Positions 1 through 61,950 of a stretch of 61,950 nucleotides of DNA are shown in pieces. Source of the stretch: a virus; IMG/VR virus record IMGVR_UViG_3300033145_000307, positions 1 through 61,950 of that record; one strand, written 5' to 3'. The notes under the pieces were generated by a model that was given only the letters and a program-made list of their open reading frames with translations, was not told the DNA's origin and ran no database searches. The position numbers and the translations under genes were made by a program. Within the stretch, counting starts at the first letter, position 1, and each line of letters begins with the position of its first letter.

Positions 1-114
1 AACATTAGAATCGTTTTCGGATTGTACCAACACATACGCTTGCGCTGGCTGATCTTTCTTGAAGTAAAATCCGGTTAAAATATTATCATATACATCCCCT
101 GAAAGATTTGAGAT
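1..114. repeat. Terminal direct repeat, left copy
   Basis: These 114 bases are identical to 61837-61950. A gene reads in the same frame through both copies, so the window is a circular or circularly permuted molecule cut open at this point. The repeat length looks more like an assembly overlap than a biological terminal redundancy, but the sequence cannot separate the two. Confidence 0.95.
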
Positions 115-951
115 TGTGCCATCCCACTCTCCACCACCGGCGGCACCATCATAGGAAATCATCCCAAATATGTACTGAAAATCTTGCTTCTCGGTCAGGG
201 TAACAATTAAGGTGTCTACAAGGGTTTCCCGAACGCTGTTTGAATAAATAAAGGCGTATAGAGTTCCATAAGTGCCAACCGATTCAGTGCGTCTAACCGT
301 AACATAATAAGCAGTGTTTATGGTCAGGCCGATAGACGTATCTTCTGTATCGGCGGCACCATTAGTTTCCCTTAATATTAAAGTCTCGCTTACATATCGT
401 ACCGATAAATGATCTAAGTCGTTGTCTGCTAATCCGAACAATCCATGCCCGTTTGCAGGATCGTCATTGGAGATTGCCCACAAACCGCAGATTCCATTGG
501 TTGACACAGTGGCCTTGAACTCAAATTGATGCTCAAAATCGCCGTCAAAATTAGCTGCCCCCTCGTCTTTGTGAACATACACATCCTCATCGGTATCCAG
601 GTCAGAAACCGTAATCGTGTGCGCCGTTATCGAAACCCTGTCCCCCCCAATATCAACCTCAGTAAAATCGGTGTAATCATAATCGGAATAAAACGGAACA
701 GTATTAATCTTGGAAGTTCCGGCAACCCCAATGAGAGACTTGTCCGTGTACCGCATGTTCTCAATATCGGCAAAGGCGTTTTCGTCAAGCAAGAGTGGGT
801 CGTCATTCGGCTGCCATGATCCAGTAAAAGGCATCTCATATCTGAGAAGATCAGGCCTTCCCCCTGCTTGGTATTGTTGCCCCCAAACAGGCACAATACA
901 GGCACACACCAGAAAGAGCGTTAAGAGTATTGATAATAATTTATGTTTCAT
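1..951 (-). CDS. Exported structural protein, N-terminal part (gene spans the circular junction)
   Basis: The gene starts with ATG at 951 and runs off the left edge in frame; it continues from 61836 to its stop at 59629, giving 1052 aa in all. The N-terminus is a Sec-type signal: Lys at 2 and 4, a hydrophobic core to about residue 22, then Gly-Gln. The next stretch (about residues 45-75) has the pattern of podovirus tail accessory or stabilisation proteins, in which an Asp-rich segment is followed by 'ENMRYTDKSLIG'. Beta-rich sequence follows. It lies between the GroES-like gene and the ejection cassette, so a head-tail or tail-hub role is inferred. A signal peptide on such a protein is unusual. 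The export signal is clear; the exact virion role is not. Confidence 0.8.
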   Translation of the reverse strand, partial: MKHKLLSILLTLFLVCACIVPVWGQQYQAGGRPDLLRYEMPFTGSWQPNDDPLLLDENAFADIENMRYTDKSLIGVAGTSKINTVPFYSDYDYTDFTEVDIGGDRVSITAHTITVSDLDTDEDVYVHKDEGAANFDGDFEHQFEFKATVSTNGICGLWAISNDDPANGHGLFGLADNDLDHLSVRYVSETLILRETNGAADTEDTSIGLTINTAYYVTVRRTESVGTYGTLYAFIYSNSVRETLVDTLIVTLTEKQDFQYIFGMISYDGAAGGGEWDGTISNLSGDVYDNILTGFYFKKDQPAQAYVLVQSENDSNV

Positions 952-962
952 TCTTCGCCTTA

Positions 963-1202
963 TTAGGGTGTCACGGTACACAAAATATCGTCTTCCAGAA
1001 CCACCATGTATTCTTTGCCGTTAAATGTGATTACTGTAGCTTCTGGTTCAGGGACAAACACCAAGGTTCCCACAGAACAATGCGCCACATCAGGTCCAAT
1101 CTTGACAACCTTCCCCTTCCTATACCCCTGTATTCTTTGGCTTTGAAGTTCTGGCGGATTGATTGCCAGCAATACTCTTTGTCCCATTAAGGTAACATTC
1201 AT
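963..1202 (-). CDS. GroES/Cpn10-like co-chaperonin
   Basis: This 79-aa protein has the Cpn10 core: 'RVLLAINPP' near the N-terminus, then 'GKVVKIGPDV', 'VGTLVFVPE', and the C-terminal 'NGKEYMVVLEDDILCTV', matching the family pattern of strand, G-x-V-x-x-x-G-x-D, and [E/D]-x-D-I-L. It is shorter than host GroES (about 95 aa). The mobile-loop region between residues 15 and 30 is short and lacks the usual GGI-hydrophobic GroEL-binding tripeptide; 'RIQGYRK' may stand in for it. It overlaps the upstream gene stop and sits among tail genes. Phage co-chaperonins (T4 Gp31, RB49 CocO) work with host GroEL to fold capsid protein. Family call is good; a GroEL partner is inferred. Confidence 0.75.
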   Translation of the reverse strand: MNVTLMGQRVLLAINPPELQSQRIQGYRKGKVVKIGPDVAHCSVGTLVFVPEPEATVITFNGKEYMVVLEDDILCTVTP

Positions 1203-1918
1203 TATTCTACCTCAACAGGGGCTTCAGACTCACCACGAGCCCTATCAAGTTCCTGTTGGTATATCGCCATGTATATTTTATACAAATCCATCCTCGTATC
1301 CTTCGCCCATCCCTGCGCCACAATATAATAAACCAGGGCCTTGTCATACTGTGCCGGAACAAGCACGTCGCCATTATAGGCAACGGTTGCTGGTCGATCT
1401 ATCACGTATATGTCAACATCATTACCCGCTGCTGTGGCATCGGGAGAAGGGTACACAATTATGTCATTCTCCCACATTGTCCAATATACGGGCTCTCCCT
1501 CTGCATCAGGGTCTTGAGAAGAAGCGTATCCCAGACTTTCAAAAAAACCTGCCATGCTTCCTTCTGTCAGGAATTTAACATCATCATAAAGGACATATTT
1601 AACCACAATGAAGGGGTCTGCAAGGGGATAGTGCGTCTGACTTTCAACCAATGTTTCAGCCTCAACATCCTCAAGGCAATGCGACCTTGAAACAACGTCA
1701 AGAGTGCCGTCATTACACCATTGGAGCATTTCTGTGTCAGACCAGATACTTTGCTGCGTACCGCCATAAGTTGTCGGGTCGTGCAGATACCTTCTCGCCT
1801 GGTCTACTATGACGCTGGCATCGGTGCTTGAAGTAGTTTGATTGCCAGCAAAAGCAATGCCAATCCCTATGCCGATACTTAGACAGATTGCGAGCATGAA
1901 TATTATTAGTCGTTTCAT
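1202..1918 (-). CDS. Exported tail-module protein, 238 aa
   Basis: I place the start at the ATG at 1918 because it follows AAGGAA with good spacing and begins a textbook Sec signal ('MKRLIIFMLAICLSIGIGIG' then AFA|GN, cleavage near residue 25). The mature part has an Asp/Thr-rich N-terminus with 'DQARRYLHDPTTYGG', resembling the helical start of podovirus head-tail adaptor proteins, then beta-rich sequence and a C-terminal helix. It sits between a small 113-aa protein and the GroES-like gene. No enzyme motif is visible. A tail-adaptor-like domain behind a signal peptide would be odd; function unknown. Confidence 0.75.
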   Translation of the reverse strand: MKRLIIFMLAICLSIGIGIGIAFAGNQTTSSTDASVIVDQARRYLHDPTTYGGTQQSIWSDTEMLQWCNDGTLDVVSRSHCLEDVEAETLVESQTHYPLADPFIVVKYVLYDDVKFLTEGSMAGFFESLGYASSQDPDAEGEPVYWTMWENDIIVYPSPDATAAGNDVDIYVIDRPATVAYNGDVLVPAQYDKALVYYIVAQGWAKDTRMDLYKIYMAIYQQELDRARGESEAPVEVE

Positions 1919-1928
1919 GTTGGTTCCT

Positions 1929-2270
1929 TTATCTTGGCTTCCACGGCATTGATACAGCCGTTCTGTACTTAACAACGATCTCTACATCTCCAGCACACGT
2001 CACATATACACATAGTCCCGTTGAACATTTGTCTGGACTTTCTGCGGTATAGCCACTAAGTCCTTTATAATCAGCCTCATAAGAAGCGTTTGGCACAATC
2101 ACATCGCCAGAATTATCAACTCCATCGTACACATTAAAGGACGGGTCGTTGACTGCATCGGTTCGCAACAAAATGCGATACAGATAACATTCTCCGGTAT
2201 AAATCAGAATCTTCTTATTGCTTGGTGCTGATTCTGAGATACGATAAGTTACTACATAGGTATCAGGCAT
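1929..2270 (-). CDS. Small structural-module protein, 113 aa
   Basis: The start at 2270 follows GGAGGG at ideal spacing. There is no signal peptide. The sequence is beta-rich, with Tyr-Val repeats and a CxxxxC pair ('CSTGLC') near residue 85. The start overlaps the end of the upstream coiled-coil gene, so the two are translationally coupled. Proteins of this size in podovirus tail regions are often minor virion proteins; I do not recognise the family. Confidence 0.65.
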   Translation of the reverse strand: MPDTYVVTYRISESAPSNKKILIYTGECYLYRILLRTDAVNDPSFNVYDGVDNSGDVIVPNASYEADYKGLSGYTAESPDKCSTGLCVYVTCAGDVEIVVKYRTAVSMPWKPR

Positions 2271-2761
2271 TTAATAGCCCTCCAAAGGTCTACACAATAG
2301 ATGTATCCAAGATAACCCCACGCTGAGATAGCCACAGCAATAGCAAGTGCGAGTTCTCTGCATTTTTTTGTTTTGAGAAGCGCGGCATGTTCAAGTCGTA
2401 ATTGTGCATAGTCTTTCTTTGCCGTCGTCAATTTGTTTTTGAGCGTTGCCTTGGAAATGTTGAGCTCGGCAATAATCTCCTTGCTATGCTCAAAGACCTC
2501 AATATCTTCCTCAAACTGTTTTGATTCGTTGGCATAACTTTTGGCAATAGCAAACACTTCTCTTGCAATGTCTATGTTGTCAATAACCCTGTCATCCTTC
2601 ATGGTAAGCTGTTTTGAGTGCCATTCTGCTATCCTGCCATAGAATTCTTCAGCCGCTTTTTTTATCTGGGGCGGTGTCACATCAAAGGGCCTACGCTCAA
2701 CCAATAGCGGAAGAGATTTGTGCCTATCCTCAAAGAATTGAATCGTGTTTTTATTTAACAT
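2252..2761 (-). CDS. Coiled-coil protein with a C-terminal membrane segment, 169 aa
   Basis: Residues about 30-130 are charged and helical with a heptad-like pattern (IAELNISKATLKNKLTTAKK). Residues about 135-155 are a hydrophobic segment (ALAIAVAISAWGYLGYIY). There is no cleavable signal. The layout, a coiled coil followed by a membrane anchor, could suit an envelope-associated assembly protein. A spanin would carry its anchor at the N-terminus, so I do not call one. Its start overlaps the end of the 67-aa gene. Confidence 0.65.
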   Translation of the reverse strand: MLNKNTIQFFEDRHKSLPLLVERRPFDVTPPQIKKAAEEFYGRIAEWHSKQLTMKDDRVIDNIDIAREVFAIAKSYANESKQFEEDIEVFEHSKEIIAELNISKATLKNKLTTAKKDYAQLRLEHAALLKTKKCRELALAIAVAISAWGYLGYIYCVDLWRAIKCLIPM

Positions 2762-2958
2762 CCCGAAACTCCTATCAATAACAACCTGTTTGCTTGTTTA
2801 GGTATTGCCCCAGCATAGAGCTTGTTGCTATATAGCCATGATATATGCGCCCTGTCCTGTGAGGAAGAAATAGCCCCATCGGGAATCGGGCCAACTCGCT
2901 TTCCCTTTCTGCCCTTTCTGATCGATCTGCGTCTTTCTTCACTATCTCCAAAAGCCAT
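2755..2958 (-). CDS. Small basic phage protein, 67 aa
   Basis: It has a strong AAGGAG before the ATG at 2958. It is very basic at the N-terminus (RRRSIRKGRKGKR), followed by 'VGPIPDG' and a hydrophobic C-terminus. Short proteins with this layout occur beside tail-fibre genes in other phages, without known function. It follows the 598-aa exported protein directly. Confidence 0.6.
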   Translation of the reverse strand: MAFGDSEERRRSIRKGRKGKRVGPIPDGAISSSQDRAHISWLYSNKLYAGAIPKQANRLLLIGVSGC

Positions 2959-2968
2959 GATTTACTCC

Positions 2969-4765
2969 TTAATCTACTGCGCCCAATTCTCCATAAGTTG
3001 TAGTCCCAGCAGCATCAGACAAATCGGATTCAGTAATAATAGTCCCAGCATCATTTGATATTCTATATTCGGATGCTGTAGTCTCGTTCTTGTTTCTCAA
3101 GTCCATATAGTGAAGCATCATGGCATCAGCGATTGAAGGTTCTGCCAATGGTGCGCCTGCCGATAATTCTGTCAGCGTATCAGTATAAAGCACGTCCACG
3201 ACCTCGGCATTGATTTGATCTACATCAATTCTTGCATCGTCATTTAAAGTTCCCCCAAACCCACCTGACACGTTATCAACCTTCTCCGTGTTTCCATTAA
3301 TCCCAATTGTTCCTCCATCATCACAAGAAACATCAATTGTTACTTTGCCTGTACCTTGAACCGTGAACTTGCTACCGGAAGCCATCGTCTTAACTTTAAT
3401 GCCACCGCTCCACTCTCTAAGCCCTACAGTTGCAGCAACGTCATTAAAATCAATTTCTGGCGGGGAGCCGCCCGAACCAGCAGCAAAACAGTTATTAAAA
3501 ATATACGTTTCTGCTGCCGAGATAGTTATAGTTCCAGTGCAACCAGTGCTATAAAGATTTGACTTTCCTAAAGTTGCTGTTCCTATAGTACACTCATGAA
3601 AATGGATTTCTCCTGATCCGGCAGTTCCAATTCCTGAAATATGGGCCTCAGAAATATGAGCATTTTCAAACGATTGCCCACCAAGCGCTAAAGTATATTC
3701 AAAGCCCTCAAATGTAAAGTTGGCACAACTGGCATCCATAGTCAGTGATGAGCCATTTACAACATGAAACTTGTCAATATTCAGATTTGCCGAAAGGGTC
3801 TTGGCCGCAGCCCATGTACTTACCGGATTCGTGGATACTCCGTCTATTCCCGAAACAGTATTGGTGTTGCTTGCATTTGTATTTATCCAAATCGCACCAA
3901 ACGCGTAATCCCCCGTGCCTTGTGAAAACGACACAAAGATTTGATCAATATATAATGTTGCAGTGGATAGTGTAAAAGCTCCATCGGTGAATCTAATTCT
4001 TACCTTACCTAAATTAGCTCCAGTTCCAACCATTGTTGTCATTAAAGTGAATGAATTGACTTCATTAGTTGTACTTACCTTGCCTGCAATAGTTCCTATT
4101 TGCACCCATCCAGGAGCAACCCAATCATATCCGTGAATTTCAAGATCGTCATTGTTTCCGGTTAAAGCACCTGTAACAACTACAGAAGCGGGAGTTCCGC
4201 CACCAATTAAAAACTCATAATATAAATCCATCTCGGCAGTATCGTCCGTGTGGGTATGTTTTGTCCCATTTAAAGCAACGGTATCGGTATAGGTATTGGC
4301 CGATTGTGTGCCGGTGGTTAGAGTGTAGCTTGATGCTGGCCTGTTAACCGCCGCGCCTACATTGGCAATGTTAGAAAGTTGTGCTTGTGTAGAAGGGGCT
4401 GAGTCGTCAACGTACCCCACACCATTAAATGTATTTCTAAGGTTTTCGATGGATTCATCCGTTGTCCCTGGAATATAGCGTTCAGGGTCGGATAGCGTAG
4501 CTCCACCATCAACAAGATAGACATATTCCTTGGCATCAACAGCGGCACTAAAATCATACTTGTACCATCCAGTCGCCAGTTCTGTCATAGCTCCATCGTC
4601 AATATCAAGAGAGCCGTCCGCTACATCGGTGATATCAACAGTCGGGCTGAGTCCTGTCTTTGCCGCCCCAGCTTCCGAGAAATACGTCTTTATCATCACG
4701 GCGTTTGCGGCTGTAGTAAAAACCAACATGGCTAAACATATAAATGAAATGGCTTTTCTCATCAT
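2969..4765 (-). CDS. Exported fibre-like protein, 598 aa
   Basis: Residues 1-22 form a Sec signal (MMRKAISFICLAMLVFTTAANA). The mature protein is Thr/Gly/Asn-rich and beta-strand-rich throughout. It opens with a region like phage fibre N-terminal domains (YFSEAGAAKTGLSPTVDITD, WYKYDF), has a jelly-roll-like middle (about 130-285) and a beta-solenoid-like stretch (about 320-500). The C-terminus carries a widespread phage fibre motif, 'MLHYMDLRNK...NDAGTIITE...LSDAAGTTTYGE'. I infer a tail fibre or receptor-binding protein. The signal peptide is unexpected for a protein built into a virion in the cytoplasm. Confidence 0.8.
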   Translation of the reverse strand: MMRKAISFICLAMLVFTTAANAVMIKTYFSEAGAAKTGLSPTVDITDVADGSLDIDDGAMTELATGWYKYDFSAAVDAKEYVYLVDGGATLSDPERYIPGTTDESIENLRNTFNGVGYVDDSAPSTQAQLSNIANVGAAVNRPASSYTLTTGTQSANTYTDTVALNGTKHTHTDDTAEMDLYYEFLIGGGTPASVVVTGALTGNNDDLEIHGYDWVAPGWVQIGTIAGKVSTTNEVNSFTLMTTMVGTGANLGKVRIRFTDGAFTLSTATLYIDQIFVSFSQGTGDYAFGAIWINTNASNTNTVSGIDGVSTNPVSTWAAAKTLSANLNIDKFHVVNGSSLTMDASCANFTFEGFEYTLALGGQSFENAHISEAHISGIGTAGSGEIHFHECTIGTATLGKSNLYSTGCTGTITISAAETYIFNNCFAAGSGGSPPEIDFNDVAATVGLREWSGGIKVKTMASGSKFTVQGTGKVTIDVSCDDGGTIGINGNTEKVDNVSGGFGGTLNDDARIDVDQINAEVVDVLYTDTLTELSAGAPLAEPSIADAMMLHYMDLRNKNETTASEYRISNDAGTIITESDLSDAAGTTTYGELGAVD

Positions 4766-5454
4766 AATTCAACGGCCTCCGCCGATTCTACTTTAAGCTC
4801 TCCGGTATAAACAATCGCAACCTGTTCTTGAGGGGTTCCCGACATTGCATAGTTTCCGTCCGCATCCAAGGATATGAATATCGGATCGCCTGGAATCGTA
4901 ACTGGCTTCGTGCCGATTACATTTCCCTCTTCATCGTAAACATCTTCTTCCCGATATGTTGTGGCTGTCACGGCCTGGATTCCGGTTATCCCGGATGTCT
5001 CAGGGTCAATCGTGCTGACTAAAGCCCTTTCCGGCAGAATCGTGACATTTCCCAATGGAACTATCTGACCTGTTGGCTCTGTAACCAATTCAACATACTT
5101 ACAGACAACATATTCAAGAAGCGTGGTCGCAATCGGCTTTACTTTGCCGTCTACCGAATGCTTCACATCCCGCTCATGCCTCAGTTCCGCCTCGCCCCTG
5201 AAAGTCCGCTGGTTAATCATATCAACCTCGCCGGTGGGATAATATGTATAAGCGTCTGTTCGCTTTGACACCACAATTCCGTTCGGGTCTCGTGTTTCCT
5301 CCGTCCAGAAGATCGGGCGGTTGGAGCCGTCCCTGATTATCGTAATCTCGCTGGTTTCCGTTGGGGATGATTTCACGCCTTCCAGGAGTCCTTCGTCCCA
5401 CAGGATCTTTGCGATTTCTTCAGGGGTTTGTTTTTCCGTGTCGATTATTGGCAT
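4762..5454 (-). CDS. Structural-module protein, 230 aa
   Basis: The start is placed at the ATG at 5454, which follows GGGGGGAG and overlaps the upstream stop (TAATG), indicating coupled translation. There is no signal peptide. It starts helical (TPEEIAKILWDEGLLEGV), then becomes beta-rich with 'TRDPNGIVVSKRTDAYTY', as in baseplate or fibre-associated proteins. It lies between two exported fibre-like proteins, so a fibre assembly or attachment role is inferred. Family not recognised. Confidence 0.7.
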   Translation of the reverse strand: MPIIDTEKQTPEEIAKILWDEGLLEGVKSSPTETSEITIIRDGSNRPIFWTEETRDPNGIVVSKRTDAYTYYPTGEVDMINQRTFRGEAELRHERDVKHSVDGKVKPIATTLLEYVVCKYVELVTEPTGQIVPLGNVTILPERALVSTIDPETSGITGIQAVTATTYREEDVYDEEGNVIGTKPVTIPGDPIFISLDADGNYAMSGTPQEQVAIVYTGELKVESAEAVEL

Positions 5455-6791
5455 TATACTCCCCCCCTGCAAAGACGGCAATAGTGTTTTGTTGTGCTTT
5501 TTGTTGTATTAACAACGCTCCCTGTCTCACTAAAACTTATTACTTTTGCAAGTCCAGTTGATGATTTTCTCGTTGTACTTACCCAATGATAAGCACTTGG
5601 AGTAGACGGAAAGGCTGTCTGATCAACAAGAGGTTGACCAACCCCTTCATCCATTAAGCTTGCCAGTTCCGTCCTATTCGCCACCCGCCAATCCGTATAT
5701 CCGCCAAGACTATTAGCGTTCGCCTGATCCCTAAGATCAAAGATCAGGTCGTCAACCGTAACCACGCTAACCGTATCCCCTGCCGCCTCGTCCACGATTG
5801 TAGTCTCGCTGATCGTGAGCTTTGCCGCCGTGGTGATGCTGACGGTTCCGGTTATGTTATTGTCCGTGCTGCCGGATACGGTGATCTTTCTTCCCACGCA
5901 ACAGGCTCCGGTGTCGAACTCTGCGGCTGCGGATAGGATTTCTCCGGCGGTTACTTCTTTGAGTGAAAGGTTGTCAACATAAGATTCACCTGAGGGACTA
6001 GTGGTTATAAATCTTATACGCTCATTTTCGCCTTCAGCAGTAAAATAATAAACTTTTGAAACATAACTTGCATTAGTAAGATTTTCTTCTAATGTTTCCT
6101 TTGTAAGTCCATCACCAGCGTCTCTTATTACAATTTGCCAAGTGCCTGATATAACTTTAAAGTCTAAAGTTAGTTTATACGTTTTCCCCGTCCCAATAGT
6201 TAAAGCGTCAACGGCTGAAAGCATACCATTATATATAGCGCCAGATACAACCCTAAAATGATGAGTTCCAACATTGGGATCAGTATTAACAGAGGTTACA
6301 GTGCCACCAGAAGGATCAGCAGCCCATCCTGTTGTGGCATCTGTCTCGTTGCTATTAGGATCAGAAGCCGCATTTGCGCTGGTATGAAGTTCGCTTCCCA
6401 AAACAGTCGCAAACGAAATATCCGTCTTGTTCTCAAGCGTCCACTGTTCCCAAAACAACTTCCCGTCAGCCGCAGGGCCGATGTCAGCAGTCGGAACATA
6501 CCGCGCCCACATAATGCCGGTTCGATTGTCCCAGACAGCTTCGTTGGACAGGGCGTGGGTCTTGCCGTTGATTACGATATTAGTCGTGCCGGAATGATTG
6601 CCAGCCGTCAGGACGGTGTAATTCCTCGGCATCCCTTTTTCCAGATCGCCGTCGTCGCCGGATGCGTAGCTTGTGGTCTGGCCGGTTTCTAATAGTCGAG
6701 AAGCCACACGATGCTGTGATTCAGCAAATCCCGTAGAAGCTATCAGAGAAATGCACAGTATCGCTAACCAAGTTTTTAAAGCGGTTCTCAT
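5454..6791 (-). CDS. Exported DUF1566 (Lcl-type) protein with an inserted binding-module-like domain, 445 aa
   Basis: Residues 1-23 are a Sec signal ending GFA|ES. The first DUF1566 half shows near residue 90 as 'WDNRTGIMWARY'. The second half is at about 345-445, with 'YTDWRVANRTELASLMD', 'YHWVSTT', 'AKVISFSE' and a terminal 'CRLCRGG'. Between them, about residues 120-290, lies a beta-sandwich-like segment similar to carbohydrate-binding modules (Trp-Gln-Ile-Val, 'RIRFITTSPSGESYVDNLSL'). DUF1566 folds are surface and adhesion modules, common in Gram-negative anaerobes. I infer a receptor- or glycan-binding virion or surface protein. The insertion splitting the domain is unusual. Confidence 0.8.
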   Translation of the reverse strand: MRTALKTWLAILCISLIASTGFAESQHRVASRLLETGQTTSYASGDDGDLEKGMPRNYTVLTAGNHSGTTNIVINGKTHALSNEAVWDNRTGIMWARYVPTADIGPAADGKLFWEQWTLENKTDISFATVLGSELHTSANAASDPNSNETDATTGWAADPSGGTVTSVNTDPNVGTHHFRVVSGAIYNGMLSAVDALTIGTGKTYKLTLDFKVISGTWQIVIRDAGDGLTKETLEENLTNASYVSKVYYFTAEGENERIRFITTSPSGESYVDNLSLKEVTAGEILSAAAEFDTGACCVGRKITVSGSTDNNITGTVSITTAAKLTISETTIVDEAAGDTVSVVTVDDLIFDLRDQANANSLGGYTDWRVANRTELASLMDEGVGQPLVDQTAFPSTPSAYHWVSTTRKSSTGLAKVISFSETGSVVNTTKSTTKHYCRLCRGGV

Positions 6792-6836
6792 TAAAATTAT
6801 TTCCCCTTCGTTGCTGGTTTCGTTAGCACCATTTTC

Positions 6837-7295
6837 CTACCTCGATTGAATCAGATATAAAATAATCGTCCCACTCTTAGTGTCACCGGCGTTTGCTACA
6901 ACCGGAGTCAAGGCCTTTCCCACTAACGACATATACCCCCCGTCTGTCGTAAACAGGCTCCGATAGGTTCTTGCGTATGTTAGCGATGTGTCGGTTCCGT
7001 TTTGCAGATTCGCCCCAAATCCATCCAAAAGATCAAGGCTGTCAGAATCTATAAGCGTCACATCGTGGGCATCAGACGGATATGTTGTAGCGACATTGAA
7101 CTCAACGGCATATGGTATCCCAGATACCGTATGGCTCCCCACTCCCGATACATCCCCAGAAGCATCAGATATCCAGGTCCATGTCACTTTTAAAATTCCA
7201 TAGTCTCCATCCGAAGTAACGGTACAAATTCCAGCGGCGTAGGCATTAAAAGACAGTCCAAAAAGTAGCAACACAATAAGGATTAATCGTTTCAT
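6837..7295 (-). CDS. Small exported beta-rich protein, 152 aa
   Basis: A clear Sec signal (MKRLILIVLLLFGLSFNAYA|AG) follows an AGGAGAATAG ribosome site. The mature 130 aa are beta-rich with Asp/Ser/Gly turns and no catalytic motif. It is first in the run of exported proteins after the adaptor gene. Similar secreted beta-sandwich proteins lie at 17217-17960 and in the fibre genes. Function unknown; virion decoration or cell-surface location are both possible. Confidence 0.75.
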   Translation of the reverse strand: MKRLILIVLLLFGLSFNAYAAGICTVTSDGDYGILKVTWTWISDASGDVSGVGSHTVSGIPYAVEFNVATTYPSDAHDVTLIDSDSLDLLDGFGANLQNGTDTSLTYARTYRSLFTTDGGYMSLVGKALTPVVANAGDTKSGTIILYLIQSR

Positions 7296-7304
7296 TCTAT
7301 TCTC

Positions 7305-8144
7305 CTAAGAAATTACATAGTTCATTTCGTCCGGCAAATTAACAGGCTCGGACGATGCTAAAAGACTCGTTTCTATCTGTGAATTAACCAACCCCCAAAT
7401 ATTCTTCTGAAAGGCCAAAGACTGTTGTTTGTCGGCAAATCCCTTGGCATCAGGTCTTGGCAACCTCATAAGCTGAATTACTCCAAACGCAACCAGCCCC
7501 TCATGATATTCTGCCGGAATATCGCCTATTGCATCGGGCGCACCAACATAATCTACAATAATGTCGTAAGTATAATCGGGGTCATCAACAACAATGTTTT
7601 TCTTTCTCGGATACCACCTTGTGTCATTGGATTGTGTAGACTCGGATAGAGCAATTTTAGTGATTTCAGGCATTGTATCCGGCTCCAAGTATGCCTTGCC
7701 TCCCGATGTGTACGCAGCGTTGCCCGTTGACCCGTTCAGCGTGTAATTATCATCATCTACCACAGTGATTTTGAAGGTTCCGTTTGCATCCGTATTTCCA
7801 CCAATGTCGTGATGAACCACAATGTTGTCAGTAGAAAATCCGTGATCTACGGACTGAATGTTTATCGGGCCAGCGTTTGTCGCATCCGTTACATCGTTGG
7901 CATTGTCCTCCAGGTCCCACACTTTCAAGACAGTTTGACAGTCGGAAGGCCATGAGAATATATGAGTAGTTGATGTAAGAGATATTCGTTTAGTGAAAAA
8001 AGAGGAATCAATCTCTTTTATTTTGAGCCCCAAAACGGTTACACCCCGAAGGATAACAACACCAATCTGCGTATCGCTTACAGTTCTTGTTTTCGGCTCT
8101 CTGATAGCTCGGCGTATTGCGATCACAATTTCTGCGGTGGTCAT
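7305..8144 (-). CDS. Head-to-tail adaptor-like protein with an FCCH-like insertion, 279 aa
   Basis: Residues 1-85 have the helical layout of podovirus and siphovirus adaptor proteins (TTAEIVIAIRRAIREP..., SDTQIGVVILRGV). About residues 95-150 form an FCCH-like module with 'VDHGFSTDNIVVHHDIGG', 'NGTFKITVVDDDNYTL' and 'YTSGG'. The C-terminal part contains 'YHEGLVAFGVIQLMRLPRPDAKGFADKQ', typical of adaptor C-terminal helices. It lies downstream of capsid and decoration genes, the usual place for adaptors. The start follows GAGGAT and the preceding stop by a few bases. Confidence 0.7.
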   Translation of the reverse strand: MTTAEIVIAIRRAIREPKTRTVSDTQIGVVILRGVTVLGLKIKEIDSSFFTKRISLTSTTHIFSWPSDCQTVLKVWDLEDNANDVTDATNAGPINIQSVDHGFSTDNIVVHHDIGGNTDANGTFKITVVDDDNYTLNGSTGNAAYTSGGKAYLEPDTMPEITKIALSESTQSNDTRWYPRKKNIVVDDPDYTYDIIVDYVGAPDAIGDIPAEYHEGLVAFGVIQLMRLPRPDAKGFADKQQSLAFQKNIWGLVNSQIETSLLASSEPVNLPDEMNYVIS

Positions 8145-8147
8145 TGG

Positions 8148-8876
8148 TTAATCCTCATGATAAGTTACGGGCTTTTGATAAAATGGTTTCCCGTCCGTGT
8201 AGTTCAAATAAGTCATGTCTCCATGAGAAGCGGCCCAACGAACCCAAATATTGACAAGTTGCGCTCTCCGATATTTGCCGGGAATGGCATAATAATCGTG
8301 TTGTACAAACGATTCGTTCAAGCGCTCTTCCAATCTTTCCTGTTCTGGCGTAACAACCCATTTGTCACTTGGCCCAAATCCGAATCCGATCGGGGGTGGC
8401 AGTTCATATTCTGTGCAAGCCCTCTTGAGAATTACTGAAACATCAGGCGAAATACATTTTGAAACTTCTTCTCTAACGGCCCGATAACATTCTCTACCTT
8501 CCTCAAGCCCGGTATTGTAAAAATAGCCCCCATAAAGACCATCTACCCACTCCCTGCCTTCAATTCCGCATTTGCTTGGCCTGTCCATGCACTGTTGCAG
8601 CCTATAAAGTTCAAACAGTTGGTCTAAATTCTTAGGTCGAACCACCACTTTATAGCAGTTATGACAAGGACTTGGAATGATCCCATAACAAGGGAACCAA
8701 ACTCCATGCCACATATAACACTTATGCCACGGCACTCCTTTGTGAAGAATAAAATCCTCCGTGAATCTAACATGCCCTGCAAAGTCTATTTTTTCCTCAC
8801 CCTCGGTCAAAAATAACTTACCCTGACGCAAAGGTTCTCGAATGGGTGTCAGAATATCCATTTCTGTAAGATTCAC
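8148..8876 (-). CDS. Conserved-looking head/tail module protein with a CxxC motif, 242 aa
   Basis: The start is a GTG at 8876 after GGGAGGGG. The protein has several Trp/Tyr/Cys-rich stretches: 'HKCYMWHGVWFPCYG', 'CHNCYKVVVRP' and 'CGIEGREWVDGLYGGYFYN'. The cysteines could bind zinc, or an iron-sulphur cluster as in lambda gpL-type tail-tip proteins, but no full motif is present. It lies between decoration and adaptor genes, so a head-completion or connector role is inferred. Family not recognised. Confidence 0.65.
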   Translation of the reverse strand: MNLTEMDILTPIREPLRQGKLFLTEGEEKIDFAGHVRFTEDFILHKGVPWHKCYMWHGVWFPCYGIIPSPCHNCYKVVVRPKNLDQLFELYRLQQCMDRPSKCGIEGREWVDGLYGGYFYNTGLEEGRECYRAVREEVSKCISPDVSVILKRACTEYELPPPIGFGFGPSDKWVVTPEQERLEERLNESFVQHDYYAIPGKYRRAQLVNIWVRWAASHGDMTYLNYTDGKPFYQKPVTYHED

Positions 8877-8901
8877 AATCCCCTCCCTTGTGTAGTTCTC
8901 A

Positions 8902-8919
8902 GGGTGGTGTTACCCACCC
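8902..8919 (-). other. Hairpin after the second decoration-like gene
   Basis: GGGTGG and CCACCC flank a 6-base loop just downstream of the 124-aa gene (minus strand). No T-run follows, so it is more likely an mRNA-stabilising or processing hairpin than a terminator. A similar hairpin follows the capsid gene. Confidence 0.5.
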
Positions 8920-8936
8920 CTCAAACCAGTTATGAA

Positions 8937-9311
8937 TTAAGAAAAATCGTCTACTGTACGGGCGTACGGATCGAGTTCAATGTCTACGTGAATTGAACTT
9001 CCAGTTCCCGGAGTAGCGATTGCACTCGCCTGGACCTTGATCTGTCCACCGGACGGTATCACGGTGTTTCCAGTGCTGGCATTTTCAGCCCACGTAGCAG
9101 CAGCTCCCGCCGCCATTGCTGCGCCAAAGGTTGCCGTACCCAATGTAGTCCCGCTATAGGAAATCGTTAAAACATCGTCATTCCCGAAATCCATGTGCGC
9201 TCTCGCCCTAACATCCGCAATCGTACACCGGAATGGAGCCGTACAGTAATAGTCTACAGTCCCACTTGATTTCCCAAGGACTTCCATAGATATAATGTTG
9301 TCTGTAATCAT
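8937..9311 (-). CDS. Head-decoration-like protein, copy 2, 124 aa
   Basis: It is a close paralogue of the neighbouring 124-aa protein. Both share the starts MIT-N-ISME-LGKSSGTVDYYC, a 'GNTVIP-GG-IKV-AS' core, and the end 'IHVDIELDP'. Both are small beta-rich proteins right after the major capsid gene, the usual place of head-decoration or stabilisation proteins, but no fold is proven. There is no signal peptide. The two have diverged to about half identity by eye, so the duplication is not recent. Confidence 0.7.
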   Translation of the reverse strand: MITDNIISMEVLGKSSGTVDYYCTAPFRCTIADVRARAHMDFGNDDVLTISYSGTTLGTATFGAAMAAGAAATWAENASTGNTVIPSGGQIKVQASAIATPGTGSSIHVDIELDPYARTVDDFS

Positions 9312-9341
9312 AGTTCCTCTCTTCTATTCAGACCCTAAAGA

Positions 9342-9716
9342 TTATGCAAAATTGTCATCGGTTAAAGCACCGGGGTCAAGTTCAATATCCACATGGATTG
9401 TACTGCCCGTCCCAACAGCCGTAAACTGAGATGCGGTTACTTTAATAGCCCCGCCTACTGGAATAACAGTATTTCCCGAACTCGCATCCTCCGTCCATGT
9501 TCCCGCAGCGCCAGCCGAAACGGATGCTCCAAAAGCAACAACTCCAAGCGTGGTACTTCCATACGCAAGCGTGATAGTTTCAGAGTCTCCGGGATCAACA
9601 TGGCACCTTGATCGAACCGTTCCAATCGTGCATCTATATGGAACGGTGCAATAATAATCCACGGTTCCGCTTGATTTTCCAAGCAGTTCCATAGAAATTA
9701 CATTTCCTGTAATCAT
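9342..9716 (-). CDS. Head-decoration-like protein, copy 1, 124 aa
   Basis: First of two tandem paralogues after the capsid gene; same length and same motifs as the next gene (LGKSSGTVDYYCT, GNTVIPVGGAIKV, STIHVDIELDP). The ribosome site is GAGAGGAA at good spacing. Position, small size and beta-rich composition suggest a capsid decoration or cement protein. A virion protein displayed at the capsid vertex or a fibre base is an alternative. Confidence 0.7.
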   Translation of the reverse strand: MITGNVISMELLGKSSGTVDYYCTVPYRCTIGTVRSRCHVDPGDSETITLAYGSTTLGVVAFGASVSAGAAGTWTEDASSGNTVIPVGGAIKVTASQFTAVGTGSTIHVDIELDPGALTDDNFA

Positions 9717-9753
9717 GATAAATTCCTCTCTTTCTATTCTGTCTTAGACATTA

Positions 9754-9769
9754 GGAGGGTTGCCCCTCC
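9754..9769 (-). other. GNRA-loop hairpin after the capsid gene
   Basis: On the minus strand GGAGGG-GCAA-CCCTCC forms a six-pair stem with a GNRA tetraloop directly after the capsid stop. There is no T-run. It may protect the 3' end of the abundant capsid mRNA. The palindrome TGTCTTAGACA lies just beyond it at 9740-9750. Confidence 0.55.
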
Positions 9770-9788
9770 CGTTATCTAATTGTCGTGT

Positions 9789-10760
9789 TTATGAAGGTTC
9801 GCTCAGGGTCGTATGTCGCACATGAGCTTTCCTGTGCATACAAACAAGCTGACCAATCCAACGGGTATTGGCTACCCACAGATCGGGTTGCTCTTTGTCA
9901 TACTCCCACTTTGGCACCGTGAACTTGTAATCCTTGTGGGTCTTCATCTTCAGATAACGAAGATTCAGCCCGTCACAATACCCAGAGGTTTGTTTGTCAT
10001 CAGATACAACCGGAGCCCCACCGAAAAGAACGTTGTCAAATCCGGCATTTACCAAATCAACGTCAGAATATCTCGCCTGTACTTGAAGAGTTCTCTCAAA
10101 TCCATCCTTCAGGGTATCAGTCGTAATATAAAGATTCGGTTTGTCAGATTTATTCTGTCCGATATTCGGGGATCTTCGCATTGCCTGAAGCACCTTAAAC
10201 GAAATTGCCTCGGATGTGGTAGTCACATTAGCCGCCCACTCAGACATGTCATCTTCAGCGATTGAGCCGTATGCCGTTGCAGTTACAGTGCTAAACAGAT
10301 TGCCAAGCCCAAGGATTGAATTGCTGTCAGCAGCGGAAGAATAAATATCAGTTCCCATCTTGTCTCTTGCGGTCTTCTGAATGTTCTTCACCTTGCTTTG
10401 TGCAATATCAACCTTGGCTGCATCCCCTTCAACCTGAACATGATCGTTAAGATCAAGTGCGTTTGAAGAATAAATCCCTGCCCATCTGAATCGTGCAGCA
10501 TTTAGGATGGTTTTCTTGCTCTGTGCAACTTTGGTTGTGTTTCCATATGAACCACTATTTGAGTTTGCATACTCAAGTATAGCTTTGATCTTTTCTCCGC
10601 CATCGACGATTTCATTAGGCTGAACCATGTTGGCTTCCATGCCACCCTTACCCATCAATTTCCAAATCAGTACATTATCTTTGAAATAGATGTCTTCAGG
10701 GATAGCATTTTCGTAATAATCGTCTGTTATGGCTTGTGCTTCACTAAGCGTTAAGGCCAT
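9789..10760 (-). CDS. Major capsid protein (HK97-fold type)
   Basis: This 323-aa protein sits between scaffold and decoration-like genes. Features typical of HK97-type capsid proteins include an early helical arm (LTLSEAQAITDDYYEN), a long central domain with 'KTARDKMGTDIYS', and the late motif 'NAGFDNVLFGGAPVVSDD', where a hydrophobic strand precedes G-x-P-V-V. No protease domain is fused to it, and the N-terminus gives no clear sign of a delta domain. Expression is probably high: it has its own ribosome site and a stabilising hairpin after the stop. Confidence 0.85.
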   Translation of the reverse strand: MALTLSEAQAITDDYYENAIPEDIYFKDNVLIWKLMGKGGMEANMVQPNEIVDGGEKIKAILEYANSNSGSYGNTTKVAQSKKTILNAARFRWAGIYSSNALDLNDHVQVEGDAAKVDIAQSKVKNIQKTARDKMGTDIYSSAADSNSILGLGNLFSTVTATAYGSIAEDDMSEWAANVTTTSEAISFKVLQAMRRSPNIGQNKSDKPNLYITTDTLKDGFERTLQVQARYSDVDLVNAGFDNVLFGGAPVVSDDKQTSGYCDGLNLRYLKMKTHKDYKFTVPKWEYDKEQPDLWVANTRWIGQLVCMHRKAHVRHTTLSEPS

Positions 10761-10793
10761 GATATTACTATCCTTTCTTATCCGTTAGCCTTG

Positions 10794-11579
10794 CTATTCC
10801 GCTCTTAATCTCTCAAGGGCCGCAAGGCCACTTTGTTTTGTTTCAAGATCTGTTAATGGTTTATTTGATTTATTTACTTGGCGTATCGCTCCCCCTGGTT
10901 TTGTCAAAACCTTTTCAGAGGCGGCTACACCTTTCTCGGCCTTTGCAAGATCGGCCTTTCCTTTCTCATATGCCTGTGTCGCTCTGAGTTCGTAATAAGC
11001 GCTGAAGTCGTCGTGCAGCGGATTTTGTCGTTTAATTCCTTCCAACGCCCCACTTTCCTGAAGTGCCATAAAATCGGGATTGTCCTTGAAGAATTGCTCT
11101 CGGACAGTTGCCCCATCACGTTCGGAAAGTGTTTTTTGAAACTCCTTTGTTGCCAAGCCCAAGGTCTCATCTCTGGTTTGCTGAACTGCGTTTGCTAACC
11201 TTGCATCATTGGCTTCTTGCAACATTCGGAGTCCTTCGGCCATACCAAGGGTTCCATCTTCGATTTCCCGATAGATGTTTTCAGCCGGAGTCGCATTGGC
11301 TGATTTAATTGCATCAATGGTAGTTTGCATCCCAGCCATTTGTTCAAGCATGGCTTCTTTGTCCTGGCGCAATGTGCCAACCTCATTGGTATGCTGACCA
11401 TGAACTTTTTTCAGGTTCGCCAATTCGGTCTCCATCTTTGCAACTTTCTCTTGTGCGCCTTTCAACTCTTCCGCTGACACAGTATTCTCGGCTGCTTTGG
11501 ATTCTTCGCTTTTCCCCTCGTCTACTTTGGGGGGCATTGATCCTGCCGGAATTGTCTCTTGCTTTTTTTCTTCTGCCAT
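10794..11579 (-). CDS. Scaffolding protein
   Basis: I start it at the ATG at 11579, which follows GAGGAGG. It is 261 aa, highly charged and almost entirely helical, rich in Ala/Glu/Lys. A coiled coil spans about residues 40-95 (ELKGAQEKVAKMETELANLK), and the C-terminus is basic and helical (TDLETKQSGLAALERLRAE), as in P22/phi29-type scaffolds that bind the coat by a C-terminal helix. It lies directly upstream of the capsid gene. A terminator-like hairpin separates it from the portal block, so capsid and scaffold may have their own transcription start. Confidence 0.8.
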   Translation of the reverse strand: MAEEKKQETIPAGSMPPKVDEGKSEESKAAENTVSAEELKGAQEKVAKMETELANLKKVHGQHTNEVGTLRQDKEAMLEQMAGMQTTIDAIKSANATPAENIYREIEDGTLGMAEGLRMLQEANDARLANAVQQTRDETLGLATKEFQKTLSERDGATVREQFFKDNPDFMALQESGALEGIKRQNPLHDDFSAYYELRATQAYEKGKADLAKAEKGVAASEKVLTKPGGAIRQVNKSNKPLTDLETKQSGLAALERLRAE

Positions 11580-11665
11580 TTTGTGCCTCCTCAGGGCCGC
11601 CAACAGATTGTCCGATTAAGGGTCTGTATCTGTGGTTATCCCTCGTCCTAAGTGTTAAAATAAAA

Positions 11666-11706
11666 ATGCCCGACAAAACTCGAATTTTTTGAGTTTCACC
11701 GGGCAT
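11666..11706 (-). terminator. Rho-independent terminator between portal and scaffold blocks
   Basis: On the minus strand ATGCCCG ... CGGGCAT closes a long stem that also contains AAACTC/GAGTTT, followed at once by TTTTTATTTT. It should stop or reduce transcription coming from the terminase-portal block before the scaffold and capsid genes. Confidence 0.8.
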
Positions 11707-11713
11707 CAAAGTA

Positions 11714-11730
11714 ACGCTGACAATCAGCGT
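11714..11730. promoter_or_regulatory. Perfect inverted repeat beside the terminator
   Basis: ACGCTGA-CAA-TCAGCGT, 7-base arms and a 3-base spacer, lies just upstream (minus sense) of the terminator hairpin. It could be an RNA hairpin or a protein-binding site. No protein partner is evident. Confidence 0.45.
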
Positions 11731-11751
11731 CTAATCAGTAACCGTATATGT

Positions 11752-11910
11752 TTATTCTTTAGCTTTTAATTTCCCCTCCGTCCGAACCTTGCAATCCCCA
11801 ATACCACCTTGAGCCATGTTAATTTCAAACTCGATCTTGCCAGTGGTTTTGGCTTTTCGTTCAGCTTTAAGATGTTTAATTATAAGCTTTATGCACTCGT
11901 CAAAGGTCAT
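11752..11910 (-). CDS. Small charged protein, 52 aa
   Basis: The ATG at 11910 overlaps the stop of the zinc-ribbon gene (ATGA), suggesting translational coupling. It is helical and basic at the N-terminus (MTFDECIKLIIKHLKAERKA), then 'GKIEFEINMAQGGIGDCKV'. It ends just before the terminator. The second half looks like a short beta hairpin; function unknown. Confidence 0.6.
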   Translation of the reverse strand: MTFDECIKLIIKHLKAERKAKTTGKIEFEINMAQGGIGDCKVRTEGKLKAKE

Positions 11911-12194
11911 CCCGTTGCCACCAAATTATGTTCCTTGATATACCGCTTCAAATCCGTCCGTGTCTCAATCGGCCTTTCAGTTCCGGCCCGAACATTGTCC
12001 GTGTCCTGCAATGCACCCCTCACGGCATCGTCAAGCCAAGTTGGTTCATCCCTTTGGATACCACCACACCTGCCAAGTTTCTTGGCCTTTTCCCCACACT
12101 TGGAACATTTGCAAGTCTTTGGAAACTTTGTCATTGGATAGATTCTTTCATCTATGTTTTTACATGTTTGACATTCATATTCATAAAGTGCCAA
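11907..12194 (-). CDS. FmdB-type zinc-ribbon protein, 95 aa
   Basis: The start is taken as TTG at 12194, after GGAAGGAGGAATAG. The first residues then read '(M)ALYEYECQTCKN', the FmdB-family opening. CxxC pairs at 'CQTC' and 'CSKC' form one zinc ribbon. The C-terminal half is charged and unrelated. FmdB-like ribbons are found in regulators and, frequently, as small proteins in phage portal neighbourhoods. It follows the portal stop by one base and overlaps the next gene. Confidence 0.75.
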   Translation of the reverse strand: MALYEYECQTCKNIDERIYPMTKFPKTCKCSKCGEKAKKLGRCGGIQRDEPTWLDDAVRGALQDTDNVRAGTERPIETRTDLKRYIKEHNLVATG

Positions 12195-12195
12195 G

Positions 12196-14181
12196 CTATT
12201 CCTCCTTCCTCTCAACATTTTGTGGTGGTTTTCCTCCCTGTGCTTCTCTCGGATTACCAGCAGACACCTTCTGCGTTCCAGCCCCCTCCTGCGGTCTATT
12301 CCCCGGCCCTCCTTGTGGCTCTAATAAATACTGTCTCAATGCTAAAGCGTCTTCTTCCTGCATGCCTGCTGCGATAAGGATTTGCAGGGCCTGGTCCAAT
12401 TGCCCCTCTCCGGCCCTTTCAATAATTTGTTTCCACCCAGGGAATCCAGTATGCTCAAGGAGAGCTTGTCTATCTATCGCCCCTAATTGATAATATTTCT
12501 CAGCTTGTGCCGCCACCTGAAGGCTTGTCTTTGGCATCGTACTGCCGGACTCGACCACATAATTAAATTTTCGACCTACAAGATTGACTCCAATTATGCC
12601 CTTCGTTTCGCCCTCAACCTCTAAAGTCTCGTACTTTATGCCAAAGTTTTGAGTAAAGGATATATTGCATTTCCCCCTGAACTCTATCAGATTATCAACC
12701 ATCTCAATCTTATGCTGTATCAGGACAGCGTTTCGCTCTTGTAAAGCCACGATTGCAGAAGCCGCAACAACACCCTTTGGCCCAACCCCCCTGTCAGCAT
12801 CTTCAATCTGATAAACTCGATCAAAGAAGTTAATAAACATATCAAGAATAGTGAAAAAGTTAGCCGGAAGATTCGGAACAGTCTCAAATCTAATAAATTG
12901 GGAGGCTTGAACATTGGTCGGCATTAAAACAAGATTTGGCTTGTTGTTTATCATCTCCCGTGTAATACCACAATTCTTTGGAATAATAAGCGGCGGGAAC
13001 ATTGCTCTTGCAGCCCAGGCTCCGACCTTGCTAATTAATTCATCAATTTTATAATTGAGATCCCCAACTTGCTCTGCTGCCGAAAATCCCCAAATATTTG
13101 TGGTGTCTTCATAACTGTTTACTTTTGTGAACGGGAAATGATCGTACAAGTAAGAATATTGAGTTGCTTCGGGTGGTAATTCGGGGTTAATGTTCGGATT
13201 GGGCTTGTCGTCTAAGACAATCGGTTGCTTGATATTTTTATCTTTTGTCTTGCTACCGCTTCCCGTGAGAGTAATTACCCTAATCCCCCCCGGATATTTC
13301 GGAACCTCTATTTCTTTAATAAGGATATCTCCGGTTTCTTCGTCCACCAGAGGTTCGCCTGTTTCTTCATCCAAAATTGGTTCGTCAACTTTCTCTGTTG
13401 AATAGTCCCGAATCCAAATCTCAATAACAAGCGTTCTGCCCTGTCTGATATCAAAAGATTTCTTCCCTGATTGCTCAACCTTGTTATACGTTCCATCATA
13501 CCTTGCCGCCCCTTCCCGTGAAGCCGAAGGAATTGGCTTTTTTTCTTCTCTTTCTTCGCCTAACAAACTATAAACATCGTCAGGTTCTACCCCTGAGACA
13601 TTAAACATTTTCTCAACGGCTTCCACCAATTCAGGATAGCCATGACAAATATACGGACAATCTAAAGAAATGTCTTCCCAATTTCCAGGTGCAGGGAAAA
13701 AGGCGTATGGGTCTACAATGGAAATGTCGCCCCTTTGCTTTTTGAAGTCATAATACGCCTTTTCAATGGTAATCCCATATTGTTCCATTGCAAGAACGCT
13801 GATGCCAAGTTTTTGTTTCTGGCTCGTGTCTTTCCACCATTTTCTATTCTTGGCGGTTAAGAGGTTCGCTGAACCATCATCGTCCCCATCAAGGTCAACT
13901 ACTTCGGCAATAGGATTACGTGCCGTGACGTTCGCCTTTGTGCGTTCTACGTTGGCAAAGAACAGGTTAATCGTAACCTTGCTTTGGTCCTTCTTGCTTT
14001 TGTCCTTTTGCCAATGATCGCCACGATACAGCTTATAGTTTTCCATCCATCGTTCAGGAAGCATCAGGCGGTCTCGTTCGTCACGGGCAAGATCGAAAAG
14101 ATTCCACATAAAAGGGCCTACGTCTTTATGCCCTTCAGGTGGGAGATTAACCAAGTTCCATTTATCGCTTATGTTAGGCAT
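12196..14181 (-). CDS. Portal protein
   Basis: This 661-aa protein has the order and size of P22/podovirus-type portals. It has an N-terminal helical domain (WNLFDLARDERDRLMLPERWMENYKLYRGDHW), the portal signature 'VTINLFFANVERTKANVTARNPIAEV', a clip/stem region with acidic 'EETGEPLVDEETGDI', and a core with 'INNKPNLVLMPTNVQ' and 'ASAIVALQERNAVLIQHKIEMVDNLI'. The C-terminus is Gln/Gly/Pro-rich. It forms the dodecameric DNA gate at one capsid vertex and docks TerL. Terminase and scaffold are in the same block. Confidence 0.9.
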   Translation of the reverse strand: MPNISDKWNLVNLPPEGHKDVGPFMWNLFDLARDERDRLMLPERWMENYKLYRGDHWQKDKSKKDQSKVTINLFFANVERTKANVTARNPIAEVVDLDGDDDGSANLLTAKNRKWWKDTSQKQKLGISVLAMEQYGITIEKAYYDFKKQRGDISIVDPYAFFPAPGNWEDISLDCPYICHGYPELVEAVEKMFNVSGVEPDDVYSLLGEEREEKKPIPSASREGAARYDGTYNKVEQSGKKSFDIRQGRTLVIEIWIRDYSTEKVDEPILDEETGEPLVDEETGDILIKEIEVPKYPGGIRVITLTGSGSKTKDKNIKQPIVLDDKPNPNINPELPPEATQYSYLYDHFPFTKVNSYEDTTNIWGFSAAEQVGDLNYKIDELISKVGAWAARAMFPPLIIPKNCGITREMINNKPNLVLMPTNVQASQFIRFETVPNLPANFFTILDMFINFFDRVYQIEDADRGVGPKGVVAASAIVALQERNAVLIQHKIEMVDNLIEFRGKCNISFTQNFGIKYETLEVEGETKGIIGVNLVGRKFNYVVESGSTMPKTSLQVAAQAEKYYQLGAIDRQALLEHTGFPGWKQIIERAGEGQLDQALQILIAAGMQEEDALALRQYLLEPQGGPGNRPQEGAGTQKVSAGNPREAQGGKPPQNVERKEE

Positions 14182-14431
14182 GTTGTCCCATTTTTTCTAC
14201 AAGCAATTTTAATCTGTCGGCCATTTCTTGTGGGCCTCGCAAACTATCCTCTCCGAACCATTCAATAAAATGCGCATGTTTTAGACCATCAAAAGTACCG
14301 TCACAATAATCCGCGATAATTTGATCTATTCCTTCGCTAACTTCCTTCATTTTTTCGGGTACTAAAATTTTCTCAAGACAAGCGCTTACGTCTGCTGCGT
14401 CTGCTTCAATGTTTGGTAAATCTATTCCCAT
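14174..14431 (-). CDS. Small acidic protein upstream of the portal, 85 aa
   Basis: Start at 14431 after AGAGGGGG. It is acidic and helical, with 'FDGLKHAHFIEWFGEDSLRGPQEMADRLKLLVEKMGQ'. It overlaps the portal start by 8 bases. Possibly a portal-assembly or regulatory factor; not recognised. Confidence 0.6.
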   Translation of the reverse strand: MGIDLPNIEADAADVSACLEKILVPEKMKEVSEGIDQIIADYCDGTFDGLKHAHFIEWFGEDSLRGPQEMADRLKLLVEKMGQHA

Positions 14432-14451
14432 TATTCCCCCTCTTTTTCCAA

Positions 14452-14811
14452 TTAGACAATCCCCCGAACTACGGGAACGCCCTGTATGAGAACGTTGTGC
14501 ATCCCGGCATCAGCCAACTTCTTGTTTTTATATCTATGGGTCTGCTTTACTGAGGCTTCAATTCGATCAAAAAGCTCTGGTCGCATTTGCACAATTTTTA
14601 ATTTTTTGGCCCTAATTTCTCTGGCTAATTTTGGCCAAGTTGGTGCATTTGAAACCGGAAGCCGATTCTCTCCTGCTTTATGGCCATGTGGGTCGTTTTT
14701 AAATCCAACGCTCAAAGTCTTTCCAATAGTTCCCAACGACATTACTCCAACACCCGCAATACCCAGCGTTTTTAAAAACAATCTTCTTGACATGCCCCCC
14801 TTGTCCCTCAT
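14452..14811 (-). CDS. Protein with a twin-arginine (Tat) signal, 119 aa
   Basis: Near the N-terminus the sequence reads 'MSRRLFLKTLGIAGVGVMSL', an exact S-R-R-x-F-L-K Tat motif followed by a mildly hydrophobic Gly-rich core. Two ATGs fit (14811 and 14793); each follows a G-rich ribosome site. The roughly 80-aa mature part has a basic helix (TWPKLAREIRAKKLKIVQ) and ends 'GMHNVLIQGVPVVRGIV', which resembles the 'GFDNVLFGGAPVV' strand of this phage's own capsid protein. Tat exports folded proteins to the periplasm. A Tat substrate in a phage head block is unusual. Function unknown. Confidence 0.75.
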   Translation of the reverse strand: MRDKGGMSRRLFLKTLGIAGVGVMSLGTIGKTLSVGFKNDPHGHKAGENRLPVSNAPTWPKLAREIRAKKLKIVQMRPELFDRIEASVKQTHRYKNKKLADAGMHNVLIQGVPVVRGIV

Positions 14812-15176
14812 CACTTCCCTCCCTTTTCACATTTCTTCCGATGGTTAAACAGCGCAATCGGATAATCAAACTCGGCGCCACATCCGCACACATACTTTTT
14901 CTTCTTGGGCTTTGGCTTTTCCTCAACATCCTCTATTTTGCCATTAAACCGATAGTTGCCGTCACACATAAAATTGCCACAGCACGGGTACTGAACCGCA
15001 TAGCCTTCGATACTATCCGTAATACTGTCTTGGTGTACGCCACAGAAGCCTTGTCCTTCGTCCCGATATTGCTTTTTCAGCCTGAACATGGCAGCGTTTA
15101 TGGTCTTGTCCGGATCAAAGGCATCTGTTGTTTTCAGCCAACTTTGGGTGCAATGTGGGCATATTACGTCAGGCAT
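14811..15176 (-). CDS. Zinc-binding protein with several CxxC motifs, 121 aa
   Basis: Cysteine pairs occur at 'CPHC' (residues 6-9), 'CCGNFMC' (about 64-70) and 'CGCGAEF ... HRKKC' at the C-terminus, the last like a C2H2 finger. A Lys/Pro linker separates them. The stop overlaps the start of the Tat-signal gene (TGATG). Multi-ribbon proteins like this often bind nucleic acid or RNA polymerase, but no specific family is recognised. Confidence 0.65.
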   Translation of the reverse strand: MPDVICPHCTQSWLKTTDAFDPDKTINAAMFRLKKQYRDEGQGFCGVHQDSITDSIEGYAVQYPCCGNFMCDGNYRFNGKIEDVEEKPKPKKKKYVCGCGAEFDYPIALFNHRKKCEKGGK

Positions 15177-15465
15177 TAGAATCTCCCTCTTTGATATTCG
15201 TCATTCCCTCGTTGGCTTGCATCTTAAACCGACTATTGAACCGCCCCACAATACTTGGAAGTTTCGGTTCTTCTCCTGGCTCAGTCTTGTCTGCAAACTC
15301 ATCCTCAAGGTTGAACGCCTCGCCCTTGGGTTCTTTCAGGGCAAACATTGATTCATAGGGTTCCCTTTTGGTCTTAAACACCACGAAAGCCCCTAAAGCA
15401 AAAGCTGAAAGTGTCGCAAGCCACCCGAATATCATTCCCCACACGAACCATTGCATTGATTGCAT
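15169..15465 (-). CDS. Small membrane protein, 98 aa
   Basis: An N-terminal transmembrane segment (about residues 6-30, FVWGMIFGWLATLSAFALGAFVV) is followed by a basic stop-transfer and an acidic cytoplasmic tail. The motif 'GRFNSRFK' near the C-terminus resembles 'YIGRFNQETGKF' in the nearby 77-aa membrane protein. It overlaps the next gene start. An inner-membrane accessory role is inferred. Confidence 0.65.
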   Translation of the reverse strand: MQSMQWFVWGMIFGWLATLSAFALGAFVVFKTKREPYESMFALKEPKGEAFNLEDEFADKTEPGEEPKLPSIVGRFNSRFKMQANEGMTNIKEGDSNA

Positions 15466-15475
15466 TGTTCTCTCC

Positions 15476-15805
15476 TCAATTCATCCCAACTCCAGGCAAC
15501 ACAAGATTGCTCATAAGTTTGAAATAAGTTTTATACAGGTCACCCTTTTCGTCTACAACTTGTACGCTCAAAGCATGACCCATGTTGATATCCACATAAT
15601 TGCGATAATTCTTGTTCTGCTCAACCTTTGCTAATTGAATCTGTGTACTTCCATTTTGTTGCGGTAGATACCTAACTACACAGGTGTTTTCTAACCGAAG
15701 CCAAGCGTCTCCCAAATAATGTTTAAAGGCTTCATCCTTGGCTTGCTTACCTAAAAACTCATACTTTGGTGTTACAACATGCAAAACTTTTGACATAATT
15801 CCCAT
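15476..15805 (-). CDS. Hypothetical protein between two membrane proteins, 109 aa
   Basis: It has no signal or membrane segment. The sequence alternates short helices and strands (AKDEAFKHYLGDAWLRLENT, YVDINMGHALSVQVVDEKG). Translation may begin at Met-4 (MSKVLHVV). It lies between two small membrane proteins after the polymerase-like gene. Not recognised. Confidence 0.6.
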   Translation of the reverse strand: MGIMSKVLHVVTPKYEFLGKQAKDEAFKHYLGDAWLRLENTCVVRYLPQQNGSTQIQLAKVEQNKNYRNYVDINMGHALSVQVVDEKGDLYKTYFKLMSNLVLPGVGMN

Positions 15806-15885
15806 CCTTTTGTATTGCCGGAGAAATCACCCGCCCCGGCATCGGGGGGCGCAAAGGAGGGGGGAAAAGCGCCCAGAGGTTAAAT

Positions 15886-16119
15886 CTATTTTATGATTTT
15901 TTGCATCCAAAATTTACCAGTTTCCTGATTAAAGCGTCCAATGTACTCAGTTATTGGTGGTGGCGAGGGCGCTTCTTTAATTTGTGGCTCTGGCAAGCTG
16001 TTCGTAAACGCCATCACTCCATAAGCCAGTGGGACGGAGAGCAATCCGCCAACAATAAGCCCTATCACAATCTGATTCTTAATTACAGGACTCGTTACAT
16101 AATCCAACAGTTTTCCCAT
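15886..16119 (-). CDS. Small single-pass membrane protein, 77 aa
   Basis: One hydrophobic segment (about residues 16-38, IVIGLIVGGLLSVPLAYGVMAF) is followed by a Pro-rich linker and 'YIGRFNQETGKFWMQK'. The gene overlaps the end of the Wzy-like gene by 41 bases, suggesting coupled translation and perhaps a shared membrane role. Confidence 0.65.
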   Translation of the reverse strand: MGKLLDYVTSPVIKNQIVIGLIVGGLLSVPLAYGVMAFTNSLPEPQIKEAPSPPPITEYIGRFNQETGKFWMQKIIK

Positions 16120-17242
16120 GTTTTCCCCCTCCTAACATTGCCAACCAAGTTATAGCAAGCAACCCATTGACAGCGTTCATTCTAAACATTGAATTTGTCG
16201 AACAACAAAGCACGATAACGATTAAAGCCGTAAACTGTATGGCGTTCTTTCTGGTAAACTTCCATACAAAATTCCCCAAATATCCACTTACAATTACAGC
16301 AAAGCCTACGCCCATCTCTATTAATCCATTTACAAATGTATTATGCAGTCGGGTCCAGGTTCCATAATGTCCGGGCAATAAATGGATATTTGCTTCAACT
16401 AATTTTCGACTGATTGCTTCCCAATGGCCCAAACCACACCCCCACTTCCAATGAGGCAGGTATATTTTAAAGGCGTTTTTCCATACAATCCATCTATCGC
16501 TGGCATGTGGGAAATCAATAAATAGCCAGAATAGCCCAAACAAGATAATAGAGGGGACAATGACCCAATAATGTCCTAACACACAAGCATAAAAGATTGC
16601 GCCTATTGTCGTAGCTAATACGCCATTAAAAGAGGATGTCATTGCCAATCCAAAGAAAACCATAGGAAGACAATACCAAAGCTTGATATCTTTGATAGTG
16701 ACATAAGCCCTTCCTCGAAATCGCAAAACACAAGAAGTCGGCAAAGAATATATTGTACGGTCCCTTAAAAATGCCGGAAAACACAAAGCAAACAACGCTG
16801 ACCCCTCATTGGGGTTAAACATCAATCCACACACGTCCCCTGAGAACAGAGATGGTATCTTAAAATATTGAATAAACGTAGCCATAAAATGAGCAAAGGC
16901 AATTACGCATATAACATCCATCAATACTTTTTCATTCCCAAAAGAATGTATAAAAAAGTACCATCCAAGCCCGAAAAGCACACATTTCAAAGTAGCTTGC
17001 GATTCAACTGTAACCACAGGAACAACATGCGAAACAACTGCTAACAACATAAACAGCGCTACCCATTTATTGATTCCCCAAAGAACTGCAAAAAACACAA
17101 TCAGGACCCCCACTTGAAATAAGCCAAGAACAAAATCGCGCCCTTTTCCCATTTCAAGTGGAAGCCTGGTAATAGCAACCATAAACAGCATAATCGCTAT
17201 CGCGGGTGCTATAAATTTACATTGTTGAGTTACAGGTTCCAT
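16079..17242 (-). CDS. O-antigen polymerase/ligase-like (Wzy/WaaL) membrane protein, 387 aa
   Basis: About ten hydrophobic segments span the protein. Near residue 300 is 'RLHNTFVNGLIEMGVGFAVIV', the pattern of the Wzy_C/WaaL family (H-N-x-[FY]-[LV]...E-x-G-hydrophobic), preceded by a periplasmic-loop-like stretch rich in Trp/Gly/His (WKWGCGLGHWEAISRKLV). Family members polymerise or ligate polysaccharide units on undecaprenyl carriers in the periplasm. Temperate phages carry Wzy-type inhibitors or replacement polymerases to change O-antigen; here it sits in the late block between TerL and the portal. It starts after AAGGGAAC and overlaps the upstream secreted-protein gene. Family fit is good; substrate unknown. 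Confidence 0.75.
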   Translation of the reverse strand: MEPVTQQCKFIAPAIAIMLFMVAITRLPLEMGKGRDFVLGLFQVGVLIVFFAVLWGINKWVALFMLLAVVSHVVPVVTVESQATLKCVLFGLGWYFFIHSFGNEKVLMDVICVIAFAHFMATFIQYFKIPSLFSGDVCGLMFNPNEGSALFALCFPAFLRDRTIYSLPTSCVLRFRGRAYVTIKDIKLWYCLPMVFFGLAMTSSFNGVLATTIGAIFYACVLGHYWVIVPSIILFGLFWLFIDFPHASDRWIVWKNAFKIYLPHWKWGCGLGHWEAISRKLVEANIHLLPGHYGTWTRLHNTFVNGLIEMGVGFAVIVSGYLGNFVWKFTRKNAIQFTALIVIVLCCSTNSMFRMNAVNGLLAITWLAMLGGGKHGKTVGLCNESCN

Positions 17243-17960
17243 GCGTTCCCTTTAACTTTAAATTAGCAGACTCATGGCTCGTAGCATTAAAAATATCTAC
17301 CGTTACCCACGTTCCTGCGATGCAAGCTGTTTCACCAGTTGCATTAAGTGTCAAAGTTAAAACTTCGTTGGATACGTCAGGGTTGCTGGCTGAACCCATC
17401 AATACTTCTGATTGTTCAATTGCTGTAGCATCAAATGCTACTCCGTCATTGTTGACCCATATTCTCCAGTCCAATGCCCCAGCAATCCCAACATCTGTGT
17501 CGGAAGAAACTAAGCAATAAATTGTCAAGCCACTTACATAAGTGCTTGGGAGCCTAAATGTAGCCTGGATTGCTCCGGTCTCACCACTATTATCCCACGT
17601 AATGCTCGGAATATTGTCATCATCACCAATATCGGGAGCGGTATTTTCGTCAATATCGTCACCACCATCAACTGCCCAACCAGCCATCGGGAGGTAGATC
17701 TCGCGGATTACGTCAGCGATTTCAGTTGCGCTGATAAGCCCGGATCCAAAGGCAGCTGCATCGAAATACGCTTTAATGCTCTGTTGAGTGGCTAACCCTT
17801 CGTCGTCGTCACTCCCCATAGCGTCTTCATCATAAATGTCATACGTTGCAAGCCCACCACCTACAGTAACAGCCTTGTCGGCTTCCGCCGCACCCATCAC
17901 AAAAGCCGGGGCCAAGGCCAGCATTAAAGCCAAAAACATCCCTAACAATCTTTTCTTCAT
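17217..17960 (-). CDS. Secreted beta-rich protein, 247 aa
   Basis: Sec signal, residues 1-23 (MKKRLLGMFLALMLALAPAF...VMGA). The mature part is acidic (DDDEG, DGGDDIDEN, DIGDDDN) then a beta-sandwich region: 'GAIQATFRLPSTYVSGLTIY', 'DWRIWVNNDGV', 'GTWVTVDIFNAT'. The ends resemble carbohydrate-binding or virion decoration folds. It lies between TerL and the Wzy-like gene and overlaps the latter by 26 bases, so both may be expressed together. Virion protein or periplasmic/surface protein are both possible. Confidence 0.75.
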   Translation of the reverse strand: MKKRLLGMFLALMLALAPAFVMGAAEADKAVTVGGGLATYDIYDEDAMGSDDDEGLATQQSIKAYFDAAAFGSGLISATEIADVIREIYLPMAGWAVDGGDDIDENTAPDIGDDDNIPSITWDNSGETGAIQATFRLPSTYVSGLTIYCLVSSDTDVGIAGALDWRIWVNNDGVAFDATAIEQSEVLMGSASNPDVSNEVLTLTLNATGETACIAGTWVTVDIFNATSHESANLKLKGTHGTCNSTM

Positions 17961-17990
17961 GTCCGTTTTCCTCCTAAAGAGTTAATGTTG

Positions 17991-19553
17991 TTAATCTTCC
18001 AAATTAAAGGCTTGATCGCTCTCGCCTTGACCTGTTACGTTTAGCCAATCTATTTCGGCTTGTGATAATCCTTTTTTTGGTTCATCTAACAATACGGGAG
18101 CGGCGAATGTTAACGCCAGCGCATCCGCTAAATCAGGAGAAGCCAATCCCCTGCTTTTCATATCTTTTTTCTTTTCAAGCTGTAATCTACTTTTGCCGTC
18201 AAATCCGTATTCTACACCGATTAAGTCGCTTTTAAGTTCTTCTTCGTCTGGGATTGAACCACCAGCACCTAACCAATCTTTCATTAATTGCCACATTTCA
18301 GCCCGTAAATTCACAAATTCATTGGCTTTTGTAGCTCTTTCTCCGGCATTAACCTCATAAATAATATCAAACCCTAATTGTCTTAGTCGGTCACAAACAC
18401 CGGCACCAATCCCAACAGAATCCACAAATACTGTCTTGGGCTTCCACTCCTTTATCTGGCCTGCAATATGCCCGGAGAACTCCATTGTATCAATTTCACG
18501 GTATGTCAATATTTTATGGGTCTGTAACCCTTGCCGAACATAAATAACGCTCTGGTCGTCACCAAATCGTGCTACATCAACGCCCATAAGGACCGGAGCC
18601 CACCCCCAAACATCTCGTAACTGATCATATCGTTTAGTAACGGCACCATCTACAACGTCCTCACCAATAAACTGAGTTGTGGCAGCTTTCGGGAATTTCC
18701 CCAACACCCTGATTCGTACAAAGTCGCTGTCATCGCCATAATCATCAATCCACGCTTGAAGTTGTATTTGATTGGCTTTCTTGGCAGTTCGTGAATCAAT
18801 CGCTCTTCCTGACCATCTATGCCTAAATTTCCCCCAACATTCCTTGAATCGGCCTGTATTCCGTGTTGGATTACCGAAAACAACCCAAATTGCTCCAGGG
18901 GTTGTCATTGCACCCTCTGTGGTTTCCCAAATTATATCCGGGATGTCAGAGGCTTCATCAAAGATCATCAAGACGTGTTTTTCGTGAGTGCCGGCAAACG
19001 ATTCAGGACGATCCTTTGACCACGGAATTGCAGAAGCAAACCAGGTTTCTCGATCATCCTTCTTGTATAGTTTTGTAGCTGTCCATTCAAAAACAGCCTT
19101 GTTCTTTGCCAGCTTGTGCCACTTTGCAAGTTCACGCCAAGTTTTTGTCTCAAGTTGATTCTTGGTGTTGGCGGTTACAACTATCTGTGGATGTTCTCTT
19201 GTGGTGATAAACCAGTATATAATCCAAGCAATTAGAGTAGTTTTTCCAATGCCGTGGCCTGACCTTACAGCCTCCCGAATTGCCTCGTTTAAATGCCCTT
19301 CTTCTTGTCTTTTTGTGGCTTCTCCAAGTTCTTTTAATATTTCGGCCTGCCAAACATCCGGGCCTTCCTCGTCCCTTAGAATCCCCTCTCCCCAACAAAA
19401 GACATATTCAACAAACCCCAAAGGATCATGGAAGAACTTATCATATTCCTTTTCCGCCAAATACCCCTCAACCACCGCAGCATCCATCTTCGGCGCAAAC
19501 AGTTCCGCCATCTTGTCGATGTCCGGTAGGGCTATGTTGGGTTGTGGTGTCAT
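17991..19553 (-). CDS. terL: Terminase large subunit
   Basis: The 520-aa packaging motor has an N-terminal ATPase domain with Walker A 'SGHGIGKT' at residues 98-105 and Walker B 'LMIFDEA' at about 195-201. The C-terminal RNase H-like nuclease has acidic residues at D326 (VDVARFGDD), D378 (VFVDSVGIGAG) and D474/D477 (SPDLADA). It cuts and pumps phage DNA through the portal. The gene follows a small protein and the sigma factor without gaps. A large-terminase phylogeny could predict the packaging mode. Confidence 0.93.
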   Translation of the reverse strand: MTPQPNIALPDIDKMAELFAPKMDAAVVEGYLAEKEYDKFFHDPLGFVEYVFCWGEGILRDEEGPDVWQAEILKELGEATKRQEEGHLNEAIREAVRSGHGIGKTTLIAWIIYWFITTREHPQIVVTANTKNQLETKTWRELAKWHKLAKNKAVFEWTATKLYKKDDRETWFASAIPWSKDRPESFAGTHEKHVLMIFDEASDIPDIIWETTEGAMTTPGAIWVVFGNPTRNTGRFKECWGKFRHRWSGRAIDSRTAKKANQIQLQAWIDDYGDDSDFVRIRVLGKFPKAATTQFIGEDVVDGAVTKRYDQLRDVWGWAPVLMGVDVARFGDDQSVIYVRQGLQTHKILTYREIDTMEFSGHIAGQIKEWKPKTVFVDSVGIGAGVCDRLRQLGFDIIYEVNAGERATKANEFVNLRAEMWQLMKDWLGAGGSIPDEEELKSDLIGVEYGFDGKSRLQLEKKKDMKSRGLASPDLADALALTFAAPVLLDEPKKGLSQAEIDWLNVTGQGESDQAFNLED

Positions 19554-19784
19554 TTAGTCAAAACATCCATTCAAGACCTCTTTGGTTATACATTCAACAT
19601 ATATGTGCCTTAGATGTTCTTCTAATTCGCTGTATGTCTTAAAAACAAACCGTTCCGATGCCCGTGAAACAACAAAGCCGTTGGCTGCTTGAATGATATT
19701 AAGCCCTGATTGGGGGGCTTGTTGTGGGCCATAATCAACACTCTTTTCTTCTTTAATGTCATTTTTCTCCATCATCCCCTCCAT
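19554..19784 (-). CDS. Small protein with an NGFVV motif, 76 aa
   Basis: It fits exactly between the sigma and TerL genes. The C-terminal half has 'IIQAANGFVVSRASERFVFK' then 'ELEEHLRHIY', closely like the 39-aa protein at 23432-23551 (ITEAKNGFVVSTETETNVFK ... GLIYYLKELF). The first half is acidic and low-complexity. A second possible start is at 19775. Its position is right for a small terminase, but it has no HTH, and a better small-terminase candidate lies at 23707-24141. Confidence 0.65.
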   Translation of the reverse strand: MEGMMEKNDIKEEKSVDYGPQQAPQSGLNIIQAANGFVVSRASERFVFKTYSELEEHLRHIYVECITKEVLNGCFD

Positions 19785-20495
19785 CTAATCCTTATATCGA
19801 CCATTCAGCCGTTTTCCTAAAGTTTCGCAAGCCCTTGTAAGTATTTGGGAGCTTCTTGACTCGGTTATCTCGAAGAACTCCCCGATCTCTTTCAGCGTAT
19901 GTTCCTCCCAGAAATATAGCCATACCATCGTTTGCGTACGTTCCGGAAGAGTGCCGATTGCGCCTTGTAGCTCTTGATTGCGCTCTTTCTCGTCCAATAG
20001 AGAGTGCGGTGTTTCTTCATCGATAAACGCATCAATATAACTCACTTCGTCTGATTGTTCTGGGCCGTCCTCGGTATTAAATAAAACATGGTTATCAAAA
20101 CTAAGGGTCTGCCTTCCCTGTATTTTTACCTGAAGCTCATAAAATTCATCAAGCTCAAGCCCCATTTCTTCAGCTACTTCGTGAGCCTCAACGGGCCTTT
20201 TCAGTCTTTCGGTGGCATCAGAGATAGCCTGCTTGACCCGCTTTATCCGTTTCCTGGTTAACCGTGAAACCCCGTCACCGTCCCGTAATTCGTCAAGGAT
20301 CGCCCCCTTGATTCGATGACGAGCAAAGTTCTTGAGTGAGACCTTGGCCTTTGGATTATAGCTTTCTGTTGCATCTAACGCCCCCAACCACCCGGCCTGT
20401 AATAAATCATCAAGAAGAACATTGGGCGGTGTCTTGGCGTAATATTGACTTGCCAGGGATTCTACTGTTGGCTGTAGGGTTAGGGGGTCTAGCAT
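19785..20495 (-). CDS. FliA/WhiG-like alternative sigma factor, 236 aa
   Basis: Sigma region 2 lies at about residues 24-80 ('DDLLQAGWLGALDATESYNP', 'VSLKNFARHRIKGAILDELR'), close to the FliA/sigma-28 pattern. Region 3 follows (KRIKRVKQAISDATERL ... VAEEMGLELDEFYEL). Region 4 is at about 180-232, with 'LPERTQTMVWLYFWEEHTLK' and an HTH 'IGEFFEITESRSSQILTRA'. It has the full sigma-28 layout without region 1. It sits just upstream of the late block, so it probably directs host RNA polymerase to phage late promoters, as T4 gp55 does. Target promoters are unknown. A 15-base repeat lies 18 bases upstream of the start. Confidence 0.85.
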   Translation of the reverse strand: MLDPLTLQPTVESLASQYYAKTPPNVLLDDLLQAGWLGALDATESYNPKAKVSLKNFARHRIKGAILDELRDGDGVSRLTRKRIKRVKQAISDATERLKRPVEAHEVAEEMGLELDEFYELQVKIQGRQTLSFDNHVLFNTEDGPEQSDEVSYIDAFIDEETPHSLLDEKERNQELQGAIGTLPERTQTMVWLYFWEEHTLKEIGEFFEITESRSSQILTRACETLGKRLNGRYKD

Positions 20496-20512
20496 GTTAC
20501 TCCATTAAAAAA

Positions 20513-20527
20513 TTAGACGGGCGGTAT
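20513..20527. promoter_or_regulatory. 15-base repeat upstream of the sigma gene
   Basis: TTAGACGGGCGGTAT (plus strand) is the exact inverse of 20928-20942. Its near edge lies 18 bases from the sigma start codon, the same distance as the other copy from the 125-aa gene. On the minus strand it is followed by TTTTTT. Confidence 0.65.
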
Positions 20528-20532
20528 CTCAA

Positions 20533-20910
20533 TTATAAAGTTTTAGGTAATTCCTCTGTCCGTGCCTTTTTGGCAATTTTCACAAGCTCGTTCTGAATAA
20601 TCGCATCTTTGATTGCATCCCATGTTTTTCGGCAAAACTTACCATCGGGGAGATCTCTGCCCCGTGTCCAATCTTCACCGGCTCGTGGAGTTCTATTTGA
20701 CATGATGCACCCCAAGTAGTCTCCTTTGAATACAATATTGTACCGATGATGATGTGTATAAATAGTTACTTGCGTTCTCGTCATTTCGAGTTGGCCCGTT
20801 TGGTTTTTGTCCAAATTAGAAGTAATTTCACAATGGTCATGAATCTTACCCCAAGGGCAAATTTCCTTTAACCATTCAAGCAATTGTTCCTTTCTTTCTT
20901 CATGTTCCAT
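20533..20910 (-). CDS. Hypothetical protein upstream of the sigma factor, 125 aa
   Basis: Start at 20910 after GGAGAATAG. It is a mixed alpha/beta protein with 'TRTQVTIYTHHHRYNIVFKGDYLG' and a helical, basic C-terminus (DAIKDAIIQNELVKIAKKA). It is the first gene after a strong terminator and is flanked by an inverted 15-base repeat, so it probably starts the late transcription unit with the sigma gene. It may regulate the sigma factor or be an anti-sigma; there is no direct evidence. Confidence 0.65.
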   Translation of the reverse strand: MEHEERKEQLLEWLKEICPWGKIHDHCEITSNLDKNQTGQLEMTRTQVTIYTHHHRYNIVFKGDYLGCIMSNRTPRAGEDWTRGRDLPDGKFCRKTWDAIKDAIIQNELVKIAKKARTEELPKTL

Positions 20911-20927
20911 TTCTATTCTCCTTTTTT

Positions 20928-20942
20928 ATACCGCCCGTCTAA
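20928..20942. promoter_or_regulatory. 15-base repeat upstream of the 125-aa gene
   Basis: On the minus strand this copy reads TTAGACGGGCGGTAT, immediately followed by AAAAAAGGAG, and overlaps a possible -10 (TATAAA). Its near edge is 18 bases upstream of the start codon. See the inverted copy at 20513-20527. Confidence 0.65.
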
Positions 20943-20966
20943 AAGCGGATTGTTCCTCCAAAAAGA

Positions 20967-21005
20967 AAAAGGGCTCCCCCAGGCTGGTACCAGGAAGCCC
21001 CTTTT
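20967..21005 (-). terminator. Rho-independent terminator closing the 25088-21042 block
   Basis: On the minus strand AAGGGGCT...AGCCCTT forms a GC-rich stem (with GGTACC in the loop), followed by TTTTTCTTTTT. It separates the early leftward block from the sigma/late block. A short T-run on the other strand means it could also act weakly rightward. Confidence 0.85.
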
Positions 21006-21041
21006 GTTAAGTAGCCGTCGCTACAGTGTTAGATTGTGTTG

Positions 21042-21116
21042 TTAAAACGCTTGTCCTATCATCCACCCTATTGCAAAGAAAACAATAAACAACATTAGGC
21101 CCTTACCAAAAGCCAT
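21042..21116 (-). CDS. Very small membrane protein, 24 aa
   Basis: The ATG at 21116 overlaps the upstream stop (TGATG) and follows a G-rich site. Apart from 'MAFGKG' the whole protein is one hydrophobic helix (LMLFIVFFAIGWMIGQAF). It is the last gene before the terminator. A plausible holin/antiholin or membrane regulator size, but function is unknown. Confidence 0.5.
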   Translation of the reverse strand: MAFGKGLMLFIVFFAIGWMIGQAF

Positions 21117-21334
21117 CAATATCCCCCCGGAGGCATTGCCTCTAAGATAGCCTTTTCGTCTTTAGAAAGTCCGAGTGTTGGTGATTCTAATTCCTCCACC
21201 AACTTCAAGCGTTGCCTGTTTAAAGATTCCAAAGCCCTCACTTTTTCATAGTCGTCATGTTTTTTGTCTTCGTGGATTGTCTTTATATGTTCATCACAAA
21301 GGACTATTAAATATTGTATATTTTCCTTTATCAC
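21116..21334 (-). CDS. Small helical protein, 72 aa
   Basis: The GTG at 21334 follows GGGAGGG, which decides the start. It is all helical and charged ('YEKVRALESLNRQRLKLVEELES'), probably a coiled coil, with a Gly-Gly-Tyr end. It overlaps the DnaJ-like zinc gene by 4 bases. Confidence 0.6.
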   Translation of the reverse strand: MIKENIQYLIVLCDEHIKTIHEDKKHDDYEKVRALESLNRQRLKLVEELESPTLGLSKDEKAILEAMPPGGY

Positions 21335-21621
21335 GTTCCCTCCCTCACAAAATCCTCTTGGCTCAGACAGCAATAGTGATCAACTGGCTTTATAATCGGG
21401 ATCGTGCCTTTTCCCTTGCAGACAGGACAGGAATGGCTACTGTCAGTGCCGCCATCTACCCACTCAGACACATCTCCAGTTATCCACGGAGGCCTTTCTA
21501 CGACACCGTAACCATTACAAACTGGACACTTTTGGACTTGACAAGTTTTGTCCTCCTGCCCGTCCCGATAAACAACATCAACCATCTTCAACAGCGTGTT
21601 CATAAAGCCTGAGTATGGCAT
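21331..21621 (-). CDS. DnaJ-type zinc-finger protein, 96 aa
   Basis: Two CxxCxGxG motifs, 'CPVCNGYG' and 'CPVCKGKG', about 40 residues apart, form the DnaJ central zinc-binding module; no J domain is present. Such orphan modules in phages may aid protein folding or nucleic-acid binding. The start may also be at Met-7. Confidence 0.7.
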   Translation of the reverse strand: MPYSGFMNTLLKMVDVVYRDGQEDKTCQVQKCPVCNGYGVVERPPWITGDVSEWVDGGTDSSHSCPVCKGKGTIPIIKPVDHYCCLSQEDFVREGT

Positions 21622-21686
21622 TGCTCCCGACTTATACGCCCTTGCCGCTTTCTCGATTGCGTTTATTGCTGTTTACTTGGGGGTTG

Positions 21687-21881
21687 TCATAATTGATTAT
21701 CCTTCGTACAAAGCCGATCAATATAAAAACTAACTGAACTACAATTTTTTTTAGTGCATCCCTCTCCACTACCAAAAGAAAGCGAAAAGTTTTCTTTTCT
21801 GTTGTGAACAATGATGTCTACTTCCGCGTCTTGGTTGTAGTCACCCAATTGATTTATTAGTTCTCGAACCTTCCAGCCCAT
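21687..21881 (-). CDS. Small hypothetical protein, 64 aa
   Basis: Begins 'MGWKVRELINQLGDYNQDAE', then a strand 'VDIIVHNRKENFSLSFG' and two cysteines. This opening resembles a small phage family with 'VxELIxxLxxxxxDAxV'. The function is not known. Confidence 0.6.
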   Translation of the reverse strand: MGWKVRELINQLGDYNQDAEVDIIVHNRKENFSLSFGSGEGCTKKNCSSVSFYIDRLCTKDNQL

Positions 21882-21913
21882 GTTCCTCTCCTATTCGTCA
21901 TTCGGATCAACTA

Positions 21914-22015
21914 TCATGTCCATATCCACCTCCAAACCCAAACCACCAGAAACCCCATACCCACAACGACCATGCCGGTTATTATGCCTAATGCTCTGGC
22001 TTTGGCCGGGGTCAT
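21914..22015 (-). CDS. Very small single-pass membrane protein, 33 aa
   Basis: The ATG at 22015 overlaps the upstream stop (ATGA). A basic N-terminus (MTPAKARALG) precedes one hydrophobic helix ending in a Trp-rich stretch (VVWVWRWIWT). One of several tiny membrane proteins in this block. Confidence 0.5.
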   Translation of the reverse strand: MTPAKARALGIITGMVVVGMGFLVVWVWRWIWT

Positions 22016-22209
22016 TTGCAGAGCTGTCCCCATAAGCAACTATTCATATCGCAATCCCGTTGTATTTCTGCCGCCAACAACATATATCGCACCAAATCTT
22101 CTCGCTCTTCTTTGGGATACTTTCTCCCCGCACAATCACAGTTCGGAACTGCCTTTTGTATTCGATTTCTTGTTATAATCGGTAGGTCTTCCACCATTTC
22201 ACCCTCCAT
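22012..22209 (-). CDS. Small Cys-containing protein, 65 aa
   Basis: It is mostly helical with 'CDCAGRKYPKEEREDLVRYM' and 'CDMNSCLW', five cysteines in all, which may bind zinc. It overlaps its neighbours at both ends, indicating coupled translation. Confidence 0.55.
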   Translation of the reverse strand: MEGEMVEDLPIITRNRIQKAVPNCDCAGRKYPKEEREDLVRYMLLAAEIQRDCDMNSCLWGQLCK

Positions 22210-22402
22210 CTTTCGGCTTCCGCCACATCAACCACGGCAGCGCAAAGCGGTTCTCTTTGGCTCTGGCGGTCAGTTGTGTATGCGCTTCTATTTTTAGTCT
22301 TTTGACATGTTTTTTAGCTGGATGTCCACAAAAAGGACAGGACTCCCCCTCTTGCAAATAATCAAGATCCCCTATCCCACAGTTTTTACATCTCACCTCC
22401 AT
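22199..22402 (-). CDS. Zinc-ribbon protein, 67 aa
   Basis: The start is placed at the ATG at 22402, since a longer frame would overlap the tiny membrane gene. An N-terminal ribbon 'CKNCG ... CPFCG' is followed by a basic tail (HVKRLKIEAHTQLTARAKEN). Possibly nucleic-acid binding. Confidence 0.6.
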   Translation of the reverse strand: MEVRCKNCGIGDLDYLQEGESCPFCGHPAKKHVKRLKIEAHTQLTARAKENRFALPWLMWRKPKDGG

Positions 22403-22509
22403 ACCGGCGCACCCGCAAGCCACGATACACCCACGATAGCAGCACAGAACAGGATGCAGATGATAACCATCACTGCACCGTTGGTTGGCCTGGTTGGCAT
22501 GTTGTTCAT
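22393..22509 (-). CDS. Very small membrane protein, 38 aa
   Basis: ATG at 22509 after AGAGGCG. Polar residues 1-12, then one hydrophobic helix (VMVIICILFCAAIVGVSWLA). It overlaps the genes on both sides by a few bases. Confidence 0.5.
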   Translation of the reverse strand: MNNMPTRPTNGAVMVIICILFCAAIVGVSWLAGAPVWR

Positions 22510-22763
22510 CGCCTCTTTGGCTTGTATAGCTCTTGTTGGATACGTTCAATGCGATGAAACAATAAAATTGCTATTTCAGCAGCACCAAAACCGCTCCGTT
22601 CTCCAATCTGATCAAGGCTTTGCTGTGTCCCAAAACAAGCGGAATATTCCTTATATGCTTCTTCCGCAACTATCCTTGGCAAGTCTTTGGTGGGTTGCAA
22701 CGGAAAAACCTGACATTCTTTATTATAGTCCCTCCACTGTCCGTTCGTACACATAAACCTCAT
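22506..22763 (-). CDS. Small hypothetical protein, 85 aa
   Basis: The start at 22763 is chosen because GGGAGGAAG precedes it; a longer frame runs back into the tRNA genes and is rejected. It is helical with 'PRIVAEEAYKEYSACFG', 'QSLDQIGERSGFGAAEIAIL' and a basic C-terminus. Not recognised. Confidence 0.6.
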   Translation of the reverse strand: MRFMCTNGQWRDYNKECQVFPLQPTKDLPRIVAEEAYKEYSACFGTQQSLDQIGERSGFGAAEIAILLFHRIERIQQELYKPKRR

Positions 22764-22857
22764 GTCTTCCTCCCTCTCTGTCTTGTCTTTCCCCATTTCA
22801 CTTCTCCAACAATTACCGCTGGTTAGTTGGGTGTTGCCACAGCACCGTAAGAATTCA

Positions 22858-22930
22858 AAGGGGCAAGAGGATTTGAACCTCTGAATAACCGGGTCAAAGC
22901 CGGTTGCGTTTACCACTTCGCCACACCCCG
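22858..22930 (-). tRNA. tRNA-Gln (anticodon TTG)
   Basis: On the minus strand: acceptor GGGGTG...TGCCCC (two wobble pairs), D arm GCG/CGC with AAGTGGTAAA loop, anticodon stem ACCGG/CCGGT with loop CTTTGAC, and T arm AGAGG-TTCAAAT-CCTCT. The outermost acceptor pair looks mismatched (C/T) and CCA is not encoded. It could supply rare Gln codons during late expression. Confidence 0.8.
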
Positions 22931-22938
22931 CATCATTT

Positions 22939-23015
22939 TGGTCCTGATGGCAAGATTCGAACTTGCAAATACTCGGTCCCAAGCCGAGTGGCATACCAGA
23001 TTAGCCCACACCAGG
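22939..23015 (-). tRNA. tRNA-Pro (anticodon TGG), CCA encoded
   Basis: A full cloverleaf on the minus strand: acceptor CCTGGTG/CATCAGG, D stem GGC/GCC, anticodon arm CTCGG-CTTGGGA-CCGAG, T arm GCAAG-TTCGAAT-CTTGC, discriminator A then CCA. It lies eight bases from tRNA-Gln, forming a two-tRNA cluster. Confidence 0.9.
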
Positions 23016-23046
23016 ACTTACCTGGGTGATAATGGTTTGTTGTCGT

Positions 23047-23214
23047 TCATCCCCTATCTTCCTCTTCTCTTAATTCCATATCAGCACCACTCCTCTTCCT
23101 CCGATCCCGATACGTCCGGGTGTCTTGGCACCTTTTACAAGTACACCGAGACTTTCGGTGGGTAATCCCCTTGGTTGTGCTTCCCCTTATTTGCTTCTTT
23201 CTGGTTCGGCTCAT
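23047..23214 (-). CDS. Very basic Cys-containing protein, 55 aa
   Basis: The ATG at 23214 abuts the previous stop (TAAATGA). It is Arg/Lys-rich with 'CTCKRC' in the middle. It ends about 30 bases before the tRNA cluster. Possibly nucleic-acid binding. A hairpin CACCGA...TCGGTG lies inside it at about 23141-23160. Confidence 0.5.
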   Translation of the reverse strand: MSRTRKKQIRGSTTKGITHRKSRCTCKRCQDTRTYRDRRKRSGADMELREEEDRG

Positions 23215-23397
23215 TTAGTGCCACCATCCCCAACGACAACCATGCTCCCAGATAAAAAGCTGGTCAATTAGGATATAAAGCGCTAAACCGCCCAACATAA
23301 TTACACAAAGAGAGAGGTTGATCATAATAATCTTATTGTATTTTTCCTCCTCTTTGATAAGGGCGGACATTTCTTTATTAAATTCTTTTGCCTTCAC
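23215..23397 (-). CDS. Small membrane protein, 60 aa
   Basis: The GTG at 23397 after AAGGAGGGG decides the start. A charged helix (KEFNKEMSALIKEEEKY) is followed by one membrane segment (IIMINLSLCVIMLGGLALYIL) and a Trp/His-rich end. Layout resembles small inner-membrane accessory proteins; function unknown. Confidence 0.6.
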   Translation of the reverse strand: MKAKEFNKEMSALIKEEEKYNKIIMINLSLCVIMLGGLALYILIDQLFIWEHGCRWGWWH

Positions 23398-23431
23398 GCT
23401 CCCCTCCTTCTGTGTCATTTGTTTGACGGTG

Positions 23432-23551
23432 TTAATCCTCAAACAGTTCTTTTAGGTAATAAATTAAGCCTTCAAGGTCTTTAAAAACATTGGTTTCGGT
23501 TTCCGTTGACACGACAAACCCATTCTTTGCCTCAGTGATTACTATTTTCAC
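23432..23551 (-). CDS. NGFVV-motif mini-protein, 39 aa
   Basis: GTG start at 23551 after GGGGGAT. The whole protein is 'KIVITEAKNGFVVSTETETN' followed by 'VFKDLEGLIYYLKELFED'. It matches the C-terminal half of the 76-aa protein next to TerL in motif and order, so it is probably the minimal form of one small domain. Confidence 0.6.
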   Translation of the reverse strand: MKIVITEAKNGFVVSTETETNVFKDLEGLIYYLKELFED

Positions 23552-23616
23552 CTATCCCCCCTAAAAGTCATCAAAATCTACATAATATCTGTTATCAGAC
23601 CTTGCTTCTTGTATGC

Positions 23617-23691
23617 TTACCACTTGATAAGCTCTTGTAATAACATGCGATACGCTCGCTTAATCCTCGCAAACCAGTTAAAACAGTACAT
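23617..23691 (-). CDS. Possible mini-protein, 24 aa
   Basis: ATG at 23691 with AAGGGG about ten bases upstream. Aromatic and basic (MYCFNWFARIKRAYRMLL). It is the only open frame with a ribosome site in the 155-base gap between its neighbours; weak evidence. Confidence 0.3.
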   Translation of the reverse strand: MYCFNWFARIKRAYRMLLQELIKW

Positions 23692-23706
23692 TCCCTTGTA
23701 ACCCCT

Positions 23707-24141
23707 TCATGTTATTTTCTTCTGCCCCTGACCCTTCAGTTCTGCCACCTTGGACATCACAAGCATGAAGTATTCTTCACCAAAGATCAATTTGATTGCC
23801 TCCAACAGTTCAGGGGGAATCCCGATCTCAATTTGCTGTTTCTCGCTCCAACCCTCAAATCTCTGATATGCCAGCTTTGCAGCCGTGCTGTCACCCTTCG
23901 CAGCCTGTTTTAACACGCCCACGTCCGCCTTTGATAGGTGTGGGCTGTATTTCTTGCGCCTCATGTCAAGGGCTTCTGCCTCTATTTCGCTGAGTTCGTC
24001 AGGTGTAAAGCTCTGGTAAATGGTCTCCCCTCTTGCATATCCCAATATCTGCAAAGACATCTGTTCCCGATTTAAAAACTCCTTTTCTGGGTTTCCAAGC
24101 CATTCTAAAAGTTTAGCTTTATTTCTAATTTTAACAGCCAT
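23707..24141 (-). CDS. Small-terminase-like protein (phBC6A51-type), 144 aa
   Basis: The start at 24141 (MAVKIRNKAKLLEWLGNPE) excludes upstream frames that run through direct repeats. The middle, 'LSKADVGVLKQAAKGDSTAA' followed by 'KLAYQRFEGWSEKQ', matches the helical core of phBC6A51-type phage HTH proteins, often annotated as small terminases. It is 3.2 kb from TerL, in a separate block, so a small-terminase role is uncertain; a DNA-binding regulator is the alternative. No strong ribosome site precedes it. Confidence 0.6.
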   Translation of the reverse strand: MAVKIRNKAKLLEWLGNPEKEFLNREQMSLQILGYARGETIYQSFTPDELSEIEAEALDMRRKKYSPHLSKADVGVLKQAAKGDSTAAKLAYQRFEGWSEKQQIEIGIPPELLEAIKLIFGEEYFMLVMSKVAELKGQGQKKIT

Positions 24142-24174
24142 ATTTAATATTCTTTGTCTTTTCTTTAAAATCCT

Positions 24175-24253
24175 CAGGTAAAGAAAGTAGACTGAACAGG
24201 TAAAGAATAGTGTACTGAAACAGGTGTTTTCAGGTAAAGAAAGTAGACTGAAG
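24175..24253. repeat. Three direct repeats (iteron-like)
   Basis: Three copies of about 22 bases, CAGGTAAAGAAAGTAGACTG (24175), a variant CAGGTAAAGAATAGTGTACTG (first 20 bases shared in pattern; 24197) and an exact third copy (24231). A fourth partial CAGGT is at 24221. They lie between a small-terminase-like gene and a replication-type HTH gene, a fitting place for a replication origin or an operator array. Confidence 0.7.
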
Positions 24254-24303
24254 CCCTCTCGCAAATGCACTGTTTACGCTGTTTCATTTTGTCCCTATAA
24301 TAT

Positions 24304-24321
24304 AATAGGCCTGCGCCTATT
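24304..24321. promoter_or_regulatory. Perfect inverted repeat
   Basis: AATAGGC-CTGC-GCCTATT overlaps the 3' end of the winged-helix gene, next to the direct repeats. It could be an operator or part of an origin. The following ATATTATA is not a true T-run, so a terminator is unlikely. Confidence 0.5.
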
Positions 24322-24632
24322 CAAAATACCTTTAGTCTATATAAACTTTTATGTTTACTTCCTGTTGTGCCTTGAAAGTTCCCCTGCTTTATAACCTCTA
24401 TGAAATTATTATTAACCAATTCTTTAATGGCCTTAGAGAATGTTGGTTTTGAGATTCCCAAATTTGTGAGTTGACTATATGGACACTCAATAGTATTTGT
24501 GCCACTTTTGGGGATACGAGTTTTATATTTAAATCGAACGTGCCTTAAAAATATCTGATACACCCATCTGGCACTAAATGAGAGTTTTGCAAGTTTTATA
24601 AATAAATCATCTGGTATTGTTAAAAATCCCAA
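24321..24632 (-). CDS. Winged-helix replication-initiator-like protein, 103 aa
   Basis: A TTG start at 24632 follows GGGAG. It reads like the N-terminal DNA-binding domain of phage replication (O-type) proteins: 'IPDDLFIKLAKLSFSARWVYQIFLRHVRFKYKT', then 'YSQLTNLGISKPTFSKAIKELVNNNFIEV', an HTH and wing. The C-terminal part for host-helicase loading is missing here; a matching C-terminal-type domain is encoded alone at 30739-31305. It adjoins the direct repeats, so origin binding is inferred. Confidence 0.65.
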   Translation of the reverse strand: MGFLTIPDDLFIKLAKLSFSARWVYQIFLRHVRFKYKTRIPKSGTNTIECPYSQLTNLGISKPTFSKAIKELVNNNFIEVIKQGNFQGTTGSKHKSLYRLKVF

Positions 24633-24665
24633 GTGCGTCTCCCATAACGCTCCCGGTAAATGTTA

Positions 24666-24719
24666 CCAAGGGAGGCCGGATCAGGAAGTCCGGTTTTCGG
24701 TAGCTAACCTATCCCTTGG
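24666..24719 (-). ncRNA. Structured intergenic element (possible three-way junction)
   Basis: An 8-base outer stem (CCAAGGGA/TCCCTTGG) encloses an inner hairpin CCGGA/TCCGG with an 8-base loop, and on the minus strand a smaller GGT/ACC hairpin. It lies in the untranslated gap between two leftward genes, so it would be in the leader of the winged-helix gene. Known riboswitches do not match by eye. Confidence 0.45.
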
Positions 24720-24740
24720 CTTGTACTTGTTGCTTAGGCT

Positions 24741-24768
24741 GTTTGTTCGACCAGTCTAAACGACAAAC
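24741..24768 (-). other. Hairpin after the HTH/zinc-ribbon gene
   Basis: GTTTG...CAAAC plus TCG...CGA forms a bulged stem immediately after the stop of the HTH gene. It lacks a T-run, so it is a 3' stabiliser or processing site rather than a terminator. Confidence 0.4.
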
Positions 24769-24770
24769 TG

Positions 24771-25088
24771 TTAATTAACTTCTATCTCTTCATGGCAGAA
24801 CGGGCAACAATTGCCATTATTCCACCACGATCTCAGTCTTGCTATAGTTCCGCAGTTCTTACACGTCCTTGGATTGTTTAAAATTAAATGTGTTGGTGTA
24901 TTGTCTGGTGATACAATATCGCTTAGTTGTTGAGGTGAGGCTTTGGTTCGCTTGTTCTTGAGTTGCCTAACGCGCCTCCAAACGGTCATTGGCGATACAC
25001 GACAGGCTTTCGCCGTTTTGATTGGTGACATGCCCGAGATAAGACACGCTTTGATTTCGTTGTCTTTGTGTACCCCAAGATGTTGCAT
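24771..25088 (-). CDS. HTH and zinc-ribbon regulator, 105 aa
   Basis: An N-terminal resolvase-like HTH, 'IKACLISGMSPIKTAKACRV' then 'SPMTVWRRVRQLKNKR', is followed by a zinc ribbon (CKNCG ... CPFCH) at the C-terminus. I choose the ATG at 25088 because a near-consensus promoter ends 8 bases upstream, so the message is probably leaderless; longer in-frame starts would lie within or upstream of the promoter. It is the first leftward gene of the divergent control region and is probably the early regulator. Confidence 0.65.
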   Translation of the reverse strand: MQHLGVHKDNEIKACLISGMSPIKTAKACRVSPMTVWRRVRQLKNKRTKASPQQLSDIVSPDNTPTHLILNNPRTCKNCGTIARLRSWWNNGNCCPFCHEEIEVN

Positions 25089-25096
25089 GTTAAAAT

Positions 25097-25126
25097 ATAT
25101 TACACACACTCTATAGAAACTGTCAA
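25097..25126 (-). promoter_or_regulatory. Sigma-70-type promoter for the HTH regulator
   Basis: On the minus strand TTGACA (25126-25121), an 18-base spacer, then TAATAT (25102-25097). The start codon at 25088 falls where transcription should begin, giving a leaderless transcript. Confidence 0.7.
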
Positions 25127-25196
25127 GATTTATTATTTGCCTCATAGGTAACGGTGGGTGCCAGATAGTCAACTGATTATGCAAACCCTACCGCCT

Positions 25197-25216
25197 TGTG
25201 TCAACTTTCTGACACA
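25197..25216. promoter_or_regulatory. Inverted repeat in the divergent control region
   Basis: TGTGTCA-ACTTTC-TGACACA, perfect 7-base arms, lies upstream of the HTH promoter and of the rightward block. It is a good operator candidate for the HTH protein. Confidence 0.55.
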
Positions 25217-25321
25217 CATAATTACATATAATTACCAGTAACATGAAAATAAATATATTGTGCTAAATTGGTATGTTGTGGCTTGTTGTAAAACATTCAA
25301 AATAACGTGGCACGAATATTC

Positions 25322-25342
25322 CCCTTTATATATAGTAAAGGG
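25322..25342. promoter_or_regulatory. AT-rich inverted repeat before the rightward block
   Basis: CCCTTTA-TATATAG-TAAAGGG, perfect 7-base arms, 37 bases upstream of the first rightward start codon. It overlaps the likely promoter area (a TATAAC lies just downstream), so it may be an operator. No clear -35 was found. Confidence 0.5.
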
Positions 25343-25378
25343 TTTACATTATAACAAACAGCAAGGGAGGGAATTATT

Positions 25379-25609
25379 ATGATTACCAATACAAAACAGT
25401 TTTCTATAACAGGCATTTGCAAGAACGACATAATTGATAATTTTGCAGAAACACGCCGGGCAGATCAAGTCAAAGCTAAAGTGGACAAAATGACTGGTCA
25501 GGACATGATTCGCCTGGCAAGCATGTTGGAAGATGCGTATGTTGACCAGTTGCTTTGGGATAGCTTAACGGCTATCTTTGAAGAGCATTTTTTAAAACAG
25601 GAAGTGTAG
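25379..25609 (+). CDS. First gene of the rightward early block, 76 aa
   Basis: It follows AAGGGAGGG. Mostly helical: 'RADQVKAKVDKMTGQDMIRL', 'ASMLEDAYVDQLLWDSLTAI'. This has the shape of a small family of phage and plasmid proteins of unknown function; an early host-takeover role is possible. Confidence 0.65.
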   Translation: MITNTKQFSITGICKNDIIDNFAETRRADQVKAKVDKMTGQDMIRLASMLEDAYVDQLLWDSLTAIFEEHFLKQEV

Positions 25610-25620
25610 GAGACCAACCA

Positions 25621-25755
25621 ATGCCAAGACAACCACCAACAACAGAAGAACTCCGGAAGCTCCTGAAAGAGCTTGAGGCGGAGGTTAAGCTTTATAACTT
25701 ACTGTATGCAGACAAGGGAGGGAATAATCATGGAAGCCAAATTAACCCTAAATGA
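25621..25755 (+). CDS. Small helical protein, 44 aa
   Basis: ATG at 25621 after AGGAGACC. 'TTEELRKLLKELEAEVKLYN' is a short coiled coil. It overlaps the start of the radical SAM gene by 26 bases. Confidence 0.5.
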   Translation: MPRQPPTTEELRKLLKELEAEVKLYNLLYADKGGNNHGSQINPK

Positions 25756-26398
25756 TGTCATTATAGAGATCACTCGCCGGTGCAATCTACAATGTGAACA
25801 TTGCTTAAGGGGGAATGCTCAAAATATTGATATAAACACAAAGTTCATTGACGCTTTATTTGAACGGGTTGGCTATATCGGCTCACTTACAATCACAGGA
25901 GGGGAACCAGGACTAAGGCCAAAGCTAATTAATTACATTGTTGAGAGCGCCAAAGCCCACAATGTCGATATTGGTAGTTTTTATCTTGCAACAAACGGGA
26001 CACAGGCTTCTGATGATTTCATTTTAGCCCTCATTAAATTGTATTTGTATTGTTCAGACAATGAGACAACACAAGTTGAGATTTCAAACGATCAATATCA
26101 CGACAATAATGAAGAAGCAACGAGAAGGCTACAAGCCCTTGCTTTTGTTAACTATAAACAAGGAGATATTCTTGACAAATTTGTAATAGCAGAGGGTCGC
26201 GCTAAAGACTTTGGAGAAAACTATAAAACAGATTATGGTTTTGAAATCGATGAAGATTATATTGAGGGCACGGTATATTTAAATGCCTTGGGGAAAATTA
26301 TATCTGATTGTGACTGGAGTTATGAAAACCAAAGCGATCATTTTGTGTGTAATGTTAATAAATTGGCCTTAGATAAGCTTGAAAAATATACACCTTAA
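25730..26398 (+). CDS. Radical SAM enzyme, 222 aa
   Basis: The start at 25730 follows AAGGGAGGG. The 4Fe-4S motif CxxxCxxC is at C18/C22/C25 (RRCNLQCEHCLRG). 'SLTITGGEPGLRP' at about residues 54-66 is the glycine-rich SAM-contacting segment. The chain is short and lacks a full SPASM domain, though two cysteines near the C-terminus (SDCDW ... FVCNV) might bind a second cluster. Radical SAM enzymes catalyse difficult modifications through a 5'-deoxyadenosyl radical. In this early block of tiny proteins a small protein could be the substrate, but nothing shows that. An anaerobic host is hinted at. Confidence 0.8.
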   Translation: MEAKLTLNDVIIEITRRCNLQCEHCLRGNAQNIDINTKFIDALFERVGYIGSLTITGGEPGLRPKLINYIVESAKAHNVDIGSFYLATNGTQASDDFILALIKLYLYCSDNETTQVEISNDQYHDNNEEATRRLQALAFVNYKQGDILDKFVIAEGRAKDFGENYKTDYGFEIDEDYIEGTVYLNALGKIISDCDWSYENQSDHFVCNVNKLALDKLEKYTP

Positions 26399-26411
26399 GG
26401 GGGAAACAACC

Positions 26412-26624
26412 ATGTATAATGCGCTAAGAATTGTTGAGGCAGAATCGGTAGAAGATTATCTTGATCGATATTACAAAAAAGATCGTATGACAGACACACT
26501 GTTAGAATCTTACGAAAAAGAGTATAAAGAGAATGGCTATGTTTGTACAAGCCATCACGACAATGTAACGGGGGATTTTATCGCATGGCCGTCATATCCG
26601 AGCAAGACCATAGCAATACCTTAA
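26412..26624 (+). CDS. Small acidic protein, 70 aa
   Basis: Start at 26412 after AAGGGGG. Helical first half (YDL-type repeats 'VEDYLDRYYKKDRMTDTLLE'), then 'YVCTSHHDNVTGDFIAWP'. It directly follows the radical SAM gene and contains a Cys/His/His cluster, so it could be a partner or substrate; this is only positional. Confidence 0.55.
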   Translation: MYNALRIVEAESVEDYLDRYYKKDRMTDTLLESYEKEYKENGYVCTSHHDNVTGDFIAWPSYPSKTIAIP

Positions 26625-26638
26625 AGGAGGAGGGTGAA

Positions 26639-26806
26639 ATGCCAAGAAAGTTAATTAATCCAGCGTATGAGGCCCCGGAAAATAGTGTTGATCTTTTTGA
26701 TGCTGATCGAAAAAATGAATTTGGAGAAATGTATTGTGTAGCAGTGGCTATACTGCATTCACAAGTCGGTAGATATTGGAAACGTTACTTAAAGGAGGCC
26801 AAATGA
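26639..26806 (+). CDS. Small hypothetical protein, 55 aa
   Basis: ATG at 26639 after GGAGGAGGG. Begins 'MPRKLINPAYEAPENSVDLF', ends in a basic amphipathic helix. The end overlaps the next start by 4 bases. Confidence 0.55.
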   Translation: MPRKLINPAYEAPENSVDLFDADRKNEFGEMYCVAVAILHSQVGRYWKRYLKEAK

Positions 26807-27012
26807 CAATCTCAAAGACAGCATTAGGTAAAATCGCTCCGTTGTACTACGCAGGTCGATGCGATATCACCACGAAGGATCTTGAGTTGCTTCGTAGCAC
26901 GAAACAGTACGCAGACTACAAGAAAGCTAACGGTATCTTGCAAGCCGTGGAGTATACGCTTGCCAAGATTATTATTGACTTGGATGACGGATTGTTGGGG
27001 GGTGGGGAATGA
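26803..27012 (+). CDS. Small hypothetical protein, 69 aa
   Basis: ATG at 26803 after AAAGGAGG. It has 'GKIAPLYYAGRCDITTKDLE' and an acidic end with a Gly tract. ATGA overlaps couple it to both neighbours. Confidence 0.55.
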   Translation: MTISKTALGKIAPLYYAGRCDITTKDLELLRSTKQYADYKKANGILQAVEYTLAKIIIDLDDGLLGGGE

Positions 27013-27182
27013 AAAAGAAAAAGGTAAGTTATTTTGATGATGGAGTAAGAGCTATTGAAAACATGACAGCATCGGGCATCGGAAGGCAGGGACGCAGACA
27101 GCTTGCAGGGCGATTGTTTGGCAAAGGTCATGCGGGATGGCAGAAATACAAAGAGGCTGAGAAAATCCTCAAAAAAGACTGA
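27009..27182 (+). CDS. Small basic protein, 57 aa
   Basis: Its ATG overlaps the previous stop. Lys-rich at both ends with a central 'GIGRQGRRQLAGRLFGKG'. The basic, Gly-rich composition suggests nucleic-acid binding. Confidence 0.55.
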   Translation: MKKKKVSYFDDGVRAIENMTASGIGRQGRRQLAGRLFGKGHAGWQKYKEAEKILKKD

Positions 27183-27200
27183 CAAAGGGAGGTGAGCGCC

Positions 27201-27371
27201 ATGTTACAAGAAGATCAAGACTTCCTACAGCTTGTTTCAATCGTAACGTCACAGTTTGGCTGTACGATTGACAGCGTTGACGGTAGGACAATCAGCATAA
27301 CCTGTCCTACTAAAGACATTGAAGTTGCTTGCGCTCAGGCTATCGAGGAAATTATTGAAGGGGGTGGTTAA
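27201..27371 (+). CDS. Small acidic protein, 56 aa
   Basis: ATG at 27201 after GGGAGG. 'LQLVSIVTSQFGCTIDSVDG' then 'IEVACAQAIEEIIEGGG'. An alpha/beta mini-fold; not recognised. Confidence 0.55.
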   Translation: MLQEDQDFLQLVSIVTSQFGCTIDSVDGRTISITCPTKDIEVACAQAIEEIIEGGG

Positions 27372-27373
27372 TT

Positions 27374-27706
27374 ATGAGTGGAAAATATACACCAGGGCCG
27401 TGGAAAGTTTTTGTGGATGACGATGACGTTGTTGGCATTGAACATAAAGGAGGGGTTGTCTGCTCTACAATGGGAATAATTATTAAGGAAGATGAGGCTG
27501 ACAGTGCCAATCTATTGGCAGACGCGCGATTGATCGCAAAGTCTCCCGTTTTATTTGAAGCTTGCAAGGAGGCAATAGAGGTTCTTGACGATATTATAAA
27601 CGCGGCTGGTAACAATCAACCGTATACCGCAGAGGAATTGAGTGGTTTTGGAATAGAAGCGCTTGATAAACTCCAAGAGGCCATTGCAAACATAGAGGAA
27701 GAATAA
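27374..27706 (+). CDS. Conserved phage protein of the TPGPW type, 110 aa
   Basis: It has the widespread but uncharacterised layout: N-terminal 'YTPGPWKVFVDD', middle 'DSANLLADARLIAKSPVLFEACKEAIEVL', acidic helical end. Proteins like this occur in many phage early regions. Confidence 0.7.
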   Translation: MSGKYTPGPWKVFVDDDDVVGIEHKGGVVCSTMGIIIKEDEADSANLLADARLIAKSPVLFEACKEAIEVLDDIINAAGNNQPYTAEELSGFGIEALDKLQEAIANIEEE

Positions 27707-27854
27707 CCAAGCCCATCAACGGGGCCGACTAAACTTAAAACTACACCACCACAATTCCTGTGACGGACTAAAAGATTCCCTCCCTGCGCTCTCCGCCCCT
27801 GGCTCCGGTGTAGGCCAGTCCTCCAAGTTTCCAAAACTTATAGGAGGTAGTCCA
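27707..27854. other. Gene-free gap
   Basis: 148 bases between the TPGPW-type gene and the next start. I see no open frame with a ribosome site, hairpin with T-run or tRNA here. Confidence 0.5.
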
Positions 27855-28001
27855 ATGACAAAAAAAGAAATTAAACAGCGCATCATTGAAGCCTTTGCAA
27901 CTAAAAGGTGCTATGGTTTTCCGGGCCATGCACAAGAAGAGTGTTGTAATTGTGTTATCGTTGACAAGTGCGCTCGATATGTGAAGCGTACCAAGAAATA
28001 G
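27855..28001 (+). CDS. Small Cys-rich protein, 48 aa
   Basis: ATG at 27855 after AGGAGG. Basic ends and cysteines in 'CYGFPGHAQEECCNCVIVDKC', a possible zinc or iron site. Last gene of the rightward block. Confidence 0.6.
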   Translation: MTKKEIKQRIIEAFATKRCYGFPGHAQEECCNCVIVDKCARYVKRTKK

Positions 28002-28024
28002 GCCCTGGTCGGCCCCTAAACGAG

Positions 28025-28075
28025 AAAGCCGGAGACATCAATTATCAGTGTGCCTCCGGCTTTTTAGGTCAATAG
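28025..28075 (+). terminator. Rho-independent terminator of the rightward block
   Basis: AAAGCCGGAG...CTCCGGCTTT closes a 10-pair stem followed by TTTTT. It stops rightward transcription before the convergent leftward genes. Confidence 0.85.
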
Positions 28076-28107
28076 CATGTTATTTCTTTTTCATCGCATC
28101 GCCTCCT

Positions 28108-28524
28108 TCAAAATCCCCACCGTAGCGGACAACCGGCGGCCTTCCAATCTTTCACTATTTCCTGAATATCGAACAAAATCTGATAACTAACGTATTTTAT
28201 TTTGTTTTTAAAAATGCCCGTATATTCTCGATTTAATACTGGCTCTTGGTATTTCGTAAAAAACAATGGGGGGATCTCCACAAAAACAGCGTTTCTCCCT
28301 GCAAACATGGCTATTTCTCTTGCATCCCCTTCGGGCAACACCACCGTTAACAGGTGCCTATCTAACGGACATCCCGTGAATCCATATATTACACCTAACG
28401 GTAAGTTTGGTTGTTTTAATTCTTCCCTAATGTAATCAACCATATCAAGCCCAACTTCCCCTGGCGGTTCTTCCATGATAGAATCTGTGTATTTTGGTGT
28501 TCTAAAGTTTATTTTAAATTCCAC
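28108..28524 (-). CDS. Hypothetical protein, 138 aa
   Basis: GTG start at 28524 after GGAGGGAG. It has a beta-rich N-terminus, 'GVIYGFTGCPLDRHLLTVVLPEGDAREIAMFAG' split over strand and helix, and a helical basic end. Last gene of the long leftward block. Not recognised. Confidence 0.65.
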   Translation of the reverse strand: MEFKINFRTPKYTDSIMEEPPGEVGLDMVDYIREELKQPNLPLGVIYGFTGCPLDRHLLTVVLPEGDAREIAMFAGRNAVFVEIPPLFFTKYQEPVLNREYTGIFKNKIKYVSYQILFDIQEIVKDWKAAGCPLRWGF

Positions 28525-28535
28525 AACTCCCTCCT

Positions 28536-29132
28536 TTATTTCTTCTTTACAGGTTTCTTGGTTTTCACCTTCTTGTCGGTAGCCTTTAAAAAATTAACCG
28601 CGACAGCCTCAAGCTCCTTGAGCTTGGCCGCCATGTCTTGCTTGCTGAGATACAAGGTCACGTCTTCTTTGTTGGTCCACTCTGTTTCATCGTATGTCCA
28701 GAATACCTGTATAAAGCCATCTTCACTCACGGTGGCCATGGTGCGGCCCATGCGGTTTTTATACTCTACTTTCACCTTGTCGCCCACTTCATCAACAATT
28801 TTTATGTCTTGCTTTTCCCCATCTCGCACAACAAATCCATCACATTCCGACTTTTCTTCATTGGATGTTTGCTTTTTTATCGCCATAGCCACATATTCAT
28901 CCATTTGACAGACCGTTACAAGGGCCTGTGTATTCCCTTGGGGGTGCAACCGTTTGTTTAAAAATCCAATTCCGTTGGTTATGGTTATCATCAAAACAAA
29001 CAAAACCACACAAAACCCCGGAATAAGCTTTCTCCTTTTGTCCTTGCTTTTTGTAAGCTGTTGAATAGTAAAGATCCCAGAAAACAACAACATCGCCCAA
29101 AGCGCTATAAGCCCTAACGTAATCCAAAACAT
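28536..29132 (-). CDS. Membrane protein with a periplasmic or cytoplasmic beta domain, 198 aa
   Basis: Two membrane segments (about residues 4-25 and 38-58) precede a soluble domain with an SH3-like layout ('VGDKVKVEYKNRMGRTMATVSEDGFIQVF' split by turns) and a very Lys-rich tail. The ribosome site AAGGAGGG supports the start. An envelope accessory role is inferred; function unknown. Confidence 0.65.
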   Translation of the reverse strand: MFWITLGLIALWAMLLFSGIFTIQQLTKSKDKRRKLIPGFCVVLFVLMITITNGIGFLNKRLHPQGNTQALVTVCQMDEYVAMAIKKQTSNEEKSECDGFVVRDGEKQDIKIVDEVGDKVKVEYKNRMGRTMATVSEDGFIQVFWTYDETEWTNKEDVTLYLSKQDMAAKLKELEAVAVNFLKATDKKVKTKKPVKKK

Positions 29133-29251
29133 AACAATTCCCTCCTTCTTTCATTCTTGTTTTAACGGGCCAAATAGCCACGCTGTTGAATTACCTTGCT
29201 ACCCCCTTGGTTCTACTCCGTTGTGGCAACCTGCTCACGATTTAGCCCGTC
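29133..29251. other. Gene-free gap
   Basis: About 120 bases with no supported open frame. It contains the short direct repeat GTGAGACGGG twice next to the end of the coiled-coil gene. Confidence 0.4.
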
Positions 29252-29461
29252 TCACCCCGTCTCACAAGTTTCATTAATCCCCTCAAGCTCGCCCTTCAGC
29301 TTTTCCAGCCCAAGGATGCGACTTTCAAGCCTCTCAATTTCTTCCTCGTGAAGGGCGATACTTTTCTCAAGGCTTTTGATGTGGGCTTGTGCGACCTCTT
29401 TCTTTTCTGGCAATGGTGGTGGTTGGGTTGGTTGCCGATCTTCTGTTTTTATCCAATTCAT
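29252..29461 (-). CDS. Coiled-coil protein, 69 aa
   Basis: A Pro/Gln-rich N-terminus leads into a long coiled coil (HIKSLEKSIALHEEEIERLE SRILGLEKLKGEL, residues about 27-62). Its start overlaps the upstream stop (ATGA). A possible oligomerisation partner; unknown. Confidence 0.6.
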   Translation of the reverse strand: MNWIKTEDRQPTQPPPLPEKKEVAQAHIKSLEKSIALHEEEIERLESRILGLEKLKGELEGINETCETG

Positions 29462-29667
29462 AGCACCCTCCTACAGCCGGGGAAGTGCCCCTGCATGATC
29501 CGCGTGACTACATCCGTTTGAGATGTGTCAATCTTCCATTGACGAGGTAGCCGGGACGAAAAAAAATAGCACCCGTCCATTTGTTCCTCCCACATGGGAC
29601 AGTTCACGCACTCAGTGTTGGCGCATAGTTCCTTTAGCTCTGACAGCTTATAGTCTTTTAGTTTCAT
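29458..29667 (-). CDS. Cys-rich small protein, 69 aa
   Basis: The start at 29667 after AAGGGGGG excludes a longer frame that overlaps the next gene. 'CANTECVNCPMWEEQMDGC' gives four cysteines spaced for a metal site. The gene is coupled to the coiled-coil gene. Confidence 0.6.
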   Translation of the reverse strand: MKLKDYKLSELKELCANTECVNCPMWEEQMDGCYFFSSRLPRQWKIDTSQTDVVTRIMQGHFPGCRRVL

Positions 29668-29716
29668 TAGATATCCCCCCTTAATTTTAATTCGTGCGGT
29701 TGAGTTAAGTTTTGTT

Positions 29717-29905
29717 TTAATCGCATGCAACACGAAGGGCATAGTTAAGTTGCTCAACCAATGTCTTGTCTGTAGCATCGGGTAGTTTGCAATATGCGCC
29801 CCCTGGTCTTTCCAGTGAAACCCACGCTGCTCCATTCTCCATATCAAGGCTTAGCGTCCATCCTTCTGGCAATTCCCTACAGATTTTATTAATTATTTTT
29901 TCCAC
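29717..29905 (-). CDS. Small hypothetical protein, 62 aa
   Basis: GTG start at 29905 after AAGGAGG. 'ICRELPEGWTLSLDMENGAAWVSL' split into helix and strand. A compact alpha/beta fold common among small phage proteins; not recognised. Confidence 0.6.
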   Translation of the reverse strand: MEKIINKICRELPEGWTLSLDMENGAAWVSLERPGGAYCKLPDATDKTLVEQLNYALRVACD

Positions 29906-29939
29906 GCTTCCTCCTTAACTATATAGAATTGTTGCATTA

Positions 29940-30257
29940 TCAAAATGGAATATCTGGTTCCTTAATCTCCGGCAACTCACTATCGGCAACCGGCGGTAAC
30001 ATATCCTTGCCCTTTAATATTCCAAGAAAATACTCTAAGGTTGCAATCGCTTGTCTCTTGCTGGTTCCAAGTGTTACCTTGACGGGTATAGCCTTGTCTC
30101 TTGGGCGCCTGTCTTTGTCCTGGGGATATGCCCAAGTTGAAAATATTTCCCCACCTTGTCCTTCTTTGGCATCAATCAGGCTATATGTGCCTTGATACTC
30201 ATCCAACTTTGTGCCTTGTGACCACTTTTCTTGTGTTATTATAAAGTTGTCTTGCAT
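29940..30257 (-). CDS. Replication-associated protein with an SSB-like C-terminal tip, 105 aa
   Basis: The protein ends 'EIKEPDIPF', the acidic/hydrophobic tip (DDIPF) of bacterial SSB that recruits DNA polymerase III chi, RecQ, PriA and others. The body is beta-rich (KLDEYQGTYSLID, GGEIFSTWAYP, IPVKVTLGTSK) but too short for a clear OB fold. It is next to replication genes. It may bind ssDNA or mimic SSB to recruit host replication proteins. Confidence 0.6.
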   Translation of the reverse strand: MQDNFIITQEKWSQGTKLDEYQGTYSLIDAKEGQGGEIFSTWAYPQDKDRRPRDKAIPVKVTLGTSKRQAIATLEYFLGILKGKDMLPPVADSELPEIKEPDIPF

Positions 30258-30724
30258 TGTTTCTCCTCTTGCTTTTTATAACAATTTTTACATAAGCTTT
30301 CAAATGTATGGTTCCACATTTTTCCACCCTTAAACCCAAGAGTTTTACACAAGTCAGCCAATGCCTCTAAACAGGTGTCTCCAAATCCCACCATAGATTC
30401 TTGCAAGTCTATAAAATTTGGTTGCATAGCACACATGGCATCACCATCCAGGCTTAATGTGACACCAAGGGGAGTTGCATAATGTTCCGCATCTTTATCG
30501 TTGCAACCCCACAACGCAGCCAATTCTTTCACCCTTTCCATGTTGGCTCCAAGCGAAAGCCCCTCAACAACAATTCTCCAAGCTCCAGCCCTATCCGTAG
30601 AGTCAAATGGCCATAAGGCTTTTGCAAAACTACTTTCTCTAATGTCCGCCGCTATTCCCGGCAAGTTCCTTTTATAAATCAAACTCCCATTTACGTGTAG
30701 ATAATACCAGCCTTCGATTGACAT
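30239..30724 (-). CDS. Conserved phage protein of unknown function, 161 aa
   Basis: Begins 'IEGWYYLHVNGSLIYKR', a pattern seen in many phage early proteins, with 'WRIVVEGLSLGAN'. The middle has 'YATPLGVTLSLDGDAMCAM' and a Cys-rich end (CKNC). It overlaps the SSB-tip gene start by 19 bases. Close to replication genes; function unknown. Confidence 0.7.
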   Translation of the reverse strand: MSIEGWYYLHVNGSLIYKRNLPGIAADIRESSFAKALWPFDSTDRAGAWRIVVEGLSLGANMERVKELAALWGCNDKDAEHYATPLGVTLSLDGDAMCAMQPNFIDLQESMVGFGDTCLEALADLCKTLGFKGGKMWNHTFESLCKNCYKKQEEKQCKTTL

Positions 30725-30738
30725 CTCCGCCCCCTCCT

Positions 30739-31305
30739 TTAAAGTGTTTTATCAAGTTCCGCAATCCGCTTCTCAAGCTCTTCCTGTGATATCTTCTTGT
30801 TCATACACATTAATGTCAGTTTCATCTTCTGCCTGTGATTCGGGTCTGGCTGTTCCTGTCCTGCTGTCGGTGGCTTAAACTCTGACAAACACTTAGCGCC
30901 ATCGGGCTTGTTGGTCTTATATACGTCCTCCCACCCCTCTGCATTAAGCCATGTTGCCGGATGGGGAACATATGCGCCGCCGTCTTTCCTCCAATCCTCT
31001 GAAGCCTTGGCCTCGATTATCTTGGCAAGGATTGTTTTTAATAGTTGATCTGACGGCTTTATCCTTAACCACGCTTTTCTGGCTGCCCCCTTTGCCTTCT
31101 TGTTGGGCCATGCCTTCCAGAACATTTCAAACCGCTCAAGCAGGGCTTCTGACGGCTTTGGCTTATGGGCCTTGCGAAGCTTGTATGCTGCCAAGATAGC
31201 CCTTACTGCTAAATCGTGGGCTTGTTGGTAATTAAGAGGGGAAACCCTACCCTCTATCGGCACCAACACTTTGGTTGCCCACTGGCTTGCGGTTTTTTTG
31301 TTCAT
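30739..31305 (-). CDS. Phage replication protein, C-terminal-type domain, 188 aa
   Basis: The diagnostic segment is 'FEMFWKAWPNKKAKGAARKA' with 'AWLRIKP', followed by 'YVPHPATWLNAEGWEDV'. This FWxxYPxKxxK...PHPATWLNxxxWED pattern is found at the C-terminus of phage O-type replisome organisers that load the host helicase. The usual N-terminal winged helix is absent here, but a separate one is encoded at 24321-24632. It ends in a helical charged tail. Probably recruits host DnaB. Confidence 0.75.
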   Translation of the reverse strand: MNKKTASQWATKVLVPIEGRVSPLNYQQAHDLAVRAILAAYKLRKAHKPKPSEALLERFEMFWKAWPNKKAKGAARKAWLRIKPSDQLLKTILAKIIEAKASEDWRKDGGAYVPHPATWLNAEGWEDVYKTNKPDGAKCLSEFKPPTAGQEQPDPNHRQKMKLTLMCMNKKISQEELEKRIAELDKTL

Positions 31306-31311
31306 TAGGGG

Positions 31312-31986
31312 TTATCCAAATAATTTTAGTTGTTGGGTTTCGCGTTCGATTCGTTTCGCTGCTATCTCACAGTATTCTTCTGAAATTTCTATGCCTATCC
31401 ATCTCCGGTTTAGGCGTTCACAGGCTATTGCTGTTGTGCCGGAACCGAGAAAAGGATCAAAAATAATATCGGGATCTATAGAATGCTTTTCTAAAATACG
31501 AACAAACAATCCTACAGGTTTTTGCGTGGGATGAACCCTTTTTTCTTTGCATTTCATGTTCTGCTGAATCATTCCATCCCACAAAAACCGTATAATTCGT
31601 GTAGGGCCATTAAAAGAAGTCCATGCCAACTCCCCATCAGCAAAAGTTCTCTCTGGCGTTACACCACAGCGCTTATCCCATATAAGCCAACACGAGGAGG
31701 GAGAAAGAGGGTCAGCAAAATAATTCCCACCAAAAATTATTTGATTCTTGGAATTTTGAATCATTTGAACAAATGTTTTTTTAGGAGGTCTTGACGTATC
31801 CCAATTAGCAATATCTGTAAATTTGGTATGTAAGATGTGTTTTGTTCTACCAAAACCCTTAACTTCTATTCCAGTCCCATACGGAGGATCGGTCAAAACT
31901 AAATCAACTGGCTCAAGCTCTGGCATAATCTCAAGGCAATCGCCATGATATAGTGTTCCATGTTCTGTCTCAAAATACGGCTTCAT
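31312..31986 (-). CDS. DNA (adenine-N6 or cytosine-N4) methyltransferase, 224 aa
   Basis: The catalytic motif IV DPPY is at residues 33-36 (LVLTDPPYGTG), and the SAM-binding FxGxG is near the C-terminus ('IIFDPFLGSGTTAIACERLN', about residues 175-194). This order marks a beta-class amino-methyltransferase, as in many orphan phage enzymes. No restriction enzyme is encoded nearby, so it probably protects phage DNA or affects regulation. Its start overlaps the upstream zinc gene (ATGA). Confidence 0.85.
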   Translation of the reverse strand: MKPYFETEHGTLYHGDCLEIMPELEPVDLVLTDPPYGTGIEVKGFGRTKHILHTKFTDIANWDTSRPPKKTFVQMIQNSKNQIIFGGNYFADPLSPSSCWLIWDKRCGVTPERTFADGELAWTSFNGPTRIIRFLWDGMIQQNMKCKEKRVHPTQKPVGLFVRILEKHSIDPDIIFDPFLGSGTTAIACERLNRRWIGIEISEEYCEIAAKRIERETQQLKLFG

Positions 31987-32150
31987 TCCGGCTTCCCCTC
32001 TGGATATTCATAATATTCCATGAGCTTGTCTTGTTTCTTTTCTCTGCATTCAGGACATTTGCAAAACGAATTGACACCACGCTTCTCTGCCAGCTTCTTA
32101 GTACAGATGATATGGTAAGGTACTGAGCCTGGTTGTTTTTTAGATGTCAT
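31983..32150 (-). CDS. Small zinc-binding protein, 55 aa
   Basis: ATG at 32150. 'CTKKLAEKRGVNSFCKCPEC' gives four cysteines in a ribbon arrangement. It overlaps the methyltransferase start by 4 bases, so it is co-translated and may assist it. Confidence 0.55.
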   Translation of the reverse strand: MTSKKQPGSVPYHIICTKKLAEKRGVNSFCKCPECREKKQDKLMEYYEYPEGKPE

Positions 32151-32153
32151 AAT

Positions 32154-32372
32154 CTACGCCCAAACTGTTGCGATTTCATTTTTCCCTGCGAATTTCTTAG
32201 CCTTCTTTTTGTTCGTAAAGACTGGCATAACCCCAACGACTCCGCTCTCTTTGTCGTTAAAGGTCGAGCTTTGAGCAAAGGGATCTCCGAATGTATCGGT
32301 CAATCCAACCTTCCCCTCCTTGTATATTCCCAGAACTACATAATAGCGTTTTGCTTTTTTACTTTGCTTCAT
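32154..32372 (-). CDS. Small hypothetical protein, 72 aa
   Basis: Basic N-terminus (MKQSKKAKRYYVVLGIYKEG), short strands, basic helical end. Overlaps nothing; lies between the zinc protein and RuvC-like gene. Not recognised. Confidence 0.55.
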   Translation of the reverse strand: MKQSKKAKRYYVVLGIYKEGKVGLTDTFGDPFAQSSTFNDKESGVVGVMPVFTNKKKAKKFAGKNEIATVWA

Positions 32373-32386
32373 GTTTACTTCCTTGT

Positions 32387-32893
32387 TTACTTTCCTGATT
32401 GCTTCAGGCCATAATAGAGAATCCCCAAGGCATCAGCCGTTGCAAGCGTTATTTTCAAATAGGGAAAGAGGGCTTGCGCCTTTGCTTTTATCTTATTCTT
32501 TCTTTCCTGTTTTCGCTTGGCAAGAATTTGTTTACGTGATGCGCCCTGTATTTCTTTGGGGATCTTCGGATAATTCGGCTTCCCTATAAATTCGTGCTGC
32601 CATTTGGAGGGCAAAACTTCTATGTACGGTATCCCAAGGGCGATCAAGGCCATTTCAAGGTGTCCACAATGTTTTGCGAACTTAACGGCAGCGGGGCCGC
32701 TATTCCCTGGCATATAGCCTCCGACACGTTCAATGTAACAAAATGGCTCACTCTCTGCATCCCGAATCCCTTTAATTTGATTATAAATATCTGCGGGTGT
32801 TTTTTCCATCTTGCTTGTCCATATATTTAGCCTACCGTTTTTAAATGCCCACGCCAGCCCTCCGGCTTGTCCAGGATCAATTGCGAAGATCAT
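32387..32893 (-). CDS. RuvC-like Holliday junction resolvase, 168 aa
   Basis: The ATG at 32893 after GGAGGG gives the start 'MIFAIDPGQAGGLAW'. The RNase H-fold acidic set is D6 (AIDPG), a Glu at about residue 54 ('CYIERVGGY') and a late Asp in 'TADALGI'. A Lys/Arg-rich linker lies before the last motif. Phage RuvC-like enzymes resolve branched recombination or replication intermediates before packaging. It fits with RecE/RecT in the same block. Confidence 0.85.
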   Translation of the reverse strand: MIFAIDPGQAGGLAWAFKNGRLNIWTSKMEKTPADIYNQIKGIRDAESEPFCYIERVGGYMPGNSGPAAVKFAKHCGHLEMALIALGIPYIEVLPSKWQHEFIGKPNYPKIPKEIQGASRKQILAKRKQERKNKIKAKAQALFPYLKITLATADALGILYYGLKQSGK

Positions 32894-33035
32894 TATTGTC
32901 CCTCCATTCTCTCTTAATTTCATGCCAGTCATTCCGCGAGCATACAAACGTCACCCGAACCATATCGTCTGTCATATTGACTAATGGCTTGCTCCTAAAG
33001 GTTTCTTCTTTGAGTATCTTTATTTCGTACGTCAT
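32877..33035 (-). CDS. Small hypothetical protein, 52 aa
   Basis: Start at 33035 after GGAGAAG. 'TYEIKILKEETFRSKPLVNM' then 'VRVTFVCSRNDWHEIKREW'. Overlaps the resolvase start by 17 bases. Not recognised. Confidence 0.55.
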   Translation of the reverse strand: MTYEIKILKEETFRSKPLVNMTDDMVRVTFVCSRNDWHEIKREWRDNNDLRN

Positions 33036-33229
33036 TTCTTCTCCTTCAGGTAACTTCCCTTGTTTTGCATCCACCACGCAATAGCCTCAAGGTCTTTTGC
33101 TGAAAACTTGCCATTTAAAACAGCATGCCTGTCTCCCTTCTTCCACGACAAGTACCAACGGAGAGCATATAGGTTCCCATGCTCATCTATTTCGTCTCGT
33201 AAGGCTGAGTTGGCTAATTCTTCATTCAT
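33032..33229 (-). CDS. Small hypothetical protein, 65 aa
   Basis: 'LYALRWYLSWKKGDRHAVLN' and 'DLEAIAWWMQNKGSYLKEKK', Trp-rich and basic. ATGA-type overlaps with both neighbours indicate coupled translation. Confidence 0.55.
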   Translation of the reverse strand: MNEELANSALRDEIDEHGNLYALRWYLSWKKGDRHAVLNGKFSAKDLEAIAWWMQNKGSYLKEKK

Positions 33230-33309
33230 TTCTTCCCCTTCTTCTTTTTCTTCTTGAGGCGATAGGGGTCATTCTTGTACGGATCGTTTTTGTAGGGGTC
33301 TTTGGGCAT
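33226..33309 (-). CDS. Repeat-containing basic mini-protein, 27 aa
   Basis: ATG at 33309 with AAAGGATG upstream. It contains the repeat 'DPYKNDPYKNDPY' followed by a Lys run and overlaps the next gene by 4 bases. A nucleic-acid or polyanion-binding peptide is possible. Confidence 0.45.
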   Translation of the reverse strand: MPKDPYKNDPYKNDPYRLKKKKKKGKK

Positions 33310-33327
33310 TGGTTAAGCATCCTTTAA

Positions 33328-33570
33328 CTATACAAAAAATTCATACCCGCAACTTACACAACTTTCGATTAGTCTTTTTAGTGTTTCGTGGTGTCCGGTA
33401 GCTCCACTAAAACCGCCGACTCGTAAAATCCATCCATCAGTCTCTTTTGTGATCATTCCAGCAAGTTTTCCATCCTGCTTGGCAAATATCGGTGCATGTT
33501 CCAAGTTGCTTCCCACCACCTTGGACAAGTGGATTGTTCCCGTTTCTTCGGTCATAATAATTTTTCTCAT
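33328..33570 (-). CDS. Small hypothetical protein, 80 aa
   Basis: Strand-rich first half (TGTIHLSKVVGSNLEHAPIF), then 'DGWILRVGGFSGATGHHETL' and 'CVSCGYEFFV' at the end. Not recognised. Confidence 0.55.
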   Translation of the reverse strand: MRKIIMTEETGTIHLSKVVGSNLEHAPIFAKQDGKLAGMITKETDGWILRVGGFSGATGHHETLKRLIESCVSCGYEFFV

Positions 33571-33581
33571 AATTCCCTCCT

Positions 33582-33773
33582 TTACCCCTCAATCAGTCTC
33601 TTCAGTACCCTCAAGCAATTCTTGCACTTGGGGGCTGCTGGATCGTCAACATTCAGACAATTCCGAACTGGAAGAATAGTTCCACAAACAGTGAAAATGT
33701 CAAAAAAATCTCTCCGACATTCTACATGCCTCCTCTTCTTGCTGCCCTCTGGTCTGGTCGTTACCCATTCCAT
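33582..33773 (-). CDS. Small Cys-rich protein, 63 aa
   Basis: Five cysteines: two single ones in the basic N-terminal half and 'C-x(10)-CKNC' at the C-terminus, a likely zinc site. It directly follows the acyl carrier protein gene; the stop of one and start of the other share a base. Confidence 0.55.
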   Translation of the reverse strand: MEWVTTRPEGSKKRRHVECRRDFFDIFTVCGTILPVRNCLNVDDPAAPKCKNCLRVLKRLIEG

Positions 33774-34033
33774 TATTCCCCCACCTTCCCCGCCACAAGA
33801 TCAATCGCATCCTGCACGGTCTTGACCTTCTCGGCGTCTTCGTCTGGAATTTCAATGTCAAAGTCTTCTTCGGCGGCCATGATTAGCTCGACCATATCCA
33901 AAGAATCAAGGCCCAAGTCATCTACAAGGCGATCTTCAGGCTTAATTTCCTTTGTGGTCATCCGTGGCTCCCACATATTTATCTGCTCTACGATTATCTT
34001 TTTAACCTTCTGCTCTATCTGTTGTCTGTTCAT
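33773..34033 (-). CDS. Acyl carrier protein, 86 aa
   Basis: A clear four-helix ACP with '[20 protein letters not shown]': the DSL motif places the phosphopantetheine serine at residue 44. Helices II-IV follow ('[20 protein letters not shown]'). Length and acidity match bacterial ACP (about 78 aa). ACP carries acyl chains for fatty-acid, lipid A and lipoate synthesis, and binds proteins such as SpoT and MukB. No other fatty-acid gene is nearby. A phage ACP might divert host acyl transfer or alter lipid A or membrane composition; this is inference. Confidence 0.88.
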
Positions 34034-34212
34034 GGTTTCAACAGCTCCTTTACGGCTTTTGCAAACTCGTCAACTTCTTTAGGGACTTCAAAGGTAAAAC
34101 ACTCTGATGTAATTTCAACTTGCGGAGCTGTACCATCGTCTACTCTATCAGCATCCATCCAGCCCTCTTTGCTTTTGTCTGTGAATCTAATCTGTGTTGT
34201 TGTTGTTTTCAT
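34030..34212 (-). CDS. Small hypothetical protein, 60 aa
   Basis: Start at 34212 after AGGGGAAAG. '[20 protein letters not shown]', then strands and a helix. ATGA overlap with the ACP gene suggests co-regulation. Confidence 0.55.
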
Positions 34213-34631
34213 GCTTTCCCCTGACAAAGAGCTGTTTGCAAATCTTTAATCGCATAGCATTGCTGGCTTTCTGTTTTAAAGCCATAAGCAAGACAACCAA
34301 AACGGATATCATCGTCCGTTTCTCCGTGGACAAAAGATTCATTTTCGTCGTTAATGTCTGTTACAATATATCCTTGCGGAATAAAATCGTACCATTCCCC
34401 AGGATATAGCCAATGGTTCTTTTCCCATTCTTGCAGTCCGATAGCCTTAAGTGTTTCGGGCGGTAATGCTTTAAGCATGTCAAACCATTTCTCTCCACCC
34501 TCGGGGATTACTGGTTCAATCCCATTTATGCGTTCAAACTGAGGAGTTCTGATTGAAACAGGGCCAATTCCTTTTAAAAAACTTGCTAATTGATCTATTG
34601 ACATTATTTGTGTTTTTTTATCTATTTTCAT
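34209..34631 (-). CDS. Hypothetical protein, 140 aa
   Basis: An alpha/beta protein with 'SIDQLASFLKGIGPVSIRTP', 'WLYPGEWYDFIPQGYIVTDI' and a helical end. Overlaps the next gene by 4 bases. A family is not recognised. Confidence 0.6.
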   Translation of the reverse strand: MKIDKKTQIMSIDQLASFLKGIGPVSIRTPQFERINGIEPVIPEGGEKWFDMLKALPPETLKAIGLQEWEKNHWLYPGEWYDFIPQGYIVTDINDENESFVHGETDDDIRFGCLAYGFKTESQQCYAIKDLQTALCQGKA

Positions 34632-34643
34632 TGTTCCCTTCCT

Positions 34644-34853
34644 TTACTCCGATATTTTAGTGGTGGCCAGATGATCTTCAATCATCTGTATCTTATCTTC
34701 CAGGGTCATTATTTCGGGCTTCTGGGCTATGCACTCAGGGAGGCGGCGGTACGGCATTCCATGAAGTGTTTTGTAATTAAACAATGCACAAGATTTTTTC
34801 CAAATACAAAAACAAGTTAAACAATACTTACCCTCGCTCGGTATTTGATTCAT
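34644..34853 (-). CDS. Small Cys-rich protein, 69 aa
   Basis: 'CLTCFCIWKKSCALFNYKTL' near the N-terminus suggests a metal site; the C-terminus is a charged helix. Overlaps the next gene by 4 bases. Confidence 0.55.
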   Translation of the reverse strand: MNQIPSEGKYCLTCFCIWKKSCALFNYKTLHGMPYRRLPECIAQKPEIMTLEDKIQMIEDHLATTKISE

Positions 34854-35155
34854 AGCTTTACCTCAATCTCTTCTGCCGTTTTTCGGAGGTTAGCCGCATA
34901 TTTGTTTAAATATTCAGCCAATTGCCTGGCATGGTTAAGAATGAAATTTTCATATTTCCTTGCAATGTCACAAGTACATCCATATACTATTTCTTGGTTG
35001 CCTATTTCTATTGTGCCAATAGCACAGTCCGTTTCAACATAGTGGTTGGGATCGTCTTTAGCTTTTTGTTGTAATTTTTTTAATTCACCTTCTTCCCAAT
35101 CCCAAATGTTGTAGCTATCAAAACGGGTAATGCCACATTCACAGTGCGAATACAT
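34850..35155 (-). CDS. Cys-rich helical protein, 101 aa
   Basis: N-terminal 'CECG', a middle 'CTC' and a Tyr/Ala-rich helix at the end. ATG at 35155 follows GGGGG. It overlaps a possible 43-aa gene in another frame by 76 bases, so one of the two may be untranslated. Confidence 0.55.
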   Translation of the reverse strand: MYSHCECGITRFDSYNIWDWEEGELKKLQQKAKDDPNHYVETDCAIGTIEIGNQEIVYGCTCDIARKYENFILNHARQLAEYLNKYAANLRKTAEEIEVKL

Positions 35156-35211
35156 CCCCCACAGTGGGAATCAAAAACACTACTAAACAATTCTGAACAT
35201 TGTTCACTCAT
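35080..35211 (-). CDS. Possible 43-aa protein overlapping the Cys-rich gene
   Basis: ATG at 35211 follows a strong GGGGGGAGAGG. 'CSELFSSVFDSHCGGCIRTV' then a hydrophobic stretch (NVALPVLIATTFG). It shares 76 bases with the neighbouring gene, in a different frame. Ribosome site supports it; overlap lowers confidence. Confidence 0.4.
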   Translation of the reverse strand: MSEQCSELFSSVFDSHCGGCIRTVNVALPVLIATTFGIGKKVN

Positions 35212-35282
35212 CCTCTCCCCCCAAACAGCCGGAACCACTCTTCGGCGATCAGCATTAATAGGAATTTTATGCGAATGATCAT
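35208..35282 (-). CDS. Possible 24-aa hydrophobic peptide
   Basis: 'MIIRIKFLLMLIAEEWFRLF' with a stop overlapping the next start (ATGA). Weak ribosome site; coupling is the main support. Confidence 0.35.
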   Translation of the reverse strand: MIIRIKFLLMLIAEEWFRLFGGRG

Positions 35283-35563
35283 TTTGTTGTTCTTCTCCCG
35301 TGCATTTCTTCAATCGATCGGACAAAAGCTCTCGTTTTGCCTCCTTGAGCATCACCAAATTCAAAGTATCCATATTTGTCATTCAGGATTTCGATTTGCT
35401 CATCGGTTAACGGTTCCCCTATGGGTAAGTATTGCTTAATAATGTTAGAAATGTTCCTAACATTAGGAAATGGTGCGTCATCATGATCTGGTTGCATGTC
35501 GTAAAGCGACAAAAGCTCTTTTGCCACCGCTTCGATGGGTTTTAATTCTTTGCTCGTCTTCAT
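35279..35563 (-). CDS. Hypothetical protein, 94 aa
   Basis: Start at 35563 after GGAGAAGAGGG. 'PIEAVAKELLSLYDMQPDHD' and 'GEPLTDEQIEILNDKYGYFE' are helical. The layout is that of a common small phage protein of unknown function. Confidence 0.6.
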   Translation of the reverse strand: MKTSKELKPIEAVAKELLSLYDMQPDHDDAPFPNVRNISNIIKQYLPIGEPLTDEQIEILNDKYGYFEFGDAQGGKTRAFVRSIEEMHGRRTTK

Positions 35564-35624
35564 CCCTCTTCTCCTTTGAGTCATTTTATGCTTACCTTGC
35601 TATTGGTTTTTAATAATAATGCAC

Positions 35625-35735
35625 TCAGCTATCTATTTGGTGGCTCCGGCTTGCAAATGCGCTTGGGGCGTGGGGTTCTGTTCCCAATACTATTAATCTG
35701 CCAAACTGCTGGCCTTTCATTTCTATTTTTTTCAT
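35625..35735 (-). CDS. Small protein with an HNH/AP2-type N-terminal motif, 36 aa
   Basis: 'MKGQQFGRLIVLGTE' matches the G-x-x-F-G-R-L-x-V-hydrophobic motif that begins many phage HNH or AP2-type proteins; the rest of such a domain is missing. It may be a remnant of a homing-endonuclease-related gene. It lies just after recT. Confidence 0.4.
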   Translation of the reverse strand: MKKIEMKGQQFGRLIVLGTEPHAPSAFASRSHQIDS

Positions 35736-35742
35736 TATCCAC

Positions 35743-36654
35743 TCATGTTTTTTCGGGGAATCTTGCCAAACATTCTTCGTCCTTTAATAACTCACATCGT
35801 TCGTATTGGCACACAGCCAAGGTCTTCGCTTCGTTGTCAGTGGGACATTTGACAACACCCAAGGGCTTGACCTCTCCTTCGTCCCCTTCCTTCTTGGAGC
35901 CGAGTTTTTTGTCGAGACTCGTTTCTTGTGGCAACTCTTTGATTGGGATGTCTATAATGTCGATGTCTTGACTTATTCCAACATCTGCTCTGTCATCATA
36001 GCCCGATGCTTTTAGAAGTTCCGGACTTTTTGGAATACGCTTGGCAAGCCTACGGATAGCTGTCTTTACCCACATTGACCAAGAATCATCGGTGTTCCAA
36101 GGCGAATCCTTTTTGTTCTTTGCAGCGGACTTGTTCTTTGCGGCCGTTGCGATTCTTTTGTCCACTACCTCAAAATCATACCCGCCATTTTTAAAGTGCG
36201 CTACTGCATAGGCGTAAACCAATTCCCCCACATTAGCTTCTTTTGTTGGTACATGATACAGCTTTGGAGTTAGTCCATAAGCATAATCAAAGGCATCGCT
36301 TTCATAAACAGGATGTGCGCTGAAATTTGTGACCCTGTCAGAGCGATAGGCTAAGTCCATATAGCCCTGGTAGCCGATGATTAGCTGTGCCTCCCTCCCG
36401 AATGGTATCAGGTGCGCCAGCCCCAATGGCCCCCCAATTTCGAGGCCAAGCATGGAGGCCTCAAGGATGGCGTTCAAAAGTGAGTGTTGGGTACAGTCTG
36501 CCAACTTCGGTGTTCGGGCAATCGCCATGTAGGCAATCCGGCACATGCGTTCTGGTGTAAGATGCTTCGGCAAGACGCTCTGAATGGCCTTGATGTTTTG
36601 GGTTAGTAGTGCCTGCACTGTGCTTTGCTGTCGTACTGTTAGTTCGTTTGACAT
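35743..36654 (-). CDS. recT: RecT-family single-strand annealing protein
   Basis: This 303-aa protein has the RecT core: 'SLLNAILEASMLGLEIGGPLGLAHLIPFG' split over helix and loop, 'QLIIGYQGYMDLAYRSDRV' and 'SWMKTAIRRL'-type late helix (seen as 'MWVKTAIRRLAKRIPKS'). The C-terminal tail is acidic with cysteines (CQYERCELLKDEEC). It anneals single strands during recombination-dependent replication. Paired with the RecE-like nuclease gene just upstream. Confidence 0.9.
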   Translation of the reverse strand: MSNELTVRQQSTVQALLTQNIKAIQSVLPKHLTPERMCRIAYMAIARTPKLADCTQHSLLNAILEASMLGLEIGGPLGLAHLIPFGREAQLIIGYQGYMDLAYRSDRVTNFSAHPVYESDAFDYAYGLTPKLYHVPTKEANVGELVYAYAVAHFKNGGYDFEVVDKRIATAAKNKSAAKNKKDSPWNTDDSWSMWVKTAIRRLAKRIPKSPELLKASGYDDRADVGISQDIDIIDIPIKELPQETSLDKKLGSKKEGDEGEVKPLGVVKCPTDNEAKTLAVCQYERCELLKDEECLARFPEKT

Positions 36655-36821
36655 GTTTCCTCCTTGTGGTCGGGCTTTTGCGTTTGTTTATAAGACCATT
36701 CAATTAAATCCAAAACCGTATTAGTGGTTCGGATTCCTCCGTGCATTACTGCGTCTGCAAAAAGCTCGTCTAAGTGCTTATGTAAAACAACGTGCCTTTC
36801 GTGATGTGTTTCTTCTTCCAC
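36639..36821 (-). CDS. Small acidic-basic helical protein, 60 aa
   Basis: A GTG at 36821 after AAGGAGGG. His/Glu-rich N-terminus, then 'LDELFADAVMHGGIRTTNTV'. It lies between a zinc protein and recT and overlaps the recT start. Confidence 0.55.
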   Translation of the reverse strand: MEEETHHERHVVLHKHLDELFADAVMHGGIRTTNTVLDLIEWSYKQTQKPDHKEETCQTN

Positions 36822-36832
36822 GCTTCCCTCCT

Positions 36833-37012
36833 TTAATCTGTCCATCCAATACACAAACCAGATGGATCTGCAATAGCTTCTGGTTCTGGATTGTCAGGAT
36901 GACCACAACGATCCCTTTCGTCATCATGGTAACCACAATTCCCACACGAACATCCCTGTTTTCCCAAGTTTTTCATTGTAATATAATCGCTATCCTCACA
37001 AACATGTCCCAC
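36833..37012 (-). CDS. Small Cys/His-rich protein, 59 aa
   Basis: GTG start at 37012 after AAGGAGGG. The cysteines in 'CSCGNC ... DRCGHP' suit a zinc site. It lies between the RecE-like and RecT genes. Confidence 0.55.
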   Translation of the reverse strand: MGHVCEDSDYITMKNLGKQGCSCGNCGYHDDERDRCGHPDNPEPEAIADPSGLCIGWTD

Positions 37013-37025
37013 CTTATACCCTCCT

Positions 37026-37901
37026 TTAATTGTTAAACCAAAGTTTCACGTACTCTGCATCAAGCCAGCCCTTAGGTGGTCTTCCAGCATCATTCCATTT
37101 TACGAAATTTTGACAGAGCTTCCAATATGCGTCCTCTGCAAGCATCCTACTTTTCTCTTCAATCGGGAACGGTTTTGCAAGCCAAGGCTCTTCCTTGGAG
37201 GCCACCATAAAGACCATCGGCTCTGTTGGCCCATGTATGGTTTCTGCTCCTTCGTGATAATGGATGTCCTGTACCCACAACCGACTTTTTAGCGCCGTCC
37301 TGAAGTTTGAGAAAGAAGCGTATAGCTTGAGATCGAATATATAATTGATGTCGTCAGTCTGTATAAAAACATCATGCAGGGCTTTCTTCTTGATGCCTTC
37401 TCGCTCCCATTCAACACATTTCTGGAATTCTGCAACTTTCAATATTTCTTCAAATGGATGCCCCAAGACCTCGCAACGGAGCATGTTATTCACGGCCCGT
37501 CCCAGCATGTCCGAATCCTTCTTGCCGATTGGAATCTTGCCGGGGTGAAGAAGGCACTGGTCGAGATAGGCATGTTTCGTTGAATGTGTTTTGCTACGCA
37601 CTGGACCATCATCATTCTTTTTCGGCTTGTTGTAAACGAACTTACTCTCAAGGTCTTCGCCATCCTCTACCCACTTCGGCAATTCTTTAGGCATATCGCC
37701 ATCAACATCGCACTCAAAGAACCTCTCTTTAAACAGGCCCGTACCTTTAACTCTGTCCTCGATCAATCTCTCAAAGGCTTTTCCTTGCTCAAGATACGGT
37801 GAAGGCTCCAAGGTCATAAGCGCGTGGTCTTGGCTCTCGTAAAAACGTGAGAGGTTGGTGGATGTTAGGCCGGGGAGCTTGGCGTACTCGGAGTATTTCA
37901 T
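37026..37901 (-). CDS. RecE-like PD-(D/E)xK exonuclease, 291 aa
   Basis: The nuclease core is at about residues 170-220: 'KKALHDVFIQTDDINYIFDLK' (slightly split here), giving D...DxK, then 'LWVQDIHYHEGAE', the QxxxY-type motif of RecE/lambda-exo-like enzymes. An N-terminal 'YLEQGKAFERLIED' contains the conserved G-x-x-x-E. It resects 5' strands so that RecT can load. The two genes flank small proteins in one operon. Confidence 0.8.
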   Translation of the reverse strand: MKYSEYAKLPGLTSTNLSRFYESQDHALMTLEPSPYLEQGKAFERLIEDRVKGTGLFKERFFECDVDGDMPKELPKWVEDGEDLESKFVYNKPKKNDDGPVRSKTHSTKHAYLDQCLLHPGKIPIGKKDSDMLGRAVNNMLRCEVLGHPFEEILKVAEFQKCVEWEREGIKKKALHDVFIQTDDINYIFDLKLYASFSNFRTALKSRLWVQDIHYHEGAETIHGPTEPMVFMVASKEEPWLAKPFPIEEKSRMLAEDAYWKLCQNFVKWNDAGRPPKGWLDAEYVKLWFNN

Positions 37902-38107
37902 AATATTATTTCCCTTACCAGTTCATCATTGTTGTTTAGAAAATGAGCAAATTCCCCGCTTTCAAGTAATATACATTGATATTGCGTTTCTTTTTTATGG
38001 GGCCAAACACTATTATAGTAGTATTCAGACTTCACAGCCCTAACACCATTCGTTGTTTCAAAAACAGCCCCCCTTCGTAAATCTCTTAGTTTTATATATT
38101 CGCTCAT
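37898..38107 (-). CDS. Small hypothetical protein, 69 aa
   Basis: 'YIKLRDLRRGAVFETTNGVR' and 'YQCILLESGEFAHFLNNNDE' suggest a small beta-barrel. ATGA overlaps the nuclease start. Confidence 0.55.
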   Translation of the reverse strand: MSEYIKLRDLRRGAVFETTNGVRAVKSEYYYNSVWPHKKETQYQCILLESGEFAHFLNNNDELVREIIL

Positions 38108-38346
38108 TTCTTCACCCGACCCTTCTCAATCACAAACACGCCGATATTCTCTGGCACTTGCGAAGGGCGTTCTCCAACGATGGTAGCAAGAATAGTCTTC
38201 TGCTCATCCTTGGCTTTCTGCACGTAGTTGAAAATAGACCTCCCATTCCAAGAAATCCGAATCCGAACTCGGTGCGCTGGTTGCTTGCCGTACTTTTCAT
38301 CGTATGCGTCATTGCTCGTATTATGAAATTCCGGTATCTGTGTCAT
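38104..38346 (-). CDS. Small hypothetical protein, 80 aa
   Basis: 'HRVRIRISWNGRSIFNYVQK' and 'TILATIVGERPSQVPENIGV' are alpha/beta. Coupled to the next gene by overlap. Not recognised. Confidence 0.55.
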   Translation of the reverse strand: MTQIPEFHNTSNDAYDEKYGKQPAHRVRIRISWNGRSIFNYVQKAKDEQKTILATIVGERPSQVPENIGVFVIEKGRVKK

Positions 38347-38360
38347 GGGCTATTTCTCCC

Positions 38361-38432
38361 TTAAAACATCTTCTCAATCAACCGACACGCCCCGTACAGG
38401 CCGCAAAAGGCCCACGCTACGAGGACTACCAT
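38361..38432 (-). CDS. Possible 23-aa membrane peptide
   Basis: 'MVVLVAWAFCGLYGACRLIE' is one hydrophobic helix. No convincing ribosome site; listed because it fills the gap and resembles other tiny membrane proteins here. Confidence 0.3.
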   Translation of the reverse strand: MVVLVAWAFCGLYGACRLIEKMF

Positions 38433-38460
38433 TAATGATGCTACGTTGCTATTCGTTTTA

Positions 38461-38685
38461 TCATGGACAGTCTCCTTGCGCCTTATCTTGCATTTCATTG
38501 TGTGGGTTAATACTGGGATTAGTCACGGCTCCATTGTTGCGAATGTCAGCCCATGACCACATTTCAGCACCATCTACATGCAGAGAGAATTGAATTTCTC
38601 CTTTTGGCAATTCAGGGTGGTTTGTGGTTCTCAATATTTCTTGGACCTTATTAGATATTTCTCTTTTTTGTCTTACTGAAAACAT
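38461..38685 (-). CDS. Small hypothetical protein, 74 aa
   Basis: Helical basic N-terminus then 'KGEIQFSLHVDGAEMWSWAD'. A ribosome site AAGGAGGG precedes the ATG at 38685. Not recognised. Confidence 0.55.
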   Translation of the reverse strand: MFSVRQKREISNKVQEILRTTNHPELPKGEIQFSLHVDGAEMWSWADIRNNGAVTNPSINPHNEMQDKAQGDCP

Positions 38686-38697
38686 TTTGTTCCCTCC

Positions 38698-38913
38698 TTA
38701 TCTCCGTTTTGGAACCCTGCCGTCACTTCTTTGTCGCTTCCCAACTATTAAATAGCTGACCACCGTTGCGTCAGAATACACATCGGTGGCTACGGACTTT
38801 AGCTCTTTCGTACTGTTCATTCCCATTCTAACCAACTGAGCAATGTCTCTTGCGGTTTCGGCCTCAAGAGAAATCTCAAAACAATGTTTATATTCATTAA
38901 GTTTTGCCTTCAC
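38698..38913 (-). CDS. Small hypothetical protein, 71 aa
   Basis: GTG start at 38913 after GGGAGGG. 'HCFEISLEAETARDIAQLVR', a helix 'KELKSVATDVYSDATVVSYL', and an Arg-rich tail. Not recognised. Confidence 0.55.
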   Translation of the reverse strand: MKAKLNEYKHCFEISLEAETARDIAQLVRMGMNSTKELKSVATDVYSDATVVSYLIVGKRQRSDGRVPKRR

Positions 38914-38925
38914 GTTTTCCCTCCC

Positions 38926-39144
38926 TTAATCATGCACACAAATTAGTTTATACTTACACGGCTGATCGCAATAATTTTCAGCCTTCCCAAAACAATCAAA
39001 ATTTCCTGCCCTACGCTGCTTCATCCGTATCAGTGGTATCAAATGTATTCTTGCACAATCGGTACAAAACCCGTCACTGTAGCCTTCAACCCTTGGATTG
39101 CCTTCACCTTTTGTTTTTCCACAAACAATACACCTGAATTTCAC
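38926..39144 (-). CDS. Zinc-finger protein, 72 aa
   Basis: 'CIVCGKTKGEGNPRVEGYSD' and 'CTDC' form one zinc ribbon; the C-terminus 'CFGKAENYCDQPCKYK' may form another. The layout is common in small phage proteins of unknown role. Confidence 0.6.
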   Translation of the reverse strand: MKFRCIVCGKTKGEGNPRVEGYSDGFCTDCARIHLIPLIRMKQRRAGNFDCFGKAENYCDQPCKYKLICVHD

Positions 39145-39165
39145 AATACCCCCCTGTTCAGAAGG

Positions 39166-39792
39166 TCATTTGCACAATACCTTAAAGATTTCGTCTTGGA
39201 TTCTGGGCCAATCGGTGATGAATAGCTTGGCTATCTGCACAGACAATTCATAATCCCCACTATACCTTGATGTATAAGCAACCCCCTTAACCTTCTCGGC
39301 TTCGAGTTCGTCATCCCTGGTTAATCGCCTATTGGTATGGTATGATCGTTGGTTTTGATTGAGACAGTTATACTCAACGGTGATTTGTGTCCCGTTTGAC
39401 CAAACATGAACCATATCTTCAAAGGAAGTGTCCCAAACGATAGATGGAGAAATTTCTACATTGTTTCGTAAGTCCATGTATCTATCAAAACAATACCGAA
39501 CGACAGCATCCTCTGCCAACGAATACTTCTCAGGCACAGCCGGAATGGCCTCGGTCTTGGTTAGGGGAACTTCAGTGGCTTCAAAAAGCGCCCAGTTTTG
39601 CATAGCAGAACCACTGTGTTTGTTGATATATTCTACAGCGTCTTTTTTTGATTTAAACAATTCCGCTCCAACCCTGGGACTACCCCCTATAAAAATGGAT
39701 TCGGTTTCCCATGTAAGAATGTAAGAGGTTTCTGCCCCTGCAACGGAAGCCACCAGTAAAAATGCCAATGCGATTAAGATTGTTCTTTTCAT
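39166..39792 (-). CDS. Secreted protein of the early region, 208 aa
   Basis: Sec signal of about 20 residues (MKRTILIALAFLLVASVAGA|ET). The mature part is mixed alpha/beta with two late helices and cysteines at 'VRYCFDRYM' and the C-terminal 'VLCK'. It is in the early block, next to a lipoprotein, so it is more likely a periplasmic effector than a virion protein. Superinfection exclusion or envelope protection are possible; no motif is decisive. Confidence 0.7.
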   Translation of the reverse strand: MKRTILIALAFLLVASVAGAETSYILTWETESIFIGGSPRVGAELFKSKKDAVEYINKHSGSAMQNWALFEATEVPLTKTEAIPAVPEKYSLAEDAVVRYCFDRYMDLRNNVEISPSIVWDTSFEDMVHVWSNGTQITVEYNCLNQNQRSYHTNRRLTRDDELEAEKVKGVAYTSRYSGDYELSVQIAKLFITDWPRIQDEIFKVLCK

Positions 39793-39813
39793 GATTCCTC
39801 TCCTTGGGGTTAT

Positions 39814-40227
39814 CTACAAATAAAAATGCTGTTCACAATGAGGACAAAAAATCTTGTCACCAGTTTGGGGCAAATCTTTTTTAACAGCCATGCCGTCCTG
39901 AATTATCAACTCCCACCTATCGTCAAGATCCTCGCCTTGGGCTAACAATTTTCCCTTAATCCCAAATTCAGGCATATCTTTTCGCATGTTTGTAATAATT
40001 AAATTCACCACTTCAACCATACCATGCGTTTTTTCAGCACCATTCCACCGAAGCCCTGTAAAATCTGATAACAATTCGAGATCAACATAATATAGTTTTA
40101 ATGATTGACCCCATTCTGGGTGATCTCTACAGTCTTCACCCAAAAACGACTGCACCCGCGCAAGTTGACTGGCAGATAGTTCCTTGGTAAATTTTAATTC
40201 TCCGTTAAAGTCTGTACTATATCCCAT
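39814..40227 (-). CDS. Conserved phage protein of the GYSTDF type, 137 aa
   Basis: The start at 40227 (MGYSTDFNGELKFTKELS) follows AAAAGGAGAAG. It is a widespread unassigned phage family opening 'GYSTDFxGxxxxxxxL'. 'GLRWNGAEKTHGMVEVVNLI' is in the middle and a zinc-like 'CPHCEQHF' at the end. Confidence 0.7.
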   Translation of the reverse strand: MGYSTDFNGELKFTKELSASQLARVQSFLGEDCRDHPEWGQSLKLYYVDLELLSDFTGLRWNGAEKTHGMVEVVNLIITNMRKDMPEFGIKGKLLAQGEDLDDRWELIIQDGMAVKKDLPQTGDKIFCPHCEQHFYL

Positions 40228-40271
40228 CGTTCTTCTCCTTTTAAAATTCCACAACAATCAAGCAGAAGGTT

Positions 40272-41126
40272 TTATATTCCCTCCCAAACAACCCCTCCGG
40301 GGTCACCTGTCAAAAACAGTTCCCGCCCATCATCAAAAATTCTATAACCCTCAAGCTCTGACATCTCCATTCCAACAAAGCACCGTTCAAAGACAACTTC
40401 GCCCTGCTCAAGATCATATTCGTACAGCGCCCATCCATTAGCCGGTTCTGCGTTGCCAACGAGCCACAAGACACCTCTTTCCCATGAATATGACTGAACG
40501 TACCCAGGGACATCATAAGTTGCTACCATCACCCCATCGTCCAGCGTAGAATTAGAACCTGCTAATGCCTTGGGATTGTATAGCCTGAGTTGGTTCCCAT
40601 CAGGTCTGGTATAATCCCCGGTTGCCAAGCAAGTTACACCATTAAGCTCAATATATTCAGCACGCATGAATTGAATGGCATGAGGATCGGGAATGACATT
40701 AATAATAGCGTTGTCAAGATTGCCTTCTGCTTTAAATATGCCCCAATCAAAGACATACCATTCCTGGTTCCCGGCAAGGAGCGATGGATATCCTTCTTTA
40801 ACTGCCAAGGCTGTCGGATGTGCCAACAAAGGAACACCGTTTACATATAACGATCCTTCCCAAACTACATTCACCTCTTCGTCTATCTCGATCACCTTTG
40901 CCGTACTAATCTGAGATTCAGAGCTTAAAAGGTACAAAGACCCGTCTATTCTTTCCGCAGACTGGCCTATTAATCCTGGAAAGTTAAATCTTGTGACCGC
41001 AAGGCTTTCGCATTCGTATTCAGCTTGTGTTTCAGGGGGAATTATCTGTGGCTGTGTGTCGCGTGGAGTGTTGCTTCCGCAGCCAGCGAGGGCGAGTAAG
41101 ATTAGTATGGTGGCGAGTTGTTTCAT
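40272..41126 (-). CDS. Lipoprotein with beta-propeller-like sequence, 284 aa
   Basis: A lipobox, 'LALAGC', ends the signal; Cys-16 would be lipidated. The residue after the Cys is Gly, not Asp, so outer-membrane sorting is expected in a typical Gram-negative. The mature part has repeated strand motifs with Trp/Asp turns (QSAERIDGSLYLLSSE, GNQEWYVFDWGI, WERGVLWLVGN, GGVVWEGI), resembling a WD/propeller fold. Phage lipoproteins such as T5 Llp block receptors to prevent superinfection; this is a candidate. It lies in the early block. Confidence 0.75.
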   Translation of the reverse strand: MKQLATILILLALAGCGSNTPRDTQPQIIPPETQAEYECESLAVTRFNFPGLIGQSAERIDGSLYLLSSESQISTAKVIEIDEEVNVVWEGSLYVNGVPLLAHPTALAVKEGYPSLLAGNQEWYVFDWGIFKAEGNLDNAIINVIPDPHAIQFMRAEYIELNGVTCLATGDYTRPDGNQLRLYNPKALAGSNSTLDDGVMVATYDVPGYVQSYSWERGVLWLVGNAEPANGWALYEYDLEQGEVVFERCFVGMEMSELEGYRIFDDGRELFLTGDPGGVVWEGI

Positions 41127-41128
41127 GG

Positions 41129-41401
41129 CTACCTGTTTTTTATGAATTGATCGCGGTAATCAATTACTGGAGTAAAATCATGTTTAATAACATAAATATT
41201 AGCACACCGTCCTTTTGTTTTTCTTGCAAACCCCCGTGCCAAGTTCCAAGCTAGTTCTTCGTCTTTAATTAACTTTTCTCCTGCGTGTTTATCGGGAAAA
41301 TGGTCAGATCGCAACAAACCATCTTCTATCCATTCAAAGCTTACCATGAACCCTGATGGTTCGGCCCCATTTATAATCTTAAACGCTTCTGCAATTTTCA
41401 C
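41129..41401 (-). CDS. Small hypothetical protein, 90 aa
   Basis: 'KIAEAFKIINGAEPSGFMVS', then 'HAGEKLIKDEELAWNLARGF' and a strand-rich basic end. Its leader shares a repeat with the 62-aa gene upstream. Not recognised. Confidence 0.55.
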   Translation of the reverse strand: MKIAEAFKIINGAEPSGFMVSFEWIEDGLLRSDHFPDKHAGEKLIKDEELAWNLARGFARKTKGRCANIYVIKHDFTPVIDYRDQFIKNR

Positions 41402-41424
41402 AACTCCCTCCCTTTAGATGTGTG
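41402..41424. repeat. Leader repeat, copy 1
   Basis: CCTTTAGATGTGTGGGGG with the ribosome site CCCTCCC before it (minus-strand leader of the 90-aa gene) is nearly repeated at 41647-41671. Confidence 0.5.
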
Positions 41425-41457
41425 GGGGTTAGTAGGCTTGTGGTTGTGGCGAAATTA

Positions 41458-41646
41458 TCAACCCTTCAGCCTGCTAACCTTGACGTTGACCTTTAGTGCC
41501 GGATCACAATTTTGATCGTCATCTAAAATAGTCTGAACAGCGATACTTTCAACATTCAATCCTGTAGTTTCTCTAAAGTCATCCAAAGCATTTTCGATGA
41601 CATTTTCAACAGCATAAATAGCTTTTCTCTGTGATTTTATATCCAT
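41458..41646 (-). CDS. Small hypothetical protein, 62 aa
   Basis: 'KAIYAVENVIENALDDFRET' helix, then strands 'VESIAVQTILDDDQ' and 'LKVNVKVSRLKG'. Its leader repeats that of the next gene. Not recognised. Confidence 0.55.
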   Translation of the reverse strand: MDIKSQRKAIYAVENVIENALDDFRETTGLNVESIAVQTILDDDQNCDPALKVNVKVSRLKG

Positions 41647-41671
41647 TGTAATTCCCTCCTTTTAGATGTGT
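41647..41671. repeat. Leader repeat, copy 2
   Basis: CCTTTTAGATGTGTGGGGG is a near copy of 41402-41424 with one extra T, again directly upstream (minus sense) of a ribosome site. The rest of the 150-base gap to 41797 has no supported gene. Confidence 0.5.
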
Positions 41672-41796
41672 GGGGGCTGTTGGGGTATCGCTCTGCTGCG
41701 TGTTCCAGGGTGATTAACCCATCCCCGGTAGCCCCACACACATTGTCCTTGTTCGTCTAAGACCAGCCAAGGACGGCATTTTGGGGGAGGTAACTA

Positions 41797-42123
41797 TTAT
41801 AAAATTTTATTAAGCAAGGATTCTTCAAAAACTGACAGCACTGGCCGATAAATGCTTTTGCCGCCAATGTTCCCCAGGGTTTCATTTATAAAAGCATTTG
41901 TTCTGGGAATGTCTCTTAAAATAGGCATCGTGGACACTTTTCTTTTCAGTGCCTTTCTCGCCCTTCCCTCCGCAATGTGTCGTCCCTTTTTCTTCATAAA
42001 AGAATCAAGTTCTGAACAAATCGCTACACCCCTTGCCCATTCTTTTTCGTTTTCTATGAGGCACACGGTTCCGATTGGCTTGCCTTCCGAGGTTGCATAG
42101 TAAAACTTCTTATTTTCTTCCAT
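41797..42123 (-). CDS. Hypothetical protein, 108 aa
   Basis: An N-terminal beta hairpin with 'SEGKPIGTVCLIENEKEWAR', then 'RHIAEGRARKALKRKVSTMP', basic and helical. It may be a small nucleic-acid-binding protein. Not recognised. Confidence 0.6.
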   Translation of the reverse strand: MEENKKFYYATSEGKPIGTVCLIENEKEWARGVAICSELDSFMKKKGRHIAEGRARKALKRKVSTMPILRDIPRTNAFINETLGNIGGKSIYRPVLSVFEESLLNKIL

Positions 42124-42325
42124 CCTTCCCCTCCCTCTCTTTTTGCTGTAAAAATTCCGCGTACTCTTTTGCGTCTTTTATGTCGAAAAATCCCGCCACA
42201 TTTCTATCTCCTGCAATTTCCACGTAGATATTGTTTGCCATTTCGGCATGATCAATAAAAATATACACCTCTCCGTCGGTGGGCGCATTATCAGCAAATT
42301 CAGTCATGTTGTTATAGATTTTCAT
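42110..42325 (-). CDS. Small acidic protein, 71 aa
   Basis: 'DGEVYIFIDHAEMANNIYVE' and 'FFDIKDAKEYAEFLQQKE', alpha/beta, acidic. Overlaps the 108-aa gene by 14 bases. An anti-host or DNA-mimic role would be a guess. Confidence 0.55.
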   Translation of the reverse strand: MKIYNNMTEFADNAPTDGEVYIFIDHAEMANNIYVEIAGDRNVAGFFDIKDAKEYAEFLQQKEREGKDGRK

Positions 42326-42342
42326 TCTTCTCTTTTTCTTCT

Positions 42343-42741
42343 CTAATAGGTTTCTTCATTAAACAAGCTCCACCATTCGTTACATTCTTCCGTAAAATTA
42401 AAAGAAGAAATCGCTGGCACGGGGATTTCCTTTTGACGCAATGTTGCCAAAATACATGCCGGACAACCTTCGGTGGCTTCCCGCAGTTCTCCCATTTTTT
42501 CTTCTACCTCACCAACATTGGTCAGTGTTAAAATATCATCATTCTCAATTATATTTGGGTTTGGCAAAATAACCAACAAATCGGACATTTCCCGTTGTTC
42601 TAAATTACGCATTGCACACATTCGACAAGCCCTGTTCGGGTTCATGGTACATGCTTTTTCATGCCTTGAAATTGAGGCGGCAGAGCAATTGGCTTTTTTG
42701 CAATGTTCACAATAATACCTATTCACCCTCTTGGTTATCAT
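42343..42741 (-). CDS. Zinc-finger protein, 132 aa
   Basis: N-terminal C2H2-like finger 'YYCEHCKKANCSAASISRHE' with Cys-Met-Asn after, then 'CRMC', a middle strand region, and 'CPAC'. Small finger proteins like this are common in phages. Overlaps the HTH gene by 23 bases. Confidence 0.6.
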   Translation of the reverse strand: MITKRVNRYYCEHCKKANCSAASISRHEKACTMNPNRACRMCAMRNLEQREMSDLLVILPNPNIIENDDILTLTNVGEVEEKMGELREATEGCPACILATLRQKEIPVPAISSFNFTEECNEWWSLFNEETY

Positions 42742-42928
42742 TGCCCCTCTCTTTTTCTTCTTTGACGAATCGGGTTAATAGAACCGCCGCTGCGCCCCTG
42801 CACTTTGATTTGCCTGACAAATAGTTGGTTATTGTGTCCTCGGTCACTCCAAGGCGAAAGGCCGCTTCCACTGTTGACCAGCCCAATGTTTTAAGGGCTT
42901 GTTGTACTTCTCGCGGTTTTAGTTCCAT
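42719..42928 (-). CDS. HTH DNA-binding protein, 69 aa
   Basis: 'EVQQALKTLGWSTVEAAFRL' and 'GVTEDTITNYLSGKSKCRGA' form a Cro/C1-type HTH with the recognition helix at about residues 28-40. The tail is acidic. A likely transcriptional regulator near the start of the long leftward block. Confidence 0.7.
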   Translation of the reverse strand: MELKPREVQQALKTLGWSTVEAAFRLGVTEDTITNYLSGKSKCRGAAAVLLTRFVKEEKERGNDNQEGE

Positions 42929-42940
42929 ATTGGTTCCTTT

Positions 42941-43510
42941 TTATCTATGTCTTTTACACAATTCCTTACACCATGAATCTTGCCAATCGGTGCGCCGTCC
43001 GTACTTTCTGTGCAATGTTGTCATTTCTGATAGGTTGTCAGCACAAATATCGTCCCAAATATCATGCCATATACAATCATAGCGCACTCCCTTGGGTGGC
43101 TTCCACTCAAGGGCATCGGCGTGAATGATAGACAGGCGCTTGTCGTTAGTAAACGTGGGGGCTACAAGACTAATTACATCTTGCGATTTTTCAATAACAG
43201 TGATATTTTTTACTTCTGGTTTCTTAAGAAGGGCGACCAATACCACTCCCAACCCAAGCCCATTAATTAATATATTGCCCTTGGCCTTATAGATAAAAAA
43301 TCGGCAGTCAGAAATTTCCATCGGAGTATTAGACATTATGGTTGCGCCGCCCCGTTTAAGCCTTTTATATGTTCCGGGAGCAATGGATCGTGTGCTAAAG
43401 CTAAACATAGCCCTCATGTTTGCAAGGTCAGCATCTTCTTTTGATACCTCAAAGGTTTCAACTGACCAACCTCCCGATTTCCCATCTGGCACATTAACAT
43501 CTATATTCAT
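42941..43510 (-). CDS. SAM-dependent methyltransferase/spermidine-synthase-like protein, 189 aa
   Basis: The start at 43510 follows GGAGGGC. A Rossmann core has 'NILINGLGLGVVLVALLKKP', 'ITVIEKSQDVISLV', 'IIHADALEW' and 'YDCIWHDIWDD', the order seen in spermidine-synthase-like phage proteins. The first glycine motif is G-L-G-L-G, and the fold is complete, but substrate residues cannot be judged. First leftward gene of the 43510-28108 block. Confidence 0.7.
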   Translation of the reverse strand: MNIDVNVPDGKSGGWSVETFEVSKEDADLANMRAMFSFSTRSIAPGTYKRLKRGGATIMSNTPMEISDCRFFIYKAKGNILINGLGLGVVLVALLKKPEVKNITVIEKSQDVISLVAPTFTNDKRLSIIHADALEWKPPKGVRYDCIWHDIWDDICADNLSEMTTLHRKYGRRTDWQDSWCKELCKRHR

Positions 43511-43731
43511 AAAGCCCTCCTTATTGTTAAACACAAGATAAGCTACCCCAACCCAAATAGCAACCCCAATACAACCCGATTTCAGCCATTCTCAGGAAGT
43601 CTTCGCTAATTCTTCCCGAAAACCTCATCCCGAAGTATTAAATCACCCATTTTATCGATTTGTGCATAATATATGAGCAACAAGCTTGGTTGTCGTGCAT
43701 AAGGCTGGAAATATTAATTACAAGACTCCCC

Positions 43732-43761
43732 TTGACAACACCCACGTTCTGTGCCTACTAT
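43732..43761 (+). promoter_or_regulatory. Strong sigma-70-type rightward promoter
   Basis: Consensus TTGACA at 43732-43737, an 18-base spacer and TACTAT at 43756-43761. It reads toward the DUF5131 gene, leaving a leader of about 155 bases. Confidence 0.75.
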
Positions 43762-43848
43762 ATTGTAACAGCTCAACTGAGTATTGAGCATTTTTGATTT
43801 CCTTATGTTAAAAGGCTGTTGCGGCCTAACTCCAGGCGAAAACCCTTT

Positions 43849-43905
43849 TTTCTGATCGGAGCCTCCTGGGGGCAATGCAACCCGATCAGAAGATTGGGTT
43901 TTTGT
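43849..43905 (+). terminator. Terminator-like hairpin in the DUF5131 leader
   Basis: TTCTGATCGG pairs with CCGATCAGAA (10 bases) and an outer AACCC with GGGTT, followed by TTTTTGTGTTTT. It lies between the strong promoter and the DUF5131 start, so it could act as an attenuator. No recognised aptamer precedes it, though GCCT/AGGC and neighbouring bases can form further stems. Confidence 0.7.
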
Positions 43906-43922
43906 GTTTTGGGGGAGTGTGT

Positions 43923-44582
43923 ATGCTAAACAAACAAGGACAAGACAAGATTGATTGGACAGATTGGTCGGCAAATCCAATAAGCGGTTGCCTCCACGGT
44001 TGCGATTATTGTTACATGCACCGAATGGAAAAGCGGTTTCCTGGGATTATGAAACCAGCATTTCATCCTCACCGCTTAGATGATCTCAAGAAGCTCAAGA
44101 AGCCTTCTAAAATATTCGTAGGATCATCGGGCGACATGTGGGGTGCATGGGTGCCTGACGAATGGATTGAGGCCGTTCTTGATGTGGTTCGGCATTGCCC
44201 ACAACATATTTTTCAGTTCCTTACTAAGAACCCGGTGCGCTATGGTGATTTCCCTCCACTTCCTAATGCTTGGTATGGCACAACGGTTGATGGCACCAAG
44301 CGTACCAAAAACAACATTTCATTGTTGGTTCAGGGCATACAACCATGTTCGGCAATTCGGTTTGTGTCGTTTGAGCCCTTGCTTGCCCCAGTTGTACCCG
44401 ATCTTTTTGGTATTTCATGGGCGATTGTAGGAGCAAATTCAAACCACGGAGCCAAGAAACCACCCGATAGGTGGGCCAATCAGATTATTGACAATGCCCA
44501 CTATTGGGATTGTGCTGTATGGGTCAAAGATAATTATAAATATAATGAGCGAATTAAAGAATTTCCAAAAGAAGGTTCTTAA
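43923..44582 (+). CDS. DUF5131 (phage Gp37/Gp68-type) protein with a CxxxCxxC cluster motif, 219 aa
   Basis: The start at 43923 follows GGGGGAG. Near the N-terminus 'NPISGCLHGCDYCYMHRMEK' gives CxxxCxxC at C23/C27/C30, a radical-SAM-like cluster site. Later 'FQFLTKNPVRYGDFP' and 'VSFEPLLAPV ... WAIVGANSNHGAK' are typical of DUF5131. These proteins are often phage-encoded; their substrate is unknown. First gene of the 43923-45358 block. Confidence 0.85.
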   Translation: MLNKQGQDKIDWTDWSANPISGCLHGCDYCYMHRMEKRFPGIMKPAFHPHRLDDLKKLKKPSKIFVGSSGDMWGAWVPDEWIEAVLDVVRHCPQHIFQFLTKNPVRYGDFPPLPNAWYGTTVDGTKRTKNNISLLVQGIQPCSAIRFVSFEPLLAPVVPDLFGISWAIVGANSNHGAKKPPDRWANQIIDNAHYWDCAVWVKDNYKYNERIKEFPKEGS

Positions 44583-44914
44583 TTAGGTTCCATACTGCGT
44601 AAGCGGGGGCATATATGTATTCACCCATTACTATTTTATTAACAATGATGCGGCTTTTTGGTAGACGAAGCCCGAATGTGGTCGTGCAGCCTGTGACACA
44701 AGATAAGGGACTCTAATTCCCGCACGGCCCTGCTGGATAAAATATCGGGGTAAACACCGCCTCGTGGTTATTAAACGCATCTAACCAAGAAATTCACAGG
44801 AAATCGGCTGGAAACGCGAACCGTCTACCTGTAGGTGTCTCCAAAATGGTAGTAGTTCCAATTTAGGAAATTCCACCAACGCTTCACAGGGGCATATGAT
44901 TAAAAGGAGGGGGA
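44583..44914. other. Mostly gene-free gap between rightward genes
   Basis: It contains one possible 33-aa frame (44615-44716) and, from about 44720 to 44900, several short self-complementary stretches with no open frame. No known RNA family is recognised; a structured leader or ncRNA is possible. Confidence 0.4.
44615..44716 (+). CDS. Possible 33-aa protein
   Basis: ATG at 44615 after GCGGGGGC. A short hydrophobic start (ITILLTMMRLFG) then 'RRSPNVVVQPVTQDKGL'. Weak evidence, though the ribosome site is acceptable. Confidence 0.4.
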   Translation: MYSPITILLTMMRLFGRRSPNVVVQPVTQDKGL

Positions 44915-45082
44915 ATGAAAACCAAGAAAGACATCGAAAACGCCTTAGATAAGTTGCCACCAACGGGTGAAACTAAATATCCTGCAATGACTTATGAACA
45001 AGGAGCTGAAGAGGCCCTACTTTGGACGCTTGATGAGCCAGAGACATTAGGATGGATGAAAGATTGGACACATGAAGAATGA
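44915..45082 (+). CDS. Small acidic protein, 55 aa
   Basis: ATG at 44915 after AAAAGGAGGGGG, a strong site. 'TKKDIENALDKLPPTGETKY' then 'EEALLWTLDEPETLGWMKDW'. Helical and acidic; unknown. Confidence 0.6.
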   Translation: MKTKKDIENALDKLPPTGETKYPAMTYEQGAEEALLWTLDEPETLGWMKDWTHEE

Positions 45083-45091
45083 GGAGCTACC

Positions 45092-45196
45092 ATGAAAAGG
45101 GCAGCCCTATGTGTTTACGGTCAGGTAGCGATAAAGGGGAATCGAATAATAACACCAGAGGAAATGTTTATTAGAAATGAGGACATTTATCTTTAG
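45092..45196 (+). CDS. Small protein, 34 aa
   Basis: ATG at 45092 after GAGGAG. 'KRAALCVYGQVAIKGNRIIT' looks like a short beta hairpin. Unknown. Confidence 0.5.
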   Translation: MKRAALCVYGQVAIKGNRIITPEEMFIRNEDIYL

Positions 45197-45205
45197 GAGG
45201 GAATT

Positions 45206-45358
45206 GTGAAAACAAGAAAGGCAATAAAGGAATGCGCAATATGGTTGGCCTATTGTTTAAAAATAGGATGGCCCAAAGACACATTAGATGGATTAGAAAA
45301 AACATGGTGGGAATATCACAAGCCAAACGGAGAATTAATCCCTAATCCACCCCACTAA
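45206..45358 (+). CDS. Small Trp-rich protein, 50 aa
   Basis: GTG start at 45206 after TAGGAGGG. 'IKECAIWLAYCLKIGWPKDT' and a Trp-Trp-Glu segment. Last rightward gene; its 3' end overlaps the end of the convergent late block by 17 bases. Confidence 0.5.
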   Translation: MKTRKAIKECAIWLAYCLKIGWPKDTLDGLEKTWWEYHKPNGELIPNPPH

Positions 45359-45587
45359 AAACCTCATACTCTTCGTAAATCTCCGCAAGCTTTGTCGCAA
45401 ACTCAAGCTCAATACTCTTGTCCGGTGTATCAATAAAAATTTCTTCAGTGGTGGGACTGACAGAGAACGGAACGTGATATTTAGCGCATAGCTCAGAAAC
45501 AGCGGTGAGTAGGTTCTTTTCAACTTCCTCTGCGCTGGGTAGTTCTTCTCTTAGTTCAGGGGGAGTAAACATAAATAGAGGGTTCAT
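45342..45587 (-). CDS. Last gene of the late block, 81 aa
   Basis: 'TPPELREELPSAEEVEKNLL' and 'TAVSELCAKYHVPFSVSPTT', acidic and helical with a central strand pair. It follows the DUF1353 gene closely. Unknown. Confidence 0.6.
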   Translation of the reverse strand: MNPLFMFTPPELREELPSAEEVEKNLLTAVSELCAKYHVPFSVSPTTEEIFIDTPDKSIELEFATKLAEIYEEYEVFSGVD

Positions 45588-45591
45588 ATCC

Positions 45592-45984
45592 TCACTCCTT
45601 ATTACCAGTAATCTCCTCGTAAGTGCTTAAAACCTTAAAGCGATGAAAATATCCCCAAGCCCATCGGACCACCCAGTATTTTATGTATCTCCGCCAATAT
45701 GGATTGCCCCTTGATGCCATAAGCTCAAGATAGACATCGGCAGCTATCTTTTTAGAAACAACAGGCACAGAGTCTTTCCGGCAGAGGTAGTCGTGGATAC
45801 ACCCCCCCCTCTTTGATGTGTTCGCACACAAAGCATAAACAATGGGGATGCGCGGGACCGACTCAAGGTCGAAGACAAAGCCTTCCGGAACTTCTATTAC
45901 TTCATCAATAACCATACTTGCAAATCTAAATGGTTCTGTCAGCTTCACGAACTTATTGTCTATCGCTTGGTAGACTAATCTCAT
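45592..45984 (-). CDS. DUF1353-family phage protein, 130 aa
   Basis: The family signature is present: 'VPEGFVFDLESVPRIPIVYA' and 'GCIHDYLCRKD', then 'ADVYLELMASRGNPYWRRYI'. DUF1353 proteins lie in many phage tail/lysis regions and may act at the cell wall; the H-D in 'IHDY' is conserved. No catalytic function is proven. Confidence 0.8.
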   Translation of the reverse strand: MRLVYQAIDNKFVKLTEPFRFASMVIDEVIEVPEGFVFDLESVPRIPIVYALCANTSKRGGCIHDYLCRKDSVPVVSKKIAADVYLELMASRGNPYWRRYIKYWVVRWAWGYFHRFKVLSTYEEITGNKE

Positions 45985-45988
45985 TATT

Positions 45989-46456
45989 TTATCCCCCTAT
46001 CTTCTCTTTGATCTGGCCGTGATATCTAACGCTCGGCAAAGACGCATGAATGAATCTTGCCCTTCCGTTATGTTTCCGGTATAATATCAGTTGACCTGTC
46101 GCATGGGGCAAATTGAACTTTATCCAATTAAAGACATGCTCGGTTGCAATTCTGTCCACGCTTCCGTCCTCTGCCTCCACATAAAAATCAACCGCCATTG
46201 TTCGGAGATGGTCGGAATCTGTTGACCCAGGGATTAAACTATTGAGCCTAATGTTTCTACTCCACGAAGTAGCAATTATGGGTTTTTTGATATAATTACG
46301 TGCTGGCTGAAGAACCGTATATATCATAATGGCTACAAGTTGTTCTTCTCTCCAATCAAGATGGATATCAGCAGCCACTTCTGGATGATCGGCAGATACT
46401 ACGGCTTCATGGAACGCGAAATTACTGTGCGGTAGCATTACAGCGTTGCTTTTCAT
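45989..46456 (-). CDS. Endolysin-type peptidase M15 (D,D- or L,D-endopeptidase-like), 155 aa
   Basis: The zinc-ligand set of M15A-like enzymes is visible: H83 and D90 in 'TDSDHLRTMAVDF' (S-x-H-x6-D) and H137 in 'RFIHAS'. No signal peptide is present, so it depends on a holin. It lies between a small protein and DUF1353, downstream of the holin candidate. It would cut peptidoglycan stem peptides during lysis. Confidence 0.8.
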   Translation of the reverse strand: MKSNAVMLPHSNFAFHEAVVSADHPEVAADIHLDWREEQLVAIMIYTVLQPARNYIKKPIIATSWSRNIRLNSLIPGSTDSDHLRTMAVDFYVEAEDGSVDRIATEHVFNWIKFNLPHATGQLILYRKHNGRARFIHASLPSVRYHGQIKEKIGG

Positions 46457-46650
46457 AGTATTCCCTCCTCCCCACAGATTTTCTCCAGCTTCTTTACAAG
46501 CCGCCTGCTCTCAAACAACATGACCGGAATATTTCTTTTTAAAAGCATGGGGTTTCTACAATATCCTGAATAGCACATTCCAATGGTCAGCATTGAATTC
46601 CCAATTTGATGTTTGATTTCATCAGCCTCGTAAGCACGGACATTTTTCAT
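46453..46650 (-). CDS. Small protein upstream of the endolysin, 65 aa
   Basis: 'VRAYEADEIKHQIGNSMLTI', 'CYSGYCRNPMLLKR' and a basic helical end. Overlaps the peptidase start by 4 bases. Too polar for a holin; may be an antiholin or regulator. Confidence 0.5.
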   Translation of the reverse strand: MKNVRAYEADEIKHQIGNSMLTIGMCYSGYCRNPMLLKRNIPVMLFESRRLVKKLEKICGEEGIL

Positions 46651-46660
46651 TGCGCCCTCC

Positions 46661-46849
46661 TTATTTAAAGAAGAACCATTTCCCCATCATTGCAAAAACG
46701 CCACCAACTATGCCGCCTGTAGCTGCAAATCCATTGTGGAGCCACTTGCGCTTTTCAAGCCTAAGAAGACACTCATAAACTATCCCAAGCTTTGCCTGTG
46801 TTGATTCTAATCCGTCAAATTTTTCTTGGCTCATCATTCCGTTCGGCAT
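46661..46849 (-). CDS. Holin candidate (XhlA-like layout), 62 aa
   Basis: An N-terminal amphipathic/coiled segment (FDGLESTQAKLGIVYECLLR) is followed by 'LEKRKWLHNGF' and one C-terminal membrane helix (AATGGIVGGVFAMMGKWFFF). This is the layout of XhlA-like phage membrane proteins. Position just before the endolysin supports a pore-forming role; not proven. Confidence 0.6.
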   Translation of the reverse strand: MPNGMMSQEKFDGLESTQAKLGIVYECLLRLEKRKWLHNGFAATGGIVGGVFAMMGKWFFFK

Positions 46850-46852
46850 ACA

Positions 46853-47584
46853 TCACATCCTTACATTCAAAGAAAACACAGTGGTTAGTTCATTGTTTTC
46901 GTCCACATGAGAGATCGATCGGTATTCATCCTCAACCTTCAACTTCAGCCCAACAATATCCGTCAGCGCATATCTCAGGCTTACTTCACCCTTTAAAATA
47001 TAGTCAGAAAATCGCTCGATATTCGGCTGATAAAACCCAACAAAGACAAACCCAAGAAGCTTCCAGTTAAATTTCAGCTTTGGCCTTACAGAACCCCTAA
47101 TAAGCTGCTCAGAGGACTTTTCCTGAAATCGTGTGTAATGAGATAGAAGACCAGCCGATAAGCTACCAGCAACCTTGTCCGTGAACCGTTTTCTCCATTT
47201 CGGGCCACCGCCAATAGAGTTTTCAAATTCCAGACCAATCGCGTCATTATATCCGGCTTCCTCGAAAAACCAGAGGGATAGCCAGTCGTTAATTTCAGGA
47301 TCATATCCACATCGGAGATACCCCTTCTCTTCAGTTCTGGTTTGGTCAACTTTTGCATATCGAAAATTGCCAGAGAAATAGCTTGTGTCTCCGTACAACT
47401 TAAAGGCCGCTGAAAACGCAGACGAATTCGTTGTGCTGGATACCGTTGCCAAGGACATATCAATCTCGGTCTTAAATGTTGGCTCAATCGTAACAAGATA
47501 GGTTTCTGCGTAGCTATTTGTCACACAAAATGTCACTAAAAAGAGTAACGATATTAAGGTGGTGATTGATTTATACTGTTTCAT
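46853..47584 (-). CDS. Outer-membrane beta-barrel protein, DUF481-like, 243 aa
   Basis: Sec signal to residue 26 (SYA|ET). The mature part is alternating strands typical of the DUF481/YdiY family: 'FRYAKVDQTRTEEKGYLRCG', 'GGGPKWRKRFTDKVAGSLSA', 'FYQPNIERFSDYILKGEVSL', with a strand-rich end 'TTVFSLNVRM'. Length fits a 10-12-strand barrel in the outer membrane. In temperate phages, barrels such as lambda Lom alter host surface properties; a DUF481-like phage gene is unusual. It lies between the spike and lysis genes, so it is probably made late, possibly to block reinfection or aid release. Confidence 0.75.
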   Translation of the reverse strand: MKQYKSITTLISLLFLVTFCVTNSYAETYLVTIEPTFKTEIDMSLATVSSTTNSSAFSAAFKLYGDTSYFSGNFRYAKVDQTRTEEKGYLRCGYDPEINDWLSLWFFEEAGYNDAIGLEFENSIGGGPKWRKRFTDKVAGSLSAGLLSHYTRFQEKSSEQLIRGSVRPKLKFNWKLLGFVFVGFYQPNIERFSDYILKGEVSLRYALTDIVGLKLKVEDEYRSISHVDENNELTTVFSLNVRM

Positions 47585-47594
47585 TTGTCATCCT

Positions 47595-50500
47595 TTATGG
47601 CGACCATGTACTAAGGGGAAGATTCCACGGTGTAAACACCCTCTGCGATTGATAACATCCGATATTATATGGTGGCCTGACATGCCTACCCCTCAGGTCT
47701 ACGGTATCTGTCGGCGTGGTTCCGGCTCCCACACATGGATCGTTCCATTTCAGCCTATAATCTGACGCTGAATAAAAGCTGAAAGTCTGGCTAAATAGAC
47801 AATTCGTATCAGTTAGAGTGCCACCTGCCGTCTCTATCGTGGCCTTGGATTCCGCAAATGCACAGTTTGTGGCAGTCAGGGTTATCCCATTGGCAAGTTC
47901 AACCGTACCAGATACCGCTACATTCGTGGCTGTGGTGGTTGCATCAACATCGAAAGTGCCACCTATCGTGACGTTCTTCACCGTTGCTGTAGCCGTAGCC
48001 ACTTGCAGCGTATCGCCTGTAGGGATAAGACTCATGGTAAGCGTGTCGCCAGTATTCAATACAATCGTGCTACCAAAGATCACCCGTGAGATAGTGTAAT
48101 AATCGCCGAAGGTGAGATCGTTTGTCCAAGCAAGGCCATTGCCATTGATTATAATTTCGTTGCCGCTTGAGCCGTCGTAGGCACTTAAATCAACGGCTCC
48201 TGCTTCTGCTATCGCCGTGGTGTTTTCAAGATTGTCGTTTGCTACCGGATAGCTCCCAGCTGCAAGCCAAGCTGTGTAGGATGTGTGGGTTTCGCCAGTG
48301 CCGATTTCTTTGGGGGTGGTTGAGGGGTAGGGGATTGTGATTACAATGCTTCCCAAATCCGTATCGGGCAAAGTAGCATTAAGCATATTATCGTACGGAT
48401 CAACCATATAGGAATCTGCCTTGAAACATTCCTCGCTTCCGCCATCAGTCTCGGCAGCCGTAAAGCCAGAAGTATCTACCCCAAAGGAAAACGAGGTTGT
48501 GTCTATAACCGTTATCTGATAGCAATTATCCTCAATTTCTGTCATTTCCCCTAATTGATTAAAATACACATAATCATCTGTGCTTAATCCATGTGCGGCT
48601 GCTGTAGTTGCGACTCCTGGGTTTGCTTTTGTTATTGTAGTGATAGCAATGCTTGAACCAAGGCCAAGGTCGAAACTTGAAGTGGCATTGACCTGGAAGT
48701 CTGTCGTTCGTTCTCCTGTCCCGACAATATAGTTCAGCTTTATAATAGTCGTAGCTCCTGAATTATCATAACCGGCATATACCGTTGTCCCCGTGTCGGC
48801 AGTTAGCGGACCGGGCTTGACAGTGAGATCGGGCGTTGAGTCTGTTCCTGGAACTTCAACGGATAGCTCTTCGTCACATATAAGGCAAAGAGGAATAACA
48901 TCCTCGGAGGCTGTATAGGTGATGGATTTATCTGTCACGCAAGTATTTGCACCAGCATCCCACCAGCCCATGTCGGTGATCGTGGGACGGGTTGTATCGG
49001 TTGTAACGGTATTCTCTGGGGCGCCTTCGACGATAAAAGCATTAGGGTCTTTTTGATTATTATAAGTTGCAGTTAACCAATCAGAAGATCGAAGGGCATT
49101 TGAGACACGCATTTCGTCTAAAGCATATGCGTAATAAGTAGAGCCCCATCGAGCTATTTCAAAATTCTGCCCTGTATTTGAAATGTCCTCCGCACTAAAA
49201 CTGGAAATGCTCTCTGTTCCATCTGCACCAAAAGATCCTCCACTATCCGAATAGAAAGTAGCGTTACCATCTCGATCATGTGTTACAGCAACAAAGTGCC
49301 ATGCACTATCATCTAATGCCAACGCATCGTTTGAGTCTGTTGTTAAACGAGTTACATCCCCATCAGCGATAAAACTCTTTAAATCGTCTGTTGTATTATT
49401 ATAAGTAAACTCATATCCTTCAACTCCCGCATTAGTAGCCCCTTTTTCAATAAATGATTTATTTGTATCAGCAGCTATTTTTATCCAACAAGACATTGTC
49501 CAGTCATCAAGGCCCATATCCAAAGATGCACTATTCCCCGCATTTATAAAATCAGCATCACCATTGAAGCCTATAGCCCCACCAATTTGCCCTGTTTCTC
49601 TCGTTGAATCTCCGTCCGCATCTGTTAAGGTTCCATCATTATCATTAGCAGTAGAATCATAATATACTGTTCCGTTCCCTGCATCCGCTTCCTCAAAATT
49701 CCATGCTGCTTGGTGCCCGGCCCAGACAGCCTCAGAGCCATATGCTGCATCTGCCGCTGGCTGACTTTTGCCGGTAGCGTTATAATACACCCAAATGCTT
49801 GTGTCGGATGCCCCTAACACAGAAGGAGTTTTAACGTGTATTTCAACTGTTGGAGTGGCCCCTTGAGAAAAATCAACGATTTCGCAAGCCAGCCTATTTG
49901 ATCCCGCCGAATCAGTAAAAAACCGTAAGTCTCCACCATCTGCTTGTGCTTGATTTGCGGCGTAATCTGCATGGTCGCTATCAATCATTTCCTCTGGTAG
50001 CGTAGCAGCCGTAATCAAAACAGGAAAGCTTGATAGATTCCCAGGAACTTGACCATTTTGAATAACCAATTCACACTTTCTGCTCCAATCGGACGAAGGA
50101 GGAGGACTACCAGAGACAATATACTCATAAGCTCCTTGATCAGCATCGGACCCTTGAGGCCTCACAGTGCCTATTATATCTGTGCTTGGATACCCACTTG
50201 CACTTCCAGCATCTTTTGCTGGAGAGGTATCAGTTAGGGAAAAATCATCATTCTCTAAATCAGTAAAATTATTTGCTGCACAAGCATTTTCCAGATTATT
50301 AGTCTCTGTGCAATCGCCAGTAGTACAATCTACATACTCGTCGCCAGGACTACAGATAATATTATCCCTTAAAATCCCTGTACTTCCGTCCCACCCTCCT
50401 ACGTAAATGCCATCACTGTTTGTGTTTGATATAGTATTCTGATAAAGAGTTCCTACAACCCCTGACCCCAAGACTGACATACCATAACGCCCTTGACCGT

Positions 50501-51407
50501 TCATATCTACAACATTATTATAGGCATACGGCTCCGCTACAAGGGCATCATAGCGAACAAATACAATTCCATCGCCCCTTCCACCTTCTTGGGGGTCTGT
50601 AATAATACATTTATTGTTATACACTTCCCCAAAGAATGGACTATCACATACAATACCAGCCGCGTGCCCAAGCTCCTGCACATACCCAAAGTTTTCAACA
50701 AGATTATCATGGATACTATTAGTTCCATAAATAGCCATTCTCAACTGTATTCCATCCCACCCAATTCTGTTCAAAATATTATTATAAATTTCAAAATCCT
50801 CAAGAAATAAATCCTCAGTCCCCCCGAGGTACATACCCTCATGGCCTATATCAAGCAAATAGCAATCATGTATCTTCCAACCAGTTATTGTCCCACCAGT
50901 ACCTACCTCAACCCTTACATTGATTGCAGTATAGGTTGTATTGTCTACCTGAACATGATGTACCTCTACATAACTTGCATCTTCACGTGGCCCACCAGAC
51001 CTAATACCTCCCCCAGACGTAGAACCAGTAAGACGTATCCCATAAGTCTCACCACCAGAGTTTGTATCCCCATCAATTATCAAATGTTCACAGTCAACTA
51101 TATACATACTGCTATTCACAGTACCGCTTATCACTGCCTGACTACCAGAAACATTACGAATTATGATTGGATTTGCAAGTGTTCCAAACAGGTCTGTCAA
51201 ATACAAACTATCGGTGCCAGAGGGAAACTCTATGACATCACCAGGTTGACAAGTACCATCACAGAATGTGTCTCCATCAACAGTGGTATCCCCATCATCG
51301 TCCCAAGTTACCGTGTACGTTCCTGCACTTGCCACCGAAGCCATCAGGCACAGGCAAAGGGCTACAATGGTGGCTGTTAGTATTTTGGTTTTTCGGGTGT
51401 ATCTCAT
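47595..51407 (-). CDS. Exported multi-domain tail spike, 1270 aa
   Basis: Residues 1-28 are a Sec signal (LCLMASVASA|GT). About 30-430 form a right-handed beta-helix with many N-x-x-x-G turns (GIRLTGSTSGGG, WDGIQLRM, NSDGIYVGGW). About 440-560 is a DUF2341 domain (CELVIQNGQVP ... DGGDLRFFTDSAG ... IWVYYNATGKS). About 570-770 is a LamG/concanavalin-like domain (DWTMSCWIKIAAD, WHFVAVTHDRDG, ALDEMRVSNALRSSDW). Around 920 is an FCCH-like module (AAAHGLSTDDYVYF). The C-terminus is beta-rich. The beta-helix suggests polysaccharide binding or cleavage; no catalytic residues can be fixed. A signal peptide on a spike is unusual. Confidence 0.82.
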   Translation of the reverse strand: MRYTRKTKILTATIVALCLCLMASVASAGTYTVTWDDDGDTTVDGDTFCDGTCQPGDVIEFPSGTDSLYLTDLFGTLANPIIIRNVSGSQAVISGTVNSSMYIVDCEHLIIDGDTNSGGETYGIRLTGSTSGGGIRSGGPREDASYVEVHHVQVDNTTYTAINVRVEVGTGGTITGWKIHDCYLLDIGHEGMYLGGTEDLFLEDFEIYNNILNRIGWDGIQLRMAIYGTNSIHDNLVENFGYVQELGHAAGIVCDSPFFGEVYNNKCIITDPQEGGRGDGIVFVRYDALVAEPYAYNNVVDMNGQGRYGMSVLGSGVVGTLYQNTISNTNSDGIYVGGWDGSTGILRDNIICSPGDEYVDCTTGDCTETNNLENACAANNFTDLENDDFSLTDTSPAKDAGSASGYPSTDIIGTVRPQGSDADQGAYEYIVSGSPPPSSDWSRKCELVIQNGQVPGNLSSFPVLITAATLPEEMIDSDHADYAANQAQADGGDLRFFTDSAGSNRLACEIVDFSQGATPTVEIHVKTPSVLGASDTSIWVYYNATGKSQPAADAAYGSEAVWAGHQAAWNFEEADAGNGTVYYDSTANDNDGTLTDADGDSTRETGQIGGAIGFNGDADFINAGNSASLDMGLDDWTMSCWIKIAADTNKSFIEKGATNAGVEGYEFTYNNTTDDLKSFIADGDVTRLTTDSNDALALDDSAWHFVAVTHDRDGNATFYSDSGGSFGADGTESISSFSAEDISNTGQNFEIARWGSTYYAYALDEMRVSNALRSSDWLTATYNNQKDPNAFIVEGAPENTVTTDTTRPTITDMGWWDAGANTCVTDKSITYTASEDVIPLCLICDEELSVEVPGTDSTPDLTVKPGPLTADTGTTVYAGYDNSGATTIIKLNYIVGTGERTTDFQVNATSSFDLGLGSSIAITTITKANPGVATTAAAHGLSTDDYVYFNQLGEMTEIEDNCYQITVIDTTSFSFGVDTSGFTAAETDGGSEECFKADSYMVDPYDNMLNATLPDTDLGSIVITIPYPSTTPKEIGTGETHTSYTAWLAAGSYPVANDNLENTTAIAEAGAVDLSAYDGSSGNEIIINGNGLAWTNDLTFGDYYTISRVIFGSTIVLNTGDTLTMSLIPTGDTLQVATATATVKNVTIGGTFDVDATTTATNVAVSGTVELANGITLTATNCAFAESKATIETAGGTLTDTNCLFSQTFSFYSASDYRLKWNDPCVGAGTTPTDTVDLRGRHVRPPYNIGCYQSQRVFTPWNLPLSTWSP

Positions 51408-51411
51408 TTGG

Positions 51412-54400
51412 TTATTCCTTCAAAAACTTTTTAATCGTTTCCGTTCTTTTCTTTTCCAACTGTAAAATCCGTTTAGTGTTGGCCGGAGTTTCTTCTTTGC
51501 TTTTTAAGCGATTGATTCTTTTCCTAAGTTTATTAAGCTTACCTTGGAGCCTGTTTATTTTTCTTAATTCACTCAATTCTTCTTTGTATTTAACCCTAAA
51601 TTCAGACTTGTTTTGAGATATTGCCAACTTATCTTTTGTTTTATTTAATTTAGCTTTTCTCTTTCTAAACCGCCTATCCCACAAATCTTCTCGCTTTAAA
51701 GAACCCCTACCGAAATGCCAATAAGCAAGCTTGCCTATCAACGGAACAGACCCCAATACCTCTAAGCCCTTTTCATCGCCAGCAGTTATTATGTCCTTGC
51801 CAGCCGCATCAACAAATTTAACCGGAAACAATATTTGTCGTGTCAGGGCAGATCCAACCCCCTCGGTTCTTGCTTTCCACGTAACAAACTTGGAAACTCC
51901 CATGAGTCTCAGAAAATTATCAACCATTCTGTCGCTGAAATCTGTTTTTCTTCCGAGTATCCAGTCTTTCAGTTCGTCAGCCCCGGCATTTGCAAGAACA
52001 AAAAACGATGCAAGCCGGATAAAGTTTTTCATTCCTTCAATCTTCTCAGCCCTATCTCCCTTTTTGATCTTGTTGTATGCTTCGTTTCTAAACGCATCAA
52101 ACTGTTTCAGTGTAAATGTCTTGAGCATATAGAACAATCGCCCATTGCCACCCTCAAGATACTTTTGAGGCATTTCAGATAATGCTACAGGCTGAAAATC
52201 AAGAAGTCGGCTGTAGACAAGAAGTTTTACATTGTCTGTTATTTCGTTGTTTACAAGATCATCAATAACGCTATCGGTTTCAGCCTCAAATATTGGATGC
52301 AATTTCTTTTTAAGTTGCGCTGGATTCTTTCGGGCTTGATCTTGATATTTCTCATGGGCCGTATTGAGCAGGGCTTCTTTCCCGATGGAATCTATCTTCT
52401 CCAACCCAACGGCCTTAAACACCCAAGACACCGCATTGCCCAATGTGCCAGAATCCGCAAACTCTTGAGCAATACGCTCAACGCCAACATCTTCCTTGGT
52501 AATCCTTGATTTGCCCTTGGCAGACCTGTAGGCATATTTTAAAGTTCGGATAAGACCGCCCTCATAAGCAGCCCATGCAAGATCGCCAATTTGAGTTAAT
52601 GCCGATACCGGAGAACCCATTGTGTCGATATAAGAGAGGTTCTTATATGCCTGCAAAACCCCCTTCATGCCACGTTCATGAAATCTTGCGTTTAGAATCT
52701 CATTAACTATCCGTTCATCTTTTGCGCCTATTTCTTCGTTGGCAATAAGCTCCGAAACATAAGTGCCTATATTGTCTGTATAATCACGCTGTAAAGCGTA
52801 CCTTTCAATATAGGCCGTGTATTCTTTTTCAAGCCCAAACCACGTATTCCATTTTTGTTGGAGCTTTTCTCGCTCTTTTGCGGAGATATCGCCACGCATT
52901 TTCTTCTTTAACTCTCGCATTAACGACTGTGCATTGTGTAATCTTCTCCGCATTTCAGCTACTTTTTTAGGAATCTTGCCGAAAAACCGCCTTGCTTCAA
53001 TGCCCTTTCTCATACTGTGCATGTGGTACATTAAAGCGGCATCTGAATCCATATAATATTTATTGAGATAAGCCGGAATCTTCTTTAGTTTACGGGTTTT
53101 TGTTGCGCTTATTCCTCCAAGCCCTGTTCGGCCTCCGATAATCATGTTGGATATAATGTCGGCCTTCATGTCGGGTGTCATTTCAGCTATTGAAATCCCA
53201 AGCTCAACCGCACGCTCTTGTATTCTTCGTGAATATATAGGCCATTCCTCGGCCTTGCCTATTGCAGTTAAAAAGCCTCTTGAGTCCTTTAAAATCCTTG
53301 GGGCGTATTCTTCAATTTCGCCAATTTCCAAGCCAACATCTATGGCTTCTTTTCTGAGGCCATCAAGAACCTTGCGATATGCCATGTATTCTTTTTGCAT
53401 AGCATACTTGGTAATTAACGATTCAAGCTTTCCAAGATCTGAATTTTTCCTTGCAAGATCCCAATCGGCATAATCTGCCCTACTCATTTTCTTGGCTTTC
53501 TTGAGAAGTGGCAGAACAGCCTTGGTGTTAGCCGCAAATCGTTTGTTAATATCAAAATCAAGCCTCCGCAACTTATACTTTAATTTTGGGCTGATATTCC
53601 CAAGCCTTGTGGAGATTGCCCCCAAAAATTTGTCTACACCCTCTGCGATCTCTGACTTGACCCTACGAGCATTAGTCGCCACTGCTAACTTTATATTTCG
53701 AGCATCTTTTCTGTTTGCTGTATATTCTGCTTCCGTTGTTGGTGCGGGTCGCTCCTTCTTTTTAATCACCGCCAACACTTTCTGTACGCCAACGCTCGGT
53801 TTCTTGACAGCAGGCTTAACAACTGGCTTTTCCTTGGGCTTAACCTCTACTTTCGGTGGCTTTGCCTTGCCTTCTATAGTGATAGCCCCACGCTCGCTTT
53901 TTAGTGCCTTCTTGGCCATCCGAAACACTCTCTCCATTGCACGCCTGATTTTCTCCCAAACATCAGACAGAACGGACTTCATCTGCTTGGCAAACTTGGT
54001 ATAGGTATCATGGCCTTGATTGATTACGTCCTTGCCGACAATTACCAAATCTTCAAGGACTGCTGGGCCTTCTTTGGATTTCAGGGAGAAGGAACCACGT
54101 TGTTCTTTTAGCTTGGATTTTAGGCGGGTTTTGGCATCCGAGACAGGTTCCGTCTTGACAACCTTTGTCTCCCCCGGCCAAACATCAATATCATCCTTCT
54201 CAAGCAATACCTTCTTGCCATTCGGAAGCGTGACTTCGATCTTGCCGAACTTCTTACCTTTCCGTGTGATCTCACGGGCTGTTATAATCGGTCTCCATTG
54301 GCCTTTTACCCATGCACGTCCGGGCTTTGGTTTTTCAGTGGCGGTAACGGTTTCTTTGGCACTTGGGGCCTCCTTTGGTTTTAGATCTGGATATTCTGCG

Positions 54401-57396
54401 AGGACTTCTTTGGGGACTGGCTTGCCTTCGGAGAGAGCTTTTTGGACAATAGCCCTGTGTGGCTTGTCTTTAATTTCAACATTTACCTTTAACGGTTTGC
54501 CAAGGATTTTACCTGCATACCATCGATGATATCCATCATCAACCTTAAATTTTCCATCCTCAAAAATAACATCTATTGGTTCAGACAAGTCTATGGTTTT
54601 GGCCCATTTGTTTTTACTTAAACCACTCTCACGTTGCTCCCTAACAACATCGTTATAGTCATCTTTCCACTTAATATTAAGTTTTTCTGGAGATAATGTT
54701 GTTATGTCTTCTCTTGCAAAGCCAAAAGCTGCACGATCTGTTTCTTCTATGCTCATCTCAGCATATTCACGACTTCTTGCCGTCATCTTCCAAGGCTCTT
54801 TCGCCTTCTCAGCAACAGGGGCGTTCTTGGATTCAGGCTTGACCTTTCTTGCTTCTCGCTTTTCAATAACCCGTTGCTTGGCCTTGGCTTGTTCAGAAAT
54901 TCGGGTAATGTCTGTTTTTGACGTTTTGTATCCTTCCGGTGTTACCCATCCGCTGTCAAGCACATCCACCGGATCAACCTTGGCCTTTTCCATCATTTGA
55001 ACATGCGTGGATAGCCCCCTATCAAACAAAACTGTCTTGTCTTTTAATTGGAGAGCAGGCCAATTTGTATCTGTTGGCAGCGTTGTTTTGCCCTTTATAA
55101 AAGTTTCAGGCTTAACCGCTACTTCTCCCTCTGGAAGTACAGCCGCACTCTCAACCTCTTTATAAATCTTCTCATATTCAGCCAGAATAGGCTTGAGCTT
55201 GGCCCTACGTTCTTCCTTTGGCATCCCCTGTGCATCAAGATCGGCCTTCAACCTTGCCATCATCTTCGAGGGATTCATCCAATCCTCAAGAGCCTTCAAT
55301 CCATGTTCTTCTACAATCCCCTCAAGTTCTTTCTTGACCCCCTTATTCCCTTCAAGAACACGCTGTTTAATCTGACCCATGCTTTCGTCATTGACCATTG
55401 TAGCATCTTTAATCTTTGATGCAGGGGTATCGGATGTAGGTTTGGGCTGATAGCCACCCCTCTGCACACTTCCAATTATCGGAAGCGTATCAAATTCATC
55501 AACCTTTATAGTCTGGCCGTCTTTAAGTATAAAATTCCCTTCTGTATCGCGTCCTACAACTTCATAGGTGTCTGGCTCTCCTGTAACACCGGATTCAACC
55601 TTATCGCCACGTCTAAGGTTCAAATCTCCTACCCTTTTAGAAATTCCAACCGTTTCCATTTCAGCAACAGCAGCTTTTTCTCCTTCTTCTTCAGACTTTT
55701 TTACATCTCGTTCAACAAGATATTCTTGAATTTCGGGAGCATATTGCTTTCTACCTTCTTCGGTTTTGAGTAGTTCAATAAGATCATCACCACCCTCTAT
55801 GTCATAGCCCTCGGCCTTAAGGCTTGCAGCTAAATCATCAACAGGAACACCTTTCTTTTGGCGAATTACCCGTTTCAGGTCGGGATATTGACGCATTTCA
55901 GAGACATTATATTCTGGCCCAAGTTTTACTCCACCCCCCTTTAAAATCCGGGAAACTAAATTTTGTGGTCCTGTCAGCTTTGGTTCCTTTATAGCCTCTT
56001 GCATTTTTCTGAACTTCTCAGCTTCCATTGCCTCACGCTCAACCGCTTCGGCTTCTTGGATACGTTCAGGGGATACAGTTTCAACCATCTCAGCACCAGA
56101 AGGCCCGAATTCTTCCCGTGCAAGTTCTTCCCGCATCTTGGCCCTTGCAGTCTCAGTAGCAGCGGCCTCATAGACTTCTGGCTTTACCGCTGGTTCAGCC
56201 CGTTCAATCAAAGCCTGAATTTCATCCACAAGGCCCATTTCCTGAATCTCAGGAGTTGCGATAGCCTCTTGTAAGTCAGCAACGGAAAGTTCGCCAGATT
56301 CAAGGCCGGTTCTTATGTTGTCGAGCATGGTTTGTTTTTGGGTGATCATGTCAGTTGCTACTTGTGCTTCTTGTTCGGGAGTGATCTCTGCTTGAGGTTG
56401 TCCTGTAAATATATTAAACCCTGTACCCATTGCAAACCCAACCAGAGTACCAGTTGCCCCCGCTTCTGGAACATTTTCCAATAAAGGCTTATCAAGGGCG
56501 GCATTAAGCCAAACCTGTTCTTGCATTGACTGCGGTAGTTCTTCAAAAAGCCCCTCTGAGAGACCCCCCCCGATGATTCTTTTCATAATGCCAACGCTCG
56601 TAACATTACTTCCGCCAGCCAAGAATGTATCTACGTCTACTATTCCTAATTTTTGAGCAACTCGGCCACCGACAAGGGCAAAAACTCCTGTGCCAAAACC
56701 AGATGCAACAGGGATTAATGACTCTTTAATGGTTAAAAGGCCATCTGGTGTTTGTTGTCTAATTTCTTCAGCCGCTCCGCCAGCACTGACGAGACCTTCG
56801 CCGATTGCTCCCGCTACTAATGGAGATGACACCACACCTTTTGCCAACAAGGCCCTTGCTCCCGCTGCACCACCTAACATTAAGGGTGCTGATTCGACTA
56901 CAGCATGACCAATGGTACTTGGGTGTTGCAGCATGGCCTTTCCCTTGCCGATAAAACCCCTTGCCCTTCCAACTTCTTCAGTTGCAGCTTTTTGTGCTGG
57001 AGAATAATATTGTCCCAAAAATTCTTTTGTTGCTTCTGGGTCATAACCTAAAGATTCAAGCGCCTTTCCAACATGTCCCAACGTAGGAATATCAGCCAAC
57101 CCCACCGCCGCTTCCCCAAGCCCAACCACACCCCTGCCAGCTGATATAGCAACGTCTTTTAATGTCCCCCCAACTGTCCTGCCTGGAACCTCTTCGGGCG
57201 ACGGGACTCTTAAATTAGTATTGACAAAATTAGCAACAGTACTCCGTTGTTCAGCTTCAGGCAGACCACGAAACTCATCGTCACCATATTCATCGGCAAA
57301 ATAATCGCCTACGACTTGCTGTTGTCTCTGCGGTGATAATTGCTGAAACTCAGAATCTTGCAGCCAACCTTGAACATTTTCATCAAATTCGGGCAT
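51412..57396 (-). CDS. Large polyvalent protein with a ParB-like nuclease domain, 1994 aa
   Basis: N-terminal about 75-330: Gly/Ala-rich membrane-active helices (SAGRGVVGLGEAAVGL, GAAGARALLAKGVV), as in ejection proteins. About 890-985: a ParB-like domain with 'KIDLSEPIDVIFEDGKFKVD' (approximate) and 'DDGYHRWYAGKILG', matching the D-G-x-H-R-x-x-A motif. A Lys/Pro-rich linker lies near 1170-1215. About 1215-1994 is helical, with 'YMLKTFTLKQFDAFRNEAYN' and a coiled-coil basic end. Polyvalent proteins enter the host with phage DNA and act on it there. Three small ejection-like genes lie upstream in the same operon. Confidence 0.8.
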   Translation of the reverse strand: MPEFDENVQGWLQDSEFQQLSPQRQQQVVGDYFADEYGDDEFRGLPEAEQRSTVANFVNTNLRVPSPEEVPGRTVGGTLKDVAISAGRGVVGLGEAAVGLADIPTLGHVGKALESLGYDPEATKEFLGQYYSPAQKAATEEVGRARGFIGKGKAMLQHPSTIGHAVVESAPLMLGGAAGARALLAKGVVSSPLVAGAIGEGLVSAGGAAEEIRQQTPDGLLTIKESLIPVASGFGTGVFALVGGRVAQKLGIVDVDTFLAGGSNVTSVGIMKRIIGGGLSEGLFEELPQSMQEQVWLNAALDKPLLENVPEAGATGTLVGFAMGTGFNIFTGQPQAEITPEQEAQVATDMITQKQTMLDNIRTGLESGELSVADLQEAIATPEIQEMGLVDEIQALIERAEPAVKPEVYEAAATETARAKMREELAREEFGPSGAEMVETVSPERIQEAEAVEREAMEAEKFRKMQEAIKEPKLTGPQNLVSRILKGGGVKLGPEYNVSEMRQYPDLKRVIRQKKGVPVDDLAASLKAEGYDIEGGDDLIELLKTEEGRKQYAPEIQEYLVERDVKKSEEEGEKAAVAEMETVGISKRVGDLNLRRGDKVESGVTGEPDTYEVVGRDTEGNFILKDGQTIKVDEFDTLPIIGSVQRGGYQPKPTSDTPASKIKDATMVNDESMGQIKQRVLEGNKGVKKELEGIVEEHGLKALEDWMNPSKMMARLKADLDAQGMPKEERRAKLKPILAEYEKIYKEVESAAVLPEGEVAVKPETFIKGKTTLPTDTNWPALQLKDKTVLFDRGLSTHVQMMEKAKVDPVDVLDSGWVTPEGYKTSKTDITRISEQAKAKQRVIEKREARKVKPESKNAPVAEKAKEPWKMTARSREYAEMSIEETDRAAFGFAREDITTLSPEKLNIKWKDDYNDVVREQRESGLSKNKWAKTIDLSEPIDVIFEDGKFKVDDGYHRWYAGKILGKPLKVNVEIKDKPHRAIVQKALSEGKPVPKEVLAEYPDLKPKEAPSAKETVTATEKPKPGRAWVKGQWRPIITAREITRKGKKFGKIEVTLPNGKKVLLEKDDIDVWPGETKVVKTEPVSDAKTRLKSKLKEQRGSFSLKSKEGPAVLEDLVIVGKDVINQGHDTYTKFAKQMKSVLSDVWEKIRRAMERVFRMAKKALKSERGAITIEGKAKPPKVEVKPKEKPVVKPAVKKPSVGVQKVLAVIKKKERPAPTTEAEYTANRKDARNIKLAVATNARRVKSEIAEGVDKFLGAISTRLGNISPKLKYKLRRLDFDINKRFAANTKAVLPLLKKAKKMSRADYADWDLARKNSDLGKLESLITKYAMQKEYMAYRKVLDGLRKEAIDVGLEIGEIEEYAPRILKDSRGFLTAIGKAEEWPIYSRRIQERAVELGISIAEMTPDMKADIISNMIIGGRTGLGGISATKTRKLKKIPAYLNKYYMDSDAALMYHMHSMRKGIEARRFFGKIPKKVAEMRRRLHNAQSLMRELKKKMRGDISAKEREKLQQKWNTWFGLEKEYTAYIERYALQRDYTDNIGTYVSELIANEEIGAKDERIVNEILNARFHERGMKGVLQAYKNLSYIDTMGSPVSALTQIGDLAWAAYEGGLIRTLKYAYRSAKGKSRITKEDVGVERIAQEFADSGTLGNAVSWVFKAVGLEKIDSIGKEALLNTAHEKYQDQARKNPAQLKKKLHPIFEAETDSVIDDLVNNEITDNVKLLVYSRLLDFQPVALSEMPQKYLEGGNGRLFYMLKTFTLKQFDAFRNEAYNKIKKGDRAEKIEGMKNFIRLASFFVLANAGADELKDWILGRKTDFSDRMVDNFLRLMGVSKFVTWKARTEGVGSALTRQILFPVKFVDAAGKDIITAGDEKGLEVLGSVPLIGKLAYWHFGRGSLKREDLWDRRFRKRKAKLNKTKDKLAISQNKSEFRVKYKEELSELRKINRLQGKLNKLRKRINRLKSKEETPANTKRILQLEKKRTETIKKFLKE

Positions 57397-57397
57397 A

Positions 57398-58165
57398 TTA
57401 GAATTCTCCGCCTGCTCCGCCTGTATAATAGTCTTTCCAGTTTTTTAATTTGGTGGTACGTTTTTTCACAGGAACCCTTGGGGGCAATATCTCTTGCTCC
57501 ATCGCAAACTCTTCCAAAGTAGTTGCCTCTGTTTCTCCATCATATTTGGCTTGCCTAAAATCTTTGCTCAGATTGCGTCTTTGAGTCGGAGATAAATCGG
57601 CAATGGTTTTGGGTCGGATGGGAAGTTTTTCGGTTACGCCCTTCAATGGCCCCTTAAAGCCAAGCGCCATCTTTTTCCCTTTGGTTGTAATCCCAAAGTA
57701 ATTTCCATCCTTATCTTGCTCAATGGCATGCAATTTTGGAGACAGTTCTTTAATCAGTTCAAAATTATTCATCAACATTCTATTAGTAGTCTTGATGGTT
57801 GCAGTTCCACTTTCATTGATTTGCGTTCTATCTCCTGGCAACCGTTCAATAAGCTCCCTTGTTGCATCCTCGCCAATTATATCTCCTAATACATCAAAAT
57901 CCACTTCAGCATTAAGCCAGCCCTGCTTTTTTTCCTCCTCAGAAACTTGGATGTTGAGCAATTTCATCTTTTGTCCATGTTCTTCGGTTTCCATCCCAAG
58001 GCGTTCTTTCTGCATCCCAAGCCCTGTCATACGAGCCTCATGGCCTAACTGCATGGTTTCTCTCTGAAGTCCTGCCTGTGCCCTTCTTGACAAGCCACGC
58101 TCAAGAGTTCCACTTATTCGTCCAAGTTCTTCTCGTACTGGTCTATACGGATCACCATATGGCAT
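57398..58165 (-). CDS. Ejection-type internal virion protein, 255 aa
   Basis: Helical and charged in the first 75 residues (SRRAQAGLQRETMQLGHEAR), then a mixed domain with 'DVLGDIIGEDATRELIERLP', and a basic C-terminus. It directly precedes the 1994-aa protein and follows the Gly/Ala-rich protein. Both begin 'MP[YF]G', hinting at a shared packaging or interaction start. Podoviruses carry several inner proteins ejected before DNA; inferred here from position and composition. Confidence 0.65.
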   Translation of the reverse strand: MPYGDPYRPVREELGRISGTLERGLSRRAQAGLQRETMQLGHEARMTGLGMQKERLGMETEEHGQKMKLLNIQVSEEEKKQGWLNAEVDFDVLGDIIGEDATRELIERLPGDRTQINESGTATIKTTNRMLMNNFELIKELSPKLHAIEQDKDGNYFGITTKGKKMALGFKGPLKGVTEKLPIRPKTIADLSPTQRRNLSKDFRQAKYDGETEATTLEEFAMEQEILPPRVPVKKRTTKLKNWKDYYTGGAGGEF

Positions 58166-58180
58166 TAGAATATCTCCTTA

Positions 58181-59203
58181 TTAGAAGCCAAGTTTGTCGC
58201 CCCAGTCTTTAATTTTGTCCCTAATTCTTCGGGCTTCTCTTTTGGCTTTATCTCTAACCCTTCTTGCTTCGTCAGCAGCTTTGCCAGCCGTTCTTTTTGC
58301 TTCAGCGGCTACTTTATCGGCTTGTAGCTTATCAGCAATTCTTTTTGCCTCTCTTGCTACCGACTCGGTTTGTCCGCCTACGAGACCGACACCGGCACCC
58401 GTTGCAATTCCAGGAATTACTCCGGGAACGCCACCTGCGAACATACCATATCCAGCACCAAACTGTGCGCCCCTGGCTCCATGTCGAACCGCCGGAATAT
58501 CACTTCTTCTTGACCGATAAAATTCCCTTCTGATTCTTGGAGCTTCAGACTCAAGAACTCCAACTGCGGCTCCCGTTGCAGCACCAACGCCTGTGCCTAT
58601 GCCTGGAACGACAGAGCCGATTGCAGCCCCTTGTGCGCCCCTGGTTAAAGCCAACTCGCCAGTCTTCCATTCTTTTTTCCCACCAACTTCTCTCTCTGCC
58701 AATTCCAAGGCTTTTCTTTTTGTATAGGCTTGGTGTAGGGCTTCAATTCCAGCAACCGTTGCCCCTGCCCCTGCGTATCCAGCAAATCCTGGTCCTGCCG
58801 AAACCGCCGGTCCAGGTGCGGCCCCTCCAGCGGCAGGGGTTAGTCCAGTTCTTGCAAGATCGGCGGTTCCTGCCGCACCGGGCAAAAATTCCTTTATTGC
58901 CAAAGCCCCCTGAACACCAAGAGATCCACCTGCTATTTGGGTGGCAAGCTCTCCCTGTTTCATGGCTTCTTCTGCCTGTTCCGCTGACAACTCCTGCCCT
59001 TCTTCTGCAAGCGTCAAGCCCTCTTCTTGGGTGGCAAGCTCACGTTCTCGCAACCCCTTTTCTCTTTCTGCCGCTTGATATGCTCTCAACCCTGGAATAT
59101 AGGATTCAATATATTCTCGCATCATCCGTCTATAATCAGGCCGCCTGCCCGTCATTCCAGAAACTTGTCTCCCCATTCGTGGTGGTACATATCCAAATGG
59201 CAT
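58181..59203 (-). CDS. Gly/Ala-rich ejection-type protein, 340 aa
   Basis: Glycine-zipper-like repeats (about residues 180-285, 'GAAIGSVVPGIGTGVGAATG', 'GMFAGGVPGVIPGIATGAGV') can insert in membranes; the ends are charged helices (C-terminus RRVRDKAKREARRIRDKIKD). This is typical of podovirus proteins that form a channel across the envelope during DNA ejection. Stable helical segment 'GLRERELATQEEGLTLAEEG' lies near the N-terminus. Confidence 0.65.
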   Translation of the reverse strand: MPFGYVPPRMGRQVSGMTGRRPDYRRMMREYIESYIPGLRAYQAAEREKGLRERELATQEEGLTLAEEGQELSAEQAEEAMKQGELATQIAGGSLGVQGALAIKEFLPGAAGTADLARTGLTPAAGGAAPGPAVSAGPGFAGYAGAGATVAGIEALHQAYTKRKALELAEREVGGKKEWKTGELALTRGAQGAAIGSVVPGIGTGVGAATGAAVGVLESEAPRIRREFYRSRRSDIPAVRHGARGAQFGAGYGMFAGGVPGVIPGIATGAGVGLVGGQTESVAREAKRIADKLQADKVAAEAKRTAGKAADEARRVRDKAKREARRIRDKIKDWGDKLGF

Positions 59204-59204
59204 T

Positions 59205-59618
59205 TTATTCGCTCCTCATTCCTTTAATTTCGGCTATATATTGTTGCATAAGCTGTCTGTCTCTTTTCGCTGTCTCCTGTTCCTGCCAGCCCTGAAGGCC
59301 GGATAGTGCTACGTTCGCAACACCAAGACCAGTAGCCCACGGAGCAAGTTGCTTGCCCTTCTCAAGTTGCTTTCTGCCAATATCCAAGGCCCCACGTTTT
59401 AAGCCAAGAGATCGCTTCCGAAGACCAAGCCCTCTTTCAGCCAAGCCCTGTTCCATTTCTCCGACTTGCCCTCTTACCTCTGCCGAAACTCTTGGAGTAA
59501 TGTAAGACCGCATAGCCCCTGATACGTCCATGTCAGCAGGACTTCTTCCTGTTGCTATGGCCTTCTGTTGCGCTGGCCTCCATACGTCAAGCATGAATCG
59601 TTTAAAGTGATCTGCCAT
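59205..59618 (-). CDS. Small ejection-type protein, 137 aa
   Basis: Helical and basic: 'FKRFMLDVWRPAQQKAIATG', a Gly/Leu-rich repeat 'GLAERGLGLRKRSLGLKRGA', and 'APWATGLGVANVALSGLQGW'. It starts the ejection cassette after the 1052-aa structural gene. Probably an internal virion protein; family not assigned. Confidence 0.6.
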   Translation of the reverse strand: MADHFKRFMLDVWRPAQQKAIATGRSPADMDVSGAMRSYITPRVSAEVRGQVGEMEQGLAERGLGLRKRSLGLKRGALDIGRKQLEKGKQLAPWATGLGVANVALSGLQGWQEQETAKRDRQLMQQYIAEIKGMRSE

Positions 59619-59628
59619 AATTTTCTCC

Positions 59629-61950
59629 TTAGTGCCTACTGCCGATTGTTACTCCGACACGTTCTATGCCATAAAGCAAGCCAAAGGCTATGGGTTCAAA
59701 TCCATCAGTTTTATCATCCGTCGTACATTCAAACTTGAATTGATGACTCAGGCCCAACTTGTCCGGCACTTGAATGTGAGAACTATATCTATATCCCGTA
59801 GAATACATTGGAACATCTGTGAGAGTTGTCCATGTTTCGTTGCCGTCTGAACGATGCTTGACCGTAACAGAATCACTATCGCCCGTATTTTTTGCCTCAC
59901 ATATTAACTGTAAGTATCTTACCCTTGTGATGTCCCACATGGACTTGGTAAGCCACAGGTCTTTGAGCGTAACAGACTGCGCTATTGCTGTCCCATCATA
60001 TGTCGTTCCATTCTCGTTTCGTCTGATATAGCCATCGGAAAACCCAAGATAGGTATATTGCGCCCCATCCGTGTCCTCTACCATGAAAGCGCACTGAGGA
60101 TATGAAGGCGGGACTTTCTTAAACCATTTCTTGCGTAACAGGTCATATGCCAGCCAGACATTGTTCGTTGTCTGACCAGAACCAGATGGGATTAAAAGGT
60201 TATACTCCTTGAGCAACGGGTCAAAAAATCCAACCGATACATCTATTGCAGCATAATTGACACACCTGCTATCGTTCGGGTCAAAGTAAACCTCCATTCC
60301 TTCAATCGGGGCCAAGATAGATCCGTCTGAGATCATAGGCCCAGAGTAGGATAACCACATCGCAATATTTCTACGGAACTCTGCCTCAGTTTCGTACCCA
60401 ATCTCGCATGTTGCCATCGTAAATGGAGCGCAACAACCAATGGTATCGGAAAGTTGATTCTTGGCAAATGCCCCCTCGCCCGATACCGCATATCCGCTTA
60501 ATGCCCATGTTTCAGAATTTTTACAAAGAATCGCAAAATTATAAATTGAACTGCCAAAGCGATTGTATAATCCAATACCAGCAATTAACGCTTCGGCACT
60601 TCCAAAGTTCAGGGTAGTAGAGTCGCTACCATTATATACATCCGGTAAATCAGCCGCACTGACAAGCACGGATTCTGGGAAACCGTCACGATTGCACAGC
60701 AAGACCCTGTTCTGGAAATTTACAGCGAATTGATGGGCTGGAACCTTTGGCGGAGCCGCAATCCCTGTTATAGAATAAACCTCAACTTCAGCATCTAATG
60801 TTTGGTCAAATGAAAGATAATAATAATAAAATTCACCCCCACCATTCATGCCTTGAGAAAACTCAGTTCCACGGGTAGGCGGAGTAAAGGAAATTACCCC
60901 ATTTATTGCAAAGCTGATTGCCCCCGTACTTGTTCCGTCACTTTTCCCAGATACAGCAACCCACGAATCACCGTCCCAATACTTGACAGTAAGCGTAGTT
61001 GAGGCAGTCGTATTGTTCTTCCCAGTAACAAATGTAATACCGAACCCTTGCTGTGGTTCAACAAATCCCAATAAAATATAATCCGAGGATGTTTGGCTAT
61101 CAAAAACAGCCACGGTAGTCGTAACGGGGTCGTTTACTTCAATGGTATAGTCTGTATATACCGTGCTTAAGGATTTTTTACAGGCGGCTACTGGATCGTC
61201 TTCTTCTGACCAAACATTTTTAATGGTCTGGAAAGGGGCATCTACCGTAACATACGAAATTGTAGCAGTTCCAGCGGACAACACAAACCGATACCAATAA
61301 TAAATTCGACCCTCCAAATGTTTCGGTTCAGACGTTGCTTCGGTAGAAGCCCATGTGATTGTTCCAGTCTGAGCAAGTGAGATTCCGCCAGAGGCCGTAT
61401 TGTCAGTTTCGGTCAAGGCAGACCACGCACTTCCTGTCCATTCGTCAAACTGAATATTGGAGGCGGTATCGTTTGCAGTTTTTACATATATTTTAACTCC
61501 TTGAAGGGGACGAACTGAACCAATTACCCCATAAAGATACGGAGTCCCGATGCTTGCAACTTCTTCGCTGGTATCAAGGGTATTTTGAATCTGGTCAGTA
61601 AAGTCTCTTTTGTCTGTTACTGCTTCTGCAACTGCGGCAGTTGAAAGCAAAAACGCAGCACATCGGTGTTCCTTTCCGCCCCAAATTAATGATTCTTCTC
61701 CATTACAATAAATTACATTGCCTTGGGGAGCGGAAGAAAAACGGCCTTGCGTTACAGTCGTTGGGTCAGTATAAAGAACAGTATCATTAAAATTGCCTTG
61801 ATCGGGAATAGCGGTTTCGTTATAAAAAATCACAGAAACATTAGAATCGTTTTCGGATTGTACCAACACATACGCTTGCGCTGGCTGATCTTTCTTGAAG
61901 TAAAATCCGGTTAAAATATTATCATATACATCCCCTGAAAGATTTGAGAT
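59629..61950 (-). CDS. Exported structural protein, C-terminal part (gene spans the circular junction)
   Basis: It continues the gene that starts at 951: no stop occurs between the right edge and 59629, and the frame is the same through the 114-base repeat. The part here (about residues 280-1052) is beta-rich, with repeated modules 'WTGSAWSALTETDNT' and 'YWDGDSWVAVSGKSDGTSTG', then 'GIGLYNRFGSSIYNFAIL' and 'CKNSETWALSG', a pattern seen in podovirus tail hub or stabilisation proteins. A start codon at 61869 is internal and should not be used. Confidence 0.82.
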   Translation of the reverse strand: MSNLSGDVYDNILTGFYFKKDQPAQAYVLVQSENDSNVSVIFYNETAIPDQGNFNDTVLYTDPTTVTQGRFSSAPQGNVIYCNGEESLIWGGKEHRCAAFLLSTAAVAEAVTDKRDFTDQIQNTLDTSEEVASIGTPYLYGVIGSVRPLQGVKIYVKTANDTASNIQFDEWTGSAWSALTETDNTASGGISLAQTGTITWASTEATSEPKHLEGRIYYWYRFVLSAGTATISYVTVDAPFQTIKNVWSEEDDPVAACKKSLSTVYTDYTIEVNDPVTTTVAVFDSQTSSDYILLGFVEPQQGFGITFVTGKNNTTASTTLTVKYWDGDSWVAVSGKSDGTSTGAISFAINGVISFTPPTRGTEFSQGMNGGGEFYYYYLSFDQTLDAEVEVYSITGIAAPPKVPAHQFAVNFQNRVLLCNRDGFPESVLVSAADLPDVYNGSDSTTLNFGSAEALIAGIGLYNRFGSSIYNFAILCKNSETWALSGYAVSGEGAFAKNQLSDTIGCCAPFTMATCEIGYETEAEFRRNIAMWLSYSGPMISDGSILAPIEGMEVYFDPNDSRCVNYAAIDVSVGFFDPLLKEYNLLIPSGSGQTTNNVWLAYDLLRKKWFKKVPPSYPQCAFMVEDTDGAQYTYLGFSDGYIRRNENGTTYDGTAIAQSVTLKDLWLTKSMWDITRVRYLQLICEAKNTGDSDSVTVKHRSDGNETWTTLTDVPMYSTGYRYSSHIQVPDKLGLSHQFKFECTTDDKTDGFEPIAFGLLYGIERVGVTIGSRH
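61837..61950. repeat. Terminal direct repeat, right copy
   Basis: Identical to positions 1-114. It shows that the window closes into a circle of 61,836 unique bases. Confidence 0.95.

Follow-up and report, generated by a model that had tools for sequence, protein, structure and literature searches.

Predicted signal peptides switch together on the distal tail proteins of an uncultured podovirus-type phage and its relatives

The window, by which is meant the whole 61,950 bases of IMG/VR record IMGVR_UViG_3300033145_000307, is a genome of podovirus type and has a direct terminal repeat of 114 bp (Table 1). The order on its minus strand is terminase large subunit (TerL), a 247-aa protein with a signal peptide (SP), a polytopic membrane protein, small genes, portal, scaffold-like protein and capsid. 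Two decoration-like proteins and products of 242 and 279 aa come next, and then a block of SP-bearing genes encoding, in order, proteins of 152 aa, 445 aa, 230–239 aa (no SP) and 598 aa, small proteins (no SP) and one of 238 aa. It is followed by the 1052-aa hub, internal virion-type proteins of 137, 340, 255 and 1994 aa, the 1270-aa spike and, last, a 243-aa DUF481 protein. The ATG of the 238-aa protein, at 1918, lies within a 257-aa ORF that begins with TTG. A C-terminal Lcl_C (DUF1566) domain is present in the 445-aa protein (residues 354–442, E 1e-16), and no Pfam or PHROG family matched the 598-aa protein.

Table 1. Positions of the main features in the window and the SP result or database match for each
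Feature	Position	Strand	Observations
238-aa head-tail adaptor (second connector)	1202..1918	-	SP MKRLIIFMLAICLSIGIGIGIAFA, cleavage before GNQ; SP score 4.3
1052-aa tail hub/nozzle-like protein, 5′ part	1..951	-	ATG at 951, read to 1; SP MKHKLLSILLTLFLVCACIVPVWG, then QQYQ; exact cleavage site uncertain; score 6.4
1052-aa hub gene, 3′ part	59629..61836	-	read from 61836 to 59629; joined across the record ends; homologues
598-aa tail-block protein	2969..4765	-	SP MMRKAISFICLAMLVFTTAANA, then VMI; score 15.0
445-aa protein	5454..6791	-	SP MRTALKTWLAILCISLIASTGFA, then ESQ; score 13.8
152-aa protein	6837..7295	-	SP MKRLILIVLLLFGLSFNAYA, then AGI; score 23.7
1270-aa spike-like protein (beta-helix, DUF2341 matches)	47595..51407	-	SP ends ASVASA, then GTY; score 15.0
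243-aa DUF481 protein, downstream of spike	46853..47584	-	SP, score 7.9; DUF481 E 7.2e-13
247-aa protein after TerL	17217..17960	-	SP ends PAFVMG, then AAE; score 12.0
279-aa protein, directly upstream of SP block	7305..8144	-	no SP (score -11)
Portal	12196..14181	-	no SP; weak phrog_332 match
Major capsid protein	9789..10760	-	no SP; phrog_9953 E 4e-21
Scaffold-like protein	10794..11582	-	no SP; SP scoring
Terminase large subunit	17991..19553	-	no SP; phrog_5902/phrog_2
Internal virion-type proteins (1994, 255, 340, 137 aa)	51412..59618	-	no SP on any; phrog_30335 for the 1994-aa protein

An initial annotation had assigned Sec-type N-termini to seven proteins (1052, 238, 598, 445, 152, 1270 and 247 aa), and their absence to TerL, portal, scaffold, capsid and decoration-like proteins. 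Both assignments hold. All seven ORFs exist and each was positive (4.3–23.7) with a home-made scorer that combines n-region charge, h-region and a matrix for the SPase I site; the second group was uniformly negative, as were the 279-aa and internal virion proteins of the window. Known E. coli SPs scored 5.3–26.2 in leave-one-out controls. Within a 49-kb E. coli region, 7/7 exported proteins from outside the training set exceeded 3.5, as did one of the ten polytopic membrane proteins and none of the 23 cytosolic proteins (maximum 1.7). The weakest of the seven are the adaptor (4.3) and the hub (6.4), and the case for their SPs is made by homologues that score up to 27. When N-termini were shuffled 2000 times each, the real score was matched 0–22 times for five of the proteins, 71 times for the 247-aa protein and 118 times for the 238-aa protein. 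The set predicted to be exported is larger than originally listed, as it also includes the 243-aa DUF481 protein (a likely outer-membrane barrel), a 208-aa protein, a 284-aa lipoprotein and a Tat-type 113-aa protein.

At the level of sequence these N-termini have what is expected of Sec/SPase I substrates. The n-region is positively charged (N-in), and the hydrophobic core is followed by Ala, Gly or Ser at −1 and a small residue at −3 (small residues at these positions are part of the scorer's own rule). Ala is at −1 in 35 of 47 SPs. In the 22 SP-bearing loci described below, the SP is kept as a feature while its sequence diverges: identity is 32% within SPs and 44% in the first 30 mature residues, with SPase I-type sites retained.

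From residue 33 onward, directly after its SP, the 238-aa protein aligns with the structural family phrog_399 (E 6.8e-13). An AF2 model of the mature part, built on 36 sequences (pLDDT 88.4, pTM 0.83), retrieved with Foldseek 21 top PDB matches (E 6.5e-10 to 6e-4), all of them phage portal-tail, neck or connector proteins. The best are podophage portal-tail adaptors, and the fold is common to those of GP4 (8jov), KHP30 (7wmp), cyanophage A4 (9k09), Pa223 (9nwi), crAss001 (7qoi), SU10 (7z47) and N4 (9lc0), with DEV and VP1 also among the best matches. As modelled, and with its gene sitting between the head genes and the hub, the 238-aa protein is a podophage head-tail adaptor; the fold therefore indicates that a core part of the neck carries an SP. 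The 1052-aa protein belongs to no database family, but its homologues directly follow adaptors in IMG/VR contigs and its position points to a tail hub. Adaptor profiles are weakly similar to that of the 279-aa protein (hhalign probability 26%, E 7e-4), the probable first connector. The order portal, scaffold, capsid, connector, hub, internal proteins, spike is common to podophages and the window, and by position gp4 and gp10 of P22 are among the counterparts. However, the window adaptor and hub begin with an SP, whereas the same scorer found none in the 12 P22 structural proteins (0/12).

After three further scans, 42 non-redundant loci with both adaptor and hub were available, some of them still close kin. 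By script, 41 were concordant, 21 with an SP on both proteins and 20 with an SP on neither (Fisher p = 8e-11, kinship ignored). At the one apparent mismatch, L100, the hub has an SP that starts with TTG. The comparison with related phages that the initial annotation called for thus gives 22 loci with both SPs, 20 with neither and none discordant, i.e. concordance in 42/42. Its view that the SPs form a coordinated pattern and are not the oddity of a single gene is strongly supported, since adaptor and hub are all-or-none per genome and fibre-like genes join them. We regard this coordinated trait, as read from the sequences, as very probably real. It is seen in the phage of the window, which is uncultured, and in about twenty distant relatives. 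A possible partial case is L073, with an SP-less adaptor and a hub whose SP depends on reading from an ATC start.

On the hub tree the SP label needs 7 changes, at least 3 of them forced by well-supported branches, and we put the independent switches at no fewer than 3, with 7 as best estimate. The adaptor goes the same way at all the well-supported switches, which amount to 3 independent pairs only (p 0.25), a number too small for significance. The closest switch separates L093 (SP-bearing) from L135 (SP-less), whose hubs are 79% identical and whose adaptors follow. L038, with a capsid 72% identical, has the same layout as the window, and there two adaptors (232 and 312 aa), a 638-aa protein and a 1067-aa hub carry SPs; in more distant relatives adaptor and hub lack SPs. 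The SP is added to, or removed from, an otherwise complete protein. SP-less adaptor homologues begin exactly where the mature part of the 238-aa protein begins, and the adaptor of L075, with the N-terminus M-ASQQTSSTTAS, is the protein of L066 (SP-AGSQQTSSTTAS) and L068 (SP-AGSQQTSSTLAS) minus the SP. SP-less hubs begin at an M(F)xGxW motif that in SP-bearing hubs comes after SP and linker; in the window the equivalent is MPFTGSW.

Further genes take part. A fibre family with an LTGGTxGxLD domain switches (SP in L073, L093 and L099, none in L075 and L005), as does a small-protein family with GKLIESQSGG (SP in L093, none in L075). Among other genes of at least 100 aa, SPs are present on 24/222 in SP-bearing loci and 2/212 in SP-less loci. 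Downstream of the hub the figures are 17/61 and 1/63, and upstream 7/161 and 1/149. For the gene directly upstream of the adaptor, a position held in the window by the 279-aa protein when inserted SP genes are ignored, the count in readable loci is 0/16 in the SP-bearing and 0/19 in the SP-less group. The boundary therefore appears to run between the head plus first connector and the rest of the tail. In L038 the internal proteins downstream of the hub are SP-free, except that a Gly/Ala-rich stretch gives a low score (5.6). Three MAG contigs (Cloacimonadota, Omnitrophota, Desulfobacterium) have the capsid but other tails, and no SPs were found on the tail genes of these same-capsid phages. With SP genes clustered past the hub and none on those other tails, the trait goes with the distal tail. 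What the sequences show is that SPs are predicted, that they are confined to the distal tail and are gained and lost in concert, and that the 238-aa protein is an adaptor.

Host assignment from the same-capsid MAGs was dropped as their tails differ. The 395 genomes searched from the phylum of the Desulfobacterium MAG yielded only remote, SP-less hub homologues, and the 125 of the Cloacimonadota phylum no hub homologue; no cultured relative of the hub was present in 50,697 phage records. A Bacteroidota-type rule suggested by the frequent Gln at +1 in SP-bearing hubs was also abandoned, since it is seen in 1/24 of the other SP genes in SP-bearing loci.

In all studied tailed phages, to our knowledge, head and tail are assembled in the cytoplasm, and we know of no precedent for an exported tail. 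Virion proteins made with SPs are familiar from inoviruses, whose coat proteins pIII and pVIII enter or cross the inner membrane before the virion is assembled. However, those proteins and that virion are unrelated: the window is a tailed dsDNA phage with portal and terminase, its terminase and major head protein have family matches, and only the tail half is predicted to be exported. T4 Spackle (gp61.3), which binds the tail protein gp5, is exported to the periplasm by a 22-residue SP that is cleaved (PMC7650644). Unlike the window tail proteins, it is a small inhibitor of tail lysozyme encoded by a single gene and not a building block; here adaptor, hub and fibre families switch together, which is not the pattern of one small exported protein outside the virion. 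Lambda Lom, an outer-membrane beta-barrel with an SP whose gene lies among the tail genes (PMC12309495), is like the window DUF481 protein in position, but modifies the host membrane and is not part of the virion. Exported phage proteins are thus already known, but for SPs on tailed-phage adaptors or hubs no report was found in the open-licence literature.

The mechanism that we propose has a probability of roughly 0.5 as a whole. The distal tail module (second adaptor ring, hub, fibres and spikes) would be made with cleavable Sec SPs, cross the inner membrane, be trimmed by SPase I, and fold or assemble in the periplasm. The cytoplasm would make heads with capsid, scaffold, portal, first connector protein, internal proteins and DNA. 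A holin/endolysin step would then open the inner membrane and allow the exported tail to dock on the DNA-filled head. Translocation, cleavage, periplasmic assembly and joining at lysis are the steps that we infer. Keeping the tail away from the portal up to lysis would prevent unfilled heads from being capped too early and would keep envelope-active spikes out of the cytoplasm. That heads and tails made separately can join is a classical result with lambda, T4 and P22 extracts. The M15 endolysin is cytosolic, without an SP, which fits ordinary holin-type lysis. More tentatively, these tailed phages as a group may build their virion in two compartments (cytoplasmic head, periplasmic tail), a trait acquired and lost repeatedly as one unit; adaptor and hub genes adjoin, and joint exchange could move both. 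Cysteine enrichment was considered as a sign of periplasmic folding and dropped, as the SP-bearing proteins have neither enrichment nor an even-number bias (SP-bearing adaptors mostly have one Cys; even fraction 0.27). A tendency to even numbers, though no strict rule, is expected in an oxidising periplasm, and its absence is neutral if the host is anaerobic. If true, Sec export of a tail module would add a new way of assembling virions, make it possible to test when heads and tails join, and offer a sequence marker for such assembly in metagenomes. Phage SPs, usually read as signs of surface or superinfection factors, could then mark core virion parts.

Three options had been raised initially. 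The best fit is export followed by incorporation into the virion, because neither adaptor nor hub exists in an additional SP-less copy. Membrane anchoring by the N-termini is the least likely of the three, because the N-in charge puts the mature part on the periplasmic side and SPase I-type sites follow the h-region. The sequences are compatible both with full export and with partial export plus an additional function at the host surface. Partial export is the main rival, though an unlikely one: with leaky SPs a cytoplasmic fraction would build the virion while the exported fraction acts in the envelope, for instance by occupying receptors or blocking superinfection. No new assembly route would be needed, exported phage proteins are known that alter the envelope or prevent re-infection (T4 Spackle, PMC7650644; lambda Lom, PMC12309495), and the window has its SP-bearing DUF481 barrel beside the spike. 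However, an adaptor ring and a hub have no obvious envelope role, the expectation would be SPs on spikes alone and not all-or-none over adaptor, hub and fibres, and virion subunits would keep an uncleaved SP.

The strong hydrophobic cores would also suit SPs that tether tail subunits at the inner membrane for heads to dock there, with cleavage optional. Docking of heads on membrane is a known theme (T4 proheads), but the N-in topology would put the mature part in the periplasm, away from the heads, an exposed cytoplasmic part would still be required for contact with them, and the SPase I-type sites are present; we consider such docking improbable. It is harder still to credit that adaptor, hub and fibres form an exported complex for use outside the virion while other tail proteins serve virions. 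The simple addition of each SP to an otherwise complete protein would allow it, but the loci have no second SP-less hub copy and the SP-bearing adaptor occupies its normal place between head genes and hub. Hardly to be entertained is an artefact in which the true starts are downstream and the hydrophobic stretch is untranslated or a chance in-frame extension. In the window hub, residue 40 is an in-frame ATG at the point where SP-less homologues begin, but no ribosome-binding site precedes this codon, which is missing from L038. Of 25 SP-bearing adaptors, 2 have an internal start preceded by a plausible ribosome-binding site, the window's not among them, and SP features last in diverged relatives. 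Internal translation starts, not being conserved, were rejected.

Apart from the tail genes, L039 encodes an SP-bearing homologue of the 247-aa protein near TerL (58% over 71 aa), and L048 and L052 have an SP-bearing 908-aa protein upstream of the portal. These two loci are close kin of the SP-less loci L050 and L055, and that position is therefore probably independent of the tail switch. The site near TerL and portal is probably occupied by an exported protein of accessory function, and the 247-aa protein probably belongs to a phenomenon separate from the tail SPs.

Three relatives of similar capsid (loci L048, L050 and L055) carry three tandem adaptor paralogues, all without signal peptides, preceded by a 306-aa protein. 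Signal peptide status is mixed in L073, a further related locus, where the adaptor lacks one and the fibre genes have them. The signal peptide of its hub (9722 onward) appears to start at an ATC preceded by AGGAG, without ATG, GTG or TTG; two records, L073 and L074, share this sequence.

The DUF481 protein of the window is in a position like that of Lom, the signal peptide-bearing outer-membrane beta-barrel encoded among lambda tail genes. Other proteins with export signals are also encoded (see table), and the Tat-type signal of the 113-aa protein contrasts with its neighbours, which are Sec-type or unexported.

Further features of the window, all on the (-) strand
Feature	Coordinates	Remarks
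Protein with Lcl_C/DUF1566 C-terminus	5454-6791	C-type-lectin-like domain
113-aa protein	14452-14793	between portal and TerL blocks; N-terminus MSRRLFLKTLGIAGVGVMSLG, Tat-type signal
387-aa polytopic membrane protein	16079-17242	HNTFVNGLIEMG
Adjacent tRNA pair, Gln(TTG) and Pro(TGG)	22857-23015	
208-aa signal peptide protein	39166-39792	outside structural block
284-aa lipoprotein	40272-41126	LALAGC lipobox; outside structural block
DUF481 outer-membrane-barrel-like protein with signal peptide	46853-47584	directly after spike

The polytopic membrane protein has no Pfam match; judged by eye from the tabulated sequence, it resembles an O-antigen ligase/polymerase. The window TerL (17991-19553, -) is 60.8% identical to that of vir555 (Caudoviricetes sp.), whose record gives Methanomicrobiales as host, whereas the window resembles the genome of a phage that infects diderm bacteria.
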